From the NCBI GenBank assembly GCA_017517805.1, contig JAFWYD010000062.1, positions 1-38,681 on the forward strand: a DNA stretch of 38,681 nt. The letters are read 5' to 3'. Below the pieces are notes generated by a model that saw only the letters and a program-made list of their open reading frames with translations, did not search any database and had not been told where the DNA came from. A program made the position numbers and the translations under genes. Below are positions 1-38,681 of this stretch, piece by piece; within the stretch, counting starts at the first letter, position 1; every line of letters starts with the position of its first letter. Origin of the DNA: Akkermansia sp. GTDB taxonomy: Bacteria; Verrucomicrobiota; Verrucomicrobiia; Verrucomicrobiales; Akkermansiaceae.

Positions 1-2
1 GA

Positions 3-8
3 CTCCTT
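3..8 (-). promoter_or_regulatory. Ribosome binding site of the next gene, probably rplL
   Basis: Read on the minus strand these bases are AAGGAG, a full Shine-Dalgarno core, lying a few bases before the window edge and 56 bases after the rplJ stop. Ribosomal protein L7/L12 (rplL) follows rplJ in nearly all bacteria, so this is most likely its ribosome binding site. The start codon itself is outside the window. Confidence 0.6.
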
Positions 9-63
9 AAAATTCTTTGACGTTTGATAGTTATTGGCAAATGGTCGGTGAAGGGGGCGTAGA

Positions 64-585
64 TTACGCGGCCTTCTTTTCTTCGATAGCCTTGAGGGCG
101 TACAGAAGAGGACGAACCATATTGGCCATGAGAGACACGAAGTTGGTGGGCACGGCGTTCATGGTAGCCAGAGCCTGAGCAAGCAGCTGTTCCTTCGAAG
201 GGAGCTTGGCGAGTTCGCCAACCTGAGCGGCGGTCATAGCCTTACCGTCAAGGGCACCCATACGAATTTCGAGCTTATTGTTCGTCTTGGCAAAATCAGA
301 AAGAGCCTTGGCCACACCAACGGGATCCTGGAATCCAAGGGCGATAGCGCTGTTGTTCTTCAGAGCGGGAGAAACGGCGCTATGGTCAGTGTCTGCAAGT
401 GCGATACGAGCGAGCGTGTTCTTGACGACGTGATATTCGCCGCCAGCAGCGCGAAGCGCCACACGAAGCCCGGTCAGCTCTTCCACAGACATACCCTTGA
501 AGTCGGTCACAACCGCAAAAGAAGCGCGACCAGCGGCTTCCTTGATCTGTTCGATCAGTACGGCTTTTTCAGACCTGTTCTTCAC
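64..585 (-). CDS. rplJ: 50S ribosomal protein L10
   Basis: L10 anchors the L7/L12 stalk on the large ribosomal subunit and, in the family, binds its own leader mRNA to control synthesis. The 173-residue product begins [19 protein letters not shown] and contains the conserved [16 protein letters not shown] block and the [10 protein letters not shown] segment. I chose the GTG at 585 because GAGGAG sits six bases upstream. The in-frame ATG at 615 would add ten residues without such a site and make the protein longer than usual (about 165-175). It is the last complete gene of the minus-strand translation cluster, 166 bases after rplA. The C-terminal Lys/Ala tail (EEKKAA) is typical. Confidence 0.96.
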
Positions 586-751
586 GAGATACTCCTCACG
601 ATGGTGGGGTTTCATTCTGTGGAATGCCGAGCCAAAGAATCTGTCTGAGCAGGATGATTAAGGCTTTCGCCCCCTGCCTTCTTCGACCCGAAATTCCTTC
701 CCTAGCCTAAATATTCTTCAAAGGTGGGGCTCCCCGGAGGGAGCCGCCTAA
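586..751 (-). promoter_or_regulatory. rplA-rplJ spacer, candidate L10 leader with a GC-rich hairpin
   Basis: This 166-base spacer carries a perfect 7-bp hairpin at 728-745 (GGCTCCC / GGGAGCC with a 4-base loop) just after the rplA stop. It is followed by a purine-rich stretch of about 130 bases before rplJ. In many bacteria this spacer is the L10 binding leader that gives autogenous control of rplJ-rplL, and its length and position fit. The hairpin lacks a T run, so it is not a strong terminator, but it could be an attenuator or processing site. I did not verify the kink-turn that defines the L10 leader. Confidence 0.4.
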
Positions 752-1459
752 TTAGCCTTCGATGAACTTCTTGATCTGGGACATATCCACCTTGAAGCCA
801 GCGCCCATAGTGGTGGAAATGGCCATGGAAACCATGTACTGGCCCTTAGCCGCAGAGGGCTTGAGGCGCTGCACGGCTTCGAGGAGAGCCTTCAGGTTGC
901 CCAGGATCTTCTCGGGGCCGAAGGAGACCTTACCGAGAGGAGCGTGGAGCACACCAGCCTTGTCGACCTTGAAGTCAACGCGGCCGGCCTTGAGTTCCTG
1001 AACAGCCTTGGCAACGTCGAAGGTGACGGTGCCGGTCTTGGCGTTAGGCATCAGACCGCGGGGGCCGAGCACACGGCCGACCTGGCCGACGAGAGCCATA
1101 ACGTCGGGAGCAGCAACAGCGGCGTCGAATTCGAGCCAGCCGCCCTTGATCTGAGCCACGAGGTCTTCAGCACCCACAACGTCGGCGCCGGCGGCAGTGG
1201 CTTCAGCCTGCTTTTCACCCTTACAGAAAACAGCCACGCGAACGGTCTTGCCCAGGCCGTGAGGCAGAGAGACAGCACCGCGGACCATCTGGTCAGAGTA
1301 CTTGGGATCGACGCCCAGGCGAAGGGCGACGTCCACAGTTTCGTCAAACTTGGCGAAGGAAGCGCCAAGGGACTTGGCAACAGCGTCCTCCACGGAAAAA
1401 CGCTGGGTCAGATCAACGCCTTCCAGCGATTTGCGGTAATTCTTTCCATGCGTAGGCAT
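752..1459 (-). CDS. rplA: 50S ribosomal protein L1
   Basis: L1 forms the mobile stalk at the ribosomal E site and is often a translational repressor of its own operon. The 235-residue product starts [17 protein letters not shown] and has the family hallmarks: VRVAVFCKG, the [10 protein letters not shown] signature near residues 138-147, and [22 protein letters not shown] toward the end. The ATG at 1459 is preceded by AAAGGAA at suitable spacing and gives the standard length. The open frame extends upstream to 1567, but that extra 36-residue stretch is not L1-like. It lies between rplK and rplJ in conserved order, separated from rplK by a 149-base spacer. Confidence 0.97.
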
Positions 1460-1547
1460 GATAATTTCCTTTCTAAGCGCTTGTCGTCTCGAATCTCCTG
1501 CCAAGCTCGTGGCCTGGCAGTACGGCCGAATCCAACGAAATAGGCGC

Positions 1548-1564
1548 GGCGCGAATAACGCGCC
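1548..1564 (-). other. Small hairpin in the rplK-rplA spacer
   Basis: A perfect 6-bp inverted repeat (GGCGCG / CGCGCC) with a 5-base AT loop lies in the 149-base gap between rplK and rplA. There is no T run on either side. It may be part of an L1-binding leader or a processing site, but I cannot show which. Confidence 0.3.
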
Positions 1565-1608
1565 CACATATCAGTACGTACGGACGCCGTTTTTGCCGCC
1601 CGGAAGTC

Positions 1609-2031
1609 TTACTTAACTTCCAGTCCCATGCTACGCGCAGTGCCGGTGATGTTACGCACAGCGCCTTCGAGATCCTTGCAGTTCAGGTCAGGCATCTTCA
1701 GCTTGGCGATCTCTTCGATCTGAGCCATGGTGACGGAACCGACCTTGTTCTTGTTGGGCTCGCCGGAACCCTTTTCCACCTTAGCGGCCTTCTTGAGAAG
1801 GACGGGGGCGGGAGGGGTCTTGGTGATGAAGGTGAAGGAACGGTCAGCGTAGACCGTGATGATCACGGGAATGATCATGCCCTTCTGATCCTGAGTACGA
1901 GCGTTGAATTCCTTGCAGAACCCCATGATGTTCACGCCGTGCTGACCGAGAGCGGGACCGACGGGCGGGGAGGGGTTAGCAGCACCAGCAGGAATCTGCA
2001 GTTTGATCTTGGCAACTTCTTTCTTGGCCAT
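1609..2031 (-). CDS. rplK: 50S ribosomal protein L11
   Basis: L11 forms the GTPase-associated centre with 23S rRNA and helps factor binding and the stringent response. The 140-residue product has the N-terminal signature [20 protein letters not shown] and [15 protein letters not shown], the central [12 protein letters not shown] segment and the C-terminal [20 protein letters not shown]. Length matches the family (about 141). An AAGGAT motif lies nine bases before the ATG. It is 89 bases downstream of nusG and leads into rplA. The first 20 residues carry the flexible proline-rich region that contacts elongation factors. Confidence 0.98.
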
Positions 2032-2120
2032 TGTCGTTAATCCTTATTTTGCGGTCTCAGGCTTATGACCTGACTGCTGTCGATGAAATGATCCGGAGCA
2101 GAAATATCTCGGTGCCGGGC

Positions 2121-2711
2121 TCAGCCCTTGGACACCTGAATGAAATCGAGTTCCACAGGAGTCTGGCGGCCGAAGATGGACACGGACACTTTGAGCTTGC
2201 CCTTGTCGTAATTGACCTCTTCCACGACACCGTTGAAACCGCCGAACGGGCCATCAATGACCCTGACCTCGTCGCCACGATCGAAGTTGAACTTGGGACG
2301 GGGCTGTTCCTGACGGGTTTCCATCAACGAAAGAATGCGTTCCGCTTCACCAGGACCCATTGGTGCAGGACGATTTTTCCCACCCACAAAGCCGGTGACC
2401 TTGGGGATATTCTGAACCTGATGCCAGGAAAGGTCGGTCATCGTCATGCGAACCATGACATAGCCGGGGTAGAACTTTCTGGTGGTAGTGCGCTTCTGGC
2501 CGCCCTTGCCGAGTTCGATGACCTTTTCGGTGGGAACGACTACATCGTGGATGCAGCCCTGATCCTGACCGGAACGCATCAGCTCGCGGATCATCTGCTC
2601 AACTCTCTGTTCGAATCCAGAGTAGGTGTGCAGGATGTACCAGTGGCCGGCTTCCTTGGAAGCGGATTCAGAATTTACGGGGAATTCGGTGATGCCTTCT
2701 TGCTCAGCCAT
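2121..2711 (-). CDS. nusG: Transcription elongation/antitermination factor NusG
   Basis: NusG binds RNA polymerase and couples it to Rho and to the leading ribosome. The 196-residue product shows an NGN domain (WYILHTYSGFEQRVE near residues 24-38 and FYPGYVMVRM near 80-89) followed by a C-terminal KOW domain (DEVRVIDGPFGGFNGVVEEV). A short acidic N-terminal extension of about 20 residues precedes the NGN core. AAGGGAT seven bases before the ATG supports the start. The gene sits between secE and rplK, the universal bacterial arrangement, with a 45-base gap after secE. Confidence 0.98.
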   Translation of the reverse strand: MAEQEGITEFPVNSESASKEAGHWYILHTYSGFEQRVEQMIRELMRSGQDQGCIHDVVVPTEKVIELGKGGQKRTTTRKFYPGYVMVRMTMTDLSWHQVQNIPKVTGFVGGKNRPAPMGPGEAERILSLMETRQEQPRPKFNFDRGDEVRVIDGPFGGFNGVVEEVNYDKGKLKVSVSIFGRQTPVELDFIQVSKG

Positions 2712-2756
2712 AGTAATATCCCTTAAAGTGGAGGTACGTGTGAACGAAATCGTTCC

Positions 2757-3041
2757 TTAAGAAAGGATCAGGCGAACCACACTGGAAAGGATAAGATCCA
2801 CCACTCCGAGAAGGATGGCCATGACAGCAACAAAGCCGAGCACCACCATGCTGGTGGCACGGGTTTCTTTCCAGCTAGGCCAGCTGACCTTACGCAGCTC
2901 AACGCGAGAAAGGAGGAGATATTCCTTGAACGCGGCAAAGCGAGCCATAAGGCCACGATCTTCGGCAGCGGACTGGCCCTTAGCGGCAGCAGCCGGCTTA
3001 GCCTGATTCGTTTCCACGGCGTCACTCTGTTTCTTGCTCAT
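2757..3041 (-). CDS. secE: Preprotein translocase subunit SecE
   Basis: SecE clamps SecY in the Sec translocon of the inner membrane. The 94-residue product has a hydrophilic, Ala/Lys-rich N-terminus, the SecE signature ELRKVSWPSWKETRATSMVV near residues 48-67 and one C-terminal transmembrane helix ending at SSVVRLILS. This is the single-helix form seen in most bacteria. I chose the ATG at 3041 because GAGGC lies just upstream. An in-frame ATG at 3053 would add four residues. It lies between tRNA-Trp and nusG, as in most bacterial genomes. Confidence 0.96.
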   Translation of the reverse strand: MSKKQSDAVETNQAKPAAAAKGQSAAEDRGLMARFAAFKEYLLLSRVELRKVSWPSWKETRATSMVVLGFVAVMAILLGVVDLILSSVVRLILS

Positions 3042-3073
3042 TGATAGCCTCAAAACTGAAAAGACAAAAGAAA

Positions 3074-3149
3074 TGGCAGGCCAGGAGGGATTCGAACCCC
3101 CAACATGCGGTTTTGGAGACCGCCGCTCTGCCGTTGGAGCTACTGGCCT
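3074..3149 (-). tRNA. tRNA-Trp (anticodon CCA)
   Basis: The minus strand folds into a standard cloverleaf of 76 bases. It has a 7-bp acceptor stem AGGCCAG/CTGGCCT, a D-arm with AGCTCCAACGGCAGAGC, an anticodon stem GCGGT/ACCGC with loop CTCCAAA (anticodon CCA, reading UGG), and a T-arm with GGTTCGAATCC. The 3' CCA is encoded. It sits between rpmG and secE and is probably cut out of the polycistronic transcript. The tuf-tRNA-Trp-secE-nusG order is a known bacterial pattern. Confidence 0.97.
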
Positions 3150-3162
3150 GCGCTATGAAGCA

Positions 3163-3312
3163 CTACTTGGTTTCGCGATGAGTCGTATGCTTCTTGTCCC
3201 AGGGACAATACTTCTTGACTTCAAGACGACCAGTGGTGTTCTTCTTGTTCTTAACCGTGGCGTAGTTGCGACGCTTGCACTCGGTGCAAGCGAGCAGGAT
3301 GTTCACGCGCAT
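3163..3312 (-). CDS. rpmG: 50S ribosomal protein L33
   Basis: This 49-residue product of the large subunit starts [20 protein letters not shown] and ends [16 protein letters not shown], clear L33 hallmarks. It starts four bases after the tuf stop, with GGAG overlapping the tuf stop region, so translation is probably coupled. The first zinc-knuckle pair is present (C9, C12), but the second pair is reduced to a single cysteine (C36) with Asp where the fourth ligand would be. It is therefore intermediate between zinc-binding and zinc-free forms. Position between tuf and tRNA-Trp is standard. Confidence 0.95.
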
Positions 3313-3316
3313 GGTA

Positions 3317-4510
3317 CTACTCCACGATTTCGGTCACCACGCCGGAACCCACGGTGCGGCCGCCTTCGCGGATAGCGAAGCGTTCGCCGGGAGCCATAGC
3401 GATGGGGTTGATGAGTTCAACGTTGAAGGTAGCGTTGTCGCCAGGCATAACCATTTCCACACCTTCGTTCAGCTTGATAACGCCGGTGATGTCAGTGGTG
3501 CGGAAGTAGAACTGAGGACGGTAGCCGGTGAAGAAGGGAGTGTGGCGGCCGCCTTCGTCCTTACCGAGAACGTACACTTCGGACTTGAACTTGGTGTGAG
3601 GAGTGATGGACTTGGGAGCGGCGAGAACCTGACCGCGTTCCACGTCTTCACGCTTCACGCCACGGAGGAGGGCGCCGATGTTGTCGCCAGCCTGGCCCTG
3701 ATCGAGCAGCTTGCGGAACATTTCAACGCCGGTAACGGTGGTGGAGGTGGTGGGACGGATACCCACGATTTCGACCACGTCGCCAACCTTCACGATACCG
3801 CGTTCGACGCGGTCGGTAACCACGGTGCCACGACCGGAGATGGAGAACACGTCTTCGATGGGCATGAGGAAGGGCTTTTCGGTTTCACGAACGGGATCGG
3901 GGATGTAGGAGTCGCAAGCGTCGAGGAGTTCGAGGATGCACTTGGCATCTTCAGACTGCCAGTCGTCGCTCTGGAGAGCGTTCAGAGCGGAACCGCGAAC
4001 CACGGGGAGTTCGTCGCCGGGGAAGCCGTTGGCGGACAGGAGTTCGCGCATTTCCATTTCGACGAGGTCGAGGAGTTCGGGGTCGTCAACCTGGTCGCAC
4101 TTGTTCATGAACACAATGATGTGGGGCACGCCGACCTGACGAGCGAGCAGGATGTGTTCGCGGGTCTGAGGCATGGGACCGTCGGTAGCAGCCACAACGA
4201 TGATAGCGCCGTCCATCTGGTCAGCACCGGTGATCATGTTATTGATGTAGTCAGCGTGACCGGGGCAGTCAACGTGTGCATAGTGACGCTGCTCGGTCTC
4301 GTACTCAACGTGAGCGGTGGAAATAGTAATACCGCGCTCGCGTTCCTCGGGAGCACCGTCAATCTGGTCGTAAGCACGAGCCTCAGCCATACCCTTATCT
4401 GCAAGAACCTTGGTAATTGCAGCGGTGAGGGAAGTCTTGCCATGGTCAACGTGACCGATCGTACCCACGTTCACGTGGGGCTTGGTGCGCTGGAATGATT
4501 CTTTGGCCAT
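3317..4510 (-). CDS. tuf: Translation elongation factor Tu
   Basis: EF-Tu delivers aminoacyl-tRNA to the ribosome using GTP. The 397-residue product is full length and shows G1 GHVDHGKT (residues 19-26), the switch-I RGITI, G3 DCPGH (near 81) and G4 NKCD (near 136), followed by the two beta-barrel domains ([12 protein letters not shown], ending [19 protein letters not shown]). No clear Shine-Dalgarno is visible; the leader before ATG is AT-rich. It lies directly after tRNA-Thr and before rpmG, the usual tRNA-Thr-tufB arrangement, and is driven by the strong promoter at 4675-4703. Confidence 0.99.
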
Positions 4511-4555
4511 AATATGTATTTAATTTAGAGCTGCTATTCTTGCAAGAAATCAAAA

Positions 4556-4627
<72 letters not shown>

Positions 4628-4674
4628 GACTTGACTCCGGGCGTCCCACAGGGGTGAGACGTGAAAGCGGGGCG

Positions 4675-4703
4675 AGTATACACGCTCTCGGCACCCAAGT
4701 CAA
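4675..4703 (-). promoter_or_regulatory. Strong sigma-70-type promoter of the tRNA-Thr/tuf operon
   Basis: Reading the minus strand, TTGACT (4698-4703) and TATACT (4675-4680) are separated by exactly 17 bases, a near-consensus promoter. Immediately upstream (about 4704-4740) is an A/T-tract region resembling an UP element. The predicted start near 4668 gives a leader of about 40 bases before tRNA-Thr. This fits the very high expression expected of tuf and the ribosomal cluster. Confidence 0.85.
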
Positions 4704-4824
4704 TGATTATTTCTAATTTTTTTCAAAAAAAGTCAAAAAACGGCTAAATTCGGTCGATTTGGGGTACTAAACAGGTGGATTGTTGGGTTGAAAGTTGCGA
4801 AAGTTGGGTCCAGAATGAGGGCCT

Positions 4825-5370
4825 ATGAAGAAATTCGCATTCACAACCACCGCCATTCTGCTTGGTTTCACCCAGTGGGCCACAGCAGCCGAGTCCGATA
4901 CCGCCACCCAGGCTTCTGCCGCTTCGCCTGCAGCCTGCTGCAGCAGCGAGGGCAGCTGCTGCAAGAAGGATCCTTCTGCCGCAAGCGGCGAGCAGGCCTG
5001 GCTGGATATCGAAACCATTACCGTTGAAGCAGAAAATGGTAACCCCATCGCCCAGTATACTGTGGCTTATCTGATGGAGACGGCAGATGATGCCACCCCA
5101 GAATCCACAGAGAAGTCTAAGGAATGGTACGCCAAGGCCCTGCCTGGCCTGGAAAAGGCTGCTGCGGAGGGCAAGCCTGCCGCCTGCAAGGCCCTGGCTC
5201 ACATGTATGCCGAGGGCAAGGGGGTAGAAAAGAACCCCGAGCTTGCGGCAAAGTACGAGAAGATGTACAAGGAATGCTGCAAGAAGATGAGCAAGGACGG
5301 CAAGCACCACAAGAAGGAATGCTGCCCCGAAGGTCCTGGCCCGGTGCAGCCTGAAGCCCAGCAGAACTGA
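4825..5370 (+). CDS. Secreted cysteine-rich Sel1-repeat protein
   Basis: The 181-residue product begins with a Sec signal peptide (MKKFAFTTTAILLGFTQ, likely cleaved after WATAA). A Cys/Ser-rich stretch follows (CCSSEGSCCKK, residues 38-48), then helical repeats with the Sel1/TPR-like pattern AAAEGKPAACKALAHMYAEG (residues 112-131) and GVEKNPELAAKYEKM. The C-terminus is again Cys and Lys/His rich (ECCKKM, KHHKKECCPEG). GAGGG lies just before the ATG. Sel1 repeats usually mediate protein-protein contacts. The paired CC motifs suggest disulfides or metal binding in the periplasm, which I infer rather than see. It stands alone and ends in the terminator at 5383-5422. Confidence 0.85.
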   Translation: MKKFAFTTTAILLGFTQWATAAESDTATQASAASPAACCSSEGSCCKKDPSAASGEQAWLDIETITVEAENGNPIAQYTVAYLMETADDATPESTEKSKEWYAKALPGLEKAAAEGKPAACKALAHMYAEGKGVEKNPELAAKYEKMYKECCKKMSKDGKHHKKECCPEGPGPVQPEAQQN

Positions 5371-5382
5371 TACTGAACCACG

Positions 5383-5422
5383 CCCCGCCCTTCCCTGCAA
5401 AGCGAAGGGCGGGGATTTTTTT
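5383..5422 (+). terminator. Rho-independent terminator of the Sel1-repeat gene
   Basis: A perfect 11-bp stem (CCCCGCCCTTC / GAAGGGCGGGG) with a 10-base loop is followed by A and seven T. It lies 13 bases after the stop codon. Its last base touches the stop codon of the convergent truA gene. Confidence 0.93.
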
Positions 5423-6183
5423 CATTCATAAAAGACGCGCTTCAAATAAAGCCCGGCGGCGGGTGCGCAATAGCGGGTCTTGGCACCGGATGTATCGCTG
5501 AGCATCGCCGCGAGCTGAGCCACCCCCATGCGGCGGCGTGCCACCTGGTGCGCCGTGCCGACAAGCAGGCGAACCATGCGGTACATAAAACCATTGCCAT
5601 GGAACCGCAAGCTCAGCGTGTCTCCCTCTTCCTCCAGGCTGGCGCGGTAAATCGTACGCAGGTAAAAATCCGCAGGCGGATCAGCAGGTTCATTGCCCCG
5701 GTTTGCAGCAAAGCGCCGGAAATCGTGCGTCCCTTCGTACACCCGCAAAGCTTCTGCCAGTAAATCTGCATCGAACTCATGCGGCACATGCCACACTCGC
5801 CCTGTCATGAATGGCGAGAGCACCGCCGCGCGGCAGATCAGGTATTCATACTCCTTCCCCACCGCATCGAAGCGGGCGTGAAAACTATCTGCTACCGGCT
5901 GCACCTTCAGAATCCGTATACTAGCCGGCAGGTGCGCGTTCAACGCAGCGCGCCAATTATCCGCTGTCATGCGGCAGGCTGCTGGAATATCCGCATGAAA
6001 ACACTGCGCGTGAGCATGCACTCCGGCATCAGTTCGCCCGCTCGCCGCAATCCGGACCGAACTTTTCAAAATACCCGCCATGGCGGTCTCCAGCGTATCC
6101 TGAATAGAATTTCCGCCACGCTGACTCTGCCAGCCGCAGTAGGAGGCTCCATCGTAAGCACAGGTAAACAGAAAGCGGGGCAT
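5422..6183 (-). CDS. truA: tRNA pseudouridine(38-40) synthase TruA
   Basis: TruA converts uridines 38-40 of the tRNA anticodon stem to pseudouridine. The 253-residue product has the family N-terminus FLFTCAYDGASYCGWQSQ and the catalytic motif GRTDAGVHA with the nucleophilic Asp at residue 52. It also has FHARFDAVGKEYEYLI, and in the C-terminal half FHGNGFMYRMVRLLVGT. Length is normal. No good Shine-Dalgarno is visible before the ATG. It follows a hairpin at 6207-6238 that probably ends the upstream lipoprotein transcript, and it converges on the Sel1-repeat gene. Confidence 0.96.
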   Translation of the reverse strand: MPRFLFTCAYDGASYCGWQSQRGGNSIQDTLETAMAGILKSSVRIAASGRTDAGVHAHAQCFHADIPAACRMTADNWRAALNAHLPASIRILKVQPVADSFHARFDAVGKEYEYLICRAAVLSPFMTGRVWHVPHEFDADLLAEALRVYEGTHDFRRFAANRGNEPADPPADFYLRTIYRASLEEEGDTLSLRFHGNGFMYRMVRLLVGTAHQVARRRMGVAQLAAMLSDTSGAKTRYCAPAAGLYLKRVFYE

Positions 6184-6203
6184 AAGCAGAGCTGGGATAA
6201 ATC

Positions 6204-6238
6204 AAACGCCGCAGCCCTCTTTTCAGAGAACTGCGGCG
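6204..6238 (-). terminator. Probable terminator between the acidic lipoprotein gene and truA
   Basis: The minus strand forms CGCCGCAG / CTGCGGCG (6231-6238 and 6207-6214) with an inner helix closing on a GAAA loop, followed by TTTGATTT. The stem is strong but the T run is short, so some read-through into truA is likely. Confidence 0.65.
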
Positions 6239-6275
6239 GACATCATCAAAACGTGATAATCAAGGTGAAAATGGT

Positions 6276-7193
6276 TTACAGCTCAATATCGATATCACCA
6301 CCCAAGTCATCATCACCGGCCTCTTCATCGGTGATTTCTTCATCGGCGGCATCATCTGCCGGCTCCTCATCGGCGGCGGGTTCTTCATCAGCAGCGGGTT
6401 CTTCTTCCTCTGCTGCAGGCTCCTCATCGACAGAAATATCGTCCTCTGCAGCGGGTTCTTCATCGGCTGCGGGTTCTTCATCAGCGGCAGGCTCTTCCTC
6501 TGCTGCAGGCTCTTCCTCTGCTGCAGGCTCAGCATCGGCGGCAGGCTCTTCCTCTGCGGGGGTCATATCCATGGGTTCCACTTCTTCGGCCTCCACCTCA
6601 ACAGCGGCGGGGATGGCGGGTACATCTTCCTCAGAAGCGAACTTGAAAGCCCCGTTATCCTCGCAGGATGCCACATAGGAGAGAGCAGAGGCAAGCTTAT
6701 CGGAGCCGTAGTAGGCAACGAAGGCAGGAGGATTGTTGTTGCTTTCAGAATCAGCATTGTAGATGTAGAGCTGTCCCTTGGTGAACTGGTCCTTGGCGGG
6801 AGCCTCGGAAGGTGCTCCAGCCCCCACACCCACAGCACGCACAAGTGCTGTATCATCCACATCGCCATCTGCCTCGGTCACGGGCTTGCTGGCCTGCACA
6901 CGGCCCATTTCGCGAACCAGGCGGCACACGGCATCTGCATAGGCATTGACTTCGCTGCCGGCAAGTGCGTTGGCATCACCGCTGAACACGCGCACGCTGG
7001 CATTCTGGAAGCGCTTGTTGAGAACCTCTACGCGCGGAGCAACAGCCTCGGCTGTCTTGTAGTCGGTCACTTTCTGCAGTTCAGCAGTCAATTCTTCGGC
7101 CAGTTGCTGGGCTGTCTTTTCTTCTTTCTGGCAGGAGGTGAGCATGCCGAAAGCCAGCAGGGCGCAGGAGGGAATGAAGAGAAAACGTTTCAT
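6276..7193 (-). CDS. Lipoprotein with a long acidic Glu-Glu-Pro-Ala-Ala repeat tail
   Basis: The 305-residue product starts with a lipoprotein signal peptide (MKRFLFIPSCALLAFGMLTS, lipid-attachment Cys at residue 21, then QKEEK). The following domain of about 170 residues contains a helical start (AQQLAEELTAELQKV) and a mixed region with YIYNADSESNNNPPAFVAYYG. I do not recognise a family. From about residue 200 the protein is almost only Glu, Asp, Ala and Pro, with about nine copies of EEPAA or DEEPA. Such tails are disordered and strongly negative, and may bind cations or span the periplasm. Repeat copy number may vary between strains. Its end is marked by the hairpin at 6204-6238. Confidence 0.85.
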   Translation of the reverse strand: MKRFLFIPSCALLAFGMLTSCQKEEKTAQQLAEELTAELQKVTDYKTAEAVAPRVEVLNKRFQNASVRVFSGDANALAGSEVNAYADAVCRLVREMGRVQASKPVTEADGDVDDTALVRAVGVGAGAPSEAPAKDQFTKGQLYIYNADSESNNNPPAFVAYYGSDKLASALSYVASCEDNGAFKFASEEDVPAIPAAVEVEAEEVEPMDMTPAEEEPAADAEPAAEEEPAAEEEPAADEEPAADEEPAAEDDISVDEEPAAEEEEPAADEEPAADEEPADDAADEEITDEEAGDDDLGGDIDIEL

Positions 7194-7337
7194 GGAGGGA
7201 ATAAGATAATCTACGTTTCAAAAATTAGCAGGATTTGCACCAAGTGTCAAGGTAAAGTGTAACGATTCAGAAAAAAATAGCAGATTTTTCAGTATTTCGG
7301 CGGGGAATATCCCAGGTATCGCAAACGATGGAAAAAT

Positions 7338-7817
7338 TTATTTTGGTTCCGGGAGGATATCCGCATAAATTCCGGGGTCAGAATCTTCGATGACCGTGGC
7401 CCCGACGCAGCGGGTATAGAACTCCTGCGGCCCGGTTCCACCGATGACAGCATAGCCATACCCCATGGAGCGCATCTGCTCCAGCGCGGTTACCAGCAGA
7501 GCCTTTCCTACCCCCCCCATCCGCAGTCCGGGGTCAACCCCCATGGGGCCGAGAAATCCGCGCATTGTCGCATCGTAACAGGCAAAGCCGACCACCTTGT
7601 GGTCCTGAGTGGCAATCACGCAGCCACAGGGCTGGTGAGCCATTGCCACGGTAAACTCGGCCACCCAGCGTGTGCTGAAAGTGCGGGCAATCCATTCCTG
7701 CACGGCATGCATCTCATACGGGCGGCAGACTCGCACTTGCACACCCTGCTCTCCGATAGCCTGGCGCAGCGGTGCCCCATCGGGCAACGCATACAGGCGG
7801 ACCAACATATCAACCAT
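7338..7817 (-). CDS. GNAT-family N-acetyltransferase
   Basis: The 159-residue product fits the GNAT fold that transfers an acetyl group from acetyl-CoA. Motif A is visible as VDPGLRMGGVGKALL (residues about 94-108, matching the V-x-P-x-x-R-x-x-G-x-G/A pattern of the acetyl-CoA loop). It is followed by the helix VTALEQMRSMGY and the strand YAVIGGTGPQEFY. An earlier strand GCVIATQDHKVVGFACYD is typical too. The substrate cannot be told. AGGA lies close before the ATG at 7817; an in-frame ATG at 7808 is the alternative. It follows the terminator at 7853-7880, so it is probably transcribed separately from the exb operon. Confidence 0.85.
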   Translation of the reverse strand: MVDMLVRLYALPDGAPLRQAIGEQGVQVRVCRPYEMHAVQEWIARTFSTRWVAEFTVAMAHQPCGCVIATQDHKVVGFACYDATMRGFLGPMGVDPGLRMGGVGKALLVTALEQMRSMGYGYAVIGGTGPQEFYTRCVGATVIEDSDPGIYADILPEPK

Positions 7818-7852
7818 AGTTCCTGATTATTCGTTACTGGATGAATAAAACG

Positions 7853-7880
7853 AAAAAACCGCGGGGCAAACGCCCCGCGG
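7853..7880 (-). terminator. Strong terminator of the exbB-exbD-repeat-protein operon
   Basis: A perfect 9-bp stem CCGCGGGGC / GCCCCGCGG with a 4-base loop is followed on the minus strand by six T and then CGTTTT. It lies 21 bases after the stop of the gene ending at 7902. Confidence 0.93.
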
Positions 7881-7901
7881 TAAAAAGATTCCAAGGTTTC
7901 T

Positions 7902-8912
7902 TTAGTCACCTTTCTTGGTGCCTTGCTTCATGTTGAAGAAGTAGGCATCCAACTTATCAGCCAAGGCATTGGGAGTCTCGGCCGGGGCCGGATACATCGT
8001 CTTCAGATAGTGAGCCATGGCAACGGCCTCGCGGAAATCAGCCGGGGCGGCATTCCACACTTCCTTGCGCATGGGGAGAGTCACCTTAGCGGCATATTCC
8101 TGCACACCCGGCATAGCCCAGAGCAGAGCCATAGCGCGGTTGAGTGCATCCGCCGGCAGCTGCTTCTGCATACCGTGCATGCTCATCACAGCCTGGCAGT
8201 ATAAGTCGACAGCAACACTCGCAGCCTTCACCTTATCGGCAGCGATGGTAGCCTGCACCTGCTCGGCAGGCACCATAGCGGCAGCGCCACGGGCCAGAGC
8301 ATAGCGCAGCCATGCATTGCTTTCGCTATCCAGGTTGCGGCCATGCGCCTTGAGGGTGGCTTCCACAGCAGTCTTGATATCTGCGAATGATTCGGGCTTA
8401 TCCGTAATCATCCCCACTACCTTGGCAGCAGCTACCCGGGCAGCATCCGAGCCATTCAGCACGGAAGCGCCCGGAAGATCTGCCGAAAGAGTCTTGGCGG
8501 CAGCCACATCAAGCAGGCGCACAGCACAGGTCAGCTCATACAGGGCAGACATGGTGCAGGGAGAGCCAGGCAGACCAGCAAAGGCAGCATATTTTTTCTT
8601 GACGGAGGCAAACCCCTTGCGGGCATCTGCCAGCTCGCCACCGTAGTAGTCGCGCAGGGCAGAGGCCATATCGTTCGGGGTCTGGATGTAGAACATCTTG
8701 CAGGTGGAGGCCTTGGCCTGCATCAGCTGGTCTGTTCCCTTCTGCATGTAGAAGAAGGTACCATTGCCATCCCCTCGCTCCAACTCAATCAGGGCGGGTT
8801 TATCACCAGGCATCTGCACATAGGCGCTCAGCTTGGGTGCCTGCTGAGCCTCAGCAAAATGCACACACGAGAGGGCTGCAAGTGCAAATCCGATATTTTT
8901 AAGCGATTTCAT
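7902..8912 (-). CDS. Exported protein of unknown function at the end of the exb operon
   Basis: The 336-residue product carries a Sec signal peptide (MKSLKNIGFALAALSCVHF, cleavage likely after AEA at residue 22). The mature part is alanine-rich and mostly helical, with segments such as AARVAAAKVVGMI and ALARGAAAMVPAEQVQATI, compatible with degenerate helical repeats. I recognise no family. It begins 24 bases after the stop of the 1129-residue repeat protein with no terminator between them, so the two are co-transcribed. Both are exported and helical, which suggests that they act together in the periplasm. Confidence 0.8.
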   Translation of the reverse strand: MKSLKNIGFALAALSCVHFAEAQQAPKLSAYVQMPGDKPALIELERGDGNGTFFYMQKGTDQLMQAKASTCKMFYIQTPNDMASALRDYYGGELADARKGFASVKKKYAAFAGLPGSPCTMSALYELTCAVRLLDVAAAKTLSADLPGASVLNGSDAARVAAAKVVGMITDKPESFADIKTAVEATLKAHGRNLDSESNAWLRYALARGAAAMVPAEQVQATIAADKVKAASVAVDLYCQAVMSMHGMQKQLPADALNRAMALLWAMPGVQEYAAKVTLPMRKEVWNAAPADFREAVAMAHYLKTMYPAPAETPNALADKLDAYFFNMKQGTKKGD

Positions 8913-8936
8913 ATTTATGGAATAGGGGTGTATATG

Positions 8937-11900
8937 TTACTTCTTCTTGCTGCTCTGAAGATTGCGCTGGAATTCCTTATTAGCCTTATCTTCCTTCATC
9001 ACAGCGGGGTCGGTACCGTAGTTATGCACAGCGGAAAGCACCTTGTTGAACTCGTCTCGCTCCTCGGGGGTAAGCTTGGCTTCCACACCACTGCGGCGGA
9101 TGAGGTTCACATAGAGCTGACCCGTGTTCCAGGCCGTCCAGCGGTCGGAGTTCTGGAATCCCTTCTGCAGGCGGTCACCCTGGGCAGGATTGTTACGCTT
9201 CCAGAAGATTTCCATGATAGCCAGACATGCCTTGGCAGAGTAACCCACCTTGCCCTTGTACTGGTTGAACAGGTTCATGTAGGCCAGAAGGGCGTTCTTC
9301 GGGTCGTTGGCCAGTGTGTAGGCCTCGCCCTGCATGAGCATCACATCCAGTCGGTCGCGCTGGTTCTGGCGGTTCTTCATGTACTTGTTCGTCGTCTCCA
9401 CGGCTGCCGCGGCATTGCCGGTGCGCAGGTGCAGCTTGGTCAGGCCCACAAGGGCCGGGCCACCCACGTTCGGATCCGGGTTGGACGACACCTCGGTGTA
9501 GAGGTCTGCCGAGCGCTTCTGCTTGGCAGCATCCTTAGAGAAGGCCAGGGCATTGGCCATACCAAGCTTGGCATCGGCCACCAGATCGCTGTTGCGGCCA
9601 ATCACAGCCTCATAGTAGGCCTCAGCCTGACCGAGTTCTTCAGTACGGGCAGAGGGATCCGGGAACTTGGAAACATACTTCACGAGGTAATCACCCACCT
9701 GCACGCAGATGTAGTTGGTGAGGTCCTCCGGCTTGAAGGTATTGGTCATATCGCGGAATACCCCAAGGATCTGCTCTTCCATCTTCTCCTTAGCAGCCTT
9801 ATCTTCCTTCAGCCCGGCCAGCTCCTGGTTCATGGAGTTAATCTGAGCCATGCGGAAGATAGCGTTGGCATACTTATCGTTCGGGTCGATACCGGGGAAG
9901 CTGGTGAAATGAGCAGTCTTCTCCTCCAGGGTCAGCGTCTTGCCCAGGTAGTTCTTGTTACCATCCACATAGGCAGCCACGTACGAATTGATGGTCTTTT
10001 CCAGCTCGGGGTCAGACTTCTCATTCTTGAACATATAGGTGGCTTCGCGGGCAATAATGGTCTGAGCACGCTGGATGGCGTTCTCAAAGTCGGCCTTGTC
10101 CTTCACCATGGTCAGGTACAGGGAAACCATCGGCAACGAGAAAGGATCACCCTCGGCATCGCCTTCCTTCCAGAAGCGCTCTGCGTACTCGCGGCAACGA
10201 GCCTTGGCGGCCTCTTCGCTCTCACCCTCATTCGGATACTCGCCAGCATAAGAAGCCAGCCAGAACAGGGCATTGGCGGCCGTGGAGCGACCACTCTTTG
10301 TACCCAGCTTCACACCACCGGCTGCTGCACGCTCGAGGCGGGGCATCGAGGTAGCCTTCACGGCATCATCCGTATGGTTAAGCAGCATGCCGGCAGCAAG
10401 CAGTTCCGCGGTGGGATACAGGTCGCTCTCCGGCCAGTTCTTGCAGATGTGATCGCAGTACTTGATGGCGGCTTTCTTATCCTCCTCTGCGCTCTTATCA
10501 TCGGGAGCAGCAGCGCTACGCTTCATGAGCTGATCTATGGCACCGTAGTACATCTTATCAGCCAGCGGCGCATTCTTCAGATCCGGGTCGGTGTACTTGG
10601 CAGCGTACTTCTCGAAGGTGCTGATGGCATTGTCGCGCTGGGCCGGGTCCTTGGCAGCCAGGCGGGCATACGCATCCATCAGGAAGAAGTAGGTGTAGTT
10701 ATCGTAGTTGGCAGCCTGCTCCGGCTTGAGGGCATCCTTGCCTTCAGCAGCCTTCATCTCATCGCTCTCGATGAGCTCAGTAGCAGTCTTGACCACATCT
10801 TCCCAGGCACCGAGCTGGTAGTGGGAAGCCACAATCATGTAACGGGCCGTGAGGTACAGCTTGTTGGTCTTATCATCCTTGAAGTGCTCAAGCACCTCCT
10901 GAGCACAGGGAATCACATTCTGCCAGTCCTTGTCGTCCACAGCGCGAGTCATCTTCTGGAACACAAGAATCTTGGTCTGGTCGCCCATATCCTCGCCTTC
11001 CAGCATCTTCTCATACTTCAGGGCGGCATCATCATCACCAGTCATGCGGCAAAGCGCACCCAGCTGCATGATGACCATGTTGCGGAGCGGAGCCGGCTCA
11101 GCCCCTTCACCCTTAGCCGGGCGGGCCAGCTTACCAAAGCGGTCATAAAGCAGCTGGAACCCGCCCTTGGCCAGGCGGTTCGAGCCGAAATCCTTGGCAA
11201 TCGTTGCAGTGGAGAGGATGGAGAAGCCATCGAACAAAGCCCCCTGCTCCTCCAGCTTCTTATAGCTGGCATAAAGCTTGCGGCTACTCTCAGAGGACAT
11301 GCGGACACCCGTGCCGCGGTCCACCAGCGGCTTCTTGTATGCACCAAGTCCCTTGATGAGATTGGCCAGAGAAGTGCGGGCGGCAGGCATATCAGTCACC
11401 AGGCCGAACAGAGTGTTAGCCGTGCGGGCAGCTTCAACCGCCTGTTCATTGTTACCGGCACGCAAGGCATCATCCATCACCTTGTAGGCGCGCTGGCCCA
11501 GATTGTAGAACTTATTCGAGTTGCGGGCCGCGCGAGCCGGATCCAGATTGTAGCTGGCGGGGCTCGACTCAATCAGCTTGTACACCCAGCCGACATTCTC
11601 AGGGTTGGAGATAGCCACATTCACGATGGTGTTCAGACCCTCCATAGCCATTTCATCAGGCACGCGGCCCTTCACCTTGCGGCTCATCTCCAGATACTCG
11701 GCTGCCTTCTTGAAATCAGGCTTTTCCTTCAGGATGTTGGCCTGCACCAGGATGAAGCAAATCTGACCTTCCATCTTCTGCTTCTTTTCCGTGGCACTCA
11801 CCTTGCCGCTCTGCACCAGGCCCAGGTACTTCTCGAAGCAGGCAATGGCATCCTCGAACTTACTCTTATCGCCATTGTCCTTACCCGCCTCGCCGACACC

Positions 11901-12326
11901 CTGCTTGTAGCGGCAATTGCCCATCTGGAACAGAGCATAGGTGAAGAACGGCTCATAAGCCTCTGGCTGACCGGGGATATTCTCCTTTGCCTTGGCCAGC
12001 AGAGCGGGGGCCTTCCACTTCGGCTCATCCATGAAAGCCTTGAAGGCATTGTACGCTTCTTCATACATGCCAGCGTTGAAATAAACAACGGCCTTTTCCC
12101 AGGCATAGTAAGGCAGCACATAGGAGAACTGCTTAGCCGTAGCACCATTGCCACTAAAGCGCTTGATCACCATGTCGCAGAGCTTCACGGCATCCTCGGT
12201 CTTCTTCTGCTTCGACAAAGCCTTCACCTTGTTCAGAGAAGCCAGCGGATCCTGCGCCTGACATACCATGGGCATGCTCAGTGCCAAAGCGGCCATCACA
12301 GATACTGCTGTGGTATAAGTATTCAT
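8937..12326 (-). CDS. Very large exported TPR-type helical-repeat protein
   Basis: The 1129-residue product has a Sec signal peptide (cleavage likely after VCQA, residue 24) and then runs of paired helices resembling tetratricopeptide repeats. Examples are KTEDAVKLCDMVIKRFSG near the start, FNAGMYEEAYNAFKAFMDE, FEDAIACFEKYLGLVQSGK, and PKNALLAYMNLFNQYKGK near the end. It has no transmembrane helix after the signal peptide. TPR arrays scaffold protein complexes. Its position directly behind exbB and two exbD genes suggests a periplasmic partner of that proton-driven motor. The opposite strand holds an equally long open frame, which I regard as a codon-bias shadow. Confidence 0.9.
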   Translation of the reverse strand: MNTYTTAVSVMAALALSMPMVCQAQDPLASLNKVKALSKQKKTEDAVKLCDMVIKRFSGNGATAKQFSYVLPYYAWEKAVVYFNAGMYEEAYNAFKAFMDEPKWKAPALLAKAKENIPGQPEAYEPFFTYALFQMGNCRYKQGVGEAGKDNGDKSKFEDAIACFEKYLGLVQSGKVSATEKKQKMEGQICFILVQANILKEKPDFKKAAEYLEMSRKVKGRVPDEMAMEGLNTIVNVAISNPENVGWVYKLIESSPASYNLDPARAARNSNKFYNLGQRAYKVMDDALRAGNNEQAVEAARTANTLFGLVTDMPAARTSLANLIKGLGAYKKPLVDRGTGVRMSSESSRKLYASYKKLEEQGALFDGFSILSTATIAKDFGSNRLAKGGFQLLYDRFGKLARPAKGEGAEPAPLRNMVIMQLGALCRMTGDDDAALKYEKMLEGEDMGDQTKILVFQKMTRAVDDKDWQNVIPCAQEVLEHFKDDKTNKLYLTARYMIVASHYQLGAWEDVVKTATELIESDEMKAAEGKDALKPEQAANYDNYTYFFLMDAYARLAAKDPAQRDNAISTFEKYAAKYTDPDLKNAPLADKMYYGAIDQLMKRSAAAPDDKSAEEDKKAAIKYCDHICKNWPESDLYPTAELLAAGMLLNHTDDAVKATSMPRLERAAAGGVKLGTKSGRSTAANALFWLASYAGEYPNEGESEEAAKARCREYAERFWKEGDAEGDPFSLPMVSLYLTMVKDKADFENAIQRAQTIIAREATYMFKNEKSDPELEKTINSYVAAYVDGNKNYLGKTLTLEEKTAHFTSFPGIDPNDKYANAIFRMAQINSMNQELAGLKEDKAAKEKMEEQILGVFRDMTNTFKPEDLTNYICVQVGDYLVKYVSKFPDPSARTEELGQAEAYYEAVIGRNSDLVADAKLGMANALAFSKDAAKQKRSADLYTEVSSNPDPNVGGPALVGLTKLHLRTGNAAAAVETTNKYMKNRQNQRDRLDVMLMQGEAYTLANDPKNALLAYMNLFNQYKGKVGYSAKACLAIMEIFWKRNNPAQGDRLQKGFQNSDRWTAWNTGQLYVNLIRRSGVEAKLTPEERDEFNKVLSAVHNYGTDPAVMKEDKANKEFQRNLQSSKKK

Positions 12327-12372
12327 AAATATATCTCTTTTGGTTGAAAATTTTCGGGAGTTTCAAGGACAA

Positions 12373-12416
12373 AGAAGGGGAGCACGCGGATTCTGTTTCC
12401 GTCACGCCCCCCTTCT
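12373..12416 (-). other. Hairpin between the second exbD and the repeat-protein gene
   Basis: On the minus strand AGAAGGGG and CCCCTTCT form an 8-bp outer stem with a smaller CGGA/TCCG helix inside, followed by TTTGTCCTTG. The T run is poor. It could act as a partial terminator or an mRNA-stabilising structure, setting the ratio of ExbD to the large repeat protein. Confidence 0.45.
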
Positions 12417-12432
12417 ATCCCTGATTTGAGGG

Positions 12433-12924
12433 TTACTCCTGGGCGGCTGTATTCAGACCCACAGTCGAAATACCGGCTTCGGAAAGCGCGGCCATCACGT
12501 CCACGATGCGCTGGTGCGGCGTTGCCGGAGCACCTTCCACCATGACGATGGGATTCGTATCTGCAGCCTTGGCAGCTTCTGCCAGGTTCTTGAGAGCTTC
12601 CACCAACTCTCCCAGTTCGCGTTCCTCACGATACTCAGGAGAACGGGGATCCAGCCCGGGATTAATGGCACCGCCCATGGGCATGTCGCCATTCCAGTAA
12701 ATTGCACCAGAGGCCTCTACCTTGATGCGTCCGGGTTCCAGGGGCGGCGGGGTACCGCTGCCGGTGGAGTTGCCGGGCAGAGAAACGCTCAGGCGTTTCT
12801 CACTCACCAGTGAAGTTGCCACAATGAAGTAGATGAGCAGAAGGAAGCAGGCATCCATCATTGAGGACATGTTCATCTGCGGCTCCTCCTCAGGTTCTGC
12901 CTCGCGCTGTTTGCGTCTTGCCAT
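12433..12924 (-). CDS. ExbD/TolR-family biopolymer transport protein (second copy)
   Basis: ExbD/TolR proteins are single-helix partners of ExbB/TolQ in proton-driven inner-membrane motors. The 163-residue product has a charged cytosolic N-terminus (MARRKQREAEPEEEP) and the helix NMSSMMDACFLLLIYFIVAT. In this helix the membrane Asp (residue 26) sits where the family's essential proton-carrying Asp lies. A periplasmic domain follows (SVSLPGNSTGSG, then IVMVEGAPATPHQRIVDVMA and AALSEAGISTVGLNT). An insert of about 40 residues in the periplasmic part is longer than in typical ExbD. It starts 26 bases after the other exbD. Confidence 0.92.
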   Translation of the reverse strand: MARRKQREAEPEEEPQMNMSSMMDACFLLLIYFIVATSLVSEKRLSVSLPGNSTGSGTPPPLEPGRIKVEASGAIYWNGDMPMGGAINPGLDPRSPEYREERELGELVEALKNLAEAAKAADTNPIVMVEGAPATPHQRIVDVMAALSEAGISTVGLNTAAQE

Positions 12925-12950
12925 AATTCAGTAATCTTTCTTGTTAATGA

Positions 12951-13469
12951 TTATCTAGCCGGCAGGGTACCGAACACCACATTGGACAAACCAGCCGCTG
13001 CAGCGCAACGGATAACCGTAGCAGAACGCTCCCAGGGAGCATTCTGGTCACCACGCACGTAGAGACGAATCATGTTCGGATCGATGTTCTTGGCCTTCCA
13101 CATCTCAATCTGCTTGGTGATGAAGTCGGTCAGGTCCTGAGTCTGCTGAGCCTGGTAGCCGATGGTCTTGGCACCATCGGACACGCTCCACACAGTACCG
13201 GGAGCATAGCTTTCGCCGAACTTGGTAGCGGTGCGCTCATCCATCTTCTCCACATCGGGGAACACGTTGACCACCACGCAACCCTTGGCCTCCTTCATCT
13301 CTGAGCAAGTGACCGCATTGGGCATCTTGACGCAGGGATCCTTAGCCACCGTAATCTGAGAGGCGTTCACCACGAAGAAAATAATCAGCAGGAAGCAGGC
13401 ATCCATCATCGAGGACATGTTCAGCTCTGCCTTCGTATCATCTTCGGCTCGTGCTTTTTTCTTTGCCAT
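12951..13469 (-). CDS. ExbD/TolR-family biopolymer transport protein (first copy)
   Basis: This 172-residue protein has the same plan as its downstream neighbour: a basic N-terminus MAKKKARAEDDTKAE and the helix NMSSMMDACFLLIIFFVVNA with the conserved membrane Asp. Its periplasmic domain includes VTCSEMKEAKGCVVVNVFPD and ends with the ExbD-like IRLYVRGDQNAPWERSATVI and AAAAGLSNVVFGTL. The first helices of the two ExbDs are almost identical while their periplasmic parts differ widely. This points to an old duplication with specialised periplasmic roles, perhaps a mixed dimer. Confidence 0.92.
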   Translation of the reverse strand: MAKKKARAEDDTKAELNMSSMMDACFLLIIFFVVNASQITVAKDPCVKMPNAVTCSEMKEAKGCVVVNVFPDVEKMDERTATKFGESYAPGTVWSVSDGAKTIGYQAQQTQDLTDFITKQIEMWKAKNIDPNMIRLYVRGDQNAPWERSATVIRCAAAAGLSNVVFGTLPAR

Positions 13470-13497
13470 ATAAAATTTGACAGGGATTCTATGTTAC

Positions 13498-13533
13498 GCC
13501 GGCCTTGAGCTACTCGCAGGCATCAAGACCGGC
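13498..13533 (-). other. Intercistronic hairpin between exbB and the first exbD
   Basis: An 11-bp inverted repeat (GCCGGTCTTGA / TCAAGGCCGGC on the minus strand, one G-U pair) with a 14-base loop fills the 82-base gap after the exbB stop. No T run follows, so it is more likely a 3'-end stabiliser or RNA processing site, letting ExbB be made in excess of ExbD, than a terminator. Confidence 0.5.
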
Positions 13534-13551
13534 CCGGAATACTGGGAGGAA

Positions 13552-14406
13552 TCAGGCTTCCTCCTCTTCCTCTGCTTCTTCCTCGTATTCCTCCTCTTCG
13601 GCTTCTTCGTCATCGCCACCGAAGCCTTCGGGGATACGGGCAAGCATAGCCTCGCCATTCAGCGTGTTGATGGCAGCATTCATCATATCCTCAACGGCAT
13701 TGATGCATTCTGCCTCACGAGCCTTGGCGCTCTTGTTGAGGAAGTAGAACACCGGAAGAGCGATAAGGGAGATAATCAGACCCCAGAAGGTGGTAAGAAG
13801 TGCCACGGAGATGGAGCCTGCAAGCGTGGTCGGGTCAGCCTGGCCGGTTTCAGCCAGCACGGCGAAGGCTTCCACCATACCCTGAATCGTACCGAACAGA
13901 CCGATGGTCGGAGCGGTGGAACCGCAAAGGGCGAGCAGATCCACGAAGCGCATCAGAGCCGGACGCTCATTGGCAGTAAAATCAGCCACGGCATCGGACA
14001 CAGCATCCTTGCCCAGGTCTTCGGGGCGGTTGGCATCAACATTCGGCAGAGCATAAGCCACCAGACGGCCCAGGTAGGTGGGACTTTCGGTAGCAAGCTT
14101 GATGGCAGACTGCACGCGGCACTCGCTCATGAGGGCAACGAGTTCATCTCGCAGAGCGGCAGGAGCAAAGTGCTTCTTGTTGAGCTGCATGACGGTGTAC
14201 ACCACCAGCATCAGGGTGATGAAGAACAGAATCACCAGGGGAATCATGGTCCAACCACCATCAATGACCCACTTCTGGAGCATGTTGGTCTGCTTGGCGG
14301 CAGCTTCGCCTTCTTCCTGTGCAAGCACAAGGCCGGGGAGAGTAATCATTGCAGCAGTCATCAGGGACAGCGCACGAACACTAAAACGAGTAATCATGGA
14401 TTTCAT
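13552..14406 (-). CDS. MotA/TolQ/ExbB-family proton channel protein with signal peptide and acidic tail
   Basis: ExbB/TolQ proteins form the pentameric proton channel that energises outer-membrane processes. The 284-residue product starts with a cleavable-looking signal peptide (ALSLMTAAMITLPGLVLA, then QEEGEAAAKQ). It has a first membrane helix (TMIPLVILFFITLMLVVYTV) and the conserved block LLALCGSTAPTIGLFGTIQG (about residues 158-177) leading into helix two. A third helix (VALLTTFWGLIISLIALPVF) follows. It ends with about 20 residues of Glu with few other residues, which is unusual for the family. It heads the operon with two exbD genes and two exported helical proteins; no tonB is seen. 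Confidence 0.93.
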   Translation of the reverse strand: MKSMITRFSVRALSLMTAAMITLPGLVLAQEEGEAAAKQTNMLQKWVIDGGWTMIPLVILFFITLMLVVYTVMQLNKKHFAPAALRDELVALMSECRVQSAIKLATESPTYLGRLVAYALPNVDANRPEDLGKDAVSDAVADFTANERPALMRFVDLLALCGSTAPTIGLFGTIQGMVEAFAVLAETGQADPTTLAGSISVALLTTFWGLIISLIALPVFYFLNKSAKAREAECINAVEDMMNAAINTLNGEAMLARIPEGFGGDDEEAEEEEYEEEAEEEEEA

Positions 14407-14521
14407 AGCTTGGTAATGCAGAATTGACCCCTCTATTTAATCACATTCTCCCAACTAAGCAAGAAAGAAGTTCAAATTCGTCTTTTTTTCATGAAAAAAA
14501 ATCTGATTTTCCGCGTATGAG

Positions 14522-15583
14522 TCAGGGCCTCACGGCCGCGGCTGCGCGGATTTTGGCAGCAAGGCCGGCATTTTCCTGCACTCCGGCAAACACCCCTGCC
14601 CCGGCTCCGCATGCATAAACCGGAACCGCCACACCGCTGTGGTCAAACGTGCTGAAATGCCCTTTCACCGTGCCTTTTTCCTTGTCTCCACCCAGAATAG
14701 ACAGACCGCCGGTCTGGTGATCAGCAGTCACGACCAGCAGGGTATCCGGGTGTTTCCTCATCCATTGGAGCACCACACCCACCGCCTGGTCAAAGTCCAG
14801 CGTCTCACGTACCGTCTCGGGCAGGTCCTTCACATGGGCTGACACATCTATCTTCGAGCCTTCCACCATCAGGAAAAAGCCCTGTTCATCCTGCTCCAAC
14901 ACACAGAGCGCTTTCGCTACCATCTGCGGCAGCCAGGTGCCACGCTGGCTGGCTGGCGGGCATTCGCCATCGGCCACCAGCTCCAGCAATCGGCAGTTTT
15001 TCTGCAAACGCTCTTTCTGTTCAGTTGAAAAATCTGCCGCGCCACCACCCGCCACTACATCGAACCCCGCCCCGACCAGAGCCTCAGCTATGGCCGGCGT
15101 ATCCTTCCGTCTTTTCACATGGGCATAAAAGGCTGCAGGTGTGGCATCAGTCACCGATTTAGTCACCACGATTCCTGTTGCTTTACCGACCCGCTGCATC
15201 TGAACAGCCAACGAGTCTACGGGCACCCCGTGCGTATCAACACCTACCTGCCCATTGCGGGTCTTGCAGCCGCATGCAATCGCGGTGCCTCCGGCTGCGG
15301 AATCAGTAATGGTATGCGAGGCCGAAGTAGTGATGGAAAAACCAGTCACCGGCAGGGAGGTGATATTCAACTTCCCCTGGTTGCAGAGCCAGGCCGCCCA
15401 CACATGCTCCGCCCCCATACCATCCCCAATCATCAGAATCACATTACGCGCGGGGTGTTTTGTCGCCGCAGGCATGGCAGACGGAGACTCCACCTCGTGC
15501 GCGCGCGCATGCGTATAGGTATGACTTGAGCACGAAGCAAGACAACTCGCCAACAAGGCCACTATCAATACAATGTTCTTCAT
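14522..15583 (-). CDS. Alkaline phosphatase family lipoprotein
   Basis: The 353-residue product belongs to the PhoA-type alkaline phosphatases, periplasmic metalloenzymes that hydrolyse phosphomonoesters. Visible are the metal ligand motif MIGDGMG (residues 51-57), the nucleophile motif TDSAAGGTA with Ser at 95, MVEGSKID near 246, and ADHQTGGLS, where most relatives have ADHETGG. The usual AGH after SKID reads SAH. These changes suggest adjusted metal or substrate preference. The N-terminus looks like a lipoprotein signal (LIVALLASCLASCSS), so the enzyme is probably membrane anchored. It is a single gene upstream of the exb operon on the same strand. No terminator with a long T run was found between them. 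Confidence 0.93.
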   Translation of the reverse strand: MKNIVLIVALLASCLASCSSHTYTHARAHEVESPSAMPAATKHPARNVILMIGDGMGAEHVWAAWLCNQGKLNITSLPVTGFSITTSASHTITDSAAGGTAIACGCKTRNGQVGVDTHGVPVDSLAVQMQRVGKATGIVVTKSVTDATPAAFYAHVKRRKDTPAIAEALVGAGFDVVAGGGAADFSTEQKERLQKNCRLLELVADGECPPASQRGTWLPQMVAKALCVLEQDEQGFFLMVEGSKIDVSAHVKDLPETVRETLDFDQAVGVVLQWMRKHPDTLLVVTADHQTGGLSILGGDKEKGTVKGHFSTFDHSGVAVPVYACGAGAGVFAGVQENAGLAAKIRAAAAVRP

Positions 15584-15625
15584 GCAAAGGAGGGTAGCAC
15601 AATTTTACCCCTCGGGCAAGAACAC

Positions 15626-15657
15626 AAAAAGCCCGCCGATGCATCAACATCGGCGGG
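15626..15657 (-). terminator. Terminator of the small lipoprotein gene
   Basis: A perfect 10-bp stem CCCGCCGATG / CATCGGCGGG with a 6-base loop is followed on the minus strand by C and five T. It lies 24 bases after the stop at 15682 and isolates the phosphatase gene from upstream transcription. Confidence 0.92.
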
Positions 15658-15681
15658 ACAGTGCAAAAACTATTTCGCGGC

Positions 15682-15876
15682 TCACTTGTTCAGGCCATCG
15701 AGCACCTTGACAGGTTCCGTGGGGGCACCGGGCTGCTCGCCGGGAGCGCCGGGCATTTCCTCAGGAACGAGGTCGGTGGGCATCTTGCGAAGCTTGGGCA
15801 TAGCCTGAGTCTGGCAGCAGCAGGAAGTAAGAGCCACTGCAGAGACAACGGAAAGGATGAGGGCGGTGAATTTCAT
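15682..15876 (-). CDS. Small 64-residue lipoprotein of unknown function
   Basis: The product begins with a lipoprotein signal MKFTALILSVVSAVALTSC, where the Cys at about residue 19 would carry the lipid, followed directly by two more Cys. The mature part of about 45 residues is Pro/Glu/Gly-rich (PEEMPGAPGEQPGAPTEP) with no recognisable domain. It has its own promoter (15908-15936) and a strong terminator, so it is a genuine stand-alone gene. Its size recalls small structural envelope lipoproteins, but there is no specific similarity I can name. Confidence 0.8.
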   Translation of the reverse strand: MKFTALILSVVSAVALTSCCCQTQAMPKLRKMPTDLVPEEMPGAPGEQPGAPTEPVKVLDGLNK

Positions 15877-15907
15877 AAAAGAATATGGTTAGATGATTCC
15901 GATGTGT

Positions 15908-15936
15908 ATTCAAGCAAATTCGCTCAAAATAGTCAA
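15908..15936 (-). promoter_or_regulatory. Promoter of the small lipoprotein gene
   Basis: Minus strand TTGACT (15931-15936) and TTGAAT (15908-15913) are 17 bases apart, and the predicted start near 15901 gives a leader of about 25 bases. The -35 box is near consensus, the -10 box four of six. Confidence 0.55.
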
Positions 15937-16038
15937 TACAAATTTTATCAATCCAACACTTTTTGAGCGATTCCGGGCAAGCGGCAGCATTAAACGCTTG
16001 AAAAATGAGGGGCAGCCTGATATAAGAGGAACCGACTT

Positions 16039-17649
16039 ATGGCAAGACACGGCAAAGGGAAGTTGTTTTCATCGCATGGCAGAGGCGCAAAGAAACCGCT
16101 GGCAAAGCGCCTCATCATTGCGGGAGCCGCCGTGCTCATCCTGCTCATCGTCCTGCTCATAGCGGGTTACTACCAACTTATGGCCTATCTGCAAGGGGAT
16201 AGTTTCCGGCAGAGCCTGGCAGACCAGGCACGCCAGGCCCTCCGGGCAGAACAGCTTGAAATTCTCAGCAATCTGAGCATCAAGAGCAGCCGCGTGGCAG
16301 TAGATGGAATCCAACTGGCAAAGGCCGGCGGCATCGAGCAGGCCAGAGCCTCCCGTATCAGCGCCGATATCAACCGCACTGCCCTGCTCAGCCGCAAACT
16401 CCACCTGCGCAAGCTCAGCATGGAAGAAGCCTCCATCACCTGCCACTCCGGAACCAGCGGAGCTGCCCCCGCCACGCAGTCTGAACCAGCCACCAGAAAG
16501 AGCAAAGCAGCCAGGCCGCCCAAAGCAGAAGCCAGCGCTGTTGCGCTTGCTCCCATCAGCAAAAATCCGATTCAGCTGGATTTATTCGAATGCAAGGATA
16601 CAGATGCACACCTGATTCATCATGGTCGCATGTTCCAGCTTCTTGGTGCCAATATCTCTGCCACCCCCGCCCCCAGAATCGGTACCGGTGCCTGGCAGAT
16701 CAATGCCGAAAATGCCCGTTTTCATACCCCCTTCACCTATCTGCGCGACAGCAGCATCAAATCGGCCACAGTCGTCTGCCACGGCAGTAACCTCGACCTG
16801 ACCGAATGCCGCATCATGCTCACCCCTGGCGAGATGCGCACCAAGGCACACTACGACTTGAAGCGCCAGCGATGGACAGCAGACCTGCAGGTCAACAAGG
16901 GCGATGTGCGCCGCATCCTCAACGAAGACTGGAAACGCCGCCTGAGCGGTGAGCTATATGGCCGCATGGTGCTCACAGGCAGCAACTCCGGCGTAGCCAC
17001 AGCAAGCGGTAACCTTTCCCTGCAAAACGGAATCCTCGAAGGGCTTCCCTTCCTCTCGCAGATTCCCGTCGGCAATACTTACCCCTACCGCTCAGTCGAG
17101 CTCGACAAGGGCGAATGCCAGATTCTCTATCCCTATAACAGCGCCCAGCTGGAAAACGCCTGGCTGTTCGATAAGATTTCCCTTAGTGCCAAGGGTGGCC
17201 TGCTGCTCGTTCACGGGCATATCATAGTGGGCGAAGGAGGACGCCTCGGGGGCACCCTCACCATCGGCGTTCCGGAGCACATCATCGAATCCATGCCCAT
17301 CTCCCAGAGCGAACTATCAGAAAAGCTCTTCACGGCAGATGGCGAGGAAGAAGGCTACATGTGGGTCAACATGAACCTGAGCGGCACCGTTGACTCCCCG
17401 AAAGAAGACCTCAGCATCCGCATTGCCACCCTCATCGGTGCCAATCTCGGGGATATCGCCGTCAAAGGCACAGCTTCCATGCTCCTCAACACCTTGCTGA
17501 AGAACACCTCGCCCGCCAGACCGGCAGAATCAGCCGATGAGGAGGTCGATCTGGAAGATGATTCTGACAACGATTCCCCCGCACCAGCCCCATCCCCCAT
17601 CAGGGAGGCGACCGATGCTGCCGGCTCCCTCCTCCGCTCACTTTTCTGA
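16039..17649 (+). CDS. AsmA-like inner-membrane-anchored protein
   Basis: The 536-residue product has a short basic N-terminus, one transmembrane helix (RLIIAGAAVLILLIVLLIAG, residues 24-43) and a large periplasmic part. The periplasmic region alternates beta strands with the AsmA/TamB pattern, for example SSRVAVDGIQLAKAGGIEQA, RLSGELYGRMVLTGSNSG and GTVDSPKEDLSIRIATLIGA. AsmA-like proteins are thought to carry lipids between membranes or aid outer-membrane assembly. A Lys/Ala/Pro linker (KSKAARPPKAEAS) and an acidic stretch near the C-terminus (EEVDLEDDSDNDS) are disordered. AAGAGGAA precedes the ATG. The IF-1-like gene starts three bases after its stop, so the two are co-transcribed. Confidence 0.75.
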   Translation: MARHGKGKLFSSHGRGAKKPLAKRLIIAGAAVLILLIVLLIAGYYQLMAYLQGDSFRQSLADQARQALRAEQLEILSNLSIKSSRVAVDGIQLAKAGGIEQARASRISADINRTALLSRKLHLRKLSMEEASITCHSGTSGAAPATQSEPATRKSKAARPPKAEASAVALAPISKNPIQLDLFECKDTDAHLIHHGRMFQLLGANISATPAPRIGTGAWQINAENARFHTPFTYLRDSSIKSATVVCHGSNLDLTECRIMLTPGEMRTKAHYDLKRQRWTADLQVNKGDVRRILNEDWKRRLSGELYGRMVLTGSNSGVATASGNLSLQNGILEGLPFLSQIPVGNTYPYRSVELDKGECQILYPYNSAQLENAWLFDKISLSAKGGLLLVHGHIIVGEGGRLGGTLTIGVPEHIIESMPISQSELSEKLFTADGEEEGYMWVNMNLSGTVDSPKEDLSIRIATLIGANLGDIAVKGTASMLLNTLLKNTSPARPAESADEEVDLEDDSDNDSPAPAPSPIREATDAAGSLLRSLF

Positions 17650-17652
17650 AAC

Positions 17653-17880
17653 ATGGCCATCCCCCAGTATCCCTCACAATACATCGACTGCGTCTGCACC
17701 ATCTGCGAACGCTTCGCCCCCACCGCCTTCCATGCCACCCTGCCCAACGGCAAATCCACGGTCGCCTTTGTGCAGCGCAAGGAGGCCCACCTGCTGGATA
17801 TCATCCGCCCCGGCGACAAGGTGAACGTGACCATCTGCCCAGCCGATTTTGAGCGGGCGCGCATCCGCAGCATGGCCTGA
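17653..17880 (+). CDS. IF-1-like small S1/OB-fold protein
   Basis: The 75-residue product aligns along its whole length with translation initiation factor IF-1. TAFHATLPNGKSTVAFVQRK corresponds to the family's x-F-x-V-x-L-x-N-G-x-x-V-x-A-x-x-x-G-K core. DIIRPGDKVNVTICPADFERARI corresponds to the I-x-x-G-D-x-V-x-V-x-x-x-P-Y-D-L-x-R-G-x-I end. Differences include Cys-rich strands (CVCTICERF), loss of the SGKMR motif (here QRKEA) and PADFERARI in place of PYDLTRGRI. It is therefore probably a paralogue with a special role, or an RNA/DNA-binding cold-shock-like protein, rather than the main infA. It sits between the AsmA-like gene and the U32 gene in one transcript. Confidence 0.75.
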   Translation: MAIPQYPSQYIDCVCTICERFAPTAFHATLPNGKSTVAFVQRKEAHLLDIIRPGDKVNVTICPADFERARIRSMA

Positions 17881-17900
17881 ACGATATATCAGTACACCCC

Positions 17901-20342
17901 ATGCAACGAAAGCCGGAAGTACTTGCACCAGCAGGCAATTGGGACTGCGTGCGCGCCGCTGTAGCCAACGGCGCAGATGCCATCTACTTCGGGCTCGACC
18001 AGTTCAACGCGCGCATGCGCGCCGACAACTTCACCCAGGAGGATCTCAGCGCCCTCATGCCCTTTCTGCATAGCCACGGAGTGCGTGGCTACGTGACCAT
18101 GAACGTGCTCATCTTCCCGGCAGAGTTCGAGCAGGCCTTCGCCTATCTCGATGCGCTTGATGCCGCCGGGGTGGACGGTGTGATCGTGCAGGATACAGGC
18201 CTGGCGCACCTCATCTCGCAGCAGCGCAAGGCAGGCCGCTGGAGCATCGAGCTGCATATCTCCACCCAGATGACAGTGAGCAGCCCGGAGGCCGTGCGAC
18301 TGGTCGATGAACTCTTTGACCCGCAACAGATTGTCCTCTCTCGAGAACTTTCCCTGCGCGAGATTGAAGCCTGTGCCAAAGCCACCACCAAGCCCATCGA
18401 GGTATTCTGCCACGGAGCCCTCTGCGTGGCCTACTCCGGCCAGTGCCTCACCAGCGAAACCCTGGGCCAGCGCAGCGCCAACCGCGGCGAGTGCGCTCAG
18501 GCATGCCGCATGCCGTACAAACTCGAAGTCGATGGCCGCCTTCGCGACCTCGGGGAACGCCGCTACATCTTTTCCCCCCAGGATCTTTGCGCGCTCGACC
18601 GCGTGCCGCAGATGCTTGCTGCCGGAGTGCATAGTTTCAAGATTGAAGGCCGCCTGAAAAGCCCCGAATACGTGGCTGCCACCACACGCGCCTACCGTCG
18701 CGCAATCGATGCCGCCATGGCAGGCCACCCCCTGCAAGCGGAAAAACGCAGCCGCGACCTCTACGCCATGCAAATGGCCTTCTCTCGCGGATTCTCCACA
18801 GGGTGGCTCGATGGCACTGACCACCCGCTACTCACCCACGGGCGATTCGGTAAGAAACGCGGCGCACTCGCAGGCCGCATCGTGCGCTGCGGCGAAGGCT
18901 GGGTGGAACTCGATTCCCTTCCCGCCATGCCCATTTCACCCGGCGATGGCTTTGTGATTGATGCCGGCCAGGATCGCAATGAGGAACAAGGAGGCCGCAT
19001 CTGGCGCGTGCAAGGCTGCCGACTCTTCTTCCACGGCAAAGGCAGCCGCATCGACTGGCGACGCGTCCACCCCGGCGACCTGCTCTGGAAAACAGCCGAC
19101 CCTGCTCTCGATAAACACCTGCACAGCACCTGGGCCAACTTTGCACGCAATGCCGCCACCGCCCCCGCACGCGAGCTCGATATTCACTTCGAAGGCCGCC
19201 TCGGCAGCCAGCTCACTGCTACCTGCCAAGGCATCACCGTGGGCAGCGGAATCCCCCTGGAACCCGCTGAAAAGCGACCGCTCTCACCGCAGAGCATCGA
19301 AAACCAATTCTCCCGACTCGGCGGTACAAGCTATACCCTCGGCAAGTGTACTTACACCATAGACGATAATGTAATCCTGCCGGTATCAGCACTTAACAAA
19401 ATGCGCCGCGAGCTGGTAGAACGGCTTCCTGAAGCAGCAGAAACACCCCGCCGCCCCCAGGTCTGGCAGGGTTGGAGCCACTCGCATCCTGCCCTTGCAC
19501 CGGCAAAAGGCTACAAGCTCTTTGTGCTCTGCCGAGAACCTGAACAGGCCATGGCTGCTGCCGCTGCTGGCATCAAGCGCATCTACCTCGATTTCAAGGA
19601 TATCCGCCAGTACGCGGAGGTGGCTAAACAACTCCGGACACAATATCCTGAGCTCAAAGTATGGATAGCCACCATGCGCATCATGAAACCGCACGAGGGC
19701 GGATATTTCAAATACATCACCGCCGCGGAACCGGATGGCGTACTGGTGAGGAATCTTGGAGCCGCGCTCTGGTTCCGGAACAAAGGTATACCGCTGGTGG
19801 GAGATTTCTCGCTGAACACAGCCAACCCTGAAAGCGTAGGCGTGTGGCAGGAGTTCGGAATGCGTAGCCTCACGGTATCCTATGACCTGAACGCAGCGCA
19901 ACTGGCCGATTTACTGGCCAGCGGATGCGGCCCCGCGCTGGAGCTCACGCTGCACCAGCACATCCCGATGTTCCACACCGAGCATTGCGTCTTCTGCACC
20001 TTCCTGAGCCAGGGGCATAGTTTCAAGGACTGTGGTCAGCCCTGCGACCACCACCGGGTGCGCATCATGGACCGCACCCACGCCATGCACTATCTTCGCA
20101 GCGATGAAGGCTGCCGCAACACCATGTTCAACGGCCAGGCGCAATCTGCTGCCCGCTACGTGGAAGGCATGCGGCGTTGTGGGTTGAACCGCTTCCGCAT
20201 CGAGCTGCTCGAAGAAAGCCCTGAAAAGACGGCCGAGCTCATCGGCCAATACCGCGCACTACTCCAGGGACGCACCACCGCAGAGCAACTTATGCAACGG
20301 CTCAATCTCCTCGACCGTATCGGTGTAACCGACATGAAATAA
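17901..20342 (+). CDS. Tandem U32-family peptidase / RNA hydroxylase-type protein
   Basis: U32 proteins include RlhA, which hydroxylates a cytidine of 23S rRNA, and TrhP, which hydroxylates tRNA. Many are annotated as collagenase-like peptidases. The 813-residue product has the N-terminal barrel start PEVLAPAGNWDCVRAAVANG. It has the U32 signature EVFCHGALCVAYSGQC, with Cys175 and Cys182, then Cys198 and Cys202, which fit the [4Fe-4S] ligands known in the family. FKIEGRLKSPEYVA is also typical. From about residue 540 a second U32-like module follows, with HCVFC, CGQPCDHH and DEGCRNT. It is longer than RlhA (about 650 residues). The partner or substrate is unknown. It ends in a bidirectional terminator. 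Confidence 0.88.
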   Translation: MQRKPEVLAPAGNWDCVRAAVANGADAIYFGLDQFNARMRADNFTQEDLSALMPFLHSHGVRGYVTMNVLIFPAEFEQAFAYLDALDAAGVDGVIVQDTGLAHLISQQRKAGRWSIELHISTQMTVSSPEAVRLVDELFDPQQIVLSRELSLREIEACAKATTKPIEVFCHGALCVAYSGQCLTSETLGQRSANRGECAQACRMPYKLEVDGRLRDLGERRYIFSPQDLCALDRVPQMLAAGVHSFKIEGRLKSPEYVAATTRAYRRAIDAAMAGHPLQAEKRSRDLYAMQMAFSRGFSTGWLDGTDHPLLTHGRFGKKRGALAGRIVRCGEGWVELDSLPAMPISPGDGFVIDAGQDRNEEQGGRIWRVQGCRLFFHGKGSRIDWRRVHPGDLLWKTADPALDKHLHSTWANFARNAATAPARELDIHFEGRLGSQLTATCQGITVGSGIPLEPAEKRPLSPQSIENQFSRLGGTSYTLGKCTYTIDDNVILPVSALNKMRRELVERLPEAAETPRRPQVWQGWSHSHPALAPAKGYKLFVLCREPEQAMAAAAAGIKRIYLDFKDIRQYAEVAKQLRTQYPELKVWIATMRIMKPHEGGYFKYITAAEPDGVLVRNLGAALWFRNKGIPLVGDFSLNTANPESVGVWQEFGMRSLTVSYDLNAAQLADLLASGCGPALELTLHQHIPMFHTEHCVFCTFLSQGHSFKDCGQPCDHHRVRIMDRTHAMHYLRSDEGCRNTMFNGQAQSAARYVEGMRRCGLNRFRIELLEESPEKTAELIGQYRALLQGRTTAEQLMQRLNLLDRIGVTDMK

Positions 20343-20343
20343 G

Positions 20344-20380
20344 AAAACTCCCCGCCTTGCAGAAAAAGGGGGGAGTTTTT
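20344..20380. terminator. Bidirectional terminator between convergent genes
   Basis: AAAACTCCCC and GGGGAGTTTT form a 10-bp stem whose A/T ends give a T run in both directions (five T on the plus strand; TTTTCTT on the minus strand). It serves the U32 gene on the plus strand and the exported-protein gene ending at 20404 on the minus strand. Confidence 0.88.
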
Positions 20381-20403
20381 CGTCTTGAAATGCGCCCGGT
20401 TAC

Positions 20404-21375
20404 TTACTTGGCTTTCGCAGGCTTGGTTTTCAGCGGAACCGCGTGGAACGGCTGGGGTACCTTACCCGCAAACCGCGGGTTCATGGAAGCAATGATTTCG
20501 TTCGAGATTTCGAAGGTGTACTCACCGCCCTTGGCCACATCGCTGGCATCCAGGATGTGGTCGAACACACAGACCGGATGGTTTCCCGGAGTCTCAGGCA
20601 TCACAAAAAGCCCAATAGCCATGGTGGGGTGGGGCAACTTCTCGCTGGTGGCAATCGTGTAACTGATGGTGTTCTTGCCGCGGCGCAGACCGCCGGAGAT
20701 GACATCGGCCCGGCGCTCATCCGCGAACTCGTGCACAGAGATGCCATTAATCCGCATCCCGATGCTGCGGCCAGGAGCGTCCACAAACACCTTGCCAATC
20801 AGCTGCGGGCGACCACAGGCCGCTGGTACCGCCGGGAGCTCCGCGTAGGGATGGAACCCATCCTGCTCCTTAAGCACACTCAAATCCCCCTTGTGCAGAC
20901 GCTCCTTCACCTTCGGCAACCGGGCGAGGTCGAACATGCGGCTCTGGTCGAACTTCCACTTGCCATTCTCCAGCACAAAAAGAAGTACAAAGGCATTCTC
21001 GCTGGCCTTGGCATCCCCCAGCTGCACATTGCCCACATAAGTAGCTGCCAGGCTCTGCCTGTTGCTGCTGGCGATAGTGCCAATGTAGCGGAATTTGTCC
21101 AGGCTGGGCGGTTCGGGCTGGTTGTGGAAGAAATCGTGCGGGAAATCCCCCTTCTGGGAAACGATAAGGTTGCGCACCTTCATCTGGCGGGATTGCGAGG
21201 TGGCACTACGCCAGGCAGTTTCATCCGCACGCATCATGCCGATGCGCCAGGTGCTGTACACACTCTCCACGATACCGCGCGCCACCTTCTGGTCGGGCAT
21301 GCTGAAGGACTCAGCTGCCTTCACCGCGCAAAGGCTGACCGCAAACAGGCATATCGTTAAAAAAATAGCTCTCAT
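20404..21375 (-). CDS. Exported protein of unknown function
   Basis: The 323-residue product has a Sec signal peptide (MRAIFLTICLFAVSLCAVKA, then AESFSMPDQ). The first mature region (about residues 30-160) resembles a small alpha+beta fold with KWKFDQSRMFDL at its end, where a domain of NTF2-like shape would close. The second half (VFVDAPGRSIGMRINGISVH, LRRGKNTISYTIATSEKLP) reads as beta strands, perhaps an immunoglobulin-like or jelly-roll domain. I recognise no named family. It is divergent from the alpha/beta hydrolase gene starting 65 bases away. Confidence 0.75.
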   Translation of the reverse strand: MRAIFLTICLFAVSLCAVKAAESFSMPDQKVARGIVESVYSTWRIGMMRADETAWRSATSQSRQMKVRNLIVSQKGDFPHDFFHNQPEPPSLDKFRYIGTIASSNRQSLAATYVGNVQLGDAKASENAFVLLFVLENGKWKFDQSRMFDLARLPKVKERLHKGDLSVLKEQDGFHPYAELPAVPAACGRPQLIGKVFVDAPGRSIGMRINGISVHEFADERRADVISGGLRRGKNTISYTIATSEKLPHPTMAIGLFVMPETPGNHPVCVFDHILDASDVAKGGEYTFEISNEIIASMNPRFAGKVPQPFHAVPLKTKPAKAK

Positions 21376-21440
21376 AACGTGTTAAAACCTACAACAGGCT
21401 TGCTTTTCTGGCAAGAAAATTGCATACTAAGCGGCATATT

Positions 21441-22325
21441 ATGACGTCATTTTCACGCAATGCCCGCAGCGAGGGAGAAGCCCGGTACCGCCGGATGCTC
21501 GACCAGGCCCCCTCGTTCATCTGGAAGCGCTTTGCGGATGGCGTGTCCCTGCGCATGCACATGTTTGCCCCCAAGGGGCACCGGCCCGAACACTTCGCCC
21601 CGGCGGTCATGTTTTTCTGCGGCGGCATGTGGTCGCTGGATTTCAGCACCGAATTCGTCTCCTGGGCGGTGCACCTGGCGCACCGGGGCATCGTGTGCCT
21701 GCTGCCCGAATACCGCACACACGCCCGCTTCAGCGTGCGCGCCGATGATATCATCGCCGATGGGCTCGATGCCTGGCACTGGCTGCACCACAACGCCGCC
21801 GGCCTGGGTATCGATGTGGCGCGCATCACCCTGGCCGGGGCCGATGCAGGCGGCCTCATGGCGTTGAACTGCGCCATGCAACCCATGGTGCACGAAAAGA
21901 AGTGGTGGCAGTTCAACAAGGAAGATATCCTGCCTCTGCAGCCCGCCTGCGTGGCCATCTTCCGCGGCGTGGTCGATACCGATGCGCCCGAAGCCCGGCA
22001 GCTGAACATACCAGCCGAGGTGCCGGAGCCCGATTCCGTGAACCCCTGCGCGCTGCTGCGGCGCAAGCTGCCTGCCCTGTTCTGCGCGCACGGCATGCTC
22101 GACCCCCTGCTCGATTTTGAAATGCGCCGCTGGTTCTGCGGTGAGTGGGAGCGCCTGGGCAACAAGGTGGAGCTCATCCTCTCCCCCACGGCAGACCACA
22201 CCATCACCCAGTTCGATGTGAGCCCCGCCACCTTTGAGCAGCTCCTGCTCGGGTGGGAGGATTTCATGGTGCGCGAAGCCATCTGGCCGGAGCCGGATGT
22301 CGAAACCGATGCTCTGATGGTTTAG
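21441..22325 (+). CDS. Alpha/beta hydrolase with Asp in the nucleophile position
   Basis: The 294-residue product has the alpha/beta hydrolase plan of the hormone-sensitive-lipase-like esterases: an oxyanion-type segment AVMFFCGGMW (residues 55-64, Cys where HGGG has His) and RGIVCLLPEYR. The nucleophile elbow reads ITLAGADAGGLMAL (residues 129-142), and later come GMLDPLLDF and a conserved ADHTITQF with His253. The family motif G-D-S-A-G-G reads G-A-D-A-G-G, so the catalytic Ser is Asp135. It may be inactive, or use an Asp nucleophile as dehalogenases do. I chose the ATG; an upstream in-frame TTG at 21420 is possible. Its stop overlaps that of psd by four bases. Confidence 0.8.
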   Translation: MTSFSRNARSEGEARYRRMLDQAPSFIWKRFADGVSLRMHMFAPKGHRPEHFAPAVMFFCGGMWSLDFSTEFVSWAVHLAHRGIVCLLPEYRTHARFSVRADDIIADGLDAWHWLHHNAAGLGIDVARITLAGADAGGLMALNCAMQPMVHEKKWWQFNKEDILPLQPACVAIFRGVVDTDAPEARQLNIPAEVPEPDSVNPCALLRRKLPALFCAHGMLDPLLDFEMRRWFCGEWERLGNKVELILSPTADHTITQFDVSPATFEQLLLGWEDFMVREAIWPEPDVETDALMV

Positions 22326-23230
22326 CCGCGCGCAATGCTGCCCAGGGTATCCCCCATGCGGGCAAATGTCTCGATGCAATTGGCCGTATTGCTCAGGATA
22401 TCCTCAGCCAGCTGCACACGCCCCGGTTCAAAGAAGGTCATGACCGTGGAGCCTCCGAAGCCGAAATAGCCGTGCTCATCCCCCTTGGCAACCGCCTTGC
22501 CGGGCTCATAGGTCTGGTATATGGCACCCACACCCGTGGCACCCACTGCGAGACAGAGCACATCGCCCAGCTCCTCGGTATGCAGCACCGTCAGCTCGCG
22601 CTTATTCGTCCACAACCAGGCCAGGTTCCGCCGCAGGCAATACGGCGATACACTCGCCAGCGGCCCCGGAATACGCACCGGAGCCTCCGGCACACCAGCC
22701 GCCGGGAAATGGAAGCGGTGGTAATCCACCGGGCACAGGCGCGAGAGCACCACCGCGCCGCGCGCATACTTCGCGGCCAGCTCGGCGCTACCCAGAAGCG
22801 CAGGCAGGTCAAAGCGCTGGTTCTTCACAAAAGCACTGGTCATCTGCGAGGCATCCTGCCAACCGCTATGGCGGCCATCTGCCGGGAGTGCCACCAGCCC
22901 CTCTGCGCAGACAGGGCGCGCACCCGGGGCCAATTTGCGGTAGAAGAAATCATTGAAACTCGAGTACTGGTCGACCGGGCGCTCAAAATCGGCCATGTTG
23001 ATATTGTACTCCTCCACGAACGCACGCAGCTTCTCCGGGCTGCCGCTGCTGCGGGTATCCTTCATCCACCCCATCAGGCGCGAAAAGAAGGCACGCTTGA
23101 TCAACAGGTGCAGACTCAGCCGCCCCAGCGGTGTGCCGTACACCCAGCGCAAGGCCCCCTCGCCCAGCACCTTTTCCTGCTCCATCTGCCCGGTGTAACG
23201 ATTGTAGAATGTGATACCCTGTGTTTCCAT
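22322..23230 (-). CDS. psd: Phosphatidylserine decarboxylase
   Basis: Psd makes phosphatidylethanolamine from phosphatidylserine at the inner membrane. The 302-residue product has FNDFFYRKLAPGARP, the active-site histidine segment CPVDYHRFHFP, and the C-terminal cleavage motif FGFGGSTV, where the family's (L)GST site is cut between Gly and Ser to create the pyruvoyl group. The long form with the N-terminal ITFYNRYTG and EKVLGEGALRWVYGTPLGR resembles the Chlamydia-type branch. I chose the ATG at 23230 because a promoter at 23240-23268 lies inside the longer frame (ATG at 23263), leaving almost no leader. Its 3' end overlaps the convergent hydrolase. Confidence 0.95.
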   Translation of the reverse strand: METQGITFYNRYTGQMEQEKVLGEGALRWVYGTPLGRLSLHLLIKRAFFSRLMGWMKDTRSSGSPEKLRAFVEEYNINMADFERPVDQYSSFNDFFYRKLAPGARPVCAEGLVALPADGRHSGWQDASQMTSAFVKNQRFDLPALLGSAELAAKYARGAVVLSRLCPVDYHRFHFPAAGVPEAPVRIPGPLASVSPYCLRRNLAWLWTNKRELTVLHTEELGDVLCLAVGATGVGAIYQTYEPGKAVAKGDEHGYFGFGGSTVMTFFEPGRVQLAEDILSNTANCIETFARMGDTLGSIARG

Positions 23231-23239
23231 GCGGGAAGC

Positions 23240-23268
23240 AGTATAACACATAAAAAAAGGCAAGACAA
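23240..23268 (-). promoter_or_regulatory. psd: Promoter of psd, giving a nearly leaderless mRNA
   Basis: Minus strand TTGTCT (23263-23268) and TATACT (23240-23245) are 17 bases apart, with TG one base before the -10 box. The expected start is around 23233, two or three bases before the psd ATG, so the message would be leaderless. The -35 box lies in the right arm of the ftsZ terminator. Confidence 0.6.
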
Positions 23269-23290
23269 GGAAGAAGCTTCCCGTCTTGCC
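23252..23290 (-). terminator. Terminator of the ftsA-ftsZ transcript
   Basis: GGCAAGAC / GTCTTGCC form a perfect outer 8-bp stem (23283-23290 and 23259-23266), with an inner GGAAG/CTTCC helix, followed by seven T. It lies 22 bases after the ftsZ stop and overlaps the psd promoter. Confidence 0.9.
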
Positions 23291-23312
23291 CGAATTGAAA
23301 ACGCAAACAGCC

Positions 23313-24959
23313 TCAACCGCCGGGGAAGATATCGGTCATATCATTGAAACCCAGCGGGCTGCGGCGAGGAATCGAACGGGGAGCCGCCTGAGTCTTGAAG
23401 GAATCATCCTCATCATCGAACATGCTGCGCACACGGGCCGAGAGAGCCTCCTCTGCATCCACCTCTGCCTTTTTGGGGAACACGTTGATATTCCGGGCCG
23501 AGCGGGCCGTCTTCTGAGCATGGCTCGCCATCATGCGCTGCAGGTCATCATCATCATCCCCGAACATATCTGCCACGCGATCCATGGAATCTGCCGGGCT
23601 CTCATCTGCAGCGCTGCCAAATGCGGCATCCAGATTAAACTCGCCCTGGCGGGCTTCGCGCGGAGCCGGCGCAGGCGCAGGAGCGGGAACCGGAGTAGGC
23701 GTAACGGCCCAGATGGGGGCAGGCTCGGGTTCAGGCAAAGGTGCAGGCGAAGCCGGAGCAGGAGCCGGGGCGGTGTCTTCTCCAGGAGCCTCAACTTCCT
23801 CCTCCGGTGCATCCTCCTCTGCTGCCAGCAGCTCGGTGGATTCCTCCTCCTCTTCATCATCGAACACATCTTCCCCGGCATAGGGCTCCACCTCCTCCAG
23901 CTCAGGCAAGGGAGCTTCCTCCGGCTCCGGTTCTGCGGGAGCGGCCGGTTCCTCCTCAGCCCGGGCAGCATCGGCCAGCGCAGCGGCCTGCATCTCGTGA
24001 TAATCCACGGAGGCTATGATGCTCACGCGCAGTTCCTCTCCCAGGCGGGCTTTCACCGCAGCCCCAAAGAAGATGTTGACATCATCGCTCCCGAGGCCGG
24101 CGCGCACCGTTTCCATCGCCACGCGCAGCTCTGCAAGGGACATATTGTTGCCACCGGCGATATGCACAATCACCGTGCGGGCGTAGCGCAGCGCGCCGTG
24201 ATAGGCCACCAGGGGGGATTCGAGGGCAGCCCGGGCAGCATCCTCAGCACGGTTGGCACCATAGCCCTTGCCTGCACCGTAGATACAGCGGGAATCATTA
24301 TTATCCAGAGCGGTCACCAGTTCATCGAGGCCGATGTTGATGATACCGGGAGAATTGGCCAGCAGCGGCACCGAAGCCGTGGCCTGCGAAAGCAGCGCAT
24401 TGGCCTCCTCGAAGACAGCCTGCGCACCGGTGCGACTGCGGAAGAGGTCCTCCATGTAATCGTTCTCAAAGCAGAACACGATATCGGAAATCGCGGAGAT
24501 AGCCTCCAGCGCCTTATCTGCCTGACTACGGCGGCGGGCTCCCTCGAAACCGAAGGGCATCACCACGACAGACACCAGGAAAATTCCCTTCTCGCGTGCC
24601 TTCTGCGCCAGCACCGGTGCCACACCGGAGCCGGTACCGCCACCCAGCCCCACTACCATGACCAGCAGGCGGGAGCCACGCAGCAGCTCATCCACCTGGG
24701 CAGCGCTCTCCTCGATAGCCATACGGCCCACCTCGGGATCGCCACCAGAACCCAGGCCATGATTCAGCCCGGCGCCAAGCTGCACAAACTCAACATTGCC
24801 GCACTCGCGCCCCAGGCGTTCATCGAGCGACATGATACACAAGCGCACATTCTCAGCGCTGGAGCCGCTGAAACGCTGCAAAATACTGGCACCGGCACCA
24901 CCGAGGCCGACGATGACGATACCGTCCTCTTTCCGGGAAATTGACTGATAGGGGAGCAT
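23313..24959 (-). CDS. ftsZ: Cell division protein FtsZ, divergent, with long acidic/proline linker
   Basis: FtsZ is the tubulin-like GTPase that forms the division ring. The 548-residue product has the nucleotide-binding GLGGAGA (18-24), the tubulin signature GGGTGSG (106-112), VVVMPFGFEG and FENDYMEDL. The T7 loop, normally N-x-D-x-x-D and needed for GTP hydrolysis by the neighbouring subunit, reads INIGLDEL (207-214), so the two Asp are Gly and Glu. After the core (about 325 residues) comes a linker of about 170 residues rich in Glu, Ala and Pro. The end (SPLGFNDMTDIFPGG) is unlike the usual FtsA/ZipA-binding tail. It lies 33 bases after ftsA; psd is transcribed separately downstream. Confidence 0.93.
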   Translation of the reverse strand: MLPYQSISRKEDGIVIVGLGGAGASILQRFSGSSAENVRLCIMSLDERLGRECGNVEFVQLGAGLNHGLGSGGDPEVGRMAIEESAAQVDELLRGSRLLVMVVGLGGGTGSGVAPVLAQKAREKGIFLVSVVVMPFGFEGARRRSQADKALEAISAISDIVFCFENDYMEDLFRSRTGAQAVFEEANALLSQATASVPLLANSPGIINIGLDELVTALDNNDSRCIYGAGKGYGANRAEDAARAALESPLVAYHGALRYARTVIVHIAGGNNMSLAELRVAMETVRAGLGSDDVNIFFGAAVKARLGEELRVSIIASVDYHEMQAAALADAARAEEEPAAPAEPEPEEAPLPELEEVEPYAGEDVFDDEEEEESTELLAAEEDAPEEEVEAPGEDTAPAPAPASPAPLPEPEPAPIWAVTPTPVPAPAPAPAPREARQGEFNLDAAFGSAADESPADSMDRVADMFGDDDDDLQRMMASHAQKTARSARNINVFPKKAEVDAEEALSARVRSMFDDEDDSFKTQAAPRSIPRRSPLGFNDMTDIFPGG

Positions 24960-24992
24960 AGCTGGTAGAAATCTGGAGTAGGCAAAGCCGCA

Positions 24993-26207
24993 TCAGCCGC
25001 GGCGCAGGCTCTTGAGGAAGCGGGAGAACCAACCGGCCTTCTTCGGGTTGATGGCATCATCATCGTAGCGCTGGGCAAAGCGTATGAGGCCGATGGCAGT
25101 GCAGTAGCGCGGGTCTGCCAGGTAGGAATGATTCGGGCCCGGGGGCAGCGGCGCAGGCTGGTGCACCGGCATACCGCCAAAGATATAGTGGCAGAGGTCA
25201 TCGAGCCCGCGCATGAAGCTGGTGCCACCGCTCAGGTAGATGCCCATGCCGGAGTTGAGCAGCTCGGCAGGTATACGGTCGCGCACCTGCAGCAACATGG
25301 CAGCCAGGCTGTTGCGGATGATGCGGTTGAGCTGGCCGCGCTCAATGGTTACATCGTGCATCCCCAGGTCGCTCTTATACTGGGCAAGGGAGTGATCCTT
25401 GATATCACCATAGGCATTGCCCTCAGTGCGTTTGAGCACCTCTGCCGCCTTGAAGCTGACGCGCTGGTCCGTGAGGCGCACTATCTCCTGGTTGATATTG
25501 TTGCCACCCATGGGGATGCAGCCGGAAGCCACGACATCACCACCCTTGTAGCAAATGAAATCCGTCGTACCACCACCGATATCAATCAGCAGAGCACCGC
25601 TATCCTTCTGCTGGCGGTTGAGCACCATCTGCGCCGTGGCCAGCGGTGCAAAGACCAGGTCTTCCACCTCCAGCGGCACCTGGCGCACGCACAGCAGCGA
25701 ATTCTGCAAGCGAGTGCGGATACCATGCATGATGTGGCAATTCACATCCAGTGTACGCCCTGTAAGGCCTGCCGGGTGGCGGGTCGGCTCGCCACCATCA
25801 ATCGAGAAGCCACCCAGCTCGCGGTTCACCACAAAGCGGTCGGAGGAAAGCTCGAGCTTCTCGGCCTTCTCCTTGGCCACATCAGCGTGCTCATCATCGA
25901 TGATATCCTCATTATCATGCAGGCGGAAAGAGCCCACATTGTTCTCACCCACAATGTGCTCACCCGTCACAGAAAGGAACACGTTGAGGATATCGACATC
26001 CGCATGGTCCTGGGCAAGCTGCCAGGCATCGCATACGCACTGGCGGGCCATGCTCTGCTCCACCACCTCACCCTTGCGCACACCGGCGCTCTTCACCTCA
26101 CCGATACCGATGATGGTTGCCGTGGCATCGGGGCGGATTTCGCCCACCACCATGCAGGTTTTGGTGGTACCTATTTCCAGACCTACGAGGATTTTGGATT
26201 GAGCCAT
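24993..26207 (-). CDS. ftsA: Cell division protein FtsA
   Basis: FtsA is the actin-like ATPase that tethers FtsZ to the membrane. The 404-residue product has phosphate-1 VGLEIGTTKTCMVVGE (8-23), a domain 1C region (NVFLSVTGEHIVGENN), phosphate-2 ALLIDIGGGTTDFICY and the adenosine motif IYLSGGTSFMRGLDDL. The C-terminal amphipathic helix WFSRFLKSLRRG is the membrane-targeting sequence. No Shine-Dalgarno is visible. It comes before ftsZ as in most bacteria. The genes usually upstream (ftsQ, ddl, mur genes) are absent here, where a lipoprotein gene precedes instead. Confidence 0.97.
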   Translation of the reverse strand: MAQSKILVGLEIGTTKTCMVVGEIRPDATATIIGIGEVKSAGVRKGEVVEQSMARQCVCDAWQLAQDHADVDILNVFLSVTGEHIVGENNVGSFRLHDNEDIIDDEHADVAKEKAEKLELSSDRFVVNRELGGFSIDGGEPTRHPAGLTGRTLDVNCHIMHGIRTRLQNSLLCVRQVPLEVEDLVFAPLATAQMVLNRQQKDSGALLIDIGGGTTDFICYKGGDVVASGCIPMGGNNINQEIVRLTDQRVSFKAAEVLKRTEGNAYGDIKDHSLAQYKSDLGMHDVTIERGQLNRIIRNSLAAMLLQVRDRIPAELLNSGMGIYLSGGTSFMRGLDDLCHYIFGGMPVHQPAPLPPGPNHSYLADPRYCTAIGLIRFAQRYDDDAINPKKAGWFSRFLKSLRRG

Positions 26208-26259
26208 AAGAAAATTGAAAAAATTACGTAGTAAAAGATAAAAAAGCGTCCTTAAGCTG

Positions 26260-26274
26260 AGTATAACACAAAGC
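26260..26274 (-). promoter_or_regulatory. Extended -10 promoter of ftsA-ftsZ
   Basis: TATACT (26260-26265) is preceded by TG one base upstream, an extended -10 element, with no convincing -35 box. The same 11 bases TGTGTTATACT occur at the psd promoter. The leader to ftsA would be about 45 bases. Confidence 0.5.
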
Positions 26275-26306
26275 CGGGGTACATGCGCGGGAAATACGCG
26301 TCATAT

Positions 26307-26831
26307 TCAAGGCTTGGCCAGCTCCTGCCGGCAGACCTCAGGCTCAGGTATCAGCACGGGCCGCAGGCTCACATAATTCTCCGAATAATCCTCCGACGGC
26401 ACAAAGAGGAAGCCGGGCTCGGCGTTGCGCACCTCATATGAAGTGGCGCGAAACATCGGCAACACCTGGTTCGTGCTGGGGTCATAGGCATTTCGCCCCG
26501 TATACTCCCCCTTCACGATGTATTCCACATTCTGGTCTTTGCCAAACACAGCATTGGGCAAGGGCTCCTCCGGCCCTCGGTCCGGAGTATGCACCACGGA
26601 TTCATCCATCATCACCAATTTTGCGGTGCGCCAGCTCTGCCCCGGCTCGCGCAGATACCCCCAGAAGCGACACAGGGGAATATAGTAGCGGCGACCGATG
26701 AAATATGCCCCCTTCTCCTCCTGGGCAATAACGGCTTCCCGCTCCCGCAGAGCCTCGCAATCCGACCGCAGGGTGTGGCATTGAGTCAGCGCCATGCACG
26801 CTATCACCGCTATGATGCATTTCCTTCTCAT
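26307..26831 (-). CDS. Lipoprotein of unknown function upstream of ftsA
   Basis: From the ATG at 26831 the product has 174 residues, with a lipoprotein signal MRRKCIIAVIACMALTQC and the lipid Cys at residue 18. The mature region contains REREAVIAQEEKGAYFIGRR, aromatic YYIPLCRFWGYLREPG and a beta-rich end (VSLRPVLIPEPEVCRQEL). No family is recognised. An open frame starts 39 bases earlier (26870), but that stretch overlaps the promoter and would hide the signal peptide. It could be a division or envelope factor because of its place before ftsA, but that is only positional. Confidence 0.75.
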   Translation of the reverse strand: MRRKCIIAVIACMALTQCHTLRSDCEALREREAVIAQEEKGAYFIGRRYYIPLCRFWGYLREPGQSWRTAKLVMMDESVVHTPDRGPEEPLPNAVFGKDQNVEYIVKGEYTGRNAYDPSTNQVLPMFRATSYEVRNAEPGFLFVPSEDYSENYVSLRPVLIPEPEVCRQELAKP

Positions 26832-26841
26832 AATCGCTGTA

Positions 26842-26870
26842 CTTCTACCCCATTCCCTCCCCGGGGTCAA
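26842..26870 (-). promoter_or_regulatory. Promoter of the lipoprotein upstream of ftsA
   Basis: Minus strand TTGACC (26865-26870) and TAGAAG (26842-26847) with 17-base spacing place the transcription start only a few bases before the ATG at 26831. The -35 box is five of six, the -10 box four of six. Confidence 0.45.
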
Positions 26871-26974
26871 GACTAATCTACGCCTTCAACCTCCTGCATT
26901 CAGCACCCGGCACCCGCATAAAACAAAATAGCAACTCCCGCACGCAGTATCGGGCATGATACGCCTTTTTTTGC

Positions 26975-27015
26975 TGTACAAGCCACGCAAGAAAGGTTAG
27001 AATGTCCCGCGTGGC
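26975..27015 (+). promoter_or_regulatory. Promoter of the tubulin-like operon, with an inverted repeat around the -10 box
   Basis: TGTACA (26975-26980) and TAGAAT (26998-27003) are 17 bases apart. The expected start near 27010 gives a leader of about 40 bases to the FHA gene. A 7-base inverted repeat, GCCACGC (26982-26988) and GCGTGGC (27009-27015), encloses the -10 element and could be an operator. The rest of the 220-base gap from 26832 holds only the divergent lipoprotein promoter. Confidence 0.5.
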
Positions 27016-27051
27016 GTGTCCTGTTATCAGGCGTATCCAAACTCTCTCATC

Positions 27052-28368
27052 ATGAAACATCACCTCCAACTGTTGCTACTTATCTTTGTGGCATACCTGG
27101 TATGCATGCCCTGCGTGGGACAAACCGCCAGCGAACAAGCCGGCATCATCCAGCTCTCGAATACATACAGGGAGATTGCGAAAAGCATCAAGGAGATTGA
27201 AACGAGCCTGAAAACCGATCAGACTCCTCAACCCCAGAAATATAAGATTTATCTGAGTGAAATCGCCCGCAAGTTCCACACCTTGCGAGACACCGGAAGC
27301 GTCACCCCGGCTGACAAGAATGCTCGCACCAGAATCAACACCGCCGCTTACGAGGCATTGCTGAAAGACAAGGAGTTCGGGGGGTATGCCGACACCATCG
27401 ACCAGCTTAGAAAGGCAAGCCTCCAGACATACCCACTTCCCATCCCCTACATCGCCAACTGCATCGACCCGGCGCTCGTCCCCCACGTCAGATCGCAAAA
27501 GAAAAACCGGAGTTCAGAGAAGGAAGATGCAGAAGAAACCGGCACCAATACAGCAGGCGGAAAAGTATTCGCTATGGTCTTGGCCGGAGCAGCCGTCCTT
27601 ATCGCCCTGGGGCTCGCCCTGTATTTCCGCTCCGCGAAGGCCGCCGCAGCCAGAAAAGCCCTGGCCGCAAAAAAAGCCAGAGCTCAGCGCATCATCGAGG
27701 AATCCCTGGCTATCATCGAAGAGCAACACAAAATCATCAAAGAAACCTATACCCGTATTGACCAGGAAAGCATCGTCAGCGAAGCAGAGCGCAAGATCAG
27801 ACAAGCCAGGCAGAAAATTGATGAAGCCTGCGCCATCACAGGCACCACGGTGAAGATTCCGGAGCTGCCCCCGCCCCCGCCTCCGCCCACCAACTCCTAC
27901 GGAATCGAAAACTACACCTGCAGCGAAGACCTGCCCTCCGACACTCCCCCCTTGCAAAAGCCTGAGCGAGTGTTTCCTGGCAGCGAGTGCTCGCCCGAGC
28001 GCACCTTTACGCTGGTCATCCACCACCAGGGGCAATCCCCCAGGCGATTCCCGCTGACCAAACCGGTCGTATCAGTCGGCCGCAAGAGCACGCACACCCA
28101 GCAGGGGCCGGATATCTGCATCGACACCGAGGACAAGGGCATCTCGCGCGTCCACGCGGTGCTCTCGTACAAATCCTTCCCGGAGGAAAACTCCTATTTC
28201 TGGATACTGGCCATCAACCAGTTCAGCGATAAGAACCCTGGGCTTGAGCATGTGCGCACAGCCGAGATGGAAACCGGCGATGGCAAGCGACTCCGGCACA
28301 TTGCCTTCATCATGGAGCGCAACAGGAAAGTGCATCTTTCACCGTCCATCTACCTCTGCATCGAATAA
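27052..28368 (+). CDS. Membrane protein with periplasmic domain, coiled coil and C-terminal FHA domain
   Basis: From the ATG at 27052 the product has 438 residues. It has a signal peptide or N-terminal helix (1-23), a helical periplasmic region (24-170, e.g. REIAKSIKEIETSLK) and a transmembrane helix VFAMVLAGAAVLIALGLALY (172-191). An Ala/Lys/Glu coiled coil (195-262), a proline linker with PPPPPPP, and an FHA domain (about 318-430) follow. The FHA core residues are visible: SVGR (341-344) and ISRVHAVLSY (364-373, with Ser365, Arg366 and His368). FHA domains bind phosphothreonine, so this is the likely reader of the two kinases. It links a periplasmic sensor region to the cytosol and heads the operon. 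An earlier frame start at 27016 lies too near the promoter. Confidence 0.9.
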   Translation: MKHHLQLLLLIFVAYLVCMPCVGQTASEQAGIIQLSNTYREIAKSIKEIETSLKTDQTPQPQKYKIYLSEIARKFHTLRDTGSVTPADKNARTRINTAAYEALLKDKEFGGYADTIDQLRKASLQTYPLPIPYIANCIDPALVPHVRSQKKNRSSEKEDAEETGTNTAGGKVFAMVLAGAAVLIALGLALYFRSAKAAAARKALAAKKARAQRIIEESLAIIEEQHKIIKETYTRIDQESIVSEAERKIRQARQKIDEACAITGTTVKIPELPPPPPPPTNSYGIENYTCSEDLPSDTPPLQKPERVFPGSECSPERTFTLVIHHQGQSPRRFPLTKPVVSVGRKSTHTQQGPDICIDTEDKGISRVHAVLSYKSFPEENSYFWILAINQFSDKNPGLEHVRTAEMETGDGKRLRHIAFIMERNRKVHLSPSIYLCIE

Positions 28369-28392
28369 AATCCCCCATCTCTCCCATCAACC

Positions 28393-29271
28393 ATGGCAAC
28401 GACAGTAGACATCGGCGGCAACAGCTACCAGGGTGCCCGCGCACGGCAGGAAGACTGCTTCATGGCCTACCGGCTCACCGAAACCAAGCCCAAAGCCAGC
28501 GCCCGCTACACCACCAGCAACGAACGGCAGGTGAACCTGGGCATCCTCTGCGATGGCATGGGGGGCGAGGGCAACGGCAGCATCTGCTCCAGGCAGGCGG
28601 TTCAGGCATTTGCGGAGGCATTTGCCGAAACGGGGTCCTTCGACACCGCGTGGTACCAGCGTCTTCGCATGGCGCTCTATGCCGCCAACGCAGCCATCCT
28701 CGAATACAAAATCAACACCAACACGGAAAACACCAATTCCGGCACCACCCTCATCGGCGCGGTCATCAGCGAGGAAAAGCTCCACTACGTCTCGGTGGGG
28801 GATTCCCCCATGTACCTCTTCCGCAAGCAGCGCAATACAGGGGAATATACCGCCAGCCGCATCAACGCTTCTCATTCGCACTGGTTCCACTACTTCACCG
28901 AAAACGGCGTGAAGTATAAGAAGGAAGTCAGCAAGGATGAGGCTGACACCATCAACCAGCACCCCTCAGCAGACTCCTACTGCAAGCCCGTCGGGCTGTA
29001 CAGCGCGGTCTGCGGCAGCGCAATCGGCTACATGGATGCTTCGGGGGAGAGCGGGATCGACCTGCTGGATGGTGATATCATCATGCTGTGCTCCGACGGT
29101 GTCTCCGGCACCCTGGATGAAAGCGACATGACCAACATCATCCGGAATTACAGCGCCCCCCATCACCCGGCGAAAGAAGCCGCCTACCAGATGATTCAGG
29201 CCGTCAAGGCAAACGCCCAGGCCAGGCAGGACAACGCCTCCTGCATCATCCTCAAAGTACACATCGACTAA
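28393..29271 (+). CDS. PP2C-type (PPM) Ser/Thr protein phosphatase
   Basis: PPM phosphatases remove phosphate from Ser/Thr using two metal ions. The 292-residue product has all main motifs: ARARQEDC (15-22, metal/phosphate residues), LCDGMGGEGNG (52-62, metal Asp54), SGTT (116-119), YVSVGDSPMYLF (132-143), IIMLCSDGVSG and ARQDNASC near the end. The usual cytosolic form without a membrane helix is seen. An insert of about 20 residues between strands (ETKPKASARYTTSNERQ) is longer than in minimal members. It begins 24 bases after the FHA gene. It is the probable eraser opposing the two kinases at 35427-38681. Confidence 0.95.
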   Translation: MATTVDIGGNSYQGARARQEDCFMAYRLTETKPKASARYTTSNERQVNLGILCDGMGGEGNGSICSRQAVQAFAEAFAETGSFDTAWYQRLRMALYAANAAILEYKINTNTENTNSGTTLIGAVISEEKLHYVSVGDSPMYLFRKQRNTGEYTASRINASHSHWFHYFTENGVKYKKEVSKDEADTINQHPSADSYCKPVGLYSAVCGSAIGYMDASGESGIDLLDGDIIMLCSDGVSGTLDESDMTNIIRNYSAPHHPAKEAAYQMIQAVKANAQARQDNASCIILKVHID

Positions 29272-29313
29272 TCCGCAAATTTCTTACCAAACCTACTAAA
29301 CCAATCCACCATT

Positions 29314-30174
29314 ATGCAATACATAACCAACATCACATTCTGGCTCACCTCCGCGATGGAATCCCTCGTGGTCGCGATTTGCGTTGCCGTGCTCATCCTC
29401 CTTGTCAGCCTGTTCGGCTTCGGCTTCGGAGTCGGGCGCATCTGGAACAAGAAATGGTCGCTCAATGCACCCTGCCTGCTTGTTTCGCTGCCCATCGCCC
29501 TGCTCACCGCAACCCTGGGTGCCACTTACGTCGGCATGAACTTCATCGATAAGACCATCCTCTCCAAGGAAGCCAACCCGCGCGTCCTGCAGGAAATCGA
29601 AACCGTACTGAGCGGCAGCACCTCCCTCATGCAACTGGCCTTCCACAGCGGCATCAAGGAAATGACCAGCAAGAACAGCAGTATCAATTCTGCCCTCTAC
29701 GACGAAAATTCAACCGAACTCAACATCCCCGGCGATACGCCTGAGGAACGCCTCGGAAATGAACAAGCCTTCCTCTCCGGAGCCATCAATGCCATCGCAA
29801 AAGGCAAGAAAGCAGGCAAGAGTGCCCGCACGGCCGTGCAGGGGCTGGCCGACATGCCCCCCTTCAGCTACGGCTACACCCCCGCCTCCCGCGATGACAA
29901 CAACGGAAGCATCCAGGCAGCCTACACGGAAGCCATGAGCGCAGCAGGCCAGATGGGCACCCCCATCACCCTCGACAATGACCTCTGGTTCAGAAACCTG
30001 GTCAACCCCATGGTGAAGAACAACATGGAGCGTTTCTCCAAGAGTGTCGGCAAAGACCTCGATGGCCAGCGCACCAGTCTGATTATCCTGATGATTGCCC
30101 TGCTCATTGCCCAGGGCGCGCTGATTTCCTGGCTGGCCTTCATCGATATCAAGCCCCTCTCCAACGAACAGTAA
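29314..30174 (+). CDS. Three-helix membrane protein of the tubulin-like operon
   Basis: The 286-residue product has two N-terminal helices (VAICVAVLILLVSLFGFGFG, about 20-39, and LLVSLPIALLTATLGATYVG, about 55-74), then a soluble region of about 175 residues. The soluble part includes EIETVLSGSTSLMQLAFHSG and a Ser/Asn/Gly-rich middle. A C-terminal helix (LIILMIALLIAQGALISWLA) precedes a short tail. No family is recognised. The plan of helix pair, extramembrane domain and closing helix loosely recalls MotA/ExbB-type proteins, but no sequence motif supports that. Its place directly before the tubulin-like gene (34 bases) suggests a membrane anchor or channel for it. Confidence 0.85.
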   Translation: MQYITNITFWLTSAMESLVVAICVAVLILLVSLFGFGFGVGRIWNKKWSLNAPCLLVSLPIALLTATLGATYVGMNFIDKTILSKEANPRVLQEIETVLSGSTSLMQLAFHSGIKEMTSKNSSINSALYDENSTELNIPGDTPEERLGNEQAFLSGAINAIAKGKKAGKSARTAVQGLADMPPFSYGYTPASRDDNNGSIQAAYTEAMSAAGQMGTPITLDNDLWFRNLVNPMVKNNMERFSKSVGKDLDGQRTSLIILMIALLIAQGALISWLAFIDIKPLSNEQ

Positions 30175-30208
30175 TTCATCTCTCAACCTTTATATCTGAC
30201 ACAATTTT

Positions 30209-33200
30209 ATGAAAAAACAAATTTACATCGGTCTGGGTGGTCAGGGTGGCAAAACCATTTGCGAGCTCCGCAAGCAGATTCACCAGCTGCAATTGTACAA
30301 GAAAGCCAACGAAAACTCCGCAGGCTTCAACGCGGACCACGCCTTCCTTTCCATCGACAGCAGCCCTGATATCTGGAACACAGGTGAAGCATGGTTCCAC
30401 ATGGGTGAGGATTTATCCCTGAAGGAAAACGAAAAATGCGAGCTTTCCAAGGATTTAATCAACACCAGCGCCCCCAATATCGTACCCTGGCTGTTCAGCG
30501 ATGACTACGAAACGGCTATGGCGCAGAAATCTGCCCTCGGCACGATTGACAAGGGAGCCCCTGGTGCCCAGCAGCGCCGCCGCTACGGCCGACTCCTTTT
30601 CGCCGCCAATGCGGACAGGGTGCGCGATGCCATCGAAAACACCATGGTCCGGGCCAGCCAGAACAACCGCGAGGCCTCCGCGGTATTCCACGTATTCTGC
30701 TCCCTGGGTGGTGGCACCGGCTCCGGCGGCATTGTCGACCTCATCACCACACTCCGAGTGATGTATCCGAGCCGCAGAACCCACAACATCAACCTCTATG
30801 TCTACATGGCGGATGAGCGCGGTGTCAAAGCAGCCTCGGTCTACGACTACTTCTACGTCAACCAGTATGCGACCCTGCGCGACCTGGACAACCTCTCCAC
30901 GCATATCTTCCGGCCGCATGCCATGATCAACCGCGAAGCAACCCAGGTCAGACTCGGCAGCCGGGTCTCGAAACTGGATTCCCCGATTGACTGCCTCTTC
31001 ATTTCCACCAACGTCAACAGCGTCAACCAGGCCGTGCACATCAATGAGCAAATCAAGCGCACGGCCAGCTGGGTTATCAGCCGCGCCTCCCTGGAGGAAG
31101 GCTGCTTAGACCACGACATCCACAAGCTCGCCACCGGTGAAGACCTCACGGCTTCGGTAAGGGGTGAGCCCGACGATGAGACCAACACCTTCATTGCCCG
31201 CTCCTACCGCTGCGGCAATCTGGGGGCAGCCCGCTGGGCAGCACCGGTGGATGAACTGGCCCTCATGTCTGCCTACAGCATCCAGATGAACTCCTACCGC
31301 CAGATGCTGTACAACAACCTGCAGCGCAACCGTGGCTATGTTGAAGAGGAAGCAGAACTCAACCTGAACGATAAGGCCGCCTACAACAAGGTCTTCAAAA
31401 ATAACTTCCTGCTGGCCCAGGAAGTGCAGGCGGGCTGGCAGCAGTGGATAGCCAGCGACCCCGGCATCCAGGGCATCATGCAAGGCAAGCAGGACGCAGC
31501 CGCCCTGCTCAAGCTCAGCAAGCTGTTTGAAAGCTACTTCCAGGATTCCGTGCTCAGCAAGAATACTTCGTGCAGCATCTCCCTGCCAAACCGCCACGGC
31601 ATGATTCTGGGGCAGATGCGTGCCCTTCTCGGGCTCGGCGACACAGACACAACTGCCACCGGACTTTCCCTGCTTATCATGGAGCAACTGAAGCTGGCCA
31701 TAACCCAGGCCTGGGACAATGGCTCCATCGGTCTGAAACAAGCCTTGCAGATTATCGAATTCTGCATCGAAACGACCTCGGAATGCCATGAGCAACTCTG
31801 CCAGGAGCACGATGCCATGGGCGATAAGGGCGCACTCATCACCACCGTGCAGGAACGCATTGCGCAGCGCCAGGCCGAGTGGGAGAAGCTCACCGCCCTC
31901 TCCTACGCCACCATGGGCAAAGGCAAGAGCTTCCTGAAAGCCCACATGGCCGATCTTGTTGCCATCTATACCGCCAAGACCCAGCGTCAGCACATCGCAG
32001 ACATCATCCAGGAACTCGAAACTCACAAGGACCGTCTCCGTTCCCTCAAGGACAGCATCCAGCGCCCCATCACCGCCATCACGCGCAAACTTGATGACAT
32101 CAAGGATAAATACCATGCCATCACACTGCGCCGATTCATCGAGGAAGGAGTCCGCCCGGGAGAAGACCTCGTGCTCATGTACGACTTCAACTACGCAGAC
32201 CCTGCCCTCATCGGCCTGGTCTCGCATGTGCAGACCAACACAGATGCCGGTCAAGGGCAGACGATTATCAAGAACGCGGAAGCTATCCGCCAGCTTGCCA
32301 CCGCTTCCCGAATCGTGGATCCGGCGCTTCCCGGCTTGTTCGACCGCGCCGAAAACATCGATGCCAGGACGGATGGTTCTATCACCGTCAAATCCTTCGA
32401 ACTGGCTGGCACCATGATGAGAGATTCCGACCGCCGCTATGCCTCCAACATCATGGGCGGCATCAAGACGGTCACAGCCAATATGACCACGGCAGACTTC
32501 AAGTCGAAGTTCCGCAAGCTCATCAACTCGGCCGCCTTCAGCTACGATACGGATGACACAACCCCCTCCCCGACCATTGCCTATGCCTTCCAAAACATCT
32601 ATAAGAAGGCCTGGGTCATCAGCTTCCCGATTGGCTTCAGGCTCGATGGGCAGGAAAAAATGCCTGACGAACTCAAGGCAGAAGTTCAAAGCGTCATCGG
32701 CAACGAAGCCACCGACGACTCCGTCTATGTGCGCATGAGTGCAGACACCACGCAGATTTCCCTGTGGGAGATGGAATACGCGCGCCCCGCCAGAACGGCC
32801 AGAATTGTGACAACCCACAGCAACTCCCACAGGAGCATGGAAGCCAGGGGGAAAATCCGCGACCTGTTCTGGATGAACATCGATGAGGAATCCACGCGCC
32901 TGATGTGCCCGCTCACCTTCCCGAACTACGATGAGACGGAGTATATGCGCCAGGGTGCCATGTGGTTTGCCAAGCAGATGCCCGGCTACTTCCTCATTAA
33001 AGAAGAGGGCGGCCGCGTCATCCGCAAGGGTTCCGGCACAAACCGCGATGTTGAAATTCACCGCACCAAGGGCCAGAACCCCATCACGAACGACACCTTG
33101 TTCGCCTTTGAGGTCCAGACAGCATTGAGGCTGTGTATCTGCCAGAAGCGTGAGTTCACCACCGCCGACTTCCGCACCAAGTACCAGGCAGAGCTGGATG

Positions 33201-33307
33201 CCATCACCAATTACGATGAGCGCGAAGCCTTCCGCACCATCGGTGATGAGTTCATCCTCAAGACTCTCGCCCGCATCGACCTGACACAGCACGACATGCA
33301 GGACTAA
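30209..33307 (+). CDS. Large tubulin/FtsZ-superfamily protein (tubulin-like, not FtsZ)
   Basis: The 1032-residue product begins with KKQIYIGLGGQGGKTICELR (GLGGQGG at 8-14, the T1-type nucleotide loop). It has FLSIDSSP (47-54, T3-type) and FCSLGGGTGSGGIVDLITTL (163-182, the tubulin signature GGGTGSG). This matches the tubulin-like family known from mixed bacteria and archaea, which Makarova and Koonin proposed to act in membrane remodelling. The protein is about three times the size of FtsZ. Beyond the GTPase core (about 1-330) lie a helical middle (about 480-690, coiled-coil stretches such as IIQELETHKDRLRSLKDSIQ) and a mixed C-terminal domain. GTP binding is likely; polymerisation is inferred. 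No Shine-Dalgarno is seen. Confidence 0.9.
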   Translation: MKKQIYIGLGGQGGKTICELRKQIHQLQLYKKANENSAGFNADHAFLSIDSSPDIWNTGEAWFHMGEDLSLKENEKCELSKDLINTSAPNIVPWLFSDDYETAMAQKSALGTIDKGAPGAQQRRRYGRLLFAANADRVRDAIENTMVRASQNNREASAVFHVFCSLGGGTGSGGIVDLITTLRVMYPSRRTHNINLYVYMADERGVKAASVYDYFYVNQYATLRDLDNLSTHIFRPHAMINREATQVRLGSRVSKLDSPIDCLFISTNVNSVNQAVHINEQIKRTASWVISRASLEEGCLDHDIHKLATGEDLTASVRGEPDDETNTFIARSYRCGNLGAARWAAPVDELALMSAYSIQMNSYRQMLYNNLQRNRGYVEEEAELNLNDKAAYNKVFKNNFLLAQEVQAGWQQWIASDPGIQGIMQGKQDAAALLKLSKLFESYFQDSVLSKNTSCSISLPNRHGMILGQMRALLGLGDTDTTATGLSLLIMEQLKLAITQAWDNGSIGLKQALQIIEFCIETTSECHEQLCQEHDAMGDKGALITTVQERIAQRQAEWEKLTALSYATMGKGKSFLKAHMADLVAIYTAKTQRQHIADIIQELETHKDRLRSLKDSIQRPITAITRKLDDIKDKYHAITLRRFIEEGVRPGEDLVLMYDFNYADPALIGLVSHVQTNTDAGQGQTIIKNAEAIRQLATASRIVDPALPGLFDRAENIDARTDGSITVKSFELAGTMMRDSDRRYASNIMGGIKTVTANMTTADFKSKFRKLINSAAFSYDTDDTTPSPTIAYAFQNIYKKAWVISFPIGFRLDGQEKMPDELKAEVQSVIGNEATDDSVYVRMSADTTQISLWEMEYARPARTARIVTTHSNSHRSMEARGKIRDLFWMNIDEESTRLMCPLTFPNYDETEYMRQGAMWFAKQMPGYFLIKEEGGRVIRKGSGTNRDVEIHRTKGQNPITNDTLFAFEVQTALRLCICQKREFTTADFRTKYQAELDAITNYDEREAFRTIGDEFILKTLARIDLTQHDMQD

Positions 33308-33331
33308 TCCTACCCCAGGAATCAGCAAACC

Positions 33332-35335
33332 ATGAATCTCCCATTCAACCGGTTTACAAAGCTTATCATGCTTACGGCTGCCACAGCCGTAAGCATGGTA
33401 TCATGTTCTCCCCCTGAAGAAATCCAGGAAGCGGAAGCACTCTCTCTGGACTACCGCAACAAGGCCAGCAAGCTGAACACCGATTTTTTCCGCACGACCC
33501 GCATTTCGCTGGAAAACGACCCGGGTGTGGACCTCAGCCCCTACACGCAACTGCGCGATAAGGTAGTGAACGACAAGACCCAGTTCATGACCAAACTGGC
33601 CAAGTGCGAAACCCAGGCTGAGGCCGATGCCTTGTTCAAGGAACAAGTGGACTACACCACCGAGAACGACCAGCAGAAAGCCACCATGCATGAAGTGGTG
33701 AACAACAACAAGGTGCTGGTCGAACTCAGAAAGTTCAAAACCAAGGCCAACAATGCTGAAAACATCAAGAAATCGACGCTGGATATCGTGCAGGCCTTCC
33801 AGGATGAAGAAGGTGAAGACGAATGCGTTGAAGAAATCGACCGGATTAACACCAATCTGGACGAAGGCAACGCCAAGCTCCGCTCCATCAACTCCTCCTC
33901 CACCGGCTTCAACAGCAAGCTGGATGCCAAACGCGGCGAAATCGATGACCTGCACGCAGAAATCACGCGCTTGATGGAAGAACGAGCAACAGCATACCGC
34001 AACTGGGCACCGAGGCCCCCTGACCCGGAACTCCCGGAAAAGGTGCTCTTCACCATCAAGACCACCCCGGCCATGTATGAGCAACTGCTGGCACCGCTGG
34101 CCCAGCAGTACAAGAACTACACACTCATGTACACCGGTCCCAAGACCGGCAACCGCTGCATAGCCGATGCCCAGAACAAGGAAGGTATCGTCTTCCGCAT
34201 CGTCAAACCCGCCGAGCTGGGGCTTTCGCTCGATAAACTCGAGCAGAACATGGCCGATGCGGTCATCAGTTTCCGCAATGCCTTCCCGGAGGAGCATTAT
34301 GCGCAGTTCGAGGAACGAGCCGCCGCAAACGACCAGGATCTGAACTCCATTATCGTCTCGGGCATGGCCTACAACGCTCTGGTCATCAAGACCGGCAACG
34401 AGAACCAGCTTGTGCAGGCGACAACCGCCGCACTTGAACGAGAACTGGGTAGCTGTGAGCTCTACATCGGCGAGGAAGGTACGCTGGATAAAGAGCTCTT
34501 CGATATCATCCTCCCCGGAAGCACACTCCCGGCACAGCCGGTAGTTTCACCCATCAAATCGGGTACCGCAGCGGCCAACGGGGCAGCCCTCGTCGCTTTC
34601 CGCCGCGAAGCCACAGGGGGGAAAGACCTGCGCATCGCCCGCACGGTTTCTGATGACTCGGTGTATTTCTTCCCCACCGTCGGCAACATCGCCACCGGTC
34701 GCTATGCCTACGGGGCCTCTGTCAATGCAGTCCTGAATCCGGCCAGCACCGGTTACGATAACATCCGCGAGTTCCTGGACTTTGTTCTCAGCGCCCAGGG
34801 GCAGAACGTGGTGAAATCTGCAGGGTTCATCTCGCGCGATGAATACGATGAGGACAACGTGGAGCTGAAGCGGCTCAAGAAACTCTTCCTGAAGCAGGGG
34901 TACACAATCGGGCGTATCATCACGCACGATACCTTCCTGTTCCCCAAGAATGATACCCGCATCAGCAAGAACCCGGTAGTCAGCGACCGGAAAGCGGATT
35001 TCCGCGAGTTTGACTCCAATATCCGCAGCAATTTCGGCCACATTACCAACGTGCTCAACAGCATCACCAGTAACGCGGGTATCATTGCCGTGGGTATCAT
35101 CGGCCATGCCAGTTCCGAAGGCGGTGCAGCCATTAACCTGCCGCTGTCGATGAATCGTGCCAAATACACAGGTGCCCATATCAAGGACCGCACCAAGGTG
35201 CAGCTGCTGCTTACCGATGGCATGAGCTCAGAGGTACCGGTAGATACGAATAAGGAAGAAAGCGGCCGCATCCGCAACCGCCGCGCTACCGCCTACGTGC
35301 TCGAGGTCTTCGAAATCGGCACTTCCGGCAAATAA
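33332..35335 (+). CDS. Lipoprotein fusing a PstS-like binding domain to an OmpA-like domain
   Basis: The 667-residue product has a lipoprotein-type signal (LIMLTAATAVSMVSC, Cys25) and a helical coiled-coil region (about 30-220, with KFKTKANNAENIKKSTLDIV). A periplasmic binding-protein domain follows (about 235-520, KVLFTIKTTPAMYEQLLAPL; NPASTGYDNIREFLDFVLSA as in PstS-type phosphate binders). It ends with an OmpA-like domain (about 550-660) with IGHASSEGGAAINLPLSMNR and a final NRRATAYVLEV, the peptidoglycan-binding pattern. It would reach from a membrane lipid to the cell wall. A 13-bp inverted repeat sits inside the signal-peptide codons (33364-33400). It closes the operon before a strong terminator. 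Confidence 0.88.
   Translation: MNLPFNRFTKLIMLTAATAVSMVSCSPPEEIQEAEALSLDYRNKASKLNTDFFRTTRISLENDPGVDLSPYTQLRDKVVNDKTQFMTKLAKCETQAEADALFKEQVDYTTENDQQKATMHEVVNNNKVLVELRKFKTKANNAENIKKSTLDIVQAFQDEEGEDECVEEIDRINTNLDEGNAKLRSINSSSTGFNSKLDAKRGEIDDLHAEITRLMEERATAYRNWAPRPPDPELPEKVLFTIKTTPAMYEQLLAPLAQQYKNYTLMYTGPKTGNRCIADAQNKEGIVFRIVKPAELGLSLDKLEQNMADAVISFRNAFPEEHYAQFEERAAANDQDLNSIIVSGMAYNALVIKTGNENQLVQATTAALERELGSCELYIGEEGTLDKELFDIILPGSTLPAQPVVSPIKSGTAAANGAALVAFRREATGGKDLRIARTVSDDSVYFFPTVGNIATGRYAYGASVNAVLNPASTGYDNIREFLDFVLSAQGQNVVKSAGFISRDEYDEDNVELKRLKKLFLKQGYTIGRIITHDTFLFPKNDTRISKNPVVSDRKADFREFDSNIRSNFGHITNVLNSITSNAGIIAVGIIGHASSEGGAAINLPLSMNRAKYTGAHIKDRTKVQLLLTDGMSSEVPVDTNKEESGRIRNRRATAYVLEVFEIGTSGK
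33364..33400 (+). other. Strong stem-loop inside the signal-peptide coding region
   Basis: A perfect 13-bp inverted repeat (33367-33379 and 33385-33397, CATGCTTACGGCT / AGCCGTAAGCATG) with a 5-base loop can be extended by three more pairs in RNA. It begins about 33 bases after the ATG at 33332, so it is inside the reading frame of the lipoprotein. Such a structure could slow or gate translation. No T run follows, so it is not a standard terminator. Confidence 0.8.
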
Positions 35336-35364
35336 TTCCGGATTTCCACACGAATCCCTCCCCT

Positions 35365-35411
35365 GACAAACGCTGCTTTAGTGATACTCACGGCAGCGTT
35401 TGTCTTTTTTT
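35365..35411 (+). terminator. Terminator of the tubulin-like operon
   Basis: A perfect 12-bp stem GACAAACGCTGC / GCAGCGTTTGTC with a 16-base loop is followed by seven T. It lies 29 bases after the lipoprotein stop and separates the plus-strand operon from the convergent kinase genes. No T run exists on the minus side. Confidence 0.94.
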
Positions 35412-35426
35412 ACAACGGAGTCAAGC

Positions 35427-37169
35427 TCACCATTTCCAGCGGTTTTTCAGCGAGGTAATAACCGTCCGGGCGAGCGTAGAGGCCTCGCGCCCGGCTTCTT
35501 CCAGCCGGCAGGCAGCCTCGCTTGCACCCGCCTTCAACTGAGTCACCTTCTGCCTGATCTGCCATTGCACATCCGGATCATTGATGAACGCCCGGCAGGC
35601 ATCCGCCGTCTGATTCAGCGATGATTGGAGGCGGCGCAGCTGAACCTGCACCTGTTTTTTTACAAAGGGGATACCGATATCAATCAGGTGGTTTATCTGC
35701 TCGGTCAATCTGCGCATACGAGGCATCAATTCACCGCGCAAGCGCTCGATTTCAGCCAGCAACTCCACAGAGCGGGGATATGCCTGAGGGTTGAAGTCCG
35801 GCGGACAAACCGGCACCGGCAGCAGCGTCTTTTCCTCCAGGTCGCAAACTTCAAGTTCCAGCACCTGGGGAGGCTCCTCCTGGTCCTCGAGCTTCTGCAG
35901 CCGCCGCTGCATATCCTCCACCTGGCGTTTCTGCTCCTCCAGCTGTTTCTTGTAATCCTCCAGCTGGCGCAGATAGGCTTCCTCAGCCTCCTTCATGCGG
36001 GCTTCCTGCTCAGCCTCAGCCTTCATCTCATCGAGCCGGCGAAGTTCAGCAAGCCACTCACGGGCACTTTGCCAGCGGGCTGCAGGCTCCAGCGCCAATG
36101 CCTTATTGACAGCGGCAAGAAAGGCCTCCCCATAGCGGGGAAAATCCCCCGGCAGGAGTGGCGCAGGAGCATCGCAGGCCTTTTTTCCGCTTATCATGTG
36201 GTACACTGTGGCACCGAGGGCATAAATATCTGACCATGGGCCAATCTGCGCCGCCCTGGAGTAGTCGCGCTGTTCCGGCGGTGCATAGCCTTTCGAAAAT
36301 ATCACCCCCGCACCGGAATCTGCATTCAACTGGCGGGAAGCGCCGAAATCAATCAGCATCGGCGTGTTGCCCTCCTGCATCATGATATTGGAAGGCTTGA
36401 TATCCAGATGCAGAATACCATTGTCATGCAGATACTCCAGTCCTCCGAGCAGCCCCGCCAGCACCGGCAGCAGGCGGGATTCATCCCACGAGCCTGCCGC
36501 AAGGTCTGTGTCGAGAGTACGGCCCTGCACATAGCGCATCACGTAATAGGCCGTGTTGTTCTCCACAAACAACCTGGATACACCCACAATGTTGGGGTGC
36601 TGTTTGTAGCGGCCTGCGGCCGCAATCATGCGGGCTTCGCGCACAAAGTTTTCAAGCACGACCGGGTAGGAATCTGTCTCCTGACCCAGCTGGTATGAAT
36701 GCACGGAAATGGAATCTTCGCAACTACGCCCTGCCAGCTGACGGGGAAAATTCTCCTTGATAACACAATCCACCTTCAGGGAATGGTCGTATGCCAGATA
36801 GGTAATACCGAAGCCCCCCTGCCCCAGCACCTCCTTTACCGTATAGGTTCCCATATCCAGCTGCGTTCCAGCAGGCAACGGCTCCACGCTCAGCTGGCGG
36901 GAGCACACAGATCGCGCTATGGCTCCGGATAAAATCGTTTCCTCATCCTCTACCCGCACTTGTTCCACAGCACCGTGCTCCCCAGTTGAGGGATGCTCCA
37001 CTATTCGGGTAAACTGAGTCTGGGCATCATCCGGTGGGCAAAGCTCCACCCGGGGGACAGGCTGCACCGCATCCCCTGATGCGGAAAACTCCGTTTCATC
37101 ACCAGCTACCGCAGCTGGCCTGCGTGATTCTACCGGCATGTAAACCGTTTCCTCTTCAGAAGATTCCAT
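35427..37169 (-). CDS. Ser/Thr protein kinase with acidic N-terminal tail and C-terminal coiled coil
   Basis: From the ATG at 37169 (AGGAAGGGG upstream) the product has 580 residues. The N-terminal tail (1-105) carries repeated acidic Thr motifs (EEETVY, GDETEF, DEETIL). The kinase domain (about 108-375) has the glycine loop GQGGFGITY (116-124), Lys138 in CVIKENF, the catalytic HLDIKPSN (254-261; Leu replaces Arg of HRD), DFG (274-276) and GYAPPEQ. After WQSAREWL comes a Glu/Gln/Lys coiled coil (about 378-450) and another helical part (about 485-570). No membrane helix is seen. It lies 46 bases after the second kinase. It faces the phosphatase/FHA operon, which suggests one circuit. Confidence 0.92.
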   Translation of the reverse strand: MESSEEETVYMPVESRRPAAVAGDETEFSASGDAVQPVPRVELCPPDDAQTQFTRIVEHPSTGEHGAVEQVRVEDEETILSGAIARSVCSRQLSVEPLPAGTQLDMGTYTVKEVLGQGGFGITYLAYDHSLKVDCVIKENFPRQLAGRSCEDSISVHSYQLGQETDSYPVVLENFVREARMIAAAGRYKQHPNIVGVSRLFVENNTAYYVMRYVQGRTLDTDLAAGSWDESRLLPVLAGLLGGLEYLHDNGILHLDIKPSNIMMQEGNTPMLIDFGASRQLNADSGAGVIFSKGYAPPEQRDYSRAAQIGPWSDIYALGATVYHMISGKKACDAPAPLLPGDFPRYGEAFLAAVNKALALEPAARWQSAREWLAELRRLDEMKAEAEQEARMKEAEEAYLRQLEDYKKQLEEQKRQVEDMQRRLQKLEDQEEPPQVLELEVCDLEEKTLLPVPVCPPDFNPQAYPRSVELLAEIERLRGELMPRMRRLTEQINHLIDIGIPFVKKQVQVQLRRLQSSLNQTADACRAFINDPDVQWQIRQKVTQLKAGASEAACRLEEAGREASTLARTVITSLKNRWKW

Positions 37170-37215
37170 GAAGCACCCGCCCCTTCCTGCTGCTTGTGTT
37201 AGTCTGTCATCGGTA

Positions 37216-38681
37216 TCAGATGAGGCGCTTGGATTCACGCGTAATCTCATCCATCTGCTGGTAGAGCTCCAGCCACTCACGGGCAGATTGCCAGCGGTGC
37301 CTGATTTCTGGATGCATCGCCTTATCGATGGAGGCCAGGAAAGCCCGGCTGAATCCCGGGTAGGATTTCACTTGCTCTGAAAGCGGGCGACTCTGCGGAT
37401 TGGGGCGAGTCCCGGTAATGATATGGTGCATCGTAGCCCCCAGGGCGTAAAGGTCCGTCCAGGGTCCCAGTTCGCTGAGGCGCTCATAGGCGCACTGCTC
37501 AGGCGGTGCATAACCTGCAGAAAACGCCATCGCCCCATTCGGGAGCAATGTGCTGAGCGAGGCCCCGAAATCAATCAGCACCGGCACGATTCCCTTATTC
37601 ATGAGGATATTATCCGGCTTGATATCCAGGTGCAACACCCCGAGCTCATGCAGATAAGCCACACCACCCAGCAGACCTTCGAGCAATTCGCGAGCCGATG
37701 CTTCATCCCAGCCGCGACCCTCCAGACACTTCCGGAGCGATTCTCCCTCGATATATGGCATCACGAAATAGGAGGTATTGAAATCCTCAAAAAAGGTAAC
37801 CACATCCACTATGTTGGGATGCCTCTCCTTGACCGCAGCGATGATTTTCGCTTCTTTGAGGAAATTATCACGCAACGTTCCATAGGGATCATCCGGCCTT
37901 CCCTGCTTGCGGGAAACCACATTCAGATTCCGGAGGCGCACTACGAAGTCCTTGGGGAAGTTCTCCTTGATGATGACCTTCCGGTTCAATTTCACATCCT
38001 CTGCCAGGTAGGTGATACCGAATCCCCCCTGCCCTATAGGTTTCTTCCTGGGGCTGCCATCCGGCTTCCGCTCATCATCCCGGACTTCTAGGATGATTCT
38101 GTATGTACCGCGGTTCAGCAATGTACCATCCGGCAGGAATTGCTCATCGGCCAGCTCCTCTAGTCCCGTCTCCTGCCGCAAAAGCACAGATGCGGGTACT
38201 ACCGGCATACTCTCCAACCCATGTCGCGATGGCACATACGCAGGCATTCCTGAACCAGACGGCAATGGCTGTGCATCAGCTGCCGGCAGCACCGAAAACC
38301 CTTCAGGCCGGGGGCTTTCGTCTGTTGCAACCGCAGCCTTTTCGCCGGAAGGCTCCGGCTTGGTCGCATCCACAGACTGGGAGCATATCGGTCTATCCAT
38401 ATCTACCGGGCAGGCCTCCCGGGGCAACAATGATGAAACCTCATCCTCCCCTGCCGGCACAGCCACAGCTTCCCCCGGCGGTGAAACGACTGCTCCCACA
38501 GGGGCTTTCCCCAACCCCAGCAGCGTGGATACCTCATCCTCCTCTGCCGGCACAGCCACGGCTTCCCCCTGCGGTGAAACGACTGCCCCCACAGGGGCTT
38601 TCCCCAGCCCCAGCAGGGTGGATACCTCATCCTCCTCTGCCGGCACAGCCACGGCTTCCCCCGGCGGTGAAACGACTGCCC
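37216..38681 (-). CDS. Ser/Thr protein kinase with tandem-repeat N-terminus (5' end outside the window)
   Basis: The reading frame is open to the window edge, so the start is unknown; at least 488 residues are here. Counting from the codon at 38652, residues 1-75 are 31-residue repeats (PAEEDEVSTLLGLGKAPVGA...). A Pro/Ser/Glu linker follows, then the kinase: GQGGFGITY (207-215), Lys229 in VIIKENF, HLDIKPDN (341-348, Leu for Arg in HRD), DFG (361-363) and GYAPPEQ (380-386). The C-terminus ends soon after WQSAREWLELYQQMDE, with no coiled coil, unlike the neighbouring kinase. Both share a near-identical glycine loop and catalytic loop and probably arose by duplication. An apparent GTG start at 38652 is only a repeat codon. 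Confidence 0.9.
   Translation of the reverse strand, partial: AVVSPPGEAVAVPAEEDEVSTLLGLGKAPVGAVVSPQGEAVAVPAEEDEVSTLLGLGKAPVGAVVSPPGEAVAVPAGEDEVSSLLPREACPVDMDRPICSQSVDATKPEPSGEKAAVATDESPRPEGFSVLPAADAQPLPSGSGMPAYVPSRHGLESMPVVPASVLLRQETGLEELADEQFLPDGTLLNRGTYRIILEVRDDERKPDGSPRKKPIGQGGFGITYLAEDVKLNRKVIIKENFPKDFVVRLRNLNVVSRKQGRPDDPYGTLRDNFLKEAKIIAAVKERHPNIVDVVTFFEDFNTSYFVMPYIEGESLRKCLEGRGWDEASARELLEGLLGGVAYLHELGVLHLDIKPDNILMNKGIVPVLIDFGASLSTLLPNGAMAFSAGYAPPEQCAYERLSELGPWTDLYALGATMHHIITGTRPNPQSRPLSEQVKSYPGFSRAFLASIDKAMHPEIRHRWQSAREWLELYQQMDEITRESKRLI
38458..38681 (-). repeat. 93-bp in-frame tandem repeat in the kinase gene
   Basis: Copies start at 38458, 38551 and 38644, exactly 93 bases apart. They differ by only a few substitutions, and the third copy runs off the edge. 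A decayed partial copy (EDEVSSLL) lies at about 38430-38457. Each unit codes 31 residues, so gain or loss of copies keeps the frame. Confidence 0.95.

Follow-up and report, generated by a model that had tools for sequence, protein, structure and literature searches.

A tubulin-like gene cluster with kinase, PP2C and FHA genes in an Akkermansia-group genome: a possible envelope-anchored machine

Genes and features of the locus

The window, by which we mean the whole stretch of DNA analyzed, is a complete contig of 38,681 bp from an Akkermansia-group genome (G000). Between positions 27052 and 35335 its plus strand carries a tight run of five genes, named here by predicted domains: an FHA protein, a PP2C phosphatase, a three-helix membrane protein (TM3), a tubulin-like protein (TUB) and a PBP-OmpA lipoprotein. 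The gaps between them are 24, 42, 34 and 24 nt, and the operon ends at a strong terminator hairpin with a U tract (35365–35411, plus strand). Oriented against it on the minus strand are two Ser/Thr kinase genes that overlap by 65 nt as called, PK1 (35427–37280; 617 aa with a coiled-coil tail) and the outer PK2 (37216–38679), which is cut by the contig end so that its 5′ end is missing within a 93-bp repeat. This layout bears out the first-pass annotation, which had described a plus-strand operon with short gaps and a terminator, facing kinases; its statement that no vWA protein is present also holds, as a Pfam scan of the window proteins found no vWA match. Upstream of the operon, on the opposite strand, lie a small gene, ftsA and ftsZ, which places the operon between ftsA-ftsZ and the kinase genes, not amid defence genes. 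By eye, the small gene has a lipobox-like start.

TUB (30209–33307, plus strand; 1032 aa) scores 108.5 bits against the Tubulin_2/FtsZl1 model PF13809, which has a curated cut-off of 27, and combines a predicted Tubulin/FtsZ fold with an intact GGGTGSG nucleotide motif. Modelling gives the tubulin fold with confidence, and an inserted helical stretch of ~400 residues seems to divide the tubulin core. D312 and E320 are invariant near the T7-loop, where assignment of the T7-loop acid is of low confidence. TUB is 12–16% identical to CetZ, TubZ and BtubA/B, from which it differs by the helical insertion, a C-terminal extension and its envelope gene partners. TM3 (29314–30174, plus strand; 286 aa) has a Trp-Asn pair after helix 1 (W44-N45) that is invariant in 18/18 relatives. 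The PBP-OmpA lipoprotein (33332–35335, plus strand; 667 aa) has a predicted wall-binding domain, for which the OmpA model gives 22.9 bits in the window protein, below the cut-off of 27.2, and 32.8 bits, above it, in the copy from a second Akkermansia genome, RGIG7496.

The FHA protein (27052–28368, plus strand; 438 aa) consists of a signal-like segment, a periplasmic part, one TM, a coiled-coil linker and a C-terminal FHA domain at about residues 316–438, which shows the FHA beta-sandwich with its Gly-Arg and Ser-Arg motif; R344 is the predicted phosphate-binding Arg. A search of the PDB by sequence gave no hit for this protein (best E 0.9, to GarA). Between the window and RGIG7496 the FHA domain is 50.8% identical, and the fastest-changing stretches are the periplasmic part (37.5%) and the linker (36.2%), which may serve in envelope sensing. 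The PP2C phosphatase (292 aa) is encoded at 28393–29271 on the plus strand.

Conservation and history of the gene set

RGIG7496, which we take to be our genome G211, keeps the order FHA-PP2C-TM3-TUB-OmpA with at least one facing kinase, again beside ftsA-ftsZ, and its TUB is 82% identical to that of the window. Among 76 genomes of the genus, 15 have TUB matches: two of the window type (G000 and G211), six that are more distant and seven whose sole match is a short frame (about 390–405 aa). The PP2C subfamily of the window is likewise found in only 2/76 genomes (8.6e-141 and 2.2e-141, with a profile that includes both sequences; next best 1.6e-30), and these are the same two that carry window-type TUB, an exact co-occurrence set against a background in which 73/76 genomes have some PP2C at E 1e-5. 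The window genome also has a short Tubulin_2 ORF of 383 aa at another place (L014), which we put aside because of its neighbors: they include a 2722-aa protein with no Pfam match and, in a relative, a UvrB-type and a sialidase-type gene.

Metagenomic contigs suggest that the association reaches further. Comparison of 16 TUB clusters (P0003–P0018) with 17 PP2C clusters (P0040–P0056) gave five cases in which the longest contigs are of identical size, an indirect sign of a single contig that misses RGIG7496's own pair (P0002, 102408; P0041, 53482). TUB identity within these five pairs goes down to 39%, and one of the five contig sizes is also that of an FHA relative. No size match was found for distant TUBs with closer PP2Cs or for closer TUBs with distant PP2Cs; the comparison covered the closer/closer and these mixed sets. 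We infer from these data that TUB-PP2C linkage extends down to 39% TUB identity, and TUB and PP2C distances correlate over seven pairs (r 0.74; 26/5040 permutations). The association proposed at first pass is therefore not confined to one genome, given the shared order in RGIG7496, the exact co-occurrence in 2/76 genomes and the five shared contig sizes. In the fetched TUB neighborhoods outside the window type, no kinase, PP2C or FHA gene was detected.

The kinases are the weakest link of the set because all genomes of the genus have them: PK1 matches are present in 76/76, with eight in G000 and five in G211. The best non-self match of PK1 is nevertheless the syntenic kinase of RGIG7496 (1.3e-105); that kinase carries a DUF805 membrane tail, which is absent from PK1.

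Several comparisons indicate that the genes of the operon have not all changed together. DNA identity between the window and RGIG7496 is 81–84% in ftsA (two full bins) and 83–88% in TUB (bins wholly inside the gene), as against 51–55% in the FHA gene (two bins), 66–72% across PP2C-TM3 and 67–70% in the OmpA gene. Moreover, RGIG7496 shares 80% identity in FHA and 88% in PP2C with the proteins inferred to be on the P0003 contig, although the TUB of that contig is only 65% identical. Judging by this mismatch, exchange or diversification of the control genes appears to have gone on separately from the tubulin gene, and the histories of FHA-PP2C and TUB are partly separate.

Related modules and known systems

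Profile scans of the neighborhoods of more distant TUBs revealed a further set of partners. In two related clades, all 17 informative loci (those with sequence continuing past OmpA) have one or more MotA-like genes after TM3-TUB-OmpA, and 15 also have a MotB-like gene. The first clade (12 loci) has the order TM3-TUB-OmpA-MotA-MotB, with no TM3 called in L031, and includes Akkermansiaceae MAGs, other families of the order, Thiocapsa imhoffii and a Thiodictyon MAG. In the second, an Akkermansia-group clade of five loci, one to four MotA-like genes follow OmpA and three loci have MotB; no MotB-like gene was seen in L034 and L036, where the fetched sequence stops in or just past the MotA-like genes. 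The count leaves out L022 (from the same genome as L035) and L027, both at contig ends, and L099 (G193:C27), which has broken TUB pieces without module genes. In still more distant copies, TM3 and TUB occur alongside a vWA gene (L093, type B) or a PBP-OmpA gene (L095–L098).

Although the MotA and MotB profiles were built partly from the scanned loci, five held-out loci (L015, L016, L089, L090 and L091) score 3e-155 to 1e-78 with them. Over the membrane core, the MotA-like profile A2 matches solved ZorA, with E 2.8e-8 for 8qyd and E 0.009 for the tail-less structure 8qyh (columns 119–207), but unrelated coiled coils also score against ZorA via the tail (best 1.3e-9). In PADLOC, the ZorA hits of the MotA-like proteins lie mainly on coiled-coil tails, with none for the L018 protein, and Pfam MotA_ExbB (PF01618) matched none of five MotA-like proteins scanned (E up to 0.05 for four, 0.01 for one). 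In the MotB-like proteins a single TM carries an Asp (D20 in alignment A3) that is unchanged in 9/9 rows and is presumably the ion-carrying one, as in MotB and ZorB; several of these proteins have an OmpA-type C-terminus. Four that were tested match ZorB models at 3.5e-6 to 4.4e-25; against the PDB, the MotB profile gave nothing at E 0.01. TUB distances track those of MotA (r 0.94), MotB (0.82) and OmpA (0.89) in 11 loci, for which only L015 was used of the identically scoring L015 and L016.

ZorA and ZorB genes are absent from the window, and the related modules have genes that are ZorA/ZorB-like only. The MotA profile recovers the module genes of G085, G046 and G140 and gives a weak hit in G010; it finds nothing in the window genome or in RGIG7496, both 90–93% complete. 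A window ExbB gene at 13552–14406 is separate, belonging to an ordinary branch distinct from the MotA-like genes of the relatives. In a TUB tree, the window clade (20 rows) has SH-aLRT support of 100 and the MotA-type clades (13 and 20 rows) have 99 and 95, many rows of the last having no known gene context; the tree was built by a fast method and raised warnings on long branches and composition, and the L033 row was left out. The three clades join in an unresolved fork, which is compatible with motor loss in the window type or with its never having had one.

These genes bear on which known system offers the best comparison. The T6SS threonine phosphorylation pathway PpkA-PppA-Fha comprises a kinase, a PP2C phosphatase and an FHA protein, and the same set is found in the window, with the difference that the FHA protein there bears a signal-like segment and one TM. 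The first-pass annotation had drawn this comparison, which we do not retain: given the MotA/MotB-like genes in the relatives, a motor-coupled envelope module is a better comparison than T6SS signalling. T6SS signalling was also dropped as the family of the cluster, as a Pfam scan, confined to the window, recognized no T6SS structural gene among its proteins.

FtsZl1 (Pfam Tubulin_2) was linked in 2010 to vWA proteins, kinases, a GTPase and OmpA proteins, with a proposed role in membrane remodelling (Makarova and Koonin, PMC2875224). As far as the main text of that paper describes them, FtsZl1 operons share with the window locus the tubulin-like family and two frequent partners, kinases and OmpA-domain proteins, both present here; they differ in that the window has neither the vWA gene found in the majority of them nor the family GTPase. 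The terms PP2C, phosphatase, FHA, forkhead, MotA, TolQ and ExbB have zero occurrences in that main text, although families left unnamed there could include TM3 or MotA. Tubulin_2 fusions to kinases are described in Planctomycetes (PMC9871819). GAP1-N2 GTPase-centred conflict systems, as outlined in PMC7159879, have neighborhoods with tubulin-domain genes or with kinase and PP2C, and cytoskeleton-like complexes were predicted for them; there, tubulin and kinase-PP2C are separate themes accompanied by GTPases and vWA proteins, whereas the window unites kinase, PP2C, FHA and tubulin in one locus without either. With Zorya ZorAB (PMC11890865) and the MotAB/TolQR/ExbBD stators (PMC12505986) our relatives share a MotA-like gene and a MotB-like gene; the window type lacks a ZorAB-like pair, and ZorC and ZorD were not seen. 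The word 'tubulin' occurs in neither of these two papers.

The earlier suggestion that the gene set is a distinct one stands in part. Searches of open-licence PMC articles for a tubulin-like gene combined with ZorA/MotA/OmpA or with PP2C/FHA brought up no description of it in the titles and abstract openings returned, yet kinases beside Tubulin_2 (PMC2875224) and their fusions (PMC9871819) were on record. Within the portions of this literature considered, kinases and OmpA beside Tubulin_2 are already known, and the PP2C, FHA and MotAB partners seem to be new.

A proposed envelope machine and its alternatives

We propose, at roughly even chances, that the cluster encodes an envelope-anchored tubulin machine whose assembly is switched by threonine phosphorylation, a variant of the modules that carry MotA/MotB-like genes. 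TM3 would hold the tubulin-like GTPase TUB at the inner membrane, and a kinase may phosphorylate TUB, TM3 or the FHA protein; binding of phosphothreonine by the FHA domain would then recruit or release the polymer, and PP2C would reset the mark. The OmpA lipoprotein would fasten the assembly to peptidoglycan. Because the inner membrane separates this lipoprotein from the cytoplasmic GTPase, a link between the two would have to come from TM3 or the FHA protein. As a result, the envelope would be remodelled locally or the wall put under force. Related modules would have an ion-driven A/B pair supplying force to the TM3-TUB-OmpA core that they share with the window type, which itself looks like a Tubulin_2 envelope module with a phospho-switch where an ion motor would otherwise be.

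An anti-phage or anti-competitor device with logic like that of Zorya or of the tubulin-GTPase conflict systems, and with the phosphorylation kit as its trigger, is unlikely in our view, though several observations would suit it. The distribution of TUB relatives at E 1e-20 is patchy (order, 11/189 genomes; family, 20/260; phylum, 8/387), FHA, PP2C and OmpA genes that are fast or exchanged lie next to a slower tubulin gene, and similarity to Zorya models is strongest between ZorB and the MotB-like proteins (up to 4.4e-25) and weaker between ZorA and the MotA-like proteins. Two of nine tested flanking proteins of relatives match the candidate defence families PDC-S01 and PDC-S37, and a third matches a CRISPR-associated 2OG model. 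The window kinases match MAD6 and PD-T4-6 models as well, but these matches are generic (119.5 bits for MAD6, against a cut-off of 460). The window operon has no nuclease or other effector, its flanks of ftsA-ftsZ and kinases are no defence neighborhood, and viral contigs yielded no TUB relative.

We consider it improbable that the tubulin module and the phosphorylation genes are unconnected and only happen to be neighbors. Kinases are common in the genus and the identity ladder of FHA-PP2C differs from that of TUB, as a chance neighborhood would allow, yet such a neighborhood fits poorly with PP2C-TUB linkage inferred to 39% TUB identity and with exact co-occurrence in 76 genomes. A cell-division accessory, in which TUB is a partner or decoy of FtsZ, the operon modulates the neighboring FtsZ/FtsA and the kinases act on division proteins, is about equally improbable: the operon adjoins ftsA-ftsZ in both genomes that carry it, but these are only 2/76 in the genus, three others tested have ftsA-ftsZ without the operon, and phmmer searches with both as queries did not find ftsA or ftsZ adjacent to the related modules.

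In the sources considered here, Tubulin_2 function has been a prediction only since 2010. For the envelope-anchored machine proposed above, a conserved partner set turns 'membrane remodelling' into something that can be tested, with TM3 as the likely receptor at the membrane, an anchor and a choice of two drives, encoded in operons small enough to be transferred to laboratory strains. More broadly, and as a tentative generalization that we hold somewhat less firmly, Tubulin_2 proteins may be the cytoplasmic part of envelope-spanning machines that combine a constant core (TM3, the GTPase and the PBP-OmpA anchor) with an exchangeable drive, which would be a ZorAB/MotAB-type motor in the related clades, including purple sulfur bacteria, and a kinase-PP2C-FHA switch in this Akkermansia lineage. 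If so, one tubulin homologue would be coupled to the rotary 5:2 motor family, and another would take part in an envelope assembly under Ser/Thr phosphorylation control.

Tubulin_2 genes outside the operon

The genome that carries the window also encodes a second, short Tubulin_2 protein of 383 aa (locus L014, 8897-10048, contig C20), and short Tubulin_2 frames like it are present in RGIG7496, the second Akkermansia genome with the same operon order, as well as in seven genus genomes without another match to TUB, the window's 1032-aa Tubulin_2 protein. RGIG7496 further holds a second long TUB (locus L026, 2488-5688) with 44% identity to that of the window; within the fetched stretch, no TM3, OmpA, MotAB or PP2C gene was found near it. 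A sialidase-like gene adjoins this second long TUB. In a further locus (L099, G193:C27), three ORF pieces resemble broken TUB copies, and no module genes were found near them.

Genes flanking the operon

Between ftsA and the operon lies a small minus-strand gene with a lipobox-like start (26307-26870), for which no family match was found and whose RGIG7496 counterpart is 77% identical. The syntenic kinase of RGIG7496 (L025, 15210-17075) carries a C-terminal DUF805 membrane domain whereas PK1, one of the two kinase genes facing the operon, does not. The other, PK2, holds a 93-bp tandem repeat at the contig end (38438-38681), and this repeat probably stopped the assembly. On other contigs of genus genomes (G226:C156, G198:C213 and G046:C2), a PP2C-like match lies within a few kilobases of tandem kinase genes.

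ExbB/ExbD genes and MotA-like arrays

The window also contains an ExbB gene (PF01618, E 1.8e-23) and two ExbD genes (PF02472) on the minus strand (12433-14406), accompanied by a 1129-aa TPR protein (8937-12326). The ZorA-like profile, built for the MotA-like partners of TM3-TUB-OmpA in related clades, did not match the window ExbB (E 0.14), which is an ordinary one. Among the relatives' loci scanned with profiles, L034 and L036 each have OmpA followed by four consecutive MotA-like genes, arrays that perhaps encode a hetero-oligomeric motor ring.
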